DNA from: Rhodocyclaceae bacterium
GTDB lineage: Bacteria; Pseudomonadota; Gammaproteobacteria; Burkholderiales; Rhodocyclaceae
Direction: 5' to 3'
Length of the DNA stretch: 43,155 bases
Assembly: GCA_020445665.1 (NCBI GenBank)
Contig: JAGRGD010000010.1
Location: 1-43,155, forward strand
Numbering within the stretch: the stretch's first letter is position 1; every line of letters starts with the position of its first letter. The translations under genes were made by a program, and so were the position numbers. Positions 1-43,155 of this stretch are shown piece by piece. The notes under the pieces are model-generated. The model was not told where the DNA came from and made no database searches. It saw only the letters and a program-made list of their open reading frames with translations.

Positions 1-2
1 CC

Positions 3-980
3 CGCGAGGCCACCGACCCGGAGCGGGCCGTGGCGCGGGCCCGTGCGCTGCTGGAGGCTGCCCGCGCCGAGGGCGACGCGCGCCTCGCCGGCCAGGCCGC
101 CGGTGCGCTGGGGCCCTGGTCCGACCCGACCACCGATCCCCTCCCCGTCGTCGTGTTGCAGGCCACGGTGGCCCAGCACCTGCACGACTTCGCCGGTGCC
201 GAGCGCCTGCTGCTCGCCGCGCTGGCACGGGACACACACGACGCCCAGGCCTGGCTGACGCTGGCCACGGTACGACGGGTCGGCGGCCGGCTGGATGCTT
301 CCGACAGCGCCTGCCACGCCCTGGCGACGGCCGGCGCACCGGCGGCCGCCGAGATCTGCCTGGCCGACAACCTGGCCTGGCGGGGCGACACCCGCGCCGC
401 GCTGACGCAGCTCGGGCGGGTGCTGCCTCGCCTGCGTACATCGGCCGAACGCGCCTGGGTGCTGGAGTCGATCGCCCTCGCCCGGCAACTGGCCGGTCAG
501 CCAGCGGAGGCCGAAGCCGCCTACCGCGCCGCCCTCGCCGCCGGAGCCGGCCTGCACGCCCGCGTCGCGCTGGCGGACCTGCTGCTGGACGGTGGTCATG
601 CCGCGGCGGCGGCCGCGCTCCTCGACGGCCAGCCGGCCAGCGACGCCGTGCTGCTGCGCCAGGCCATCGCCGCCCGCCGCCTCGGTGAGGTCGGCGCGCC
701 AGCGCAGATCGATGCCCTGGCCCGCCGCTTCGACGCCTCGGCCGAACGCGGCGACGGCACCGGCCACCTGCGCGAGCGGGCGCTGTTCGCGCTGGCGCTG
801 CGCGACGACCCGCCGGCCGCACTGGCCCTCGCCCGCCGCAACCTCGCCCAGCAACGCGAACCGGCCGACCTGCTGCTGGCCAGCCGCGCCGCGAGAGCCG
901 CCGGCGACCGGGACGCGGAGCGGGCGCTTACCCGCCTGATGAACGAGATGGGAGTCCGCGATGCCCGCATCGATGGCTGA
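3..980 (+). CDS. TPR-repeat protein, 5' end outside window
   Basis: The frame is open to the left edge, so the true start is probably upstream; a GTG at 30 lies inside the open frame but nothing marks it as the start. The visible 325 or so residues are alanine/leucine-rich helical pairs typical of tetratricopeptide repeats (for example the segments coding AGAERLLLAALARD-like and AEAEAAYRAALAAGA-like helices), a fold that mediates protein-protein contacts. No enzyme motif is seen. The stop overlaps the start of the next gene by 20 bases, so the two are probably co-transcribed and translationally coupled. A TPR protein next to a HupE/UreJ-like membrane protein suggests a shared envelope role, but the specific function is unknown. 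Confidence 0.8.
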   Translation, partial: REATDPERAVARARALLEAARAEGDARLAGQAAGALGPWSDPTTDPLPVVVLQATVAQHLHDFAGAERLLLAALARDTHDAQAWLTLATVRRVGGRLDASDSACHALATAGAPAAAEICLADNLAWRGDTRAALTQLGRVLPRLRTSAERAWVLESIALARQLAGQPAEAEAAYRAALAAGAGLHARVALADLLLDGGHAAAAAALLDGQPASDAVLLRQAIAARRLGEVGAPAQIDALARRFDASAERGDGTGHLRERALFALALRDDPPAALALARRNLAQQREPADLLLASRAARAAGDRDAERALTRLMNEMGVRDARIDG

Positions 981-2100
981 TTGCCGCGCCTGGCACCTCG
1001 CCTGCCTGCTGTGGCTTGTGCTGCTGCCGTCGCTGGCAACAGCCCACAAGGCCAGCGACAGCTACCTGGTCCTCACCGCCGGCCCGGGCGAGGCGCAGAC
1101 GCTGCGCTGGGACCTCGCGCTGCGGGACCTGGACCTGGCCCTCGATCTGGACCGGGATGGCGACCGCGTGCTGCGCTGGGGCGAGTTGCGCCCGCAGCTC
1201 GACGCCATCGCCGCCCACGCCGCGGATTCGCTGGCGCTGCTCGCCGCAGGCGGTCAGCCCTGTGCGCTGACCCTCACCCCCCGCGGCCTCGAGGCGCGCA
1301 GCGACGGCAACTACCTGGTGCTGGCCGGCGACGCCGCCTGCCCGGGGGGCCTGCAGGGCATCGACTACCGCTTTCTGGCCAGCCGCGACCCGACCCACCG
1401 GGGCCTGCTGCGCCAGGACGACGGCGGCGCCACCAGTGTGCGCCCCCTCGACCCCAACGCCGGCCCCCAGGCCTTGGCGGCTGCCGGAGAGAGCCACTTC
1501 ACGGCCTTTGTCGGCGAGGGCGTGCACCACATCCTGATCGGCACCGACCACCTGCTGTTCCTGCTGTGCCTGTTGCTACCGGCCATCATCCATCGCCAGC
1601 CCGGTGGCTGGCGCCTCGCCCCACGGCCGCGGGCCGCCCTGGGCCGGGTGCTGGTGACCGTCAGCCTGTTCACGCTGGCCCACTCGATCACCCTGGCGCT
1701 GGCGGCGCTGGGGCTGGTGCGGCTGCCGCCGGCCCTGGTCGAGGCCGCCATCGCTGCCAGCATCGTGGTCGCCGCCGCCGGCAACCTGCGTTCGTCGTCG
1801 CGACTCCACGCCCCGTGGCTGGCCTTCGGCTTCGGCCTGATCCACGGCTTCGGCTTCGCCAACGTTCTCGATGGGCTGGCGCTACCGCCCGGCCAGTTCG
1901 CCACCGCGCTCCTGGCCTTCAACCTGGGCGTGGAGGCCGGCCAGCTCGCGGTCGTGGCCCTCGCCGTCGCGGTGGTCTTCGGGCTGCCATGGCGGGCGCG
2001 CCTGGTACCCCACCTGATGCCCGCGGGCAGCCTCGCGGCAATGGCGATCGGTGGCTGGTGGCTGGTCGAACGACTGGGCGGCGTGGTGCTGGCTGGCTGA
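961..2100 (+). CDS. HupE/UreJ-like integral membrane protein with exported N-terminal domain
   Basis: This 379-residue protein starts at ATG 961, preceded by GGGAG at a good distance. It has a signal peptide (about residues 10-28, cleavage near TAHA), then an extracytoplasmic domain of about 140 residues, then about seven hydrophobic helices. The membrane part carries the HupE/UreJ-family signatures GVHHILIGTDHLLFLL (near residue 180) and FGFGLIHGFGFANVL (near residue 290), rich in His and Asp that could bind metal. HupE/UreJ proteins are nickel/cobalt permease-like; members with this architecture are uncharacterised, so metal transport is an inference. Residues 64-75 (D64, D66, D68, L71, E75) resemble an EF-hand calcium loop. 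It overlaps the preceding TPR gene. Confidence 0.82.
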   Translation: MPASMADCRAWHLACLLWLVLLPSLATAHKASDSYLVLTAGPGEAQTLRWDLALRDLDLALDLDRDGDRVLRWGELRPQLDAIAAHAADSLALLAAGGQPCALTLTPRGLEARSDGNYLVLAGDAACPGGLQGIDYRFLASRDPTHRGLLRQDDGGATSVRPLDPNAGPQALAAAGESHFTAFVGEGVHHILIGTDHLLFLLCLLLPAIIHRQPGGWRLAPRPRAALGRVLVTVSLFTLAHSITLALAALGLVRLPPALVEAAIAASIVVAAAGNLRSSSRLHAPWLAFGFGLIHGFGFANVLDGLALPPGQFATALLAFNLGVEAGQLAVVALAVAVVFGLPWRARLVPHLMPAGSLAAMAIGGWWLVERLGGVVLAG

Positions 2101-2179
2101 AGGCTGCCGCACGGGCCGGATCGCCTATCATGGGCGGGTTGTGCGCCGCGGTTGCGGGCGCACGTCCTGTAGCCGCCCA

Positions 2180-2614
2180 ATGTCCCGCCGCCCCCCAGCC
2201 TGGCAGGTGATCGCACTTGTCGTCGTCATCGCCTTCGTCCTCGACTGGTTCATCCAGCGCCCGGACGCCCCCGCGCGCGAACTCAACGCGCAGATCGAGG
2301 CCCGGGCCAGCGAGGCGCTGCGCGCCTACCCCTACCCTTTCCGCGTCCTGCGGGTCGAGAACGGCACCGCGGTGATGAGCACGCCGCGCAACGTGGATGT
2401 CCCCGCCTTCCGCTTTCTCGCCGTCATCCACCCGGACATCGACGTGCGCGACCGGCACGACCCGGCCTTCGTCGCCGCCCAGGCCCGCCTCGCCGCCGCC
2501 CAGTCCGAGGCACGCGCCATCGTCGAAGCCGCGCCGGGCATCCGCGCCGTGCGCTGGGAGCTGGACCGCCACTGGCTGGCGGCACACGGCATCGAGGTGC
2601 CCGACCGCCCGTGA
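2180..2614 (+). CDS. Small membrane-anchored hypothetical protein
   Basis: I chose ATG 2180 because it begins directly with an N-terminal anchor (about residues 9-24, a VIALVVVIAFVLDWFI-like helix); the upstream extension of the frame reads through the end of the preceding membrane protein in another frame. The product is 144 residues: one transmembrane or uncleaved signal helix, then a soluble, probably periplasmic, alpha/beta region with many Arg/Glu pairs and an Ala-rich helix (about residues 95-120). I do not recognise the family and see no catalytic motif. It lies 79 bases after the HupE-like gene on the same strand and may share its transcript. Confidence 0.65.
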   Translation: MSRRPPAWQVIALVVVIAFVLDWFIQRPDAPARELNAQIEARASEALRAYPYPFRVLRVENGTAVMSTPRNVDVPAFRFLAVIHPDIDVRDRHDPAFVAAQARLAAAQSEARAIVEAAPGIRAVRWELDRHWLAAHGIEVPDRP

Positions 2615-2877
2615 TCCCTGCCACGCCGCGGGGCCATCACCACCGCCCGCAGTGAACCGGCCTCGCCTGTCGCGACACGTACCGATGAACGCGGCCGACC
2701 GGTCGCGACGCCGACACGACACGCCCTGCGGGCGGAACGGGAGAACAGGAAGCCATGGTGCACGCCTCACGCTGGCAGGGATCGATCACCGGGTGCCGCC
2801 CCCACGGGCGACGCACGGTTGAGGCCCGGCGGGGGCTTTCATACACTTCGGGGAAGCTCCCCGTCGCCGAGACCCCC
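2615..2877. other. Intergenic region, 263 bases
   Basis: I find no convincing gene here. A possible earlier start (GTG 2755) for the following lipoprotein would place 41 non-lipoprotein-like residues before the signal peptide, so I treat this stretch as the leader and promoter region. No clear -35/-10 pair or terminator hairpin is visible. Confidence 0.4.
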
Positions 2878-3588
2878 ATGACACCCCTCGCCCGCCTCGC
2901 CCTGATCCTGCTCTCGAGCACCCTGCTCGGCGCCTGCGCCAGCCGTGTCCCCACCGTTGCCCACACCCATGTCGGCCACGCCCTGAGCGGCTGGGTGGAC
3001 ACGCCCGGCGAGCGCGGCCTGCTCGCGGTGGCCGAGAGCGAGGCGAGGATCGCCGTCCAGCACGCCGAGTTCGCCGTCGCCGGCGGGCGCGACGTGGCCG
3101 AGGTCCGGCTTCACCTGGGCCACGTCCTCAACACCCTCGACCCGGCCCGCGAGCCGGAAGGCCCCGGCCAGGGCTATGGCCTGATCCGGGCCCTCGAAGG
3201 GGCCAGCAAGCACGTGCAGTTCGCCGGCGAATCCACCGACGCCAGTGGCAATCTGCGCGCCGGCGCGCTCGTCTTCGCGCGCCTGGCGGCGCCGGTCCTC
3301 GACGAGGCCCGCCTGACGGCCACCCTCGCCGACACCGCACGCGCCACCTCCGACCCGGCCGAGACCCTGGTGTTCGCCGACGAGGTGCTGACCCGCAGTC
3401 GCCACATCCGCGACGGCCTGGCCGGCCTTCGCCGCCAGATCGAGGACACCACCGACCGCGAGGACCCTTCCTACCAGCCGGTCGAGCGCTGGTACCTGTT
3501 CAACCTGATTCGCCTGCCCTCGGGCGACTGGATCTTCCGAGACCGCAATGATTCATCGACTTCGCGCAACAGTGGCGGCTATCTCTAG
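2878..3588 (+). CDS. Predicted lipoprotein of unknown function
   Basis: ATG 2878 gives a classical lipoprotein signal: short N-region, hydrophobic stretch and lipobox LLGAC with Cys20 as the expected lipidation site. The mature part (about 216 residues) is mostly helical with no recognised domain; it contains a His-rich start (HTHVGH) and helices compatible with a bundle. It should sit on the periplasmic face of the inner or outer membrane. Its last 41 bases overlap the start of the exported caspase-like gene in another frame, which points to translational coupling and a shared job. I do not recognise the family, and homology beyond the lipobox cannot be judged from here. Confidence 0.75.
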   Translation: MTPLARLALILLSSTLLGACASRVPTVAHTHVGHALSGWVDTPGERGLLAVAESEARIAVQHAEFAVAGGRDVAEVRLHLGHVLNTLDPAREPEGPGQGYGLIRALEGASKHVQFAGESTDASGNLRAGALVFARLAAPVLDEARLTATLADTARATSDPAETLVFADEVLTRSRHIRDGLAGLRRQIEDTTDREDPSYQPVERWYLFNLIRLPSGDWIFRDRNDSSTSRNSGGYL

Positions 3589-5029
3589 CCTCCCCGCCCT
3601 CGCCCTCACGGCCCTCCTGCTGCTGGCGCCCGTGGGCGCCGCATGGGCCGACGACCGGGCCACCTGCATCGACGGGGACGATGCCGTCGCCGTGCCTGCC
3701 TGCCAGCGGGTGGTGCGCGCCGACCCGTCCGACTTCTCGGCCTTCATGGCGCTCGGCGACGCGCTGGTCCGCCTCGAGCGCCTTGCCGAGGCGAGCGAGG
3801 CCTACCACCAGGCCGTGTCCCTCGAGCCCGGCAACGAGCGCGCCGCCCAGAAGCTGCGCCTGGCCCGCTCCAACCTGAAGGAGGCAGATTTCCTGCGCCA
3901 GCAGAAGTCCGCGCCGGCCGCCGCCGAGGCAGGCCACGCGAGCGCGCTCGACCGCATCCGCTGCACCCGCATGAGCGGCGACGCGGCGCTGGCCGCCTGT
4001 GAGCGGGCGCTACGCGCCGCCCCTGGCGACAGCGAGCTGCTCGCAGCGCGGGCGCGCCTGGCGGGTGTCACTCAGGTCGCTTCGTTGCGCAACAAGGAGG
4101 CATCGGGCAGCGCGACGACACCCGCGCCGGACGCGCTCGCCGAGCGCCTGTCGGCCCTCAAGCGCCTGCGCGACGCCGACGTGATCACCGCCGAGGAATA
4201 CGCCAGCCGGCGGACCCAGGTGCTCAACGCCATCACCGGCCTGCCGCCGGTCGCACTAACCGAGCGCGCCGCGCCGGTGCCCACCCCGGCGCCAGCGGTC
4301 AAGTCCCGCTACGCCGGCATCGAGTTCGGCCGCTACCACGCCCTGGTGATCGGCATGGATGGCTACCGCCACCTGCCGGCGCTGGAGACCGCGGTCAACG
4401 ACGCCCGCGCCGTCGCCGACGTGCTGCGCGGCCAGTACGGTTTCGAGGTCAAGCTCCTCACCAACGCCTCGCGGGGCGACATCATCGAGGCGCTCGACAC
4501 CTACCGGGCGACCCTCGGCGAAGGGGACAACCTGCTGATCTACTACGCCGGCCACGGCTGGCTCGACGAGGACGCCCAGCAGGGCTTCTGGCTGCCGGTC
4601 GATGCCAAGCGCGACTCGCGGGTGAACTGGATCTCGAACGACAGCATCCGCGACGCGGCCCGGGCGATGAAGGCCAAGCACGTGCTGGTGGTCGCCGACT
4701 CGTGCTTCTCCGGCACCCTGACGCGCAGTGTGCGCATCCCCAACCGGACCGCCGACTACCTGCGCCGCATGGCCAGCAAGCGGGCCCGCCTGGCGCTCTC
4801 GTCAGGGGGCCTCGAGCCGGTCGCCGACGCCACCGACGAGGGGCGCCACTCGCCCTTCGCACGCAGCTTCATCGAGGCCCTGCGCACCAATGACAGCGTG
4901 ATCGACGGCACCGAGCTGTTCAGCCAGCTGCGCCACCCGGTGATGGTCAATGCCGACCAGACCCCGGAGTACGCGGACATCCGCCGCGCCGGGCACGATG
5001 GCGGCGACTTTCTTTTCGTGCGTCGCTGA
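3548..5029 (+). CDS. Exported caspase-like (peptidase C14) protein with TPR and SHOCT-like segments
   Basis: The 493-residue product starts with a signal peptide (cleavage likely after AWA near residue 34). It continues with TPR-like helices (about residues 45-110), a short motif resembling SHOCT domains (LKRLRDADVITAEEYASRR, near residues 205-225), and then a caspase/metacaspase fold from about residue 258 to the end. The catalytic dyad is visible: His336 in YYAGHGW and Cys386 in DSCFSG. C14 peptidases cleave after Arg/Lys or Asp; the specificity cannot be read here. Most bacterial caspase-like proteins are cytoplasmic, so the signal peptide suggests periplasmic proteolysis or scaffolding. 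The start overlaps the lipoprotein gene by 41 bases, and no other plausible start preserves the signal peptide. Confidence 0.88.
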   Translation: MIHRLRATVAAISSLPALALTALLLLAPVGAAWADDRATCIDGDDAVAVPACQRVVRADPSDFSAFMALGDALVRLERLAEASEAYHQAVSLEPGNERAAQKLRLARSNLKEADFLRQQKSAPAAAEAGHASALDRIRCTRMSGDAALAACERALRAAPGDSELLAARARLAGVTQVASLRNKEASGSATTPAPDALAERLSALKRLRDADVITAEEYASRRTQVLNAITGLPPVALTERAAPVPTPAPAVKSRYAGIEFGRYHALVIGMDGYRHLPALETAVNDARAVADVLRGQYGFEVKLLTNASRGDIIEALDTYRATLGEGDNLLIYYAGHGWLDEDAQQGFWLPVDAKRDSRVNWISNDSIRDAARAMKAKHVLVVADSCFSGTLTRSVRIPNRTADYLRRMASKRARLALSSGGLEPVADATDEGRHSPFARSFIEALRTNDSVIDGTELFSQLRHPVMVNADQTPEYADIRRAGHDGGDFLFVRR

Positions 5030-5050
5030 CGCCACGCGCGCGGCGACCGC

Positions 5051-5479
5051 TCAGCGCACGGACTTCACAAAGTAACGGGGCGCGTGGCGATAGCCCTGCG
5101 CCTCGTAGAAGGCGTGGGCGGCCGTGCGCAGCTCGGCACAATGAAGCTCGATCCGATCGCAGCCACGTTCCCGCGCCAGCGCCGTCGCCCGTGCTTCGAG
5201 CGCCTGGCCAATACCCCTGCCCCGGGCGCCTTCGGTGACGCACAGGTAGCTGATGCGGCAGAAGTCTCCGTCGAGCGCCAGCTGGGGGATGAAGTGGAGC
5301 GAGATCAGGCCCTCGACCCGGGCGCCGTCACAGGCGACCAGCAGCACCGCGTCAGGGTGCGCCAGCAGCTGGGTCACCCGCCGCGCGACGAAGGCGCCGC
5401 CGCCCGGGTAGCCGAGCTCGTCGAGCAGGCCGACGATGGCGGGGCCGTCGGTCGCCGTTGCCTCGCGGATCTGCGTCAT
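5051..5479 (-). CDS. GNAT-family N-acetyltransferase
   Basis: This 142-residue protein matches one GNAT domain: a beta-strand/helix start (IREATATDGPAI), a strand LLVACDGARVEGLISLHF, then motif A with the acetyl-CoA pyrophosphate loop ARGRGIGQAL (near residues 93-102) and a C-terminal AFYEAQGYRHAPRYFVK strand-helix typical of the family. It transfers an acetyl group from acetyl-CoA to an amine; the substrate is unknown. I chose ATG at 5479 because an upstream extension is the shadow of the divergent transporter gene. It converges with the caspase-like gene (21 bases between stops) and is divergent from the ZIP gene. Confidence 0.85.
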   Translation of the reverse strand: MTQIREATATDGPAIVGLLDELGYPGGGAFVARRVTQLLAHPDAVLLVACDGARVEGLISLHFIPQLALDGDFCRISYLCVTEGARGRGIGQALEARATALARERGCDRIELHCAELRTAAHAFYEAQGYRHAPRYFVKSVR

Positions 5480-5623
5480 GTTCCCCGCCCTCCCGTTCGT
5501 TGCGCCACTGCCCGCTCGCGGTGGCATGCCGTCACGATACACGGGGGCGCCCCCCCGCGACGCGCCGATCCCGCACAATGGTGACGCCAGCCGCCGCAAC
5601 GGCGCGCGGACACCGGAAGCACC

Positions 5624-6340
5624 ATGAACGAGATCCTCACCATCATCGTCCTCACCGCCCTGGCGGGCGCCTGCATCCCCCTCGGCGGCCTGCTGGCCAG
5701 CGTCGAGCGCTTCCGCCCGCACTGGCTCGAGCGGGAGTTCCGCCATTTCCTGATCGCCCTCGGCGGCGGCATCCTGCTGGGCGCCGTGGCGGTGGTGCTG
5801 GTGCCCGAGGGCAAGGCCCTGCTGGGCGGCTCGCTGTGGGCGATCCCCCTGTTCCTGGCCGGTGGGCTGGCCTTCTTCGCCATCGAGCGGATGCTCGGCC
5901 TGCGCCGCCGCGAGGCGCCCCAGCTGATGGGCATGATCCTCGACTTCGTGCCCGAGGCGATCGCCCTCGGTGGCATGATGGCCTCCGAATCACCCATCGC
6001 GCCACTGCTGGCCCTGCTGATCGGGCTGCAGAACCTGCCCGAGGGCTTCAACGCCTATCGGGAGTTGCGCGACCAGGGTCGGACTCGTCACGCGACCCTG
6101 ACGACGATGTCGGCGCTGGTCATGATCGGCCCGGCAGCGGGCCTCGCCGGTTACCTGTTCCTCAGCGATCACCCGGCCGCGCTCGGCGGCATCATGCTGT
6201 TTGCGTCGGGGGGCATCCTGTACCTGATCTTCCAGGACATCGCGCCCCAGTCCCGCCTCGCCCGCCACTGGGGGCCACCGCTGGGCGCGGTGCTCGGCTT
6301 CAGCCTGGCCCTCTTCAGCCGGATGCTGGCGGGCGGCTGA
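5624..6340 (+). CDS. ZIP-family metal transporter with altered metal-site residues
   Basis: The 238-residue protein has about eight hydrophobic helices and the two ZIP signature helices. In the first, the usual His-x-x-Pro-Glu-Gly pattern reads D107-F-V-P-E111-A; in the second, the usual His-Asn-x-Pro-Glu-Gly reads Q136-N-L-P-E140-G. ZIP proteins carry Zn, Fe or Mn into the cytoplasm through a binuclear site built by these residues, so replacement of both His by Asp and Gln implies different metal preference or altered transport. The cytoplasmic loop lacks the usual His-rich stretch. The gene's last 26 bases overlap the 3' end of the convergent EamA gene. Family membership is fairly sure; the substrate is not. 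Confidence 0.82.
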   Translation: MNEILTIIVLTALAGACIPLGGLLASVERFRPHWLEREFRHFLIALGGGILLGAVAVVLVPEGKALLGGSLWAIPLFLAGGLAFFAIERMLGLRRREAPQLMGMILDFVPEAIALGGMMASESPIAPLLALLIGLQNLPEGFNAYRELRDQGRTRHATLTTMSALVMIGPAAGLAGYLFLSDHPAALGGIMLFASGGILYLIFQDIAPQSRLARHWGPPLGAVLGFSLALFSRMLAGG

Positions 6341-7208
6341 AGAGGGCCCGCAGGCCGATCACGGCCAGTGCGGCGAGGATCAGCCCCATGCCCAGCAGTT
6401 CGGACAGGGGTGGCCGCTCGCCCAGCTCGATCGCCCCGGCCAGTACGCCGACGAGGGGAATCCCGAGCGAGCTGAGCCCGGCCGCGCCGGCTGGCAGCGA
6501 CCTGACCACGAACAGCCACAGGATCCACGCCAGGGCGGTGGCCGGCACCGCGTTGTACACGAGCGCGCCGACGAGATAGTCCGACCACTCGATGGGCCGG
6601 CTCGGCACCAGCCAAGCGATGACGCACAGGGCGATGGCGCCGAACAGCATCTGCCAGGCCGTCAGCAGCAGCAGGTCGGCCCCCTGCTGGATGCCGAGGC
6701 GACGCGCGACGATGGTGGCGACGGCCCAGCACAGCCCGGCCGCCAGAGCCAGCCCGCTGCCCTGCAGGCTCCCGCCGAACCCGGCCGGGCCCACCACCAG
6801 GGCCAGCCCGACCGCCGCCATCGCGATGGCGAGCCACTGCAGGCCGCGGATGCGTTCACCGAGCGTCAGCCACGCCAGCGGCAGCAGCCAGAACGGCATG
6901 GTGTAGACCAGCACCGCCGTGCGGCCGGCCGCACCGGAGACCAGCGCCATCTGGATCAGTGCCAGGAAGGCGGTGTTCTGCAGCAGGCCCATCAGGAGCA
7001 GACCGGGCACCCGCACGGGCCGCAACGGCCGGCGTAGCACGAGCAGGGTCGCGAACAGCGTCAGGGCGCCGAACAGCGCCCTCAGGGCCGAGAAATCGAG
7101 GGGGTCGGCGAAATCAACGACCCGCTTCATGACCACCCAGTTGTAGCCCCAGATCAGCCACAGCAGCAGCAGCGCCGCCACCGGCCCGGCGAAGGACGGA
7201 CGTGTCAC
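6315..7208 (-). CDS. EamA-family (DMT superfamily) transporter
   Basis: A GTG start at 7208 overlaps the stop of the upstream transglutaminase-like gene (GTGA, 4 bases). The frame can be read far upstream, but that part is a shadow. The 297-residue product has about ten hydrophobic helices in two similar halves, as in EamA/DMT carriers, with first-helix motif WLIWGYNWVVMK and the second half beginning near SGLALAAGLCWAVATI. Such proteins export amino acids or other metabolites or act as drug exporters; the substrate cannot be inferred. It is the last gene of the long - strand run, and its 3' end overlaps the convergent ZIP gene by 26 bases. Confidence 0.88.
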   Translation of the reverse strand: MTRPSFAGPVAALLLLWLIWGYNWVVMKRVVDFADPLDFSALRALFGALTLFATLLVLRRPLRPVRVPGLLLMGLLQNTAFLALIQMALVSGAAGRTAVLVYTMPFWLLPLAWLTLGERIRGLQWLAIAMAAVGLALVVGPAGFGGSLQGSGLALAAGLCWAVATIVARRLGIQQGADLLLLTAWQMLFGAIALCVIAWLVPSRPIEWSDYLVGALVYNAVPATALAWILWLFVVRSLPAGAAGLSSLGIPLVGVLAGAIELGERPPLSELLGMGLILAALAVIGLRALFSRPPASG

Positions 7209-8122
7209 TGAGCCGCTGGCGCGACCGGCGCGGGCGGCGGCAGCGGCTCCTCGACGCTGACCTCGACCACCACCTCCATGCCAAGATAGGCATCCGCCGG
7301 CCCGATGAAGCTGCCGGTCAGCGGCGCCGCCTGGGAGGGGTCGCGCGCGACGGCGACGCGGATCAGGTTGCGACCGCCCACGATCGCGTTGGTGGGGTCG
7401 AAGGCGAGCCAGCCGGCGCCCGGCAGGTAGACCTGGACCCAGGCGTGGGTCGCGCCGCCGCCCACCATCGCGTCCTGCGCGTCGAGCAGCGACTCGTCGT
7501 ACAGATAGCCGGAGACGAAGCGGGCCGCCAGGCCGAGGCTGCGCACCGCCTCCATCATCAGCAGCGCGAAGTCGCGGCAGCTTCCGCTGCCCAACTCGAG
7601 GGTCTGGACCGGCGGCTGGGTGCCCTCCTCGTCCCGTGCCTGGTACGCGAACTGCGCCTTGATGGCCCGCGTGATGGCCTCGATCACGACCAGCGTCTCG
7701 TCGCTGCCGGCCTCGGCGCACACCTCGCGCACCCAGGCGTCGACCCGGTGTTCCGGGTCCGCGTAGGCCCGCTCCACGCTGCGGGCCAGGTCGGGCATCT
7801 CGCTGGCGTCGTAGCTGAAGGGCAGGCGCAACGCGTAGGGTTCGATCAGGCTCATGTCGGGCTCGCCCGGGAAGTGCTCCGCGACGAAGGTGGATTCGAA
7901 CAGCAGTTCCTGGGCGTCGTTCTGGAAGCTGGCGACAAGGACCGAGTTGCCGAACACGTCGTGCACCCAGCGCACGTCGGCAGGCGGGTCGATCCGGATG
8001 CCGGTCTCGAACAGGCGCAGGTCGTGGCTGTCGCGGGGACGGCACATGAAGCGGTGCTCGCTGAAGCGGACCGGCTCCGCATAGTGGTAGAGGGTCCGGT
8101 GCAGGACCTTGAGTCGGGACAT
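7205..8122 (-). CDS. Transglutaminase-like cysteine peptidase-fold protein
   Basis: ATG 8122 (MSRLKVLHRTLYHY) gives the usual start of the bacterial transglutaminase-like N-terminal domain (about residues 1-85); longer forms up to 8194 lack that look. The core transglutaminase-like domain (about 145-250) has the triad Cys182 in GSGSCRDFA, His226 in THAWVQVYLP and Asp242 in FDPTN. The 305-residue length is normal for this group, which has no signal peptide and is probably cytoplasmic. Members hydrolyse or transfer amide bonds, but their substrates are mostly unknown. It overlaps the EamA gene by 4 bases, and 97 bases separate it from the symporter gene upstream. Confidence 0.9.
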   Translation of the reverse strand: MSRLKVLHRTLYHYAEPVRFSEHRFMCRPRDSHDLRLFETGIRIDPPADVRWVHDVFGNSVLVASFQNDAQELLFESTFVAEHFPGEPDMSLIEPYALRLPFSYDASEMPDLARSVERAYADPEHRVDAWVREVCAEAGSDETLVVIEAITRAIKAQFAYQARDEEGTQPPVQTLELGSGSCRDFALLMMEAVRSLGLAARFVSGYLYDESLLDAQDAMVGGGATHAWVQVYLPGAGWLAFDPTNAIVGGRNLIRVAVARDPSQAAPLTGSFIGPADAYLGMEVVVEVSVEEPLPPPAPVAPAAQ

Positions 8123-8219
8123 GGGGGCTCTCATCGGGTCGAGGTGTCGCAGCATGGACACGGAGGCGGCCATGATAGTGCCCTGCGCCGCCAAATGCCG
8201 TGACGCTCGGTGACCTCGA

Positions 8220-9068
8220 TCAGGCCGCGCGTAGCGGACCGGCGCGGCGGGCAGCGATGACGGCGAACGCAGAGAGGTTCATCAGCAGCGCGTAGATCAC
8301 GCTCGGCACCGCCAATTCGGGCCGCCCGAGCACGCTGATCGCCAGCGTGATCCCGAGGGCGCCGTTCTGCATGCCGCACTCCATCGCCAGCGCCACCCGG
8401 CCGGCGCCCTCCAGCCGCACCAGCGCGCCGAGGCCCGCACCGACCGCCATGGTCAGGGCATTGAGGAGCAGCGCAGCCGGCCCCACCGCCGGCAGGTGCG
8501 CCAGCATGGCGTCCCAGTGGCGGGCGAAGGTCGCCACCACGATCAGCGCAAAGACGACCGCGGCGGCTCGCTGGACACGCCGCACGCCGGCCGGTCCGAG
8601 CCGCCCGCTCGCGGCCACGGCCAGGCCGGCGGCGACCGGCAACAGCGTGACCAGCAGCAGCGCACCGGCGGTTGGCCCAAGGGGCAGGCGGATGCTCGCC
8701 CCGGTCGAGGCGAAAAAGGACAGGCCAGCGCCCACGACCAGCGGCACCGAGACGAAGGCCACCAGGCTGGTGAGCGCCGTCAGGCTGATCGACAGTGCCG
8801 TCTCGCCCCGTGCCAGATGGGTCACCATGCCGGCCGTCACGCCGCCCGGGCAGGCGGCGAGGATCATCAGGCCGGCTGCGGCCAGTGGGGGCAGGCCGAG
8901 GGCCACGGCCAGCGCCCAGGCGATGGCCGGCAGCAGGATCAGTTGCGCGACCAGGCCCGCGGCCAGCGCCCGCGGCCGGACCAGCACCCGGCGAAAATCG
9001 TCGAGCCGAAGGCCGAGCCCGAGCGAGAACATGATGAAGGCCAGGCCGACCGGCAGCAGCAGCGTCAC
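8220..9068 (-). CDS. Bile acid:sodium symporter (BASS)-family transporter
   Basis: The GTG start at 9068 overlaps the menA stop (GTGA). The 282-residue protein has nine to ten hydrophobic helices and BASS signatures: PVGLAFIMFSLGLGL in the first helix, LILAACPGGVTAGMVTHLARG with the crossover Pro-Gly-Gly, and MECGMQNGALGITLA in the second half, which correspond to the sodium-binding and crossover regions. BASS carriers import organic anions (bile acids, pantoate, pyruvate and others) with sodium. Coupling to menA is probably operonic; whether it moves a quinone precursor is only a guess. Confidence 0.88.
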   Translation of the reverse strand: MTLLLPVGLAFIMFSLGLGLRLDDFRRVLVRPRALAAGLVAQLILLPAIAWALAVALGLPPLAAAGLMILAACPGGVTAGMVTHLARGETALSISLTALTSLVAFVSVPLVVGAGLSFFASTGASIRLPLGPTAGALLLVTLLPVAAGLAVAASGRLGPAGVRRVQRAAAVVFALIVVATFARHWDAMLAHLPAVGPAALLLNALTMAVGAGLGALVRLEGAGRVALAMECGMQNGALGITLAISVLGRPELAVPSVIYALLMNLSAFAVIAARRAGPLRAA

Positions 9069-9997
9069 GCCAGCACCAGCCCGAGGCCCAGCGCCGCTCC
9101 AAGCAGCAGTTGCGCCCGCGCCGTGCGGGCCAGCTGCCCGTTCATCGCAGTGCCGGGCGGCATGCGCTGGAAGTCCCGCGCGAGGGCCACGCACTGCGGC
9201 GCGACGAGCAGCGAGGGGAGCAGCGCCGGCCAGTGAACACCGGCCGTGGGCACGATGGCCAGCAGCACGAAGGGCGCCAGCATCAGGAGCGCGTAGGCGC
9301 GCCGCGACCGCGCCAGCCCGAGCACGGCCGCCAGGGTGCGGCGCCCGGCGAGCCGGTCCGCTTCGAGGTCGCGCACGTTGTTCACCAGCAGCACGGCCGC
9401 CGCCGGCGTACCCAGCAACAACCCGAGCAGGGGTGCGGCCACCAGCCAGGCGCCGCTGTGCAGGAAGTGGCTGCCCGCCACCGCGACGAGGCCGAAGAAG
9501 AGCATCACGAACACCTCGCCCCAAGCACTGTGGGACAGGGGCCGCGGACCGCCCGAATAGGCCCATCCGGCTGCCAGCGACGCCAACCCGATGGCGAGGA
9601 TGGGCCAGCCGGCATGGATGACGAGGAAGACGCCGCCCACCAGCGCGAGGCCGAAGCACAGGGCGGCGGCGCGGCGCACCTGTCCCGCCGTGGCGAGCCC
9701 GGCGGCGGTGACCCGCAACGGGCCGAGGCGGGTCGGGCCGTCGTTGCCGCGCAGGAAGTCGCCGGCGTCATTGAACAGGTTGGTGCCGGCCTGGATGGCC
9801 AGTGCGCAGGCCAGCGCGACGAGGAAGGCGAGCCCGTCGAAGGCCGCACCCTGGTGCACCGCCAGCGCGCTGCCCACCCCCACCGGCACGGCGGCCAGGC
9901 TCAGGGTGCGCGGACGGATCGCCAGCCACCACAGGGCCAGCCCGCCCGGCGGGCGGTGGGACGCGTCGGCGAGGCGGCTGCCGCTGCGGCCGCTCAC
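9065..9997 (-). CDS. menA: 1,4-dihydroxy-2-naphthoate prenyltransferase (UbiA superfamily)
   Basis: The GTG start at 9997 overlaps the ubiE stop (GTGA). The 310-residue membrane enzyme has both prenyl-diphosphate-binding motifs: N73-L-F-N76-D77-x-x-D80 followed by G-N-D86, and N206-N207-V-R-D210-x-x-x-D214 ending GRRTL. The second motif with NNxRDxxxDxxxGRRTL is characteristic of MenA rather than UbiA of ubiquinone synthesis. It would attach a polyprenyl tail to 1,4-dihydroxy-2-naphthoate to give demethylmenaquinone, the substrate of the methyltransferase just upstream. No other menaquinone gene is in the window, so supply of the naphthoate is not shown. Confidence 0.87.
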   Translation of the reverse strand: MSGRSGSRLADASHRPPGGLALWWLAIRPRTLSLAAVPVGVGSALAVHQGAAFDGLAFLVALACALAIQAGTNLFNDAGDFLRGNDGPTRLGPLRVTAAGLATAGQVRRAAALCFGLALVGGVFLVIHAGWPILAIGLASLAAGWAYSGGPRPLSHSAWGEVFVMLFFGLVAVAGSHFLHSGAWLVAAPLLGLLLGTPAAAVLLVNNVRDLEADRLAGRRTLAAVLGLARSRRAYALLMLAPFVLLAIVPTAGVHWPALLPSLLVAPQCVALARDFQRMPPGTAMNGQLARTARAQLLLGAALGLGLVLA

Positions 9998-10734
9998 GCC
10001 GGCGCTCCGGGACGCCGTGCGCGGTGAATGCAGGCGATGCCGAAGGAGAGGTCGCACCAGCCGACCTCGTCGAAGCCGGCGGCCGTGAGCATCGCGGCGA
10101 ACTCCGCCTGGTCCGGGAAACGGCGGATCGACTCGACCAGGTACTGGTAGGCGGCCGGCTCGCGCGCCACCCAGCGGCCGAGGCGCGGGATCACGTGGAA
10201 GGAGTACGGGTCGTAGAACGGCCGCAGCCAGGCAGCCGGGCGCGAGAACTCGAGGCAGGCGAAGCAGCCGCCAGGCTTGAGCACCCGCCGGATCTCGGTC
10301 AGCGCATCGGCCAGCCGGGTGACGTTGCGCAGGCCGAAGGAGACCGTCAGGGTGCCGACCGAGCGATCTCGCAAGGGCAGCCGCTCCCCCTCGGCGGCCA
10401 GCCAGCGAATGCACCGATCCGAGGCCGGCCGGCCGGCGCGCATCATCGGCTCGGACGGGTCGATGACGAGGACCGCGCCTGCGCCCGCGGCGGCCAGCAG
10501 CCTTGCCACGTCACCGGTGCCGCCGGCCAGGTCCACGACCGGATCGGCGAGAGGCAGGTTGCGCACGAGCCGCCGCTTCCAGAGCCGATGGATGCCGAAG
10601 CTCATCAGGTCGTTCATCAGGTCGTAGCGGGGTGCGACGGCGCGGAAGACGTCCCGGATGCGGCGCTGTCGCTCACGCGGCTCGACCCGGTCGAAGCCGA
10701 AGGAGCGGTCGAGACCATGCCGATCGTCCCGCAT
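9994..10734 (-). CDS. ubiE: Demethylmenaquinone/ubiquinone C-methyltransferase (UbiE/MenG)
   Basis: The 246-residue SAM-dependent methyltransferase shows the UbiE family marks: RYDLMNDLMSFGIHRLWKR (residues 36-54), SAM motif I VVDLAGGTGDVA (66-77), SFGLRNVT (132-139), RVLKPGG (150-156) and YQYLVESIRRFPDQ (196-209). It methylates demethylmenaquinone to menaquinone, and in many bacteria also works in ubiquinone synthesis. Here the adjacent menA favours the menaquinone role, so menG would be an equally good name. Its ATG shares one base with the SCO stop (TGATG), and its stop overlaps menA. Confidence 0.9.
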   Translation of the reverse strand: MRDDRHGLDRSFGFDRVEPRERQRRIRDVFRAVAPRYDLMNDLMSFGIHRLWKRRLVRNLPLADPVVDLAGGTGDVARLLAAAGAGAVLVIDPSEPMMRAGRPASDRCIRWLAAEGERLPLRDRSVGTLTVSFGLRNVTRLADALTEIRRVLKPGGCFACLEFSRPAAWLRPFYDPYSFHVIPRLGRWVAREPAAYQYLVESIRRFPDQAEFAAMLTAAGFDEVGWCDLSFGIACIHRARRPGAPA

Positions 10735-11324
10735 CAGCGATAGCGCGCAGCGTCGAAGTAGGCCTTGAGGCGACGCACGATCACCGGCACCGGCGTGCCG
10801 TAGGCGAACTTCGTCAGGTACTCGCCGGCCGGGCCCAGCAGGAACATCCCGGCGCTATGGTCCACCGAGTACTCCGCCTCGGCGGCACCCGGCTCCCGGA
10901 CCACCTCGAAGCGCACCCGGTAGTTCTCGGCCACCCGCGCCACCAGCGCCGGCGCACCGGTCAGGCCAACGATGCGGGCATCGAAGAAGGCGGTGTAGCG
11001 ACCGACCACTTCCGGCGTGTCGCGGGCCGGATCCACGGTGATGAAGATCGGCTGGAGCCCGGCGGCGCCGTCTCCGAGGGCCTCGAGCACCTGGGCCATC
11101 TCGGCGAGCGTGGTCGGGCACACGTCCGGGCAGAAGGTGTAGCCGAAGGTGATCAGCTGGAAGCGGCCGGCAAAGGTGGTCTCGTCGATGCTGTGGCCCT
11201 GGCTGTCCATGAGCAGGAAGCGGGGGTTGCGCGGGCGGCCGTCGTCATACTCGGCATGGGCCGTCGAGAGCCCCACCAGAGCCACCGCGATGACCATCAG
11301 GCAGGCCAGCCAGCGGGCGCTCAC
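10734..11324 (-). CDS. SCO1/SenC-family copper chaperone/thiol protein
   Basis: The GTG start at 11324 overlaps the stop of the preceding small gene (GTGA). The 196-residue product has an N-terminal signal or anchor (residues 5-24, ending AHA) and a thioredoxin-like fold with the SCO copper site: C65-P-D-V-C69 in GYTFCPDVCPTT and His156 in YSVDHSAGMF. SCO proteins deliver copper to, or reduce the thiols of, CuA-type sites in cytochrome oxidases and some nitrous oxide or nitric oxide reductases, on the outer face of the inner membrane. Lying beside nosD and a cytochrome c, it probably serves a copper respiratory enzyme encoded elsewhere. Confidence 0.92.
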   Translation of the reverse strand: MSARWLACLMVIAVALVGLSTAHAEYDDGRPRNPRFLLMDSQGHSIDETTFAGRFQLITFGYTFCPDVCPTTLAEMAQVLEALGDGAAGLQPIFITVDPARDTPEVVGRYTAFFDARIVGLTGAPALVARVAENYRVRFEVVREPGAAEAEYSVDHSAGMFLLGPAGEYLTKFAYGTPVPVIVRRLKAYFDAARYR

Positions 11325-11659
11325 GAGGCCCCCAGCAGGGCGCGCAGGCGCGCCTCGAGGCGATCCACGTCTGCGGCGACGGTGGCCGCGTCGGGGCAGG
11401 TGGCACCGCCCTGGTGCTGGGCCAGGAAGCCGTCGTTGGTGGCCTGTTCGAAGCGCTCGCCCCAGGCCCGGGTCCTGGGCGCCAGCGCGATCACCAGGCG
11501 CTTGATGCGTCCGGCGTTGTCGCTCTGACGACACGCCAGCGCGGTCCCGTTGGCGACGCCCAGTTCGCCGAGGGCGGCGAGACCGGCCTCGCGCGGGTCG
11601 CTCTGGGCCTGGGCCGGCAGCCAGGCCAGCGCCAGGATGATGCACAGGATGGCTCTCAT
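11321..11659 (-). CDS. Small exported two-cysteine protein of unknown function
   Basis: This 112-residue protein has a signal peptide (about residues 1-18, cleavage near AQA) and a small helical mature part. Two cysteines remain, Cys43 (ALACRQ) and Cys88 (GATCPD); there is no CxxCH heme motif. The two cysteines could form a disulfide or hold a metal, but this is a guess. Start and stop overlap both neighbours (ATGA with the cytochrome c stop, GTGA with SCO), so it is translated as part of the same unit. I do not recognise the family. Its fixed place between a cytochrome c and a copper chaperone suggests a role in periplasmic redox or metal handling. Confidence 0.78.
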   Translation of the reverse strand: MRAILCIILALAWLPAQAQSDPREAGLAALGELGVANGTALACRQSDNAGRIKRLVIALAPRTRAWGERFEQATNDGFLAQHQGGATCPDAATVAADVDRLEARLRALLGAS

Positions 11660-12327
11660 CGGGATTCCTCCAGGTACTGCAGTTCGGTCAGGTGGGCGAG
11701 GAGGTTCTGCAGATCGGCCTCGGCGAGCCCGTCGAGTGCACCCTGGCCGAGGATCTCCACGTCGTGAAGGCGGTCGCCGGCCCGGAAGTGGGCCATCTGG
11801 CGCTCGAGGTAGGCGGTGTATTGCCCCACCAGCATCGGGATCGAGCCGCGACCGCGGCCGGTGTCGCCGTGGCAGCTGGCGCAGAGGGCGTCATAGGTGG
11901 CCTTGCCGGCAGCGCGGTCGCCCTCGACCCGCGGGATGATCATGACCTTCTCCATCGCCTGCAGGCGGGCCAGCGCATCATCCGCCTCGGTGAACTCGGG
12001 TGGCCGGGTGGGCAGCTCGATCGCCGCCAGGTAGGCGGCAATGTCGCGGATGTCCTCGTCCGGCAGCTCCCGCGCCTGGGTGTAGGGGTACATCGGAATG
12101 TTGATCCGCTCGCGGGCCCGGAAGGCCTTCAGGGTGGCGGCGATATAGCGAGCCGAGAGGCCGGCCAGTCGCGGGTACTCGCCCTGCTTGCCGCCCTGCC
12201 CGAACTGGCCGTGGCAGCCGGCGCAGGTGCCGTTGATCTCCTCGCCGTTGTCCAGGTCCGGCTGGGCAGCGACGGCAAGGGAGGACATCGAGCACGACAA
12301 CAGGAATGACAGCAGCAAACGACGCAT
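11656..12327 (-). CDS. Exported diheme cytochrome c (c4/c553-like)
   Basis: I prefer ATG 12327, preceded by GGGGG, over an in-frame TTG at 12342. The 223-residue product has a signal peptide (about 1-20) and two class I cytochrome c halves, each with a heme motif: C35-A-G-C38-H39 and C149-A-S-C152-H153. Candidate axial Met ligands are near residues 79 and 165 (IPMY and IPMLVG). Diheme c4-like cytochromes shuttle electrons in the periplasm between a quinol dehydrogenase and terminal reductases or oxidases. It starts 77 bases after the nosD stop and overlaps the next small gene, tying it to the nosD-SCO-menaquinone cluster. Confidence 0.93.
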   Translation of the reverse strand: MRRLLLSFLLSCSMSSLAVAAQPDLDNGEEINGTCAGCHGQFGQGGKQGEYPRLAGLSARYIAATLKAFRARERINIPMYPYTQARELPDEDIRDIAAYLAAIELPTRPPEFTEADDALARLQAMEKVMIIPRVEGDRAAGKATYDALCASCHGDTGRGRGSIPMLVGQYTAYLERQMAHFRAGDRLHDVEILGQGALDGLAEADLQNLLAHLTELQYLEESR

Positions 12328-12404
12328 GAGACCCCCGATCAAATTGCGGCCGATTATCCGGATCGACCGCGGCCCTGAACTTGACGCAGGACAAGGGCCG
12401 CGAA

Positions 12405-13673
12405 TCAGGGACGGCGCTCGACCTCGAACATCCGCGGTGCGTCGTCGCGCAGGACCCGCGACGGGTACGCGAAGGGAGCAAGCCGTTCCAGGAAATCGAC
12501 CAGTTCCATGAACGGGGAATTGCGGAAGAAGCGTGTCTCCGGTGCCTGCATCCAGATCCGGTCGGCGTAGGCGAGCAGCTCGTAGGGACGGTCGCCGGTG
12601 CCGTCCTGGTCCAGGTCGAAGCCCTGGTAGTCATCCCACAGGTTGCCGTGCCAGCTCTCCAGATCCGGATTGCCGCCGGCGGTTGCCGTCACCTGCCAGA
12701 TGTTGTGCTCGAAGCGGTTGTTCATCACGATCCGCCCGCCCCGCTCGCCATACAGGTTCAGTCCGACGATGTTGTGGGCCACCCGGTTGCGGTGGATGAA
12801 GATCTGGCTGATCGGGTTCGACGGCGAGTCGGCCATGATGCCGGTGGCACAATGGACGATCTCGTTGTCCTCGACCAGCGCCGCGGTGGTCTCCTTCAGG
12901 GCGATGCAGGCCCCGGCCGCGCTCATCGTGTGGAGCACCCGGTTGCGGCGGATCAGGAAGCCGCTGGAGTTGATAACGACGATGCCGGCGTCGTTGCCCT
13001 CGAAATGGTTTCCCTCGACCCGGCTGCGATGCGAGAAGAGAAAGTTCATCGCCCGGCGGCTGTCGCGGATCTGGTTGCCGGTGAACAGGTTGTACGGCGA
13101 ATTGCTGATCGTCAGGTCCCGCACGTGGGCGATGTCGTTGCCCTCGATGCGGTTGTGGGCGGCGTTCCACAGGCGGATGCCGTCGCCCCGGTCTGCCGTG
13201 TCCGCACCGCGGGAGCGGATCCGGTTGTCACGCAGCAGGTTGCGCTCGCCGTTATGCACCACGATGCCGAACAGCACGTCGTCAAGGTCGTTGCCCTCGA
13301 TCACGTTACCGCTGCCCTCGACGACGATGCCGGCGTCGATCCGGTCGTGGGAGTCGCCGCTGGCGCGGATGCGCAGGCCCCGCACCGTGGCGCCGTTGGC
13401 CTCGACCCGCAGGACACTGCCGTTGCGATCACCCACCAGTTCGGCCGCCCCGCCCCCATCGACCACCAGCGGCATGCGCAGCGTGGCCGGCCCGGCGTAC
13501 TGCCCGGGGGCGAGACGCACCACGCCGCTCGGCGGTGGATCGTCCAGCAACGGCTGCAGCGGCACCGGCGCGGCAGCCAGGGCGAGCCAGGGCAGCAGGC
13601 AGCCGGCCAGGGCGACACAGCACCCCGACCGGCGCAGAAGAGACTTCGACACGATCGCTCCGCAGATGGCCAC
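12405..13673 (-). CDS. nosD: NosD-like periplasmic copper-site maturation protein
   Basis: The 422-residue protein has a signal peptide (about residues 14-34) and a long right-handed beta-helix made of repeating N-x-I/V-x-x-N turns (for example GNVIEGNDLDDV, RNLLRDNRI, HNRIEGNDIAHV). It then carries the NosD C-terminal region with NIWQVTATAG, NLWDDYQGFDLDQDGTGD and the end PFAYPSRVLRDDAP. NosD works with the NosFY ABC transporter to build the copper-sulfur centre of nitrous oxide reductase in the periplasm. nosF, nosY and nosZ are not in the window, so this copy may serve NosZ encoded elsewhere or another enzyme. It begins the cluster that continues with cytochrome c, SCO, ubiE and menA. Confidence 0.85.
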   Translation of the reverse strand: MAICGAIVSKSLLRRSGCCVALAGCLLPWLALAAAPVPLQPLLDDPPPSGVVRLAPGQYAGPATLRMPLVVDGGGAAELVGDRNGSVLRVEANGATVRGLRIRASGDSHDRIDAGIVVEGSGNVIEGNDLDDVLFGIVVHNGERNLLRDNRIRSRGADTADRGDGIRLWNAAHNRIEGNDIAHVRDLTISNSPYNLFTGNQIRDSRRAMNFLFSHRSRVEGNHFEGNDAGIVVINSSGFLIRRNRVLHTMSAAGACIALKETTAALVEDNEIVHCATGIMADSPSNPISQIFIHRNRVAHNIVGLNLYGERGGRIVMNNRFEHNIWQVTATAGGNPDLESWHGNLWDDYQGFDLDQDGTGDRPYELLAYADRIWMQAPETRFFRNSPFMELVDFLERLAPFAYPSRVLRDDAPRMFEVERRP

Positions 13674-13741
13674 GGGGCGACTCTAGGCCGCGGGACACCC
13701 CGCGACCACGACCGAAGTCAATTTTCCGCGATCGACCGCGT

Positions 13742-14077
13742 TCAGCTCACGCCGAGCAGCTCGACCTCGAAGACCAGCGTCGCGTTGGGCGGGATCACGC
13801 CACCGGCGCCGCGCGCGCCGTAGCCCAGCTCGGGCGGGATCGTGATCTTGCGGGTACCGCCGACCTTCATGCCCTGCACGCCCTGGTCCCAGCCCTTGAT
13901 CACGTGGCCCGCGCCGAGGGGAAACGAGAACGGCTGGTTGCGGTCCTTGCTCGAGTCGAACTTGGTACCGTCTGTCAGCCAGCCGGTGTAATGGACCGAG
14001 ACGCTCTTGCCGCTCTCGGCGGTGTCGCCACTGCCTGCCACGACGTCTTCGATGATCAGGCCGTTGGAATCACTCAC
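13742..14077 (-). CDS. FKBP-type peptidyl-prolyl cis-trans isomerase
   Basis: I chose GTG 14077 because AGGAG stands at a proper distance before it and a 111-residue single FKBP domain results; the longer frame upstream (to 14221) is not protein-like. Family motifs are present: [37 protein letters not shown], and [29 protein letters not shown], with the usual pocket residues Tyr, Asp, Phe, Val, Trp and Tyr. It speeds proline isomerisation in protein folding and has no signal peptide, so it should be cytoplasmic. The stop is 68 bases before the nosD start on the same strand, so read-through into nosD is possible. Confidence 0.92.
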
Positions 14078-14222
14078 GGATCGAATCTCCTGTTGGGGTT
14101 GTCCGCGCGACGGGCGCCGCACGCCCCGGGCTCGGATGCGCCCGGAGCCCCATTGTAGGCCACCGGGCCGTCGCGGCCGCGTGGACTGCCACCCCGCACC
14201 CAGGGTGGGCGACGGCGGCACT

Positions 14223-14774
14223 TCAGCCGGCGACGAGATGGGTGAATCGGGTCTGCAGCAGGGTCAGCTTCGGCGCCACGACAAGCTGGCAGTACGGTTC
14301 GGAAGCGTGATTCAGGTAGTAGTCGCGATCGGCGTCATCCGCCGGCCAGAAGCGGCTCGCCGGCTCGACCTCGGTCACCACCGGGTCGGCGTGTTGGCCG
14401 CTGGCGTCGATGGCCTCGATGGCCTCGCGGACCCACAGCTCCTGATCGTCGGAGACGGCGAAGACGACCGAGCGGTACTGGCACCCCACATCCTGCCCCT
14501 GCCGGTCGCGGGTGGTCGGGTCGTGGATGGCGAAGAAGACCGCCAGCAGGTCCGCGTAGGCGACCTCGCCCGGGTCGTAGTCGATGCGGACCACCTCGGC
14601 GTGCCCGCTGTTGCCGCCGCACACCATCGCATGATCGGGCGCCGACAGGTGGCCGCCCGCATAGCCGCAGGTCACGGCCCGCACGCCGCGGACCCGCTGG
14701 AAAACGGCCTCGAGGCCCCAGAAGCAGCCGCCCCCGAAAATCGCCGTATCAATCTGTATGGTCTGGTCCGCCAT
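14223..14774 (-). CDS. msrA: Peptide methionine (S)-S-oxide reductase MsrA
   Basis: This 183-residue cytoplasmic enzyme repairs oxidised methionine. The catalytic motif GGGCFWGLE has Cys17, and further conserved stretches are [26 protein letters not shown] and GCQYRS. Possible resolving cysteines lie downstream (for example the Cys in SEPYCQLVV near the C-terminus). No MsrB is fused or adjacent. It follows tamB on the same strand after a 92-base gap. Confidence 0.95.
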
Positions 14775-14866
14775 GCCGCTCTCCTGCCCCGCGTCGCAGT
14801 CACACCCTCCGCCGCCGCGTGAACTGCCTTGCCCTTTTCACCTTAACGGCATGTCATAGGCAAGAT

Positions 14867-17800
14867 TCAGCGGAACGTGAAGGTGTAGAACATGTCGATG
14901 GCGTTGTCGGTCCCGCCGCGGGCCACCACCGACAACCGCTTGCCGAGCTGGTGGGTCAGCTTGACGATGCTCTCCGCCCCGGCGAGGCTCTGCTCGAAGG
15001 CGAGGAAGGTGTCGGTTGACAGCCGCTTGCCGAGCGTCACGACCTGACCGGAGACGCTGCCCGCGTTGCTGCGCACGCCGGTGTCCACCACCGAGCTGGT
15101 CGCCCCACGGCTGGCCCCGTTGAGGTCGCCCTGACCGATGCTGAGCTGGTCGAGGCCGAGGGAGTTGGAGAGCTGGCCGGTGATGCCCCCACCCGGCCCG
15201 CCGAGCAGCGCCTGGGCGGCCGGAATCAGCAGGCCGAGGTCCGCGCTGCTGCTGGTGTCGGGCGGCCGCCCGAGGATGATCCAGGCGAGCTTCTCCGAAT
15301 CCGGCACGCTGGGCGAGGACACCAGCTGCACCCGCGGCCGGCGCGCCGTGCCGGTAATCGAAACCCCGGCTTCGACCTCGAGGCCCTTGCGCAGGGCCGT
15401 GATGTTGAGCGACGGGTTGCCCGGCGGACCGGCAAAGTTGACGGTGCTGTTCTCCACCGCCAGCTTCTGGCCATAGCCCTCGAAGAGCCCGTCCTCGAGA
15501 CGGATCACGCCGCTCGCCGCCGGGTCGATGCCGGGTCGCACATAGACGTCGATGCCGCCGGTGAGGCGCGTATCGAGGCCCATCGCGGTCAGGTAGAACG
15601 CCTTGCCGAGGCGGATCGCGATGTCGGCATTGACCTTGAAGGTGCCTTCCTCTCTCTCCTCGCCGAGGATCACCACGTCGTCCGACAGGCTGGGCGGGAG
15701 GGCCTCGCTGATCGTGATCGCGCCCGCATCGGCCTCGAGCCGCGCCTTGACGTCCACAAAGTCCCAGCCACTCACGCCGTGCCCTTCCCCGCTCACCGCC
15801 AGCCAGCGATCTTCCCGCTGCAGGAGCGGCAGGCGGTCGGCGAAGTAACCGAAGACACCGGCGCCGGTCGCGAGGTCAATGCTGCCCGAAGCGTGCAGTC
15901 GGCCGGGCTCGGCCATCAGCTTGCTCACATCGATGCGCGACTCGGTCGGCCGGACCCGGTTGGGCGACACGAATTCGAGGCGGACAACGCGCAGGTAGTC
16001 GTGGTCGAAGCTGGCCTCGAGGGTTCCGCCCGACAGCCGCAGTCCCACGTCGGTGAGCGCCAGGGACAGGTCGTGCCCCTTCAACTGCCCGAGGGCGAGC
16101 GGCGTTTCCGGCGAACCGGAGAGGGAGAAATCCGCCTCGAGACGCCCTCCCGTCAGCATGTTGGCGTCCACCAGCGGGCCCAGCCATTTGATGGTGGGCA
16201 TGTCCAGATGGGCGGAGCCCAGCAGGGGTGCGCCGGGCACCAGGCGCACGCCGCTGTCGGTGCGCTCGACCGAGGTCGTGAGCGTGCCGGCGACCGTGCC
16301 GAGCTGGCTGCCCGCACCGCTGAACGACACGGCCACCTCGCCCGCGTCAGCGTTGAAGATCGCCTCCAGTTCGGTCAGGCCGAGTCGGGCCGTGGCATCG
16401 CCGAGCAGGACCAGGTCGCCGCTTTCGCGGCGGATCCGGGCTGTCCCGCTGATCTCGTCGGCGACACTGACATCCCATTCGCCGCCGAGGCGCAGCTGCC
16501 CCTCGATCGGCTGCACGCCCCCTTCCGGCGGGGGCGCCAGGGCCACCTTCAGGCCGCTCATGCTGCCCTCGAGCTGGAGCCCCTCCGGCGCCCACTCGGT
16601 GCGCTGCAAGCGGATGCTACCGCCCCCCCCGCTGCTGAGCCGGGCTTCACCGAGGCGCGCCTGTGTCGCGCCAAGCGCCAGCGAGGCCGGCGATTCCAGC
16701 TTGAGCGCGACGCGCCCGTCGGTTTCGAGCGCCTGCAGGCTGCCGGTCCAGACCTGGTCCTCGCCGAGGGCACCGGCGAGTTCGGCGTCAAGCGAATCCC
16801 CCTCGCCGGCCACCAGCGACACCGTCGCCTGATGGCTGCCCCGGGTCCCGTCCACCGAAACGGCCGCGCGCTTGAGCAGGATCGCCCGGTCAGCGCCGAA
16901 GACCTCACCGACGCCGGCCACCAGCACCACGCGCCCGTCGAGCCCGCCCTCGAGCCGACCCTGGAGATTGACGCCGGCGACGCGGATGCCGCCAGGCAGG
17001 CGCAAGTCCGTCCCGGTGGCCAGGACCTCTCCGGCCGGCACGTCGGGGGTGCCGCTCAGGGTCGCCTGGACCTCGGCCCGACCACTGAGCTCCGGCTGGA
17101 CGATATCGAGCTGATCGGCCTCGAGGGACAGGGCGAGCCGATCGCCCTCCCGCCCCCAGCTACCGTCCGCCTGCAGGCGGTTGTCGGCCAGGGAGAGCCA
17201 CAGGTGGGCATCGGCGACGTAGGTCTGACCGGCCACCAGCTCGCCTTCACCCCCCAGGGCATGCCCCATCAGGGTGCTGTCGGGCGCCAGCCGGTAGCGC
17301 ACTGCGGCCTGCGGCGCCGGCGCCAGGTTGCCGCTGGCCTGCAGCGTCGCGTTGAGGTAACCCTGGGGCGCGTCGGCATACAGGCGGGCCGGGTCCAGGG
17401 CCGCCAGGACCAGATCAGCCGAGAACGCCTGATCGCCCTTGAGATCCACCCGCGCCTTGCCGGACACCGTTGCCTCGCCCTGGCGCAGGCGCAGTTCGGC
17501 GACATCGATCACCTGGTTCTCGTGGCGGGCGCGGGCGTCCAGCGACAGCCCCTCGCCCGCGATGCGGGCATCGAGGGTCTGCCGCACGCCATCGCCCTTG
17601 CCCGCCACGCGTCCCGCCAGCGCAGCCTCGGGCAGGCGCGCATCGAGCGCCTGCAGGCGCACGCCGGCGAGATCGAGCGCCAGCTCGAACAGCCCGACGG
17701 GATCGTCCGCCACCGGCTGCCATGTCGCGCGGCCGTTCACCTTCCCGCCGGCCGGCAGTGACAGGGCCAGTTCCTCGGCCTCGAGCTGGCGCTGAGCCCA

Positions 17801-18844
17801 GCGGAAGCGCCCTGCGAGGGCCTCGAGGGGCAGCCGCCCCGCGTCCCACGACCCCGGCTCGGCGTTGGTCACGCTCAGGGGCCCCTCGAGGCGCCAGTCC
17901 AGCGGCTCCGGTGTGCTGCCCGCCTCCGCCGCAGCGACACGCAGGTCGGCCTCGAGCGACAGGGCGGCCTTTGGCGCGCCCTCGGCGAGCGCCGACGGGT
18001 CGATCGGACCGGCCGACAGGCGCGCCGAGCGCAGGGGCACCGGCGCGAAGGGCGATGCCACCGTGTCGAGATCGAAGGGAACGCCCCGCCCATGCCCGGA
18101 GAGGTGAACCCGCGGCTCGGTCAGGTCGCCCTCGGCCCGGGCGGCGACATCGTAGGCCGTGTCCTCGAAAGCCCCCTCGAGGTTTGCCGTCAGGGTCAGC
18201 GGATAGGGCATCGCCGTGCCGATCTCGCCGTTCGCCGTGGCGCGCCCCCAGGGCAGCGTGGCGCCCAACTGGCCGATCTCGATGCGCCGGGGTCCGGCCG
18301 ATGCGACCAGGTGTGCGTCGGTGATCTCGAGCTGGGGCTCGCCGAAACCGGCCTCGGCCCAGCCATGCTGGACGAACCGGCCCACCTCGAGGCGGCCTAC
18401 CTGCACGGTCAGGGGCAAGGGGATCTGTTCTGGTAGCCCGCCCCCGCCGCCCTCGGACGGACGGGTTGCAAGCCGGATGCGCTGCGCAGCCAGTTCGTTC
18501 AGCTGGAGTCGCTCGTCGGTCAGGCGCAGGGGTGACCAGTCGAAGCGCAGGCCCTCGACCTCGACGTGCAGGTCCGGCAGATTCACGCGGACCGTGTCGA
18601 TGGCCAGGCGATCGAAGATGCGGCCGGTGACGCCCTCGAGCCGGACGGCGCCGTTGGTCGACGATTCGACCAGACGCGCCACGGTGCGCAGGCCCGGCTC
18701 GGTGCCCGACACCCATGCCGCCAGCAGGGTTACGGAGAGGATCAGGAAGACGATGAGGCCGATGCTCCAGCCCAGCGCCCTTCGGGCGATGTGGCGGCGC
18801 TTGCGGGGGGCCTCGGCTTGCCGGGTGTCCTGGGCTTCCGGCAT
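14867..18844 (-). CDS. tamB: TamB-like translocation and assembly module/AsmA-like bridge protein
   Basis: The 1325-residue protein has a short cytoplasmic Arg/Lys-rich start, one anchor helix (about residues 24-46), then a very long beta-rich periplasmic body of repeated amphipathic strands, and a C-terminal TamB (DUF490-type) domain over roughly the last 350 residues, including VYVRPGIDPAASGVIRLEDG and NITALRKGLEVEAGVSITG, ending in Phe-Arg (FTFR) like other envelope-assembled proteins. TamB-type proteins bridge the inner and outer membrane and help phospholipid transport or outer-membrane protein assembly with TamA. No tamA is in the window. It starts 8 bases after the trpC stop, an unusual position next to tryptophan genes. 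Confidence 0.9.
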   Translation of the reverse strand: MPEAQDTRQAEAPRKRRHIARRALGWSIGLIVFLILSVTLLAAWVSGTEPGLRTVARLVESSTNGAVRLEGVTGRIFDRLAIDTVRVNLPDLHVEVEGLRFDWSPLRLTDERLQLNELAAQRIRLATRPSEGGGGGLPEQIPLPLTVQVGRLEVGRFVQHGWAEAGFGEPQLEITDAHLVASAGPRRIEIGQLGATLPWGRATANGEIGTAMPYPLTLTANLEGAFEDTAYDVAARAEGDLTEPRVHLSGHGRGVPFDLDTVASPFAPVPLRSARLSAGPIDPSALAEGAPKAALSLEADLRVAAAEAGSTPEPLDWRLEGPLSVTNAEPGSWDAGRLPLEALAGRFRWAQRQLEAEELALSLPAGGKVNGRATWQPVADDPVGLFELALDLAGVRLQALDARLPEAALAGRVAGKGDGVRQTLDARIAGEGLSLDARARHENQVIDVAELRLRQGEATVSGKARVDLKGDQAFSADLVLAALDPARLYADAPQGYLNATLQASGNLAPAPQAAVRYRLAPDSTLMGHALGGEGELVAGQTYVADAHLWLSLADNRLQADGSWGREGDRLALSLEADQLDIVQPELSGRAEVQATLSGTPDVPAGEVLATGTDLRLPGGIRVAGVNLQGRLEGGLDGRVVLVAGVGEVFGADRAILLKRAAVSVDGTRGSHQATVSLVAGEGDSLDAELAGALGEDQVWTGSLQALETDGRVALKLESPASLALGATQARLGEARLSSGGGGSIRLQRTEWAPEGLQLEGSMSGLKVALAPPPEGGVQPIEGQLRLGGEWDVSVADEISGTARIRRESGDLVLLGDATARLGLTELEAIFNADAGEVAVSFSGAGSQLGTVAGTLTTSVERTDSGVRLVPGAPLLGSAHLDMPTIKWLGPLVDANMLTGGRLEADFSLSGSPETPLALGQLKGHDLSLALTDVGLRLSGGTLEASFDHDYLRVVRLEFVSPNRVRPTESRIDVSKLMAEPGRLHASGSIDLATGAGVFGYFADRLPLLQREDRWLAVSGEGHGVSGWDFVDVKARLEADAGAITISEALPPSLSDDVVILGEEREEGTFKVNADIAIRLGKAFYLTAMGLDTRLTGGIDVYVRPGIDPAASGVIRLEDGLFEGYGQKLAVENSTVNFAGPPGNPSLNITALRKGLEVEAGVSITGTARRPRVQLVSSPSVPDSEKLAWIILGRPPDTSSSADLGLLIPAAQALLGGPGGGITGQLSNSLGLDQLSIGQGDLNGASRGATSSVVDTGVRSNAGSVSGQVVTLGKRLSTDTFLAFEQSLAGAESIVKLTHQLGKRLSVVARGGTDNAIDMFYTFTFR

Positions 18845-18852
18845 GGGCGTCC

Positions 18853-19641
18853 TCAGCCGAACAGGGCCCTCAGCGCAGCGCCGGGGTCATCGGCCCGCAT
18901 GAAGGCTTCGCCGACCAGAAAGGCATTGACGGCACGTTCGCGCATCCGCGCCACGTCCGCAGGCGCGAGGATGCCGGACTCGGTCACGACGATGCGAGAG
19001 GGAGGAATGCGTTCGAGCTGGTCAAGCGTCGTGTCGAGGCTGACCTCGAAGGTGCGCAGATTGCGATTGTTGATGCCGATCAGCGGGGTCTCGAGCTGCA
19101 GCGCGATGTCGAGCTCCCCGGCATCGTGGCTCTCGACCAGCACCGCCATGCCCAGCTCGGTGGCCAGCGCCTCCATCTCGCGCATCTCGCCCAGGGACAG
19201 GGCCGCGACGATCAGCAGGATGGCGTCCGCGCCCATCGCCCGCGCCTCGAGCACCTGGTAGGGGTCGACGAGAAAATCCTTGCGCAGCGCCGGCAGGCCG
19301 CAGGCGGCCCGCGCCTGGCGCAGGTAGTCCGGCGAACCCTGGAAGAACTCCCGGTCGGTCAGCACCGACAGGCAGGCCGCGCCGCCGGCCTCGTAGGCGG
19401 CTGCGATATCGGCGGGCACGAAGTGTTCGCGCAGCACGCCCTTGGACGGGCTGGCCTTCTTGATCTCGGCGATCACCGCCGACTCGCCGGCCGCGATCCG
19501 CGCCCGCATCGCACCGACGAAGTCGCGCGGGGGCGCCTGGTCCGCCGCCTGCGCGCGCAACTCGGCCTCCGGCAGCGCCGCCCTGGCGGCAGCGACCTCG
19601 TCGGCCTTGACGGCCAGGATGCGCTTCAGAATGTCGCTCAT
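18853..19641 (-). CDS. trpC: Indole-3-glycerol-phosphate synthase TrpC
   Basis: The ATG at 19641 gives a 262-residue TIM-barrel enzyme of normal length; the longer upstream frame is a trpD shadow. It closes 1-(2-carboxyphenylamino)-1-deoxyribulose-5-phosphate to indole-3-glycerol phosphate in tryptophan synthesis. Expected active-site residues are in place: Glu59 and Lys61 in [12 protein letters not shown], Lys121 in LRKDF, Glu170 in VLVESHD, Asn191 in IGINNRNL, and Glu221-Ser222 in VTESGI. It starts 7 bases after the trpD stop, and its stop is 8 bases before the tamB start. Confidence 0.97.
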
Positions 19642-19648
19642 TCGCCTC

Positions 19649-20680
19649 TCACTGGAATCGTCGCGTGTAGCTCGCGAAGGCATCGACCTTAGCGCGCGCG
19701 GCACCCGATGCGATGGCCTCGCGGGCCCTCGCGATGCCGTCGCCGATGGTATCGGCCAGGTTGGCCGTGTAGAGGGCCACACCGGCGTTGAAGACCACGA
19801 TCTCCCGCGCCGGCCCCTCCTTGTTCTCGAGCGCCCCGAGCAGCATCGCGCGGGACTCGTCGGCATCGCCCACCTGGACATTTCGGCTCGACCGCATGGT
19901 CAGGCCATAGTCTTCCGGGTGGATGTCGTATTCGACGATCTGGCCGCCCTTGAGTTCACCGACCATGGTCGAACCGCCCAGCGTGACCTCGTCCATGCCG
20001 TCGCGGCCATGCACCACCAGCACGTGCTCGGCGCCGAGACGCTGCATGACGCGCACCTGGATGCCGACCAGGTCTGGATGGAAGACCCCCATCAGCGTGT
20101 TCGGTGCGCTGGCCGGATTGGTCAGCGGGCCGAGGATATTGAAGATCGTGCGCACGCCCATTTCCTTCCTCACCGGCGCCACGTTCTTCATCGCGCTGTG
20201 GTGGTTGGGGGCGAACATGAAGCCGATGCCCGTCTCCTGGATGCACTCGGCGACCTGCTCGGCCGACAGCGCCAGATTGACGCCGAGCGCCTCGAGCACG
20301 TCAGCGGCGCCGGACTTGGACGAGACGCTGCGGCCGCCGTGCTTGGCCACCTTCGCACCGGCCGCGGCGGCGACGAAGATCGTCGCGGTCGAGATGTTGA
20401 AGGTGTGGGCACCGTCGCCGCCGGTGCCGACCACGTCGAGAAAGTTGGGCTGAGTACCTGGCACGACGACCTTGGTGGACAGCTCCCGCATCACGGTCGC
20501 GGCGGCGGCGATCTCGCCGATCGTCTCCTTCTTGGTCCGCAATCCTGCCAGCAGCGCCGCCGTGACCACCGGCGAGATCTCTCCCGCCATGATCTGGCGC
20601 ATCAGCGAGAGCATCTCGTCGTAAAAGATCTCGCGGTGCTCGATGACGCGCTGCAGCGCCTCCTGGGGCGTGATGTTCAT
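19649..20680 (-). CDS. trpD: Anthranilate phosphoribosyltransferase TrpD
   Basis: The 343-residue enzyme moves a phosphoribosyl group from PRPP to anthranilate, the second step of the tryptophan branch. The PRPP-binding loop [17 protein letters not shown] (about residues 82-98) and the [21 protein letters not shown] region (about 114-134) match the family, as do [18 protein letters not shown] and [11 protein letters not shown] 20680 gives the normal start MNITPQEAL; the longer frame is a shadow of trpG. It lies 65 bases after trpG and 7 before trpC, so the three form an operon. Confidence 0.97.
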
Positions 20681-20745
20681 GCGTGTGTCTCCATGCCGGC
20701 GCCCGATCCCCAATGAACCGGGCCGTGGTGTGGGTAGGGCCGGGT

Positions 20746-21321
20746 TCAGGCGGCGACCGTCTGCTCGAGGAAATTCCTGAGCAGCTGGTGGCCGTGCTCG
20801 GTGAGGATCGATTCGGGGTGGAACTGCACGCCCTCGATCGGCAGCGTCTTGTGGCGCAGGCCCATGATCTCGCCATCCTCTGTCCAGGCGGTCACCTCGA
20901 GGCAGTCGGGCAGGCTCTCGCGTTCCACCGCCAGGGAGTGGTAGCGGGTGCAGGTCACCGGGTTGGGAAGGCCGCGGAAGACGCCCTCGTCCTTGTGATG
21001 GACCGGAGAGACCTTGCCGTGCATCAGGCGCTTGGCGTGCACGATGCGCCCGCCGAAGGCCGCGCCGATCGACTGGTGGCCGAGACACACGCCGAGGATC
21101 GGCAGCTTGCCGGCGAAGTGCTGAATGGCCGCGACCGACACGCCCGCCTCGTTGGGGGTGCACGGCCCGGGCGAGATCACCAGCTGTTCCGGCCGCATCG
21201 CCTCGATCTGCTCGATGCCGATCTCGTCGTTGCGAAACACCTTGACCGTCGATCCCAGCTCGCCCAGGTATTGCACGAGGTTGTAGGTGAAGGAATCGTA
21301 GTTGTCGATCATCAGCAGCAT
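20746..21321 (-). CDS. trpG: Anthranilate synthase glutamine amidotransferase component TrpG
   Basis: The 191-residue class I glutamine amidotransferase supplies ammonia to TrpE (or PabB). The triad is clear: Cys79 in LGVCLGHQ, His168 and Glu170 in QFHPES. The start [19 protein letters not shown] is typical, as are [12 protein letters not shown] and VFRNDEIG. No trpE lies in the window, upstream or downstream, so the large subunit must be encoded elsewhere. The same subunit may serve folate synthesis as PabA. Confidence 0.96.
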
Positions 21322-21422
21322 GGCGTCTCTCCGCAGGTCGCGCGCGAACCGGCATTCTCGCCGATTCCGGGCTGCCGCTCAAAACACCGCCTCGACGGTC
21401 CTGGCCGGACATCGTCACCCGT

Positions 21423-21668
21423 TCACGCGATGCGGAACGGCGGGCACGCCCCCTGCCATTCGAGGATCGCCTCACACGGCGTGAGCGGCGGCTCATCCGC
21501 GACGGCGGGCACCGCAGGCACGCCACGCATGCCCGCCTCCCCGCTCGGGGGCGTTTCGCTGTGGGCCGCCAGCACGCCGGCGACCAGTCCCACGCACAGG
21601 GCAATCACGCAGATGGAGAAGAGCGCCACCGGGTCGAGACGGATGACGAGCAGGCGGGAGGGAAACAT
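21423..21668 (-). CDS. Small single-pass membrane protein, unknown
   Basis: ATG 21668 is preceded by GGAG at a suitable distance, and the 81-residue product has a basic N-terminus, one strong hydrophobic helix (about residues 13-35) and a Pro/Val/Ala-rich tail with two cysteines near the end. I know no family for it. It lies 101 bases upstream of trpG on the same strand, where trpE or a leader peptide would often be found. It carries no run of tryptophan codons, so it is not an attenuator leader. Whether it is expressed is uncertain. Confidence 0.55.
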
Positions 21669-21938
21669 GAGGTCGCTCCGGGAAAGGGTTGCATGCCTGA
21701 GATTGTCCGCGCGACACCCGCGCGCGCCTGTCGGATGCCACCGCGCGCCGTGCAGGAGGCGACGCCAGGGGCGTGTAGGCGGCGTCCTACGTGCGCGACA
21801 CCCCACGGCGTTCCGCCCGTCCCGGAAACTCGACCTAAAGTTGGGCCGCGGACGGCCGATTCCGGACCTTCGGGTCTTTCGCCCGCTGCCGACCCCATCC
21901 GCCCGCTCGATACCCAGACCAAAGAGAGAGATCGACAC
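21669..21938. promoter_or_regulatory. Divergent intergenic region upstream of surface-protein operon
   Basis: This 270-base stretch separates the small - strand membrane gene from the + strand surface-protein operon and must hold promoters for both. It contains a small palindrome at 21775-21790 (GTAGG, 6-base spacer, CCTAC) that could be a regulator site. No confident -35/-10 pair is visible. An AAAGAGAGAG purine run just before ATG 21939 can serve as ribosome binding site. Confidence 0.4.
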
Positions 21939-22790
21939 ATGTCCCAGAAGGCCCTCGCCACCGTTGCCCTGTCCTGCCTGTTTGTCCTGCCGGCGCATGC
22001 CGACACCCTCATCTCGGACGACCTGATCGTCGACGGCAGCCATTGCGTCGGGCAGGACTGTGTCAGCGGCGAGGCCTTCGGCTTCGACACCCTGCGCCTG
22101 AAGGAGAACAACACGCGCATCCGCTTCGACGACACCAGCTCGTCAGGCGCCTTTCCGAACACCGACTGGGAGCTGACCGCCAACGACTCCACCAACGGTG
22201 GCCGCAACCGCTTCTCGATCAGCGACGTCACCAACGGACGGGAGATCTTCACCGTCAGCGCCGGAGCGCCGGACTTCAGCCTCTTCGTCACCGCCGCGGG
22301 CAACATCGGCTTCGGTACCGACGCCGCCCAGAAGGCGCTCCACGTGGTGGGTCTGAATTCCCCGTCGATCCGCCTCGAGCAGGACGCCAGCGGTGGCTTT
22401 CCTGCCGCCACCTGGGACATCCAGGCCAACGAGGACGGCCTGAGCATCGCCTACAACGGCTTCCTGCGCCTGCGCCTGGACAATGCCGGCAACCTCAGCC
22501 TGGGCGGCAGCGTGTCGGCCTCGAGCATCCCGGCCTCGGCGGTGCCCGACTATGTCTTTCGCGACGACTACCGCCTGATGCCCCTCGATGAGCTGTCGAA
22601 GTTCGTCACCGACCACCGGCACCTGCCGGAGATCCCGCCCGCCGAAGCGATCGCGCGCGACGGCCTCAACATGACCGACATGCAGCTCAAGCTCTTGCGC
22701 AAGATCGAGGAGCTGACCCTCTACACGATGCAGCAGCAGGCGCAGATCGATGCGCTGCAGGCCCGCCTGAACGACCGCGACGCCCGGTAA
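21939..22790 (+). CDS. Exported tail-fibre-like surface protein with C-terminal coiled coil
   Basis: The 283-residue product has a signal peptide (about 1-21, cleavage at AHA). A beta-rich middle follows with FGTDAAQKALHV, SIRLEQDASGG and LRLDNAGNLSLGGSV segments, as in proteins that precede self-trimerising tail-fibre ends. The end (about residues 225-283) reads LPEIPPAEAIARDGLNMTD, then MQLKLLRKIEELTLYTMQQQ, then a heptad coiled coil; this pattern is common at the C-terminus of Bacteroidetes surface proteins and related tail-fibre-domain proteins. It is probably a trimeric secreted or surface structure. The next gene starts 6 bases later and is co-transcribed. Confidence 0.75.
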   Translation: MSQKALATVALSCLFVLPAHADTLISDDLIVDGSHCVGQDCVSGEAFGFDTLRLKENNTRIRFDDTSSSGAFPNTDWELTANDSTNGGRNRFSISDVTNGREIFTVSAGAPDFSLFVTAAGNIGFGTDAAQKALHVVGLNSPSIRLEQDASGGFPAATWDIQANEDGLSIAYNGFLRLRLDNAGNLSLGGSVSASSIPASAVPDYVFRDDYRLMPLDELSKFVTDHRHLPEIPPAEAIARDGLNMTDMQLKLLRKIEELTLYTMQQQAQIDALQARLNDRDAR

Positions 22791-22796
22791 GCCGCG

Positions 22797-25700
22797 ATGC
22801 GGATACTCGAGCACATCGCCCACGCCGGGGCGCGAACCGGCCTGCCCTGGCTCGCCGCGGCTGCCCTGCTGGCGCCAGGTGGCGCCGTCGCGACCACTGT
22901 CAACCAGTCGTTTCTACCCACCACCATCGGCCCGGGCGCAGCCACCCAGCTGACCTACACGATCACCGCAAATACCGGCGCCATTACCGGCGCGGGCCTT
23001 TCGAACACGCTGCCTGCGGGCACGACGGTCGCCGTCGCACGGCCGGCGGACAGCACCTGCGGCGGCCAGCTCTCTGCGGCACCGGGTGCCAGCGTGGTCA
23101 CCTGGAGTGATGGCCGGCTGGCACTGGGCGAATCGTGCCGGATCGTCGTCTTCGTGACCTCGGCCACCGCCGGTTCGCACACCAATGCCAGCTTCGACCT
23201 GAACGCCAGCGATGGCGCCAGCGCCTTCCCGTCGCGGACCCTCACCGTCGACGCAGCCAGGCCGGGCCTCCAGCGCTCGTTTTCGCCATCGAGCGCAGCG
23301 CCGGGGGAGCGGGTCACGATGACCTACACCTTCGACAACTCGCTGAACGCCTCCAATGAGAGCCCGAACTCGTTCAGCGATGTGCTGCCGACCGGCACCC
23401 GCGTGGCCTCGCCAGCCAATCTGGCGACCGACTGCCCGCCAATCTCGCCCGGATTCCCGGCGGTACTGGAGGCCGAGCCGGGCGGCGATGCGGTGTCTGC
23501 CAGCCAGGTGAGAGTCGACGCCGGGACCACCTGCGCGGTCACCGTTGACATCGTGCCCAGCACGCCGGGGATCCTGAACTTCGTCAGTGCACTGGCACGC
23601 AGCGGCTTCGACGACATCGGTCACGCGGCTGGCCAGCTGGCCGTCACGGCCTCCACGGTCTCACTGGTGCAGTCCCTGCCTGACGGCACGGCGTCGCCAG
23701 GCCAGTCGGTGCCGCTGCGCTTCCGCCTCGTCAATGCCTCCCGCAGCGCGGACGCCACCGACGTCGGCTTCAGCGTCGACCTCGACGCCGCGCTGTCGGG
23801 TCTCGTCGCGACCGGCCTTCCCCTCAGCAACATCTGCGGCACCGGCTCGACGCTCTCGGGCAGCGGTACGGTGAGCCTCTCCGGCGCCACGCTGACGCCG
23901 GCGTCTCCGGTGTGCGAATTCGAGGTCCATGTCGCCGTACCCGCGGGCGCCACGACCAATCAGTACACCATCGCCAGCTCGACCATCACAGGCGACCTGA
24001 ACGCCGCGCCCTTCACCTCGCCTGCGGCCGCCACGCTGCTCGAGGTGGTCCCGGTTCCCCAGTTGAGCCAGAGCTTCGGCTCGGCGGTGATCGGCGCTGG
24101 CCAGAATCTGACCATCACCTACACCCTCACGAACACCAGCGCCACCGCATCGCTGACCGACTTTACCCTCGCCGACACCTACGGCTCGGACACCGTTGTC
24201 CTGGTGACGCTGCCGCCCGCCGGCAGCTGCGGTGCCGGCTCGAGCTTCACGGTCTATTTTCCACCGTCGAACCTCGACCCCAGCGGCCTGCTGGCCAGCG
24301 GCCTGAACCTGCCACCCGGCGAGAGCTGCACCTTCCCGGTGGTTATCGCGATACCGATCGGCACCGGCTCGGGCCGCTTCGCCAGCGTGGTCGAGACCGC
24401 GGAGGGCACGGTGGACGCCGTCACGGTCGGCGCCTCGGTGACGAATGACGTGGCGCAGGTTGTCTCGCCACCCGCCCTGGCCCTTGCGCTCGCCGACCCG
24501 ATCGTCGCCGCAGGCGGCACGACAACCCTTCGCGTGGACCTCGCCAACGACAGCCAGGGCCAGCTCGACGCCGACGAGTACCCCGACTTCTCCGCCATCG
24601 GCTTCAGCCTCGACCTGAATGCCGCGCTCGCCGGCCTCGGCGCCAGCGGCCTGCCCGCCGGGGATGCCTGCGGCGCCGGCTCGTCCCTGAGCGGTGGCGG
24701 TGCGCTGGTGCTGTCGGGTGGCAGCCTCGCCGCCGGTCAGAACTGCAGCTTCACGGTGAGCCTCGACGTGCCGCCGGGCGCCGCCTCGGGCCTCTACACC
24801 CTCACCAGCACACAGCCCCAGGCGCAGGCGTTCGGGGCAAGCGCCACGGGTGCCGCCGCCCAGGCCGTGCTCCAGGTCGGTGGGCTGGCCCGCTCGATGG
24901 CCTTCGGCACAACGCCCGTCGCGCCAGGCGACAGTGTCACCCTGACCTACACCCTGCGCAACGAAAGCCAGACCGAGTCCGCCACATCGATCGGCTATCT
25001 GCACGACCTCTCCACGCTTGGATCCGGCTACGTCTTCGACGTCGCGCTGCCGACGACGCCCTGCGGCGCCGGCTCCTCCCTGACACTGAGCTCGGCCAAC
25101 CGGCGGCTGACCCTCGCCAACGGCAGCCTGGCCGCCGGCGCAACCTGCAGCTTCGCCGTCACGGTCCAGATCCCCGGCGGCACCGCGCTGGGCGACCTGC
25201 CGACGACGACCGGGTCGGTGAGCACACTCTTCAATGCCACCCCGCTCGTCCTGCCCGCCTTCCAGACCGCCCTGCGGGTCGAGGACCCGGCCCAGCCCCG
25301 CGATCTGACCCCATCCAACCTGGACGAGCCCGACCCGGACGGCGATGGCCTCACCACAGCCGTCGAGCAAGCCGCCGGCGACGCCAACGGCGACGGCATT
25401 CCGGATGCCATCCAGCCCACGGTGGCCGGCCTCGTCAGCCCCGTCACCGGGCGCCCGGTGGCCCTGTCGGTCGCAGGTGGCTGCAGTGCCATCACCAGCT
25501 TCTCGGTGGCGCCGTTCCACTCGCTGTCGGCGCCCGACGGGCAAGGCGTGTACCCGGACGGCATCGCCAGCTTCACCCTGCCCTGCAGCACGGCCACGGT
25601 GACCCTGACCTATCCCGGCTCGAACTTCCTGCCCGGCCTCGTGCTGCGCAAGTACGGCCCTCAGGCGCCGGACTTCGCGGGCGGTGACCGCTGGTACTCG

Positions 25701-25925
25701 ATGCCCGGCGCGAGCATCAATCGATCCGCCCGCTCGGTCACCTACACGCTGACCGACGGGGGCCTCGGCGACAGCACGGCGGTGGACGGCCAGATCGTCG
25801 ACCCGGTCGGGCTGGCCCTTTTCCCGGCGACGGACATCCCCGCTTCCGGCTGGCCGATGGTCGCGATGATGATCCTCGGCGTGCTCGCCCTCGGGACCAT
25901 GCGCCTGCGCAACCGACCGACCTGA
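22797..25925 (+). CDS. Large surface protein with six beta-repeats, choice-of-anchor-U-like region and IPTL-CTERM-like tail
   Basis: The 1042-residue protein begins with a signal peptide (cleavage near AVA, residue 32). It then shows six repeats of about 120-140 residues, each opening with a motif like SFSPSSAAPGERVTMTYTF (DNA starts near 22896, 23259, 23656, 24055, 24472 and 24889) and often containing CGAGSSL and SCTF/NCSF cysteine pairs, as in DUF11-like adhesin repeats. A calcium-type spacer (DPDGDGLTTAVEQAAGDANG) leads to a domain with YPDGIASFTLPC, LRKYGP and SVTYTLTDGGLGD, matching the choice-of-anchor-U pattern. The last 30 residues are I-P-A-S-G-W, a hydrophobic helix and an Arg cluster, like IPTL-CTERM sorting signals. 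It is likely a surface-anchored adhesin. Confidence 0.83.
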   Translation: MRILEHIAHAGARTGLPWLAAAALLAPGGAVATTVNQSFLPTTIGPGAATQLTYTITANTGAITGAGLSNTLPAGTTVAVARPADSTCGGQLSAAPGASVVTWSDGRLALGESCRIVVFVTSATAGSHTNASFDLNASDGASAFPSRTLTVDAARPGLQRSFSPSSAAPGERVTMTYTFDNSLNASNESPNSFSDVLPTGTRVASPANLATDCPPISPGFPAVLEAEPGGDAVSASQVRVDAGTTCAVTVDIVPSTPGILNFVSALARSGFDDIGHAAGQLAVTASTVSLVQSLPDGTASPGQSVPLRFRLVNASRSADATDVGFSVDLDAALSGLVATGLPLSNICGTGSTLSGSGTVSLSGATLTPASPVCEFEVHVAVPAGATTNQYTIASSTITGDLNAAPFTSPAAATLLEVVPVPQLSQSFGSAVIGAGQNLTITYTLTNTSATASLTDFTLADTYGSDTVVLVTLPPAGSCGAGSSFTVYFPPSNLDPSGLLASGLNLPPGESCTFPVVIAIPIGTGSGRFASVVETAEGTVDAVTVGASVTNDVAQVVSPPALALALADPIVAAGGTTTLRVDLANDSQGQLDADEYPDFSAIGFSLDLNAALAGLGASGLPAGDACGAGSSLSGGGALVLSGGSLAAGQNCSFTVSLDVPPGAASGLYTLTSTQPQAQAFGASATGAAAQAVLQVGGLARSMAFGTTPVAPGDSVTLTYTLRNESQTESATSIGYLHDLSTLGSGYVFDVALPTTPCGAGSSLTLSSANRRLTLANGSLAAGATCSFAVTVQIPGGTALGDLPTTTGSVSTLFNATPLVLPAFQTALRVEDPAQPRDLTPSNLDEPDPDGDGLTTAVEQAAGDANGDGIPDAIQPTVAGLVSPVTGRPVALSVAGGCSAITSFSVAPFHSLSAPDGQGVYPDGIASFTLPCSTATVTLTYPGSNFLPGLVLRKYGPQAPDFAGGDRWYSMPGASINRSARSVTYTLTDGGLGDSTAVDGQIVDPVGLALFPATDIPASGWPMVAMMILGVLALGTMRLRNRPT

Positions 25926-25944
25926 GCGCCCATCCACGGAACGC

Positions 25945-25977
25945 AACGGGCCGCGGCACAATGTGCCGCGGCCCGTT
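25945..25977. terminator. Perfect 16-bp hairpin, bidirectional terminator between convergent genes
   Basis: Bases 25945-25960 and 25962-25977 are exact reverse complements, giving a 16-bp GC-rich stem with a single apical base (in practice a loop of a few bases). It stands 19 bases after the stop of the large surface-protein gene and 22 bases before the stop of the convergent BLUF gene. The T-tract on either side is weak, so termination relies on the stem. Confidence 0.8.
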
Positions 25978-25999
25978 TCCCTCTGGCGGATCGAACGGC

Positions 26000-26401
26000 C
26001 TAGGGTTCCATGTCGAGCGACGGGATCAGGCCCTGCAGGGTCGAGACAGCCGGCGCACCGCGCAGCAGCGCGAGGCCCGGCAGGATGCCCTCGTCGAGGG
26101 ACAGGGCGTAGCCCATCGCCCATTCGGAAAACAGCCGCCCGCCTTCGATGGCCCCCTCGTGGAGAACCATGAACTGCTCGTGCCGGGAATCCACGCAGAT
26201 CGTGTCGGAGAGCCGCCGCACGGCCTCCTCGGGGCCCTCGATGTACTGGCAGAAGCGGCCGCCGTCGAAGACCAGCAGGCCGGTGATGCCGTGGAGGGCG
26301 TTGTTGGCCCTTGAGGTCCGGATGATGTCCGCGACGCAGGTCGGGTGCGCGTCGTCAGCGAGCAGGCTCGAATAGATGAGATGGTAGAGCGGTACGTCCA
26401 T
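26000..26401 (-). CDS. BLUF-domain blue-light sensor (FAD)
   Basis: The 133-residue protein is a stand-alone BLUF domain (about residues 4-98) with a short C-terminal extension. Key residues of the photocycle are present: Tyr10 in LIYSS, Asn33/Asn34 in RANNALHGITGLL, Gln52 in RFCQYIEG, and Trp94/Met96 in FSEWAMGY. Blue light rearranges the Tyr-Gln-flavin hydrogen bonds and changes partner binding. No output domain is fused, so it should act through another protein. The divergent Crp/Fnr gene 223 bases away is the obvious candidate. Confidence 0.92.
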   Translation of the reverse strand: MDVPLYHLIYSSLLADDAHPTCVADIIRTSRANNALHGITGLLVFDGGRFCQYIEGPEEAVRRLSDTICVDSRHEQFMVLHEGAIEGGRLFSEWAMGYALSLDEGILPGLALLRGAPAVSTLQGLIPSLDMEP

Positions 26402-26624
26402 GGTGATGTGCAATTGAACCTCGCAAGGCCGACAGTTAGCCACGCCCGGATCATGCCGGGGGGAAGGGATTGCAAATTTTGATCGAACACGGCGGCAGGA
26501 CGGGTCGCCCCGGTTCGCGCCGCACCTCGATCGTGCATGCCGGAATCTACGCCTCCTGCGGCAGGCGCGGGATGTAAAATGACATATGTGCGGTCCGCAT
26601 CGCGCCGCGCGAGGAGCCGCCACC
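26402..26624. promoter_or_regulatory. Divergent promoter region between BLUF and Crp/Fnr genes
   Basis: This 223-base AT-richer stretch (for example TTGCAAATTTTGATCG near 26470-26485, and TGTAAAATGACATATG near 26572-26587) must drive both genes. The second string resembles a -10 region for the + strand gene. I see no full Fnr-type palindrome. Confidence 0.45.
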
Positions 26625-27359
26625 GTGCCGACAGACATCACCTGCCGCAACTGCCCGCTTCGGACCGCTCCCCCCTTCGCCGGGCAGGAGGGGCGAACGC
26701 TGGCCTTCGTCGAAGCCTTCCGGAAGGACCAGAGGCGGTACGACGCTGGCCAGACCATCATCCTCGAGGGCGCCAGCGAATCGCCGCTGATGACCGTCTT
26801 CTCGGGCTGGGCCTTCCGCTACCGCACACTCTCCGACGGCCGTCGCCAGATCCTCAACTTCCTGCTGCCGGGCGATTTCGTCGGCCTCCAGCAGGAACTC
26901 GACGCGGCGGCGACCCACGGCGTCGATGCCCTTACCGGGCTCGTCGCCTGCGTCTTCGACCGTCGCCGCCTGTGGACCCTGTACGAGGACTTCCCGCGCC
27001 TGGCCTACGATCTCACCTGGCTATGCGCCCACGAGGAACTGATCGTCGACGAGAACCTGGTCAGCGTTGGCCAGCGGCGCGCCAGCGAGCGCATCGCGAT
27101 GCTTCTGATCCACCTTTACAAGCGCGGCAGCGCGCTGGGCCTTTGCGAGTCGGGGGTACTGAACCTGCCCCTGGGCCAGCAGCACATCGCCGACGCCCTC
27201 GGACTGTCGCTGGTGCACACCAACAAGACCCTGCGCAGATTGCGCCTGGCCGGACTGATCGAACTGGATGGGGGCCGCCTGCGCATCGGTGAACTCGGCC
27301 AGCTTCAGCGCCTGGCCGACTACTACGGCCTGCCGGAGCGGCCCCGCCCGCTGATCTGA
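26625..27359 (+). CDS. Crp/Fnr-family transcriptional regulator
   Basis: I prefer GTG 26625, with GAGGAG at 26611-26616 before it, over ATG 26586; this gives 244 residues. An N-terminal C7-R-N-C10-PLR pair is followed by a cyclic-nucleotide-type beta-barrel (about 20-135, with YDAGQTIILEGASES and LLPGDFVGLQ) and a Crp-type helix-turn-helix (about 165-225, with LPLGQQHIADALGLSLVHTNKTLRRLR). Only two N-terminal cysteines are seen, fewer than the four usual for an Fnr [4Fe-4S] cluster, although more Cys occur later. Ligand and targets are unknown. The divergent BLUF gene suggests a light-linked circuit, which is an inference. Confidence 0.9.
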   Translation: MPTDITCRNCPLRTAPPFAGQEGRTLAFVEAFRKDQRRYDAGQTIILEGASESPLMTVFSGWAFRYRTLSDGRRQILNFLLPGDFVGLQQELDAAATHGVDALTGLVACVFDRRRLWTLYEDFPRLAYDLTWLCAHEELIVDENLVSVGQRRASERIAMLLIHLYKRGSALGLCESGVLNLPLGQQHIADALGLSLVHTNKTLRRLRLAGLIELDGGRLRIGELGQLQRLADYYGLPERPRPLI

Positions 27360-27401
27360 GCGCCGACTCGCGACGGAGGCAGGCCCGCGCAGCCAATCCG
27401 C

Positions 27402-29039
27402 CTAGATCGAGAAGCGCTTCGTCGTCTCGCGCAGTCCCGACGACAGGCGATCCAGCGACTCCATCGATACCAGCGTCTGGCGCATCGACTGGTTGGACCC
27501 GTCGCACATGAGGGCGATCTGTTCGACCTGCTGGGCAATCGCCGTGCTCGCGCCACTCTGCTCGCGGGTCGAGGCAGCGACATCCCGGATGTTTCGCAGC
27601 GACGCCTCGGTCGCCACATTGATCTGGTCGAGCGAGTGCGCAGCTTCTTCAACCAGGGCAACACCGTCGGTCACCTGCAGGCTGACACAGGCCATCGATT
27701 CCACAGCCGCGGCGGTCTCCCCGGCGACACCCTTGATCATGTCTTCGATCTGGACAGTCGCGCTGGCGGTCCGCTCCGCGAGCCCCCGGACCTCGTCCGC
27801 GACGACCGCGAAACCACGCCCCTGCTCCCCCGCCCTGGCAGCCTCGATGGCCGCATTGAGCGCCAGCAGGTTCGTCTGGGCGGCGATTTCCTTGATCACG
27901 TTGGCGATCCCGCTGATCTCCGTAGCGCGGGTCGCCATGTGCTGGATCTGGACCTTGGCGTCCTCGACCGTGCCGGCGACGCGCTTCATCCCCTCGGCGG
28001 CGCGAATCGCCTGTTGGCGGCCATCGCCGGCCAGTCGGGACGAGGTGGCCGAAGCTTCTTCGGTTTCGCCGGTGTTTTCCGAGATGTGATTGATGCTGAC
28101 GGTCATCTCTTCCACCGCGGCCGCAATCGACGCCGTCGCATCGGTCTGGCGGTTCGTGGCGTCGGCCACCTCGCGCGCCAGGGCGGCAACCGAGGCCGAA
28201 TTGTCGGACACCTCGCTCGCGCCCTCGGCGATCGAAGCGACCGTCGTCCGCAACTCGGTCACCATCCGGCGCAGTGTACCCAGCAGGGAACCGGCTGCCC
28301 CCTTGACGACCACGTCGGCCCGGAGGTCCCCCTGCGCCACCTGCTGCATGATCTCGCAGGCGTAGGCGGGTTCGCCCCCCAGCTGGCGCGTGATGCCCCG
28401 CGCCACCATCAGGGCGAACAGGGTGACGACAGCGGCAAGGCCACTGGTGACCAACAGGTTCCACTGCAGCATGTCGGCGAAGGCCTCATCGACCGTCTCC
28501 AGGTAGATGCCCGTCCCGACGGCCCAGCCCCAGGGCTGGAAGGCCTGCACATAGGAGGTTTTCCGCTTGGGCGCCTCGCCGCTCTTGCGCGGCCAGACAT
28601 AGTCGACATAGGCCGAGCCGCCGCTGCGGGCGACCCGGGCGAATTCGTCGAACAGCGCGACCCCGTTCTGGTCGGTCCGGCCGCTCATGGACTTGCCTTC
28701 CGTCTCCGGCTTCAGGGGCGACAGCAGGGCCACGGCCTGGGCGTCGTACACAAAGACGTAGTTGCGGCCCTCGTCGTAGCGCACGGCGCGCAACGCGGCG
28801 AGTGCGCGTGCCTGGGCGTCGGCGCGGCTCAGAGCGCCGGCCCTCTCCTGATCGTGGAAGTGCGCCAGGATGTAGCCGGCCGATTCGACCAGGTGCTGGA
28901 CGCGCTTCTTTTCCAGCGCCTCGACGTCACCGCGGGTGTGCAGCGACGACAGGGTGGTCAGCGCCAGGAAGCCCAGCAGGGCTATGCCCACGACGATGGC
29001 CAGCCGCCAGGTGACGGGCAGTGAGGACAGGGATCTCAT
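27402..29039 (-). CDS. Methyl-accepting chemotaxis protein with single Cache sensor
   Basis: ATG 29039 has GGAG before it and gives 545 residues. A transmembrane helix (about 11-30) is followed by a periplasmic single Cache-type domain (about 35-185, with [18 protein letters not shown] and [15 protein letters not shown]), a second membrane helix (about 190-210), a HAMP-like linker, and the signalling hairpin. Its tip, [20 protein letters not shown] then [16 protein letters not shown], is the universal contact for CheA/CheW. The Cache type often senses small organic acids; the ligand here is unknown. A weak sigma-28-like element lies upstream (29099-29126). Confidence 0.93.
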
Positions 29040-29098
29040 GAAGGTTCTCCGGAACAAGCGTGCAGCCAATCGCCGCGACCGGCGGCAAGTCGCTACGA

Positions 29099-29126
29099 CT
29101 AACGGCATACGCCGGAGCGCACTTTG
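29099..29126 (-). promoter_or_regulatory. Weak sigma-28-like promoter for the Cache chemoreceptor
   Basis: On the - strand CAAA (29126-29123) is followed after 16 bases by GCCGTTAG (29106-29099). The sigma-28 consensus is TAAA, 15 bases, GCCGATAA, so one -35 base, the spacer and two -10 positions deviate. It lies about 60 bases upstream of the chemoreceptor start, a fitting distance. Confidence 0.3.
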
Positions 29127-29251
29127 CAACATTCTGTGCCGCGTCAGCCCGTACTCTCAGCAAGCGCATCTGGCGCATCCGCTCTCCGGGAAGCGCCGAT
29201 CGTTGGGGCTTCATCACTGCCCCGGGGATCCGCTGTCGCGGCGATCGCCGA

Positions 29252-31099
29252 CTACTGCGCCGCCTTGAGGCGCGCCTTGCCGTTCTCGCCCCGCTCGCGG
29301 GCCTTCTGGGGCTCTTCGGGGTCGGCGTCGATCAGCGCGATGATCGACCAGCCTGGGCCGGGCTCGGTATCGATCTCCGCCGAGAACACCTCCAGGTTGC
29401 CCTTCGGGTCCACCGCGAAGAGCGGTGTCGCCCGGTCCCCGTGGCGCTCCCGGAAATGCGCCAGCGTGAAGCTCTCGGACAGGTTCGTGCGGCGAATCTC
29501 GGCGCCCCGGTAGAGCCGGCGCGAGAGGTCAACGTAGGTCACCTCCGATCCGAAGGCCGTGCGCCCCTGGCGCGCCACGTCGGCGCGGCCGCCGGCGTTG
29601 CCACCGATGCGCAGCGAGAACACCTCACGGGCACCGAACTGGTCGCGGTAGCGGTTGCAGGCCAGGCCGTTCAGATGCGCGTCGGCGGTGAGGGCCAGCA
29701 GATGCCCGAGCCCGGAGGTGTCGAGATAGAGTTCGGCGTGCTCGGACAGGGGGTTGCCGTAGTAGGAGCGCAGGCCCGCCATGCGCGCCCGGCTGACGTT
29801 GTCCCACAGGGTGTCGGTCAGCATCACCCGGACCTTCTGCTGGTCGAGGGCCTTGGCGACGGCCCGCGCCAGCGGGTTGGCGCCGATGATCAGGAAGCCG
29901 TGGGGGTCCGGCTCGGACACCCCCAGCCAGCGCGCCAGCGAACTGGCGGTCAGGCTCTGGAACACCACCGTTCCGATGATCACGACGAAGGTCATCGGCA
30001 CCAGCAGGGCCGCCTGCTCGTAGCCCAGTTGCTCGAGCTTGATCGCGAACAGGGCGCTGACCGCCGCGGCGACGATGCCCCGCGGCGCGATCCACGCCAG
30101 CAGCGCCCGCTCGCCCATCCCCAGGCTCGACCCCCAGGTGCAGTAGGCGACCTTGAGCGGGCGGGCGACGAACTGCACGGCCAGGAACACCCCGACCACC
30201 AGCCCGCCCAGCTCGGACAGGCGCGCAAAGTCGAGGCGTGCGGCGAGCAGGATGAAGAGCACCGTGATCAGGAGCAGGGAGAGGCTCTCCTTGAAGGCCA
30301 GGATCTCCTCGATCGGCACCCCCTTGCGGTTTCCGAGATAGATGCCCATGACCGTCACGGCCAGCAGGCCCGACTCCTCGGCGAACTCGTTGGAGAGGGC
30401 GAAGGCGGCGAACACCGCCGCCAGCGTCGCGATGTTGTAGAGGTAGGCGGGCAGCCAGTCCCGCCGCAGGGCCTCGCCGAGCAGGTAGCCGACGACAATG
30501 CCGCTGCCAGCGCCGATGCCGACGACCGAGACGAAGGCGAGCAGGGTCTGGCTGAAGGCGCCGCCCGCCTCGCGACTGACGATGAACTCGAACACCAGCA
30601 CCGCGAGCAGGGCGCCGATCGGGTCGATGATGATGCCTTCCCAGCGCAGGATGTTGGCCACCTTGGCGGTAGGCCGCACGCTGCGCAGCATCGGCACGAT
30701 CACGGTAGGCCCGGTGACCACCATGATCGCCCCGAAGAGGGTCGCCAGCTCCCAGGTGAAACCCGCCAGCCAGCGGGTGGCCAGGGTGGTGACCAGCCAG
30801 GTCACCAGCACGCCGCTGGTGACGAAGCGGCGCACCACGTGCTCCATGCCCCGGATCTCGGCAAATTCGAGGGTCAGGCTGCCTTCGAACAGGATCACCG
30901 CGACGGACAGGGAAACGAAGGGGAACAGCAGGTCACCCAGCAGGGCGTCGGGGTCGAGCCAGCCCGTGACGGGACCGGCCACGACGCCGGTCAGGAGCAG
31001 GAACAGGATGGCGGGCAGGCGCAGCTTCCAGGCGAGGAACTGGCAGGCCCCGCCGGCGACCGTGAGGATCGCCAGCGTCAGCATGATGTGTTCGCTCAT
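29252..31099 (-). CDS. CPA1-family cation:proton antiporter with C-terminal nucleotide-binding domain
   Basis: The 615-residue protein has about 12-13 membrane helices over residues 1-395 with NhaP-type marks: LFEGSLTLEF, TGPTVIVPMLRSVRP, and NILRWEGIIIDPIGALLAVLVFE, where the Asp of the IIDP motif is the expected ion-binding residue. The end (about 400-615) starts with GFLIIGANPLARAVAKAL, a Rossmann-like glycine motif as in RCK/TrkA-N domains, and could gate the carrier by nucleotide binding. It exchanges Na+ or K+ for H+ for pH and salt control. It lies between two chemoreceptor genes on the same strand. Confidence 0.9.
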   Translation of the reverse strand: MSEHIMLTLAILTVAGGACQFLAWKLRLPAILFLLLTGVVAGPVTGWLDPDALLGDLLFPFVSLSVAVILFEGSLTLEFAEIRGMEHVVRRFVTSGVLVTWLVTTLATRWLAGFTWELATLFGAIMVVTGPTVIVPMLRSVRPTAKVANILRWEGIIIDPIGALLAVLVFEFIVSREAGGAFSQTLLAFVSVVGIGAGSGIVVGYLLGEALRRDWLPAYLYNIATLAAVFAAFALSNEFAEESGLLAVTVMGIYLGNRKGVPIEEILAFKESLSLLLITVLFILLAARLDFARLSELGGLVVGVFLAVQFVARPLKVAYCTWGSSLGMGERALLAWIAPRGIVAAAVSALFAIKLEQLGYEQAALLVPMTFVVIIGTVVFQSLTASSLARWLGVSEPDPHGFLIIGANPLARAVAKALDQQKVRVMLTDTLWDNVSRARMAGLRSYYGNPLSEHAELYLDTSGLGHLLALTADAHLNGLACNRYRDQFGAREVFSLRIGGNAGGRADVARQGRTAFGSEVTYVDLSRRLYRGAEIRRTNLSESFTLAHFRERHGDRATPLFAVDPKGNLEVFSAEIDTEPGPGWSIIALIDADPEEPQKARERGENGKARLKAAQ

Positions 31100-31207
31100 G
31101 ATCGGTGGGGCGCGACGGCTGCTGCGAGGGGGCCGGCTGGCCGGCGGAAGGGGAAATTCTGGCGCGTCATTGCACCGATGATAGCGAAGGCCGGTGACGC
31201 CCAGAAG

Positions 31208-31242
31208 AAAAAACGCCGCGCCGGATTGCCCCGGTCGCGGCG
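31208..31242 (-). terminator. Rho-independent terminator after the CZB chemoreceptor gene
   Basis: On the - strand a GC-rich stem (31242-31231 with 31224-31214, one bulge) is followed directly by six T residues (31213-31208). This is the best classical terminator in the window, standing 20 bases after the stop of the CZB chemoreceptor gene. Confidence 0.85.
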
Positions 31243-31262
31243 CCTCGCGTCAGGTGGTCCGC

Positions 31263-32357
31263 TCAATCGATGGTCGAGGCCGAAATCTGTTGCAGGGCGT
31301 TCATGACACCGGTGCTGCCCTCTTCCATCTGCTGGAGCAGGCCGATCGCGTCGCGATAGCGCTCCTCGGCCGCCACCTCGATGGCCTGCCGGCCGCTGGT
31401 GTGGACCTTGGCATGGGGCGCCTCGATGGCGCGATAGGCCGAGGTGTGGGCGAAGGCCTTGCCCGGGCCCTCGTAGTACCACTTGCCGAGCCGGCAGGCG
31501 GTATGGCTCGAGAAGTCCGACGGCCCCTTCTCCGAGTGCCCCGAAACGGCCCGATAGACCTCCATCTTGTAGATCAGGTGATCGAACTTGGCGAGCTCCA
31601 CGAAGCTCTGCACCGCCGAGCCCTGCATCACCGCCGCCATGCGGCGCGCCAGCTCGCACAGGTTGCCCATGCTCTCGCGGGCCGAGCGGCCTTCGGTGGC
31701 CGCCGTCGATGCCTGGCTGGAGAGGGCCTCGATGGTGACCTGGGTCTTGCCGGTCTCGCCCTGGATGGCGTTCACCAGGTCCGAGATCTCGTTGGTCGCG
31801 GTCGCGGTGCGCTCGGCGAGCTTGCGCACCTCGTCGGCGACGACCGCAAAGCCGCGGCCCTGCTCGCCCGCCCGCGCCGCCTCGATGGCGGCGTTGAGCG
31901 CCAGCAGGTTGGTCTGGTCGGCGATTTCGCGGATCAGCTGGACAATGCCGCCGATCTGCCCGGCGCGTTGGTTCAGTTGCTGGACCGAACCGGCGGTGTC
32001 CCGCGTCTCGGTGGCCAGCCGGTCCAGGCTGCTCGAGATATGTTCGATGGCGATGGCGCTCTTGTCCGCCGTCTCGGTGGATTCGGCCGCCGCAGCCTGC
32101 TCGGAGGTGAGCCGGCCCGCCAGTTCGCCGAAGGTGCCCTGCACATTGGTCAGCGAGGCGCTATAGACCTTCAGCTGGTCGAACAGCGACTCGAGCAGGT
32201 CGGCCCGCGCCCGCGCCACCTCGCACTCGCGATCATGGGCTTCGATGCGGGCCTCAAGTGCCTCGCTCTTCGCCTTCTCGTCGGCGAGGGCAGACTGCAG
32301 CCGCTTTACTTCGTCCCGGAGGCTCTCGACCTCCCGGTTGTTGCCAAACAGACCCAT
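31263..32357 (-). CDS. Soluble chemoreceptor with C-terminal CZB zinc-binding domain
   Basis: The 364-residue protein has no membrane helix: an N-terminal coiled coil (about 8-60), a methyl-accepting signalling hairpin with tip [20 protein letters not shown] (about 145-164) and [16 protein letters not shown], and a C-terminal CZB domain (about 250-345). Zinc-ligand candidates are His260 (KFDHLIYK), His285 and Cys288 in [13 protein letters not shown], and His315/His319 in PHAKVH. CZB receptors sense zinc and oxidants such as HOCl in the cytoplasm and relay this to CheA. A near-ideal sigma-28 promoter precedes the gene, and a strong terminator follows it, so it is probably transcribed alone. 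Confidence 0.94.
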
Positions 32358-32408
32358 CTGGTTTCCCCTTGAATTCCAAGCCGCGTAGAAATACCGAAAC
32401 TGGATGAA

Positions 32409-32435
32409 TCTTCGGCCCGACAGGCGGTTTCTTTA
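32409..32435 (-). promoter_or_regulatory. Sigma-28 (FliA) promoter of the CZB chemoreceptor
   Basis: On the - strand TAAA (32435-32432) is followed after exactly 15 bases by GCCGAAGA (32416-32409); the consensus is TAAA, 15 bases, GCCGATAA (10 of 12 positions match). The start codon lies about 50 bases downstream. This places the receptor in the motility regulon. Confidence 0.75.
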
Positions 32436-32507
32436 GGCTGCCGTAAGGTCAATGACGAAATCCGTCCGGGAAGCACATGGTCACCCGAGCGTACGTTGCA
32501 GGGACAC

Positions 32508-33443
32508 TCATGACGGCGGGATCGCCCCCTTGCGTTCGACGATCAGCCGGTACGCGTCCGGCTCCCGGTGGCGCGCGAAATTGAACACCGAGCGCTTGTA
32601 CGAGAGGCCCAGGTCCAGATCGCAGCGGGCGATGGCCAGCTCGTCGCCCAGGGTCGTGCAGCGTCCGACGATCTCGCCTGAGGGCGCGACGATGATCGAG
32701 TTGCCGATCTGCTCGACCCCTTCCTCGAGGCCGGCCTTGGCCACGCCGACCACCCAGGTGCCGTTCTGGTAGGCGCCCGATTGCATCACCAGCTGGTTGT
32801 GGAAATGGGACAGGTCGTCGTGCTCGGGCGCCGGCGGGTTGTGCACCGGCGTGTTGTAGCCGATCAGCACCATCTCCACATCCTGCAGCCCCATCACGCG
32901 GTAGGTCTCCGGCCAGCGTCGGTCGTTGCAGATCGCCATGCCGATGTGGCCGCCGAAGGCGCGGAATACCGGGAAGCCGAGGTTGCCGGTCTCGAAGTAG
33001 CGCTTCTCCAGGTGCTGGAAGCGCCGCCACGGCTCGTGTTCATCGTGGCCCGGCAGGTGGATCTTGCGGTACTTGCCGGCGATGGCGCCCTGCTTGTCCA
33101 CCAGGATGCTGGTGTTGAAGCGCCGGGTGCGGCCATCCTCTTCGGCCAGCTCCGCGTAGCCGAGATAGAAGCCCACCCCGAGCCGCCGGGCCGCCTCGAA
33201 CAGCGGGCGGGTCTCCGGCCCGGGCATCTCGCGCTCGAAGAAGCGGTCCACCTCGGCCTGCTCCGCCATGTACCAGCGAGGGAAGAAGGTGGTGAGCGCC
33301 AGTTCCGGGAACACGACCAGATCGCAGCCGTGGCCGGCGGCCTGCTCGAGCAGGCGGGTCAGCCGCGCGACGACCGCGGGCCGGCCCTCGTCCCGCGCGA
33401 TGGGGCCGAGCTGCGCGGCGCCGACGGTGATGATGCGAGGCAT
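32508..33443 (-). CDS. Nitrilase-superfamily amidohydrolase, N-carbamoyl-D-amino-acid hydrolase-like
   Basis: The 311-residue cytoplasmic enzyme has the nitrilase triad at the very positions known for Agrobacterium D-carbamoylase: Glu47 in FPELALTTFFPRW, Lys127 in KYRKIHLPG and Cys172 in AICNDRRWPETYRV. The motifs VLIGYNTPVHNPP and FHNQLVMQSGAYQNGTWV also match that family. The family splits N-carbamoyl-D-amino acids into amino acid, CO2 and ammonia. It starts 3 bases after the stop of the M20 carbamoylase gene, so both are in one operon with a diaminopropionate lyase; the true substrate may therefore be a different carbamoyl or ureido compound. Confidence 0.88.
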   Translation of the reverse strand: MPRIITVGAAQLGPIARDEGRPAVVARLTRLLEQAAGHGCDLVVFPELALTTFFPRWYMAEQAEVDRFFEREMPGPETRPLFEAARRLGVGFYLGYAELAEEDGRTRRFNTSILVDKQGAIAGKYRKIHLPGHDEHEPWRRFQHLEKRYFETGNLGFPVFRAFGGHIGMAICNDRRWPETYRVMGLQDVEMVLIGYNTPVHNPPAPEHDDLSHFHNQLVMQSGAYQNGTWVVGVAKAGLEEGVEQIGNSIIVAPSGEIVGRCTTLGDELAIARCDLDLGLSYKRSVFNFARHREPDAYRLIVERKGAIPPS

Positions 33444-33446
33444 GGA

Positions 33447-34682
33447 TCATTCCCCTTCGTTGCAGAGGCCGAGCAGGGTGTCGAGCAGCACCCCCGCGCC
33501 GGCCACCAGGTCGTCCGGCGCGGTATGTTCGGCCGGGTTGTGGCTGATGCCGCCGACGCTCGGCACGAAGATCATCGCGGTCGGGCAGACCCGCGACAGC
33601 ATCTGGGCGTCGTGTCCGGCACCGGAGGTCATCGGCCGGTGCGTCAGCCCGCGCCCCGCCGCGGCGGCGGCGATGCGCGCGGCGATCGCCGGGTCGAAGC
33701 GCACCGGCTCGAAGCGGGCCAGCGACCGGCGCTCGATGGCGACCCCCTCCTCCGCCGCGAGCTGGTCGAGGAAGTCGGAGAGCCGGCGCTCGGCCGCCTG
33801 CAGCAGCGCCTCGTCGGTGTTGCGCAGGTCCACCGTCAGCGTCGCCTGGGCGGCGATCACGTTGATCAGGTTGGGCACCAGGTCCACCTTGCCGACCGTG
33901 GCGACCTGGCTGCCGCCCATCTCCGAGGCCAGCCGGCGCACGAAGCAGGCGATCGCGGCCGCGACGTAGCCGGCGTCGTGGCGCAGGCGCATCGGCGTGG
34001 TGCCGGCATGGTTGGACTGGCCGCGGACCCGGATCTCCTGCCAGGAGATGCCCTGGAGGTCCTCGACCGCGCCGATCCGGACCCCCTCGGCGTCCAGCAC
34101 CGGGCCCTGTTCGATGTGCAGCTCGACGAAGGCGTGGGGGCGCGGCTCGCCCAGCGGCGCCGTACCGGCGTAGCCGATGCGGCGCAGCTCGTCGCCGAGC
34201 ACCGCGCCGTCGATACCCCGCACGGCGAGCGCCTCGTCGGGGGCAAGGCCGCCGGCGAAGACCAGCGAGCCCAGCATGTCCGGCGCGAAGCGGGCGCCCT
34301 CCTCGTCGGTGAACACCGCCACCACGAGGCCCCGCTCGGTGTCGACCCCGGCGTCGTTCAGCGCGGCGACGACCTCGAGGCCGGCGAGCACGCCGAGGTT
34401 GCCGTCGTAGGCGCCGCCGGTACGCACGGTGTCGATGTGGGAGCCGGTCATCACCGGCGCCAGGTCGGGGCGCCGCCCCGCCCGCAGGCCGAAGAGGTTG
34501 CCGATCGGGTCCACCGAGACGGTCAGCCCCAGGTCGCGCATCCATGCCACCACCTGGTCGCGGCCGGCCTTGTCGTCGTCGCTCAGGGCCAGCCTGCAGC
34601 AGGCGCCGGTCGGCGTGCGGCCGATCGCGGCGAGGCTGTCGAGGCGCGCGAGCAGGCGCGGGCCGTCGATGGCCGGTGTCAT
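33447..34682 (-). CDS. M20-family N-carbamoyl amidohydrolase (hydantoinase/carbamoylase type)
   Basis: ATG 34682 overlaps the stop of the lyase gene (ATGA). The 411-residue dinuclear metal enzyme has the family ligands: His82 (GSHIDTV), Asp93 (AYDGNLG), Glu127/Glu128 (FTDEEGARF), His189 (ELHIEQGP) and His381 (ISHNPAEHT). His225 in SNHAGTTPM sits in the dimer/substrate loop. Relatives are L-N-carbamoylases, allantoate amidohydrolases and beta-ureidopropionases, which remove a carbamoyl group as CO2 and ammonia. The exact substrate cannot be told from these residues, but its neighbours point to a ureido amino acid. Confidence 0.9.
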   Translation of the reverse strand: MTPAIDGPRLLARLDSLAAIGRTPTGACCRLALSDDDKAGRDQVVAWMRDLGLTVSVDPIGNLFGLRAGRRPDLAPVMTGSHIDTVRTGGAYDGNLGVLAGLEVVAALNDAGVDTERGLVVAVFTDEEGARFAPDMLGSLVFAGGLAPDEALAVRGIDGAVLGDELRRIGYAGTAPLGEPRPHAFVELHIEQGPVLDAEGVRIGAVEDLQGISWQEIRVRGQSNHAGTTPMRLRHDAGYVAAAIACFVRRLASEMGGSQVATVGKVDLVPNLINVIAAQATLTVDLRNTDEALLQAAERRLSDFLDQLAAEEGVAIERRSLARFEPVRFDPAIAARIAAAAAGRGLTHRPMTSGAGHDAQMLSRVCPTAMIFVPSVGGISHNPAEHTAPDDLVAGAGVLLDTLLGLCNEGE

Positions 34683-35902
34683 CGCCGCACCTCGTCCGCG
34701 GTGCGACCCACCACCTCCCGGTAGATCGCCGGGTCGGTGTCGCCCTCGCTGCCGATCAGCAGCACGCGGCTGCCCTCGTCGAGGCGCAGGATGTCGCGAA
34801 TCGGCTCGTTGTCGGCGGTGGCCAGCAGCAGCGCCAGGCCGGAGGCGCCGGTCTCGCCCGAGACGATGGCCGGGTCGGCGCCGGACGGTTCGGCAAAGAC
34901 CCGCATGCCTTCGAGCGCGAAGGCATCGTCGACCGTCGCGAAGGCATCGGCGCCGCCGGCGAGGATCTCCCACGCCACCGGCGACACCTCGCCGCAGGCG
35001 AGCCCGGCCATCACGGTCTCCAGGTCGCCCTGCACCGCGACCGGGTGGCCGGCGAGGCCGCTCTGGTAGAGGCAGGCCGCATTGACCGGCTCGACCACCG
35101 TGAAGCGGGGGCGCCCGGGCCCCCAGGCCAGCCAGAACGCCGCGCACACCGAGGCCGCCAGCGCGCCGACGCCGGCCTGCACGAAGACGTGGGTCGGCGG
35201 CTCGGGCGTCTGGTAGATGATCTCCCGCGCCATCACGCCATAGCCGTGCATGACGTCGATGGGGATGTCGCGGTAGCCCTCGTAGGTGGTGTCGGAGACG
35301 ACGGTCCAGCCGTTCTTCTCCGCCTCGGCGGCGGCGTGGCGGACGGAGTCGTCGTAGTTGCCGGGCACCCGCACCACCTCGGCGCCGTAGCGGGCGATCG
35401 CCGCCCGACGCCCCTCGCTGACCGTGGCATGGATGTAGATGACACAGCGGCAGCCGAAGAGCTGCGCCCCCCAGGCCACCGAGCGGCCATGGTTGCCATC
35501 GGTGGCGCAGGTCACCGTCAGGCTGCGCACCTCGTCGATATAGCGGCCACCCAGGATGTCGGCGGGCCGGGGCATCGGCACGCCATGACGCGCCGCGATG
35601 TGCCTGGCGATCAGGCGGTAGACGGCGTAGGCGCCACCGAGCGCCTTGAAGCTGCCCAGCCCGAATCGGCCGCTCTCGTCCTTGTACTGCAACGCGCCGA
35701 GACCGAGCTGGCTCGCCAGCGTCGGCAGACCCAGCAGCGGCGTCTCGCGATAGCCCGGCCAGTCGCGGATGGCCGCCTCGGCCCGGTCGAAGCCCGCGCC
35801 GTCCAGGATCGTCTCGCGTGCCGGCCCATAGGGTGCCCCGGGGCCGGCGGCCCGCGGATTGGCAAGGACCGACGCGCCCTCGGCGACGGCTATGTTCGTC
35901 AT
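34679..35902 (-). CDS. dpaL: 2,3-diaminopropionate ammonia-lyase (PLP)
   Basis: The 407-residue fold-type II PLP enzyme matches diaminopropionate ammonia-lyase (YgeX type): Lys86 in GLGSFKALGGAYAV for PLP, TCATDGNHGRSVAWGAQLFG for phosphate and ring binding, YEGYRDIPIDVMHGYGVMA, QAGVGALAASV and GETGASGLALL. It converts 2,3-diaminopropionate to pyruvate and two ammonia. A strong GAGGAGGGAAGGG ribosome site precedes ATG 35902. A 13-bp hairpin separates it from the TRAP binding-protein gene. Its stop overlaps the carbamoylase start. Confidence 0.92.
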   Translation of the reverse strand: MTNIAVAEGASVLANPRAAGPGAPYGPARETILDGAGFDRAEAAIRDWPGYRETPLLGLPTLASQLGLGALQYKDESGRFGLGSFKALGGAYAVYRLIARHIAARHGVPMPRPADILGGRYIDEVRSLTVTCATDGNHGRSVAWGAQLFGCRCVIYIHATVSEGRRAAIARYGAEVVRVPGNYDDSVRHAAAEAEKNGWTVVSDTTYEGYRDIPIDVMHGYGVMAREIIYQTPEPPTHVFVQAGVGALAASVCAAFWLAWGPGRPRFTVVEPVNAACLYQSGLAGHPVAVQGDLETVMAGLACGEVSPVAWEILAGGADAFATVDDAFALEGMRVFAEPSGADPAIVSGETGASGLALLLATADNEPIRDILRLDEGSRVLLIGSEGDTDPAIYREVVGRTADEVRR

Positions 35903-35919
35903 TCCCTTCCCTCCTCGAT

Positions 35920-35946
35920 GGCGGGGTGCCGGACCGGCACCCCGCC
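35920..35946. repeat. Perfect 13-bp stem-loop between dctP and dpaL
   Basis: Bases 35920-35932 and 35934-35946 are exact reverse complements around one base. It lies after the binding-protein stop and before the dpaL ribosome site, inside the operon. Without a T-tract it is more likely an mRNA 3'-end stabiliser for the abundant binding protein, or a leaky terminator, than a full stop. Confidence 0.7.
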
Positions 35947-35963
35947 GGCAGGCAGACGCCCGC

Positions 35964-36998
35964 TTACTTCACCGCATCGATGTTGGCCAGCATCGCGTCG
36001 AGCATCGCCACGCCGTCGGCGCCGAGCTGCTCCTCGATCACCTTGCGCACGGCCGGCTGCGCGGCCTTGGCGAACTTGGCCAGCTCGGCCGGCGGGATGG
36101 CGTTCACGGCCATCTTCTTGCCCAGCTTCGGCAGCCCCTTCTCGGCCGAGGCCTCGATGATGCGGGAGATGCCGCGGCCGGCGTCCACGGCCACCTCGGC
36201 CGCCATGTCCACCACCTTCTTCTCTTCCGGCGTCAGGCTATCGTAGAAGTCCTGGTTCATCGTCCAGATGTAGGGCGTGATCACGTGGTTGGTGATCGAC
36301 AGGTACTTCTGCACCTCGTCGAACTTGGCGAAGGCGATGATCGGGATGGGGTTCATCTGGCCGTCGGCGACGCCAGTCTGAAGCGCCGTGTAGACCTCGG
36401 CCCAAGGCAGCGGCGTCGGCTGGCCGCCGAGGGAGGCGATGGTGGCCTCGTGGGTCGGCAGTGTCATGGTGCGGATGCGCAGCGCGTCGAGGTCATCGAC
36501 GGTCTTGATCGGGCGCTTCGAGTTGCTGATCGCGAAGAAGCCGCCGCTGTCGAGCAGGCCGAGCACCTTGAGGCCGGTCTTGGCCGACAGGTCGGCCGAG
36601 AACTTCTTGCCGAAGGCGCTGCCCGCGTCGATCACCTTGTGGGCGACGCCGATGTCCGGAAAGGCGAAGGGCAGATCGAAGACGCCCACCGGCTTGTAGT
36701 GGGCCGCCAGGCCACCGGCCGACGAGATGGTGGACTCGACCAGGCCGTCGCGCACCTGCTGCAGCACCTCGGCGTCCTTGCCGAGCTGGCCGTTGGGGAA
36801 TACCTGGACCGTGATCTCGCCGTTGGTGCCCGTCTCGACGAGGCTCTTGAACACCGCGGCCATCGCCCCCGAGTGACTGTCGAAGGGGCTGTCCGGGTTG
36901 AGGTGGGCGAGGCGGATGGTCTTCTCGGCCATGGCCGGTGCGGCCAGCAGGCTGGCGCCGGCGAGGGCAGTGACGACGAGTTTCTTCAGGACGCTCAT
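35964..36998 (-). CDS. dctP: TRAP transporter periplasmic substrate-binding subunit (DctP family)
   Basis: ATG 36998 with GGAG before it gives 344 residues with a signal peptide (cleavage at AMA near residue 24). DctP marks are KTIRLAHLNPDSPFD, VFPNGQLGKDAEVLQQVRDG, LDALRIRTMTLPTHEATIASLGGQPTPL (the Arg in LRIRT usually binds a substrate carboxylate) and the long C-terminal helix. It captures an organic acid or amino acid for the DctQM membrane subunits encoded upstream on the same strand, 84 bases away. Given the enzymes downstream, a ureido or diamino acid is the likely ligand. Confidence 0.93.
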   Translation of the reverse strand: MSVLKKLVVTALAGASLLAAPAMAEKTIRLAHLNPDSPFDSHSGAMAAVFKSLVETGTNGEITVQVFPNGQLGKDAEVLQQVRDGLVESTISSAGGLAAHYKPVGVFDLPFAFPDIGVAHKVIDAGSAFGKKFSADLSAKTGLKVLGLLDSGGFFAISNSKRPIKTVDDLDALRIRTMTLPTHEATIASLGGQPTPLPWAEVYTALQTGVADGQMNPIPIIAFAKFDEVQKYLSITNHVITPYIWTMNQDFYDSLTPEEKKVVDMAAEVAVDAGRGISRIIEASAEKGLPKLGKKMAVNAIPPAELAKFAKAAQPAVRKVIEEQLGADGVAMLDAMLANIDAVK

Positions 36999-37082
36999 GT
37001 TGGATACTCCACGGCTAGGGTCAGAACACGCGCCACGGGCGACGCGCAACGGGGGAAAGACATCGGCGGGCCACCCCGGCCA

Positions 37083-38375
37083 TCAGTCGGCCGCGAGGCC
37101 GAGCAGGCGCGGAATCGCCAGGGTCAGAGAGGGCCAGTAGGCCACCAGGAACAGCACCGCCAGCTCGGCCAGCAGGAAGGGCCACAGGGAGCGGGCGATG
37201 CGTTCGATCTTCTCGCCGGTGACCGAGGCCAGCACGAACAGGCAGGCGCCCACCGGCGGTGTCATCAGCGAGATGTTCAGCGCCAGCACGATCATGATCC
37301 CGGCGTGGATCGGGTCCATGCCGATGGTCACCGTCAGCGGCGCCAGCACCGGCGCGAGGATGATCAGCAGCGCGTTGATGTCCATGAACATGCCGATCGT
37401 GAGCAGCAGCGCGAGGATCAGCGCGACGATCACGGCCGGGTTGTCCGACACCGCCAGGAAGGCCGCGGCGATGGCCTGCGGGATCTGGTTGAAGGTCATC
37501 CACCAGCCGACGATCGACGCCGAGGCGATGATCAGGAACACCACGCCGGTGATGTGGGCGGTGCGCACCAGCATCTCGACCAGATCATTCCAGCCCACCT
37601 TGCGATAGACGAAGACCCCCATCACCAGCGCGTAGAGCACCGCCAGCGACGCCGCCTCGGTCGGCGTGGTGACGCCGCCGAGGATGGCGCCGAGGATCAT
37701 CACCGGCATCACCAGCGCCGCGAGGCCGTCCTTGAAGGCGCGGAAGATGCCCATCAGGCTGGGCCGGCCCTCCGCCTTGGGCAGGTTCAGGCGCCGGCCG
37801 AGGCCGGCGATGACGGCCATGCAGACGACGCAGATCAGGAGGCCCGGCAGGATGCCGGCGGCGAACAGCCCGGCCACCGACACCCCCATCAGAGAGCCGT
37901 AGATCACCATCAGGTTCGAGGGCGGGATGGTCGGGCCGATGATCGAGCCGGCGGCGGTCACCGCGCAGGCGAAGGGCCGCGTGTAGCCGGCCTTCTGCAT
38001 CGCCGGCACGAGGGTGTTGCCGAAGGCCGCGGCGTCGGCCGTGGCCGCGCCGGACAGCCCGGCGAAGAGCACCGAGGCCAGCATGTTCGAATGGGCCATG
38101 CCGCCGCGCAGGTAGCCCACCAGCGCGTTGGCCAGGCCGATCAGCCGGTCGGTGATGCCCGAGCGGTTCATGATCTCGCCGGCGAGGATGAAGAAGGGCA
38201 TCGCGAGGAAGGTGAACAGGTCGAGGCCGGCAAAGAAGCGGTCCGGCGCCATCGAGATGAAGCGCCCGCCCGAGCCGATGCTCCACATGCCGACCACGCC
38301 GGTGAGGCCCAGCACATAGCCGATCGGCATGCCGATCACGAGGAGGACGACGAAGGTGATGGCGACGGCGGTCAT
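37083..38375 (-). CDS. dctM: TRAP transporter large membrane subunit (DctM family)
   Basis: The 430-residue protein has about 12-13 helices, as expected for the ion-coupled permease subunit. Family marks include AMPFFILAGEIMNRSGITDRL, LFAGLSGAATADAAAFG and TAAGSIIGPTIPPSNLMVIYG in the first half and NPAVIVALILALLLTIGMFMD in the second. ATG 38375 overlaps the dctQ stop (ATGA). It moves the substrate into the cytoplasm with sodium. Confidence 0.95.
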   Translation of the reverse strand: MTAVAITFVVLLVIGMPIGYVLGLTGVVGMWSIGSGGRFISMAPDRFFAGLDLFTFLAMPFFILAGEIMNRSGITDRLIGLANALVGYLRGGMAHSNMLASVLFAGLSGAATADAAAFGNTLVPAMQKAGYTRPFACAVTAAGSIIGPTIPPSNLMVIYGSLMGVSVAGLFAAGILPGLLICVVCMAVIAGLGRRLNLPKAEGRPSLMGIFRAFKDGLAALVMPVMILGAILGGVTTPTEAASLAVLYALVMGVFVYRKVGWNDLVEMLVRTAHITGVVFLIIASASIVGWWMTFNQIPQAIAAAFLAVSDNPAVIVALILALLLTIGMFMDINALLIILAPVLAPLTVTIGMDPIHAGIMIVLALNISLMTPPVGACLFVLASVTGEKIERIARSLWPFLLAELAVLFLVAYWPSLTLAIPRLLGLAAD

Positions 38376-38905
38376 GGGCACACCACCACGTCCGGGTTGC
38401 GCGACAGCCGCGCCTGGTCGCGCACCGCGACCAGGATCAGCTGCAGGGCCGCCAGCGCCGCCGACACCGGCACCGCCGCGAAGGGCACGGCCTTCGACAG
38501 GCCGTAGATCATCGTGGACACCCGCCCGCCCCGCTCCACCATGCCGACGCCGTACCACAGCAGGACGACGAAGAAGGCGATCGCCAGCGCATCGACCAGG
38601 GCGAGGAGCAGCCGGCGCGCCGTCGGCGGCAGATGCACGAAGAGCATCTGCACGCCGATGTGCTCGCGCCGCGCGATGCCGGAGGACACCGCCAGCAGGG
38701 CCACCCAGATCATCAGGTAGCGGGCCGCCTCCTCCATGAAGGTGATGGGCAGCGGCACCACGTAGCGGGCAAACACGCCGAGCCAGACGTCGAGCACCAG
38801 CAGGATCATGATGCCGACGCAGACCTTGTCCACGAAGCGGCACAGCGCGCCGCTCGCCTGGTCGGCCCGTCGGGCGAGGCCCTCCAGTTCCATCGCGTCC
38901 TGCAT
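38372..38905 (-). CDS. dctQ: TRAP transporter small membrane subunit (DctQ family)
   Basis: ATG 38905 has GGGAG before it and gives 177 residues with four helices. The family signature VFARYVVPLPITFMEEAARYLMIW lies at about residues 44-67 (in two adjoining parts), and RREHIGVQML follows. It pairs with DctM. As the first gene of the operon, it lies divergent from the RpiR regulator gene across a 125-base region. Confidence 0.93.
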   Translation of the reverse strand: MQDAMELEGLARRADQASGALCRFVDKVCVGIMILLVLDVWLGVFARYVVPLPITFMEEAARYLMIWVALLAVSSGIARREHIGVQMLFVHLPPTARRLLLALVDALAIAFFVVLLWYGVGMVERGGRVSTMIYGLSKAVPFAAVPVSAALAALQLILVAVRDQARLSRNPDVVVCP

Positions 38906-38999
38906 GCGGCAGCTCCCGATCACAAAACTGGTGCAGGCGGCCCGCCCCGGGGCACGCCCATGCACCACAGTGGATCATAAATTTCATAATCACGCTGGA

Positions 39000-39017
39000 C
39001 TGAAATGTTTTTTTCAG
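39000..39017. promoter_or_regulatory. Palindromic operator CTGAAA-N6-TTTCAG, probable RpiR site
   Basis: Bases 39000-39005 (CTGAAA) and 39012-39017 (TTTCAG) are perfect inverted halves around TGTTTT, 13 bases before the RpiR start and 95 bases before dctQ. TGAAA/TTTCA half-sites are typical for RpiR-family regulators. A further TTTCA half-site lies at 38982-38986. Confidence 0.55.
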
Positions 39018-39030
39018 CCATCGTCGCAGC

Positions 39031-39912
39031 ATGAGCAATCGACGTGCCAAGAGCGCCCAGGCGGGCGGCGCCGGACCCGATCTGGAACGCCGCCTGGCGG
39101 CCTGCTACGAAGCGCTGCCGAACAGCGAGCGGCAGGTGGCCGACCTGCTGCTGAACTTCCCGGGCCTGCTGGCGACCCACTCGGCCACCGAAGTGGCCGA
39201 ACAGGCCGGCGCCAGCAAGGCTGCCGTCTCACGCCTGATCCAGCGCCTGGGCTACGCGTCCTACGTCGCCGCCCGGGCCGCGGTGAGGAACGCACGGCAG
39301 TGGGGCTCACCGGTATACCTGGACGATGCCGCGACGGGCGACGCGGTGCGCGACGTGATCGACACCCACGTCGCGGCCGACATCGAGATCCTGCGCAAGA
39401 CCCTGGAGGGGATCGACCGGGAGGGCCTCGCGACCCTGGTCGAGGCCATGGCCGGCGCCCGCCGCGTGCTGGTGATCGGCCACCGCAACAGCGCCCTGCT
39501 GGCCGATTACCTGCGCGGCCACCTCGGCCTGCTGCGGGACGGCGTGGAGCTGGCGCCGATGCACGGCGCGACGCTGGCCGAGGGCATGGCCGGACTGGGG
39601 CCGGAGGACCTGCTGATCGCCGTCGGCTTCCGCCGCCGCGTACCGGCCTTCGCCACCGCGCTCGGCATCGCCCGCCGCTGCCGCACTCCCACCGCGGTGC
39701 TCACCGACCCCTCCGGCGCGGCCCTGGCCGGCGAGGCCCGCTGGGTGCTGACCGCCCACTGCCGCGGCGCCGCGATCTTTGACAGCTACGTGGCCGGCGT
39801 CAGCCTGATCAACCACCTCGCCTCGCAACTGGCCCAGCGCCTCGGCGCCCGCGCCCGGACTCGGCTGCGCGCCATCGAGGCGCTGCACGGCGAGCTGGGC
39901 GATCTGCTGTAG
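39031..39912 (+). CDS. RpiR/MurR-family transcriptional regulator with SIS domain
   Basis: The 293-residue protein has an N-terminal helix-turn-helix of RpiR type (about 18-90, with LPNSERQVADLLL, SATEVAEQAGASKAAVSRLIQ) and a SIS sugar-phosphate-type domain (about 130-265, with VLVIGHRNSALLADYLRGHL and LIAVGF). SIS domains bind phosphosugars or related ligands; RpiR proteins of TRAP operons are often repressors relieved by a catabolic intermediate. It is divergent from the TRAP-lyase operon and so probably controls it and itself. Confidence 0.92.
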   Translation: MSNRRAKSAQAGGAGPDLERRLAACYEALPNSERQVADLLLNFPGLLATHSATEVAEQAGASKAAVSRLIQRLGYASYVAARAAVRNARQWGSPVYLDDAATGDAVRDVIDTHVAADIEILRKTLEGIDREGLATLVEAMAGARRVLVIGHRNSALLADYLRGHLGLLRDGVELAPMHGATLAEGMAGLGPEDLLIAVGFRRRVPAFATALGIARRCRTPTAVLTDPSGAALAGEARWVLTAHCRGAAIFDSYVAGVSLINHLASQLAQRLGARARTRLRAIEALHGELGDLL

Positions 39913-39925
39913 CCCGAGGGAAATC

Positions 39926-39952
39926 GGTGCAATGCCCTTCGGTTATTGCACC
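39926..39952. repeat. REP-like palindrome, copy 1
   Basis: GGTGCAAT (39926-39933) and ATTGCACC (39945-39952) form a perfect 8-bp stem around an 11-base loop GCCCTTCGGTT. It lies between the convergent RpiR and benE genes, where it could also end transcription. A second member is at 42012-42038. Confidence 0.75.
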
Positions 39953-39965
39953 CTACGGGGTTCGC

Positions 39966-41144
39966 TCAGCGGGCCTTCAACCGCCGCTCGAGGTGGCGCG
40001 CTGCCAGCCCCAGCAGCAGGCCCCACAGCGCGCCACCGATCCCGAACAGCGACATGCCCGAAGCGGTCACGAGAAAGACCAGCAGCGCCGCCTGCCGGTC
40101 GTCCTCGCCCTGCAGGGCGCCCGTCAGGCTCCCCGCCACCGTTCCGAGCAGGGCCAGGCCGGCGATGGACACGACCAGGGCATGGGGCAATCCGCCCAGC
40201 AGGGTCGCGGCGGTCGCGCCGAAGATGCCGGCCACGAGGTAGAAGGCACCGGCCCACACCGCCGCCAGGTAGCGCCGCGCAGGGTCCGGGTCGGCATTCG
40301 GGCTCATGCAGATGGCGGCCGTGATGGCGGCCAGGTTGAACGCGAAGCCACCGAAGGGCGCCAGCAACAGCCCGGTGGCGCCGGTCCCGACCAGCAGCGG
40401 CGAGGCCGGCGTGTCGTAGCCGTTGGCCCGCAGCACGGCCAGCCCGGGCAGGTTCTGGGACGCCATGGTCACGATGTAGAGGGGCAGGCCCACCCCGAAC
40501 ACGGCCGACACCGTGGGCGCCGGCCACATGGGCACCGGACTCGCCAGCGCCAGCGTGAACGCGTCTGCGCGCAGGGACCCCTGCGCCGCGCAGATCGCCA
40601 GGCCGGCCACCAGGGTCAGCGGTACCACCATGCGAGGCACCCGGTGACGACCCAGCAGGTAGATCGCCAGCATAGTGGCTACCAGGACCGGCGCCTCGGC
40701 CAGCGACGTGAACAGGCCCAGGCAGAACGGCAGCAGGATGCCGGCCAGCATGGCCGAGGCCAGGGCGGGCGGGATGTGGCGGAGGATCCGGTCGGTCCAC
40801 CCGAACAGGCCGGTCAGGGTGATCAGCAGAGAGGACACCAGGAAGGCCGCCACGGCTTCGCCCATCGAGTGCCCCACCAGCGCGGTCGCCAGCAGGGCCG
40901 CGCCCGGCGTCGACCAGGCGGTCAGCATGGGGACCCGGAATTTGAGGGACAGGCCGATGCAGGTAACGCCCATGCCGAGACCCAGCGCCCACATCCAGGA
41001 ACCGAGTTGGGCCGGCGTCGCCCCCGCGGCCGAGGCCGCCTGGAAGACGATGGCCGCCTGGAAGACGATGGCCGCCGAGCTGGTGTAGCCGACGAGGACC
41101 GCAATGAAGCCGGCCGCGACGTGGGAAACGGAAAAGCTGCGCAT
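39966..41144 (-). CDS. benE: Benzoate/proton symporter family protein BenE, with internal duplication
   Basis: The 392-residue membrane protein has about 12 helices and BenE marks: AGFIAVLVGYTSSAAIVFQA in the first helix, LTAWSTPGAALL, and ITMASQNLPGLAVLRANGY-like VTMASQNLPG near residue 220. BenE carriers import benzoate or related acids with protons. In the first helix the six residues AIVFQA occur twice because of an 18-base tandem repeat (41035-41076), lengthening the helix compared with what I expect for the family. No benzoate-degradation genes are nearby. It is divergent from an XRE-cupin regulator with two operators between. Confidence 0.88.
   Translation of the reverse strand: MRSFSVSHVAAGFIAVLVGYTSSAAIVFQAAIVFQAASAAGATPAQLGSWMWALGLGMGVTCIGLSLKFRVPMLTAWSTPGAALLATALVGHSMGEAVAAFLVSSLLITLTGLFGWTDRILRHIPPALASAMLAGILLPFCLGLFTSLAEAPVLVATMLAIYLLGRHRVPRMVVPLTLVAGLAICAAQGSLRADAFTLALASPVPMWPAPTVSAVFGVGLPLYIVTMASQNLPGLAVLRANGYDTPASPLLVGTGATGLLLAPFGGFAFNLAAITAAICMSPNADPDPARRYLAAVWAGAFYLVAGIFGATAATLLGGLPHALVVSIAGLALLGTVAGSLTGALQGEDDRQAALLVFLVTASGMSLFGIGGALWGLLLGLAARHLERRLKAR
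41035..41076. repeat. 18-bp tandem duplication inside benE
   Basis: The unit GCCGCCTGGAAGACGATG occupies 41035-41052 and 41053-41070 with a further 6 matching bases to 41076. Both copies are identical and in frame, which suggests a recent slippage event. Confidence 0.95.
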
Positions 41145-41180
41145 CGTGTGACCCCGAGGAACGCATGGCGTAAACTGGCC

Positions 41181-41196
41181 GTGCGCTTTAACGCAC
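41181..41196. promoter_or_regulatory. Operator 1, GTGCG-N6-CGCAC palindrome
   Basis: GTGCGCTTTAACGCAC is an inverted repeat, 37 bases upstream of benE. It shares its arms with the second site at 41215-41230 and probably binds the adjacent XRE-cupin regulator. Confidence 0.7.
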
Positions 41197-41214
41197 GTTG
41201 CCAGCTTATCAGTC

Positions 41215-41230
41215 GTGCGCTAAAACGCAC
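41215..41230. promoter_or_regulatory. Operator 2, GTGCG-N6-CGCAC palindrome
   Basis: GTGCGCTAAAACGCAC matches operator 1 except in two central bases. The two start points are 34 bases apart, about three helical turns, so two dimers could sit on nearly the same DNA face. It lies 45 bases before the regulator start. Confidence 0.7.
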
Positions 41231-41275
41231 AAGGGCCGGACCGGCCCGCACGACCTCCTCGCCACCGGAACGAGC

Positions 41276-41854
41276 ATGGACACACCCAACCGCCACCTGG
41301 CCGACACCCTGCGCAACCTGCGCCGCCAACGCCAGTGGAGCCTCGATGCAGCCGCCGCGCGAACCGGCGTCAGCAAGGCCATGCTGGGCCAGATCGAGCG
41401 CGGCGAATCCAGCCCCACGGTCGCGACCCTGTGGAAGATCGCGGGCGGCTTCGAGACCTCGCTGTCGAGCCTGCTGGTGCCCACACCACCGGCCTGCAGC
41501 GAACCGGAGGTGAGGCGGGCCGCCGACCTGCGCCGCAGCCCGGCCGAAGGCGAGATGCTCGTCGCGCCGCTCTTCCCCTTCGACGAACGCCTTGGCTTCG
41601 AGGTCTTCGAACTGACGCTGCCGGCGGGCTACGTCCGTCGGTCGGCGCCCCACGAGCCGGGTGTGACCGAGCACGTGCTGGTGGTGGCCGGCTGCATGGC
41701 CGTCTGCATCGGCGACCGTTGGCACGCGCTGGCGCCGTCGGAAGCCATCCGGTTCGCCGCCGACCAGCCCCACGGCTACCGCAACGACGGGGATTCGCCG
41801 GCCGTGTTCCACAACCTCATCCACTACCCCCGCCAGTGGGGTCGCGCCGACTGA
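41276..41854 (+). CDS. XRE-family regulator with C-terminal cupin domain
   Basis: I chose ATG 41276; the longer frame from 41198 would run through operator 2. The 192-residue product has an XRE helix-turn-helix (about 8-66, with WSLDAAAARTGVSKAMLGQIERGESSPTVATL in two parts) and a cupin fold (about 95-185, with EHVLVVAGCMAVCIGDRW and HGYRNDGDSPAVFHNLI). Such regulators bind a small effector in the cupin barrel and usually control the adjoining transporter. The divergent benE gene and two palindromes support that here. Confidence 0.92.
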   Translation: MDTPNRHLADTLRNLRRQRQWSLDAAAARTGVSKAMLGQIERGESSPTVATLWKIAGGFETSLSSLLVPTPPACSEPEVRRAADLRRSPAEGEMLVAPLFPFDERLGFEVFELTLPAGYVRRSAPHEPGVTEHVLVVAGCMAVCIGDRWHALAPSEAIRFAADQPHGYRNDGDSPAVFHNLIHYPRQWGRAD

Positions 41855-42011
41855 CCGCTTGTCGCAGGGGCGGGTCCGGCGTCCGCCTGATCAGGCACCT
41901 CGCCTTGCGACGGGCGCCGCCCCAGAGCGCCCGCGATCGAACCGCCGCGACCCAGCGCATGCGCCGAGTCAATAGGCCGGTCGAACGACTGGGGCCATGT
42001 GCACGAAGTAA

Positions 42012-42038
42012 GTCGCAATAGCCGAAGGGCATTGCGAC
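42012..42038. repeat. REP-like palindrome, copy 2 (inverted orientation)
   Basis: GTCGCAAT (42012-42019) and ATTGCGAC (42031-42038) form a perfect 8-bp stem around an 11-base loop. Read on the - strand, the loop is GCCCTTCGGCT, which matches copy 1 at 10 of 11 bases. Two stem base pairs differ from copy 1 but changed together on both arms. Confidence 0.75.
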
Positions 42039-42106
42039 ACAGCCGGCCGACAACCCCATCCCCACCCTAGCCCTCCCCTTGGGGGTAGCCACTGCGGTCG
42101 TCGAAC

Positions 42107-42141
42107 GCCCCTCCCCCTTCGAGTTGGAGGTGGGGAGGGGC
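42107..42141. repeat. GC-rich hairpin with 10-bp perfect stem
   Basis: GCCCCTCCCC (42107-42116) pairs with GGGGAGGGGC (42132-42141) around a 15-base loop. It belongs to a C-rich stretch (42055-42145) that looks like a dispersed intergenic element; this cannot be proven from one copy. Confidence 0.5.
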
Positions 42142-42338
42142 AGGTCACGTTACTCAACTCCATCCCCTCGTGGCCGCCCAGGACTGGCTTTGCGCAGCCA
42201 GTCCGTTCCGCGGGCGCGACGCCGTGCTTCGGAAATTCCCCGCTTCACCCCGCTTGAATGGGGTGGAAGTTCGGTCTGCAATCGTTAGCTGTTTGATTGC
42301 CGGGTAACCAAGACCGCAGTGACGGGCCTGGCACTCCA

Positions 42339-42590
42339 TCACTTCCACAGAACACGATAGCCAACCACGCAAAAGAGCGCTCCCACTGCCAACCAGAGCA
42401 GCCCACCCACGAGCGTACCCGCGAGGTCGCCGAATACGACAGTGGCCAGCCGCGTAAGCCCACACAGCGCCTTGCAACTCAATCCTTCTGGTTGCGCTGG
42501 ACCGTTAGCGAAGATGCTCGCGGCAGTCAGGATGCCTGTGAAGCCAAGCAAGAGGGCAAACCAGCCAATCATCCTGGTCTCTCGCCGCAT
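42339..42590 (-). CDS. Small two-helix membrane protein, unknown
   Basis: ATG 42590 follows a strong AGGGAGGT ribosome site, giving an 83-residue protein with two hydrophobic helices (about 8-28 and 58-80) and a loop with two close cysteines (LSCKALCG). No family is recognised. Its DNA is less GC-rich than that of its neighbours and it is flanked by inverted repeats, which suggests acquisition from elsewhere. The strong ribosome site makes expression likely. Confidence 0.6.
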   Translation of the reverse strand: MRRETRMIGWFALLLGFTGILTAASIFANGPAQPEGLSCKALCGLTRLATVVFGDLAGTLVGGLLWLAVGALFCVVGYRVLWK

Positions 42591-42651
42591 TCGACCTCCC
42601 TTGCAGGTGTTTGCGCGGATTCGTGCGTGCGGCTGAAACCGGACAGCCCTC

Positions 42652-42740
42652 GTAGGGCGGAAGAGCGTAGCGTCATCCGCCGCCTTGCGCGCGTGTTGGC
42701 CTCGGCATGGCGGATGACGCCTTCGGCTTTTCCGCCCTAC
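42652..42740. repeat. 89-bp imperfect inverted repeat (REP/MITE-like)
   Basis: The outer arms GTAGGGCGGAA (42652-) and TTCCGCCCTAC (-42740) and the inner arms GCGTCATCCGCC (42670-42681) and GGCGGATGACGC (42709-42720) pair to form a long cruciform-like structure with a 27-base centre. Such GGGCGGA/ATCCGCC elements are known as dispersed intergenic repeats in proteobacteria. It encodes no protein. Confidence 0.7.
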
Positions 42741-42774
42741 CCATTCACCGAGGTGTGGGAAGGGCCGCGCCGCC

Positions 42775-43155
42775 TCAGGCCGCCCGACCCGACGCCGCCT
42801 TCCGGCCCTTGCGCTCGACCCGCACCGGCGCCACCTGAACAACGCTGTCGGCGCGCAGCTCGGGGCCGATGCAGGGCGTGAGGCCGACGGGCTGGCGGGG
42901 GTGGCGTTGCCAGGCGGTGTCGGCCTCCGGCCGGCTCGAGAAGTAGCGCGCGGCCTGGACCACCCGCGGCGCGTTCCTGGCCAGGTGCCACAGGCTCCAG
43001 CGGTGCTGCCACAGGCGGCGGATGAAGCGGCGGCGGTAGCCGCGGCTGTCGTAGAAGCGGCGCACGTGCCAGTTGTAGAGGGCGTCCATCTGGGCCCGGC
43101 TCTCGAAGCCCGAGGGCCGGTAGACGAAGTTCAGGCAGTTCATCAGGCGCCAGTC
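42775..43155 (-). CDS. C-terminal part of a probable B12-binding radical SAM protein (cut by window edge)
   Basis: The frame runs off the right edge; an internal ATG at 43143 is preceded in frame by residues D-W-R-L, so it is probably not the start. The visible 126 residues are rich in Arg, Trp and Tyr, with LNFVYRPSGFESRAQMD, ALYNWHVRRFYDSRGYRRRF and SLWHLARNAPRVVQAARYF, which resembles the helical C-terminal tail of B12-binding-domain radical SAM enzymes. The diagnostic CxxxCxxC motif would lie outside the window. The last 20 residues are basic and low in complexity. Family assignment is moderate at best. Confidence 0.5.
   Translation of the reverse strand, partial: DWRLMNCLNFVYRPSGFESRAQMDALYNWHVRRFYDSRGYRRRFIRRLWQHRWSLWHLARNAPRVVQAARYFSSRPEADTAWQRHPRQPVGLTPCIGPELRADSVVQVAPVRVERKGRKAASGRAA

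Follow-up and report, generated by a model that had tools for sequence, protein, structure and literature searches.

Gene content of the locus

The window analyzed here is a stretch of 43,155 nucleotides from a Rhodocyclaceae bacterium, and on its minus strand lies a run of genes that begins with a second nosD and ends with a transporter gene (Table 1). The six genes from nosD2 to menA, which a first-pass annotation had described as a compact cluster, were all confirmed. NosD2 ends 77 bases before the cytochrome c gene, and the successive overlaps from there through the 112-aa protein, SCO, and UbiE to MenA are 4, 4, 1, and 4 bases. However, menA is not the end of the cluster: a seventh gene, encoding a BASS-family transporter, follows with a 4-base overlap. 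As annotated, nosZ, nosF, and nosY are absent near the block, with no homologs of NosZ, NosF, NosY, or NosG detected by tblastn in positions 5001-16000 (E up to 1e-5). The window outside this slice was scanned by family, in part.

Table 1. Features of the gene run in the window (DHNA, 1,4-dihydroxy-2-naphthoate).
Feature	Position	Strand	Evidence
nosD2, second NosD-type beta-helix maturation protein	12405..13673	-	TIGR04247 317.8 bits, cut-off 300
FNR/DNR-like box TTGTCCTGCGTCAA	12381..12394	-	between nosD2 and cytochrome c
Exported cytochrome c, two CxxCH motifs	11656..12327	-	PF00034 65.4 bits, two stretches
Exported 112-aa protein, two invariant Cys (43, 88)	11321..11659	-	no family match
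SCO1/SenC-type copper chaperone	10734..11324	-	PF02630 155.9 bits
UbiE/MenG-type quinone methyltransferase, second copy	9994..10734	-	TIGR01934 244.3 bits, cut-off 158.35
MenA, DHNA prenyltransferase	9065..9997	-	TIGR00751 153.9 bits, cut-off 102.15
BASS-family transporter that may import DHNA or a closely related compound	8223..9068	-	PF01758 100.1 bits, cut-off 24.3

The box upstream of the cytochrome c gene is the single match in the window to the pattern TTGWCNNNNRTCAA, which was picked after the site had been seen; 0.04 matches were expected, and at least one match occurred in 3 of 100 shuffles. A related locus (L041) retains the box as TTGTCCTGCATCAA.

The 112-aa protein gave no Pfam or NCBIfam match and no PDB match at E 1. 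Its gene adjoins that of SCO in 14 of 14 loci, and both cysteines are invariant in 13 of 13 aligned sequences. This conserved protein is a testable candidate partner of the adjoining SCO. The seventh protein was assigned to the BASS family by its SBF domain (PF01758) and by the ExGxQN motif, which reads ECGMQN in the window protein and is present in 19 of the 21 orthologs.

Relation to the clade II nos cluster

Elsewhere in this genome, on contig C111, lies a nos cluster of the Sec type (clade II) that includes a NosD of its own. The NosZ of this cluster exceeds the TIGR04246 cut-off, and a NapH-like protein encoded there is also above cut-off. The window block lies on another contig (C325), so that no Sec-type NosZ is linked to it here. 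In relatives, the clade II nos clusters hold or adjoin the genes for UbiE, MenA, SCO, the small protein, a second NosD, and cytochrome c. At 12 loci of relatives, ubiE stands immediately behind the last nos gene (TlpA-like), with a spacing of -4 to +18 bases, and MenA follows UbiE at 30 loci. The position of ubiE in relatives, together with the nos cluster on C111, indicates that the window block is a displaced nos accessory block. The first-pass annotation had proposed a module for a copper enzyme encoded elsewhere and for its menaquinol, and had named as counterevidence a nos set linked elsewhere that includes a separate nosD, together with a lack of conservation in relatives. Such a set exists on C111, yet the block is conserved in relatives, and for NosZ and menaquinol the proposal is largely right.

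Among 249 genomes of the family, MenA and NosD were found together in 56, MenA only in 13, and NosD only in 32. Because MenA is missing from 32 of the 88 NosD-positive genomes, menaquinone is not required by every nos cluster in the family.

NosD2 is 86-87% identical to its counterparts in L041/G562. A second, orphan-type NosD is present in many family genomes, with at least two NosD matches in 64 of the 88. Three loci (L042, L043, and L046) have a NosD without adjoining nos genes, save for a generic ABC ATPase likeness. The earlier statement that NosD is known only with NosF and NosY therefore fails in these genomes. In a class-wide search, 21 of 274 genomes matched NosD (E 1e-60), and the 1.5-kb flanks of the 28 loci outside our genome were without SCO, the small protein, UbiE, and MenA; the order-wide search gave a match in 7 of 100 genomes.

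Quinone genes and ring synthesis

Both MenA and UbiE pass the curated cut-offs for menaquinone-finishing enzymes. The genome encodes a further UbiE on contig C177 and two further UbiA-family genes. The search for ring synthesis in this genome (93.65% complete) covered MenB, MenD, and MqnA/D. No match was obtained for MqnA/D at E 0.001 or for MenB at E 1e-60, and the only MenD-like matches were far under the cut-off (82 vs 244 bits). Neither MenB plus MenD nor MqnA/D, either of which would indicate a complete pathway, was thus found above cut-off, and endogenous synthesis of the menaquinone ring is not supported. With the previously overlooked transporter included, the reading shifts from a block that supplies menaquinol to one that finishes an imported precursor.

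Distribution of the transporter and men genes

MenA was found in 69 of the 249 family genomes at E 1e-60; weaker matches, in 19 of the 88 matching genomes, were left out, and the MenA of G584, split into two adjacent fragments, was included. MenD or MenB was above cut-off in 40 of the 69. The BASS ortholog was confined to MenA genomes without these genes, where it occurred in 21 of 29; none of the 40 genomes with MenD or MenB had it, nor did any MenA-negative genome among the 249. The 56 genomes with both NosD and MenA divide into 37 that have men genes, 18 that have BASS, and one that has neither; in none do men genes and BASS occur together. The exclusion between BASS and men genes is strong when kinship is ignored (Fisher 1.6e-11), whereas an independent-pairs sign test, with just 2-3 informative pairs, was not significant. 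The thresholds for MenA, BASS, and MenB were fixed after the lists had been seen. BASS matches of 35-40% identity in G611, G384, G470, and G416 (E 6.6e-46 to 6.6e-43) were not taken as orthologs; these genomes belong to neither the MenA nor the men set.

The BASS gene adjoins menA in 19 of the 69 regions, in 17 of them with a spacing of -4 to +23 bases. In G598, one ORF lies between the two genes, and in G607 the BASS gene is behind the nos operon, with menA unlinked on another contig. In seven men-positive nos loci, menB is directly behind menA, the position that BASS occupies elsewhere. An argument against import is that the BASS ortholog is likewise missing from 8 of the 29 MenA genomes that have no men genes; one of these, G531, carries NosD, and 4 kb of sequence is available behind its menA.

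Proposed role of the block

Comparison between genomes shows the linkage to nos genes, that known genes for ring synthesis are lacking, and the either/or distribution of BASS and men genes; what BASS transports, in which direction it does so, and whether this NosZ uses menaquinol are inferred. On this basis, we consider it fairly probable that the block is the accessory part of a clade II N2O respiration cluster, set apart from nosZ in the host genus, whose BASS protein imports DHNA or a near relative for MenA and UbiE to complete to menaquinone. Judging from their families and conserved linkage, NosD2, SCO, the 112-aa Cys protein, and cytochrome c would help to assemble the copper enzyme in the periplasm or to feed it. 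UbiE, MenA, and BASS would supply naphthoquinone to a NosG/NosH-type quinol-oxidizing module: BASS would bring in the ring, MenA would attach the prenyl tail, and UbiE would methylate the ring.

These data suggest that the owner takes up a vitamin-K precursor made by its neighbors rather than making its own. The broader claim, that the BASS protein, whether encoded within the nos operon or in an accessory block displaced from it, serves as a dedicated DHNA importer replacing menB-C-E-F-D in many lineages of one family, and that N2O respiration depends on the neighbors' precursor, has in our view about an even chance of being correct.

Alternatively, genomes of the BASS type may make DHNA, or another aromatic acid accepted by MenA, by an undescribed route, and BASS may move an unrelated keto acid or pantoate. 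We regard this as unlikely. BASS substrates are varied, and one solved member binds pantoate (PMC10645422). Second UbiA-type prenyltransferases occur in nos operons of MenD-less genomes, and two BASS genomes (G566 and G587) have MenB-like proteins, 24-31 bits under the cut-off. Yet such MenB matches, which were left out of the counts, were the only ones in 32 of the 72 genomes with a MenB match, 30 of them outside the MenA set, and the BASS ortholog is restricted to MenA genomes without men genes.

Less likely still, the block serves another copper enzyme, for example a CuA-type NO reductase, and its proximity to nos genes in relatives is incidental. The separation from the nosZ contig, the solitary NosD2 of several genomes, and an odd COX1-like protein on contig C52, with no NCBIfam match at E 1e-10, would fit this. 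For the CuA-type NO reductase suggested in the first-pass annotation, no link was found in a PF00115 search of the genome, which also returned CcoN (C140) and four further partial COX1 matches. Against this reading, UbiE and MenA overlap into the nos run in relatives, and MenA mostly accompanies NosD, as counted above. Thiocyanate dehydrogenase, an early candidate for the copper enzyme served, became unnecessary with the nos linkage.

It is very unlikely that UbiE, MenA, and BASS are relics or that BASS exports a quinone intermediate: seven MenA genomes do lack NosD, men genes, and the BASS ortholog, but BASS is 49-100% identical over 13 genera and mostly packed tightly behind menA, and an exporter, which would be expected in men-positive producers, was found in none of the 40.

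Clade II N2O reducers are regarded as an important biological N2O sink. If DHNA import by the block is correct and the quinone comes from neighbors, N2O removal would hinge on the DHNA-releasing members of the community, and the trait would go unnoticed in defined-medium tests. A BASS subfamily would also gain a substrate, and DHNA a named importer.

Comparison with known systems

Porphyromonas pasteri, a DHNA auxotroph, grows on DHNA with only menA and ubiE (PMC9704088). As in the window genome, MenA and UbiE are retained and known ring-making genes were not found; the passages on DHNA users there name no transporter. Here, in contrast, the two genes are linked with nos genes and with a dedicated transporter gene, and separate UbiE and UbiA-family genes are also present.

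In men-positive nos loci, MenB-MenC-MenE-MenF-MenD stand behind UbiE-MenA as in men operons, whereas in the window and other BASS genomes such genes were not found and BASS is in their place. Compared with clade II nos clusters with NosGH, where the genes of the block are built in behind nosF-nosY-TlpA-like gene in relatives, the window block is on another contig, has a second NosD and no nosZ/F/Y/G, and adds quinone-tailoring genes and a transporter.

The transporter shares PF01758 with the BASS family (bacterial sodium/bile acid symporters, PanS) and matches solved BASS chains in phmmer (E 2.9e-24 to 1e-20 for the bacterial ones). It is, however, under the NCBIfam cut-offs for TIGR00841 and PanS. 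One conserved stretch sets all 21 orthologs apart from the solved structures to which they were aligned: they have CPGG-[VA]-[ST]-[AS]-[GA] where the aligned solved chain reads SGTASN. The window transporter is further distinguished by its linkage to menA.

Extent and conservation of the block

The first-pass annotation described six minus-strand genes (nosD, cyt c, a gene for a 112-residue small protein, SCO, ubiE and menA) as a module serving a copper reductase elsewhere. All six are present as claimed, and the four junctions from cyt c to menA overlap by 4, 4, 1 and 4 bases, with a 77-base gap between the end of nosD and the start of cyt c. The run extends one gene past menA, the last gene of that annotation: a seventh gene, encoding a BASS-family transporter, overlaps it.

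The entire block was found in one named record, JAGRFX010000068.1 of Rhodocyclaceae bacterium isolate HKST-UBA161 (stretch L041, matching contig G562:C662 in length and coordinates), where the seven proteins are 75–87% identical to those of the window. No SCO, small-protein or MenA homologs were found within the examined stretch of five further records with NosD, one of which (L042) had a UbiE-like match only (29%). NosD (E up to 1e-60) was detected in 88 of the 249 genomes of the window's family, and MenA at E up to 1e-20 also in 88 of 249. MenA was counted at E up to 1e-60, which gave 69 genomes, including G584 with two adjacent fragments. Both proteins occurred in 56 genomes, MenA only in 13, NosD only in 32 and neither in 148 (Fisher 1.3e-20, kinship ignored). 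The surroundings of the 68 MenA genes besides the window's were inspected over up to 20 kb, many ending at contig edges. UbiE was located behind a nos TlpA-like gene at 12 loci (−4 to +18 bases), and MenA behind UbiE at 30. In five genomes of genus g346, the cyt c-small protein-SCO-UbiE-MenA-BASS run matches that of the window except that NosD is missing. This conservation of the run in relatives, with UbiE and MenA behind nos genes, indicates that what the window carries is a nos accessory block in a displaced position.

At eight loci, the gene next after the nos TlpA-like gene encodes a second UbiA-type prenyltransferase (30–33% to MenA). MenD was over cut-off in none of these eight genomes.

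Features of the window, of its own genome (contigs C) and of fetched stretches (L)
Feature	Location	Strand	Evidence
BASS-family transporter (sodium/bile acid symporter type)	8223-9068	-	4-base overlap with menA
Caspase-domain protein	3548-5029	+	TPR repeats
Long protein	22797-25925	+	six DUF7933 stretches
CRP/FNR-type regulator	26586-27359	+	PF13545, PF00027
Small protein-SCO fusion (G598)	L130:19076-19999	+	one unbroken ORF
Second UbiA-type prenyltransferase	L228:13037-13990; like places L120, L131, L132, L229, L230, L231, L244; own genome C252:25278-26000		L228: NF004751 114 bits, below cut-off 264
COX1-like protein	C52:36270-37403 (L010:835-2739)	-	PF00115 52.5 bits only
Sec-type NosZ	C111		TIGR04246 912.9 bits, cut-off 625
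NosD	C111		TIGR04247 359 bits
NapG-like protein	C111		below cut-off
NapH-like protein	C111		TIGR02163 227.2, cut-off 213.05
NosL	C111		PF05573 27.8, cut-off 24
NosF	C111		generic ABC ATPase per NCBIfam
NosY	C111		appearance and place; no NCBIfam match at E 1e-15
Two cytochromes, TlpA-like gene	C111		appearance and place

The nos cluster and related genes of the own genome

In the own genome (4.79 Mb, 341 contigs, of which the window is C325), the sole NosD (PF05048) match beyond the window was on contig C111, within a nos cluster. According to a Bacillus paper, Wolinella NosGH resembles NapGH in being a quinone-oxidising module bound to the membrane, and menaquinol is oxidised by NapH (PMC3475470). 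A second UbiE, on C177, outscores the block UbiE in the own-genome search (285.9 vs 215.1 bits); together with the UbiA-family genes on C2 and C101, either of which may be UbiA, it can serve ubiquinone. The COX1-like protein on C52 had no NCBIfam match at E 1e-10 and may be an oxidase or NO reductase of an unusual type.

The small protein

The 112-residue protein had no Pfam, NCBIfam or PDB match. It was found at fourteen loci, adjoining SCO in each, and in G598 the two are fused. The alignment comprises 13 rows, with G456 omitted because of Ns; all of them keep the same two Cys and share the motifs LG--NG-ALAC and P[KR]T. Its likeliest role is that of an SCO partner in copper-site assembly.

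Regulation

The pattern TTGWCNNNNRTCAA has one site in the window, between nosD and cyt c (0.04 expected; at least one site in 3 of 100 shuffles), and L041 retains this site. In the C111 stretch the pattern occurs twice, once 100 bases ahead of the nosZ ORF and once 50 bases ahead of a cytochrome ORF. Because the pattern was picked after the site was seen, these sites only weakly suggest FNR/DNR-type control common to the block and the C111 nos cluster. The CRP/FNR-type regulator of the window starts with CRNCPLR, resembling the N-terminal Cys of FNR.

Apparent mutual exclusion of BASS and men genes

MenD (TIGR00173) and MenB (TIGR01929) were each over cut-off in 40 of the 249 family genomes. 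Of the 69 MenA genomes, 40 carry at least one of the two (men-positive) and 29, the own genome among them, carry neither. A BASS ortholog (49–100% identity, E up to 1.2e-47) was found in 21 of 249 genomes from 13 genera, all within these 29 and none men-positive (Fisher's exact within the MenA genomes 1.6e-11, kinship ignored). Three of the 21 (G424, G471, G500) had no NosD match at 1e-60. Both states occur inside genera g223, g317, g348 and g352. A quick MenA tree of 67 rows requires 6 changes of the BASS label, of which strong branches impose at least 4, vs 18.2 when shuffled; an independent-pairs sign test gave 2–3 informative pairs, each pointing the way expected, and was not significant. 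The futalosine marker PF02621 was detected in 15 of 249 genomes at E 0.001; none of the 3 over cut-off belongs to the MenA genomes, and all 15 are without BASS.

Eight MenA genomes are exceptions without men genes or BASS. Seven also lack NosD (G399, G411, G457, G466, G495, G540, G557); in the eighth, G531, NosD is present and BASS is missing from the 4 kb that follow menA, in an assembly of about 540 contigs that is 89% complete. The MenA regions of the first five of the seven are in stretches L155, L200, L156, L193 and L201, respectively; among these, G411 and G495 are single-contig genomes.

BASS adjoins menA in 19 of 69 regions: in 17 at −4 to +23 bases, in G598 with one intervening ORF, and in G576 with a partial MenA match. 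In G471, a menA fragment precedes BASS at a contig end. In G607, a gap of 39 bases separates BASS from the nos TlpA-like gene ahead of it, with menA on a different contig; none of the six MenD-positive genomes of its genus (g348) has a BASS ortholog. MenB is directly behind MenA at seven men-positive nos loci (G293, G398, G448, G469, G482, G527, G614), and MenC lies farther along in every case; six of the fetched stretches also carry MenE, MenF and MenD. In G293, MenD and MenF pass their cut-offs and MenC and MenE do not.

A candidate precursor importer

In the simplest reading, BASS-type genomes would take up the ring acid used by MenA. The candidate substrate is 1,4-dihydroxy-2-naphthoate (DHNA), because it feeds MenA and its CoA form is made by MenB. 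All 21 BASS orthologs read CPGG-[VA]-[ST]-[AS]-[GA] in place of SGTASN of the aligned solved chain, so a cation site may be altered. Among the matches listed, open-licence PubMed Central titles and abstract openings included none on UbiE/MenA or BASS within a nos cluster and none on a DHNA importer. One solved BASS protein binds pantoate (PMC10645422). There are two precedents: in Lactiplantibacillus plantarum, quinone-uptake pathways are described as still to be identified (PMC10746273), and Porphyromonas pasteri, equipped with just menA and ubiE, grows on DHNA (PMC9704088).
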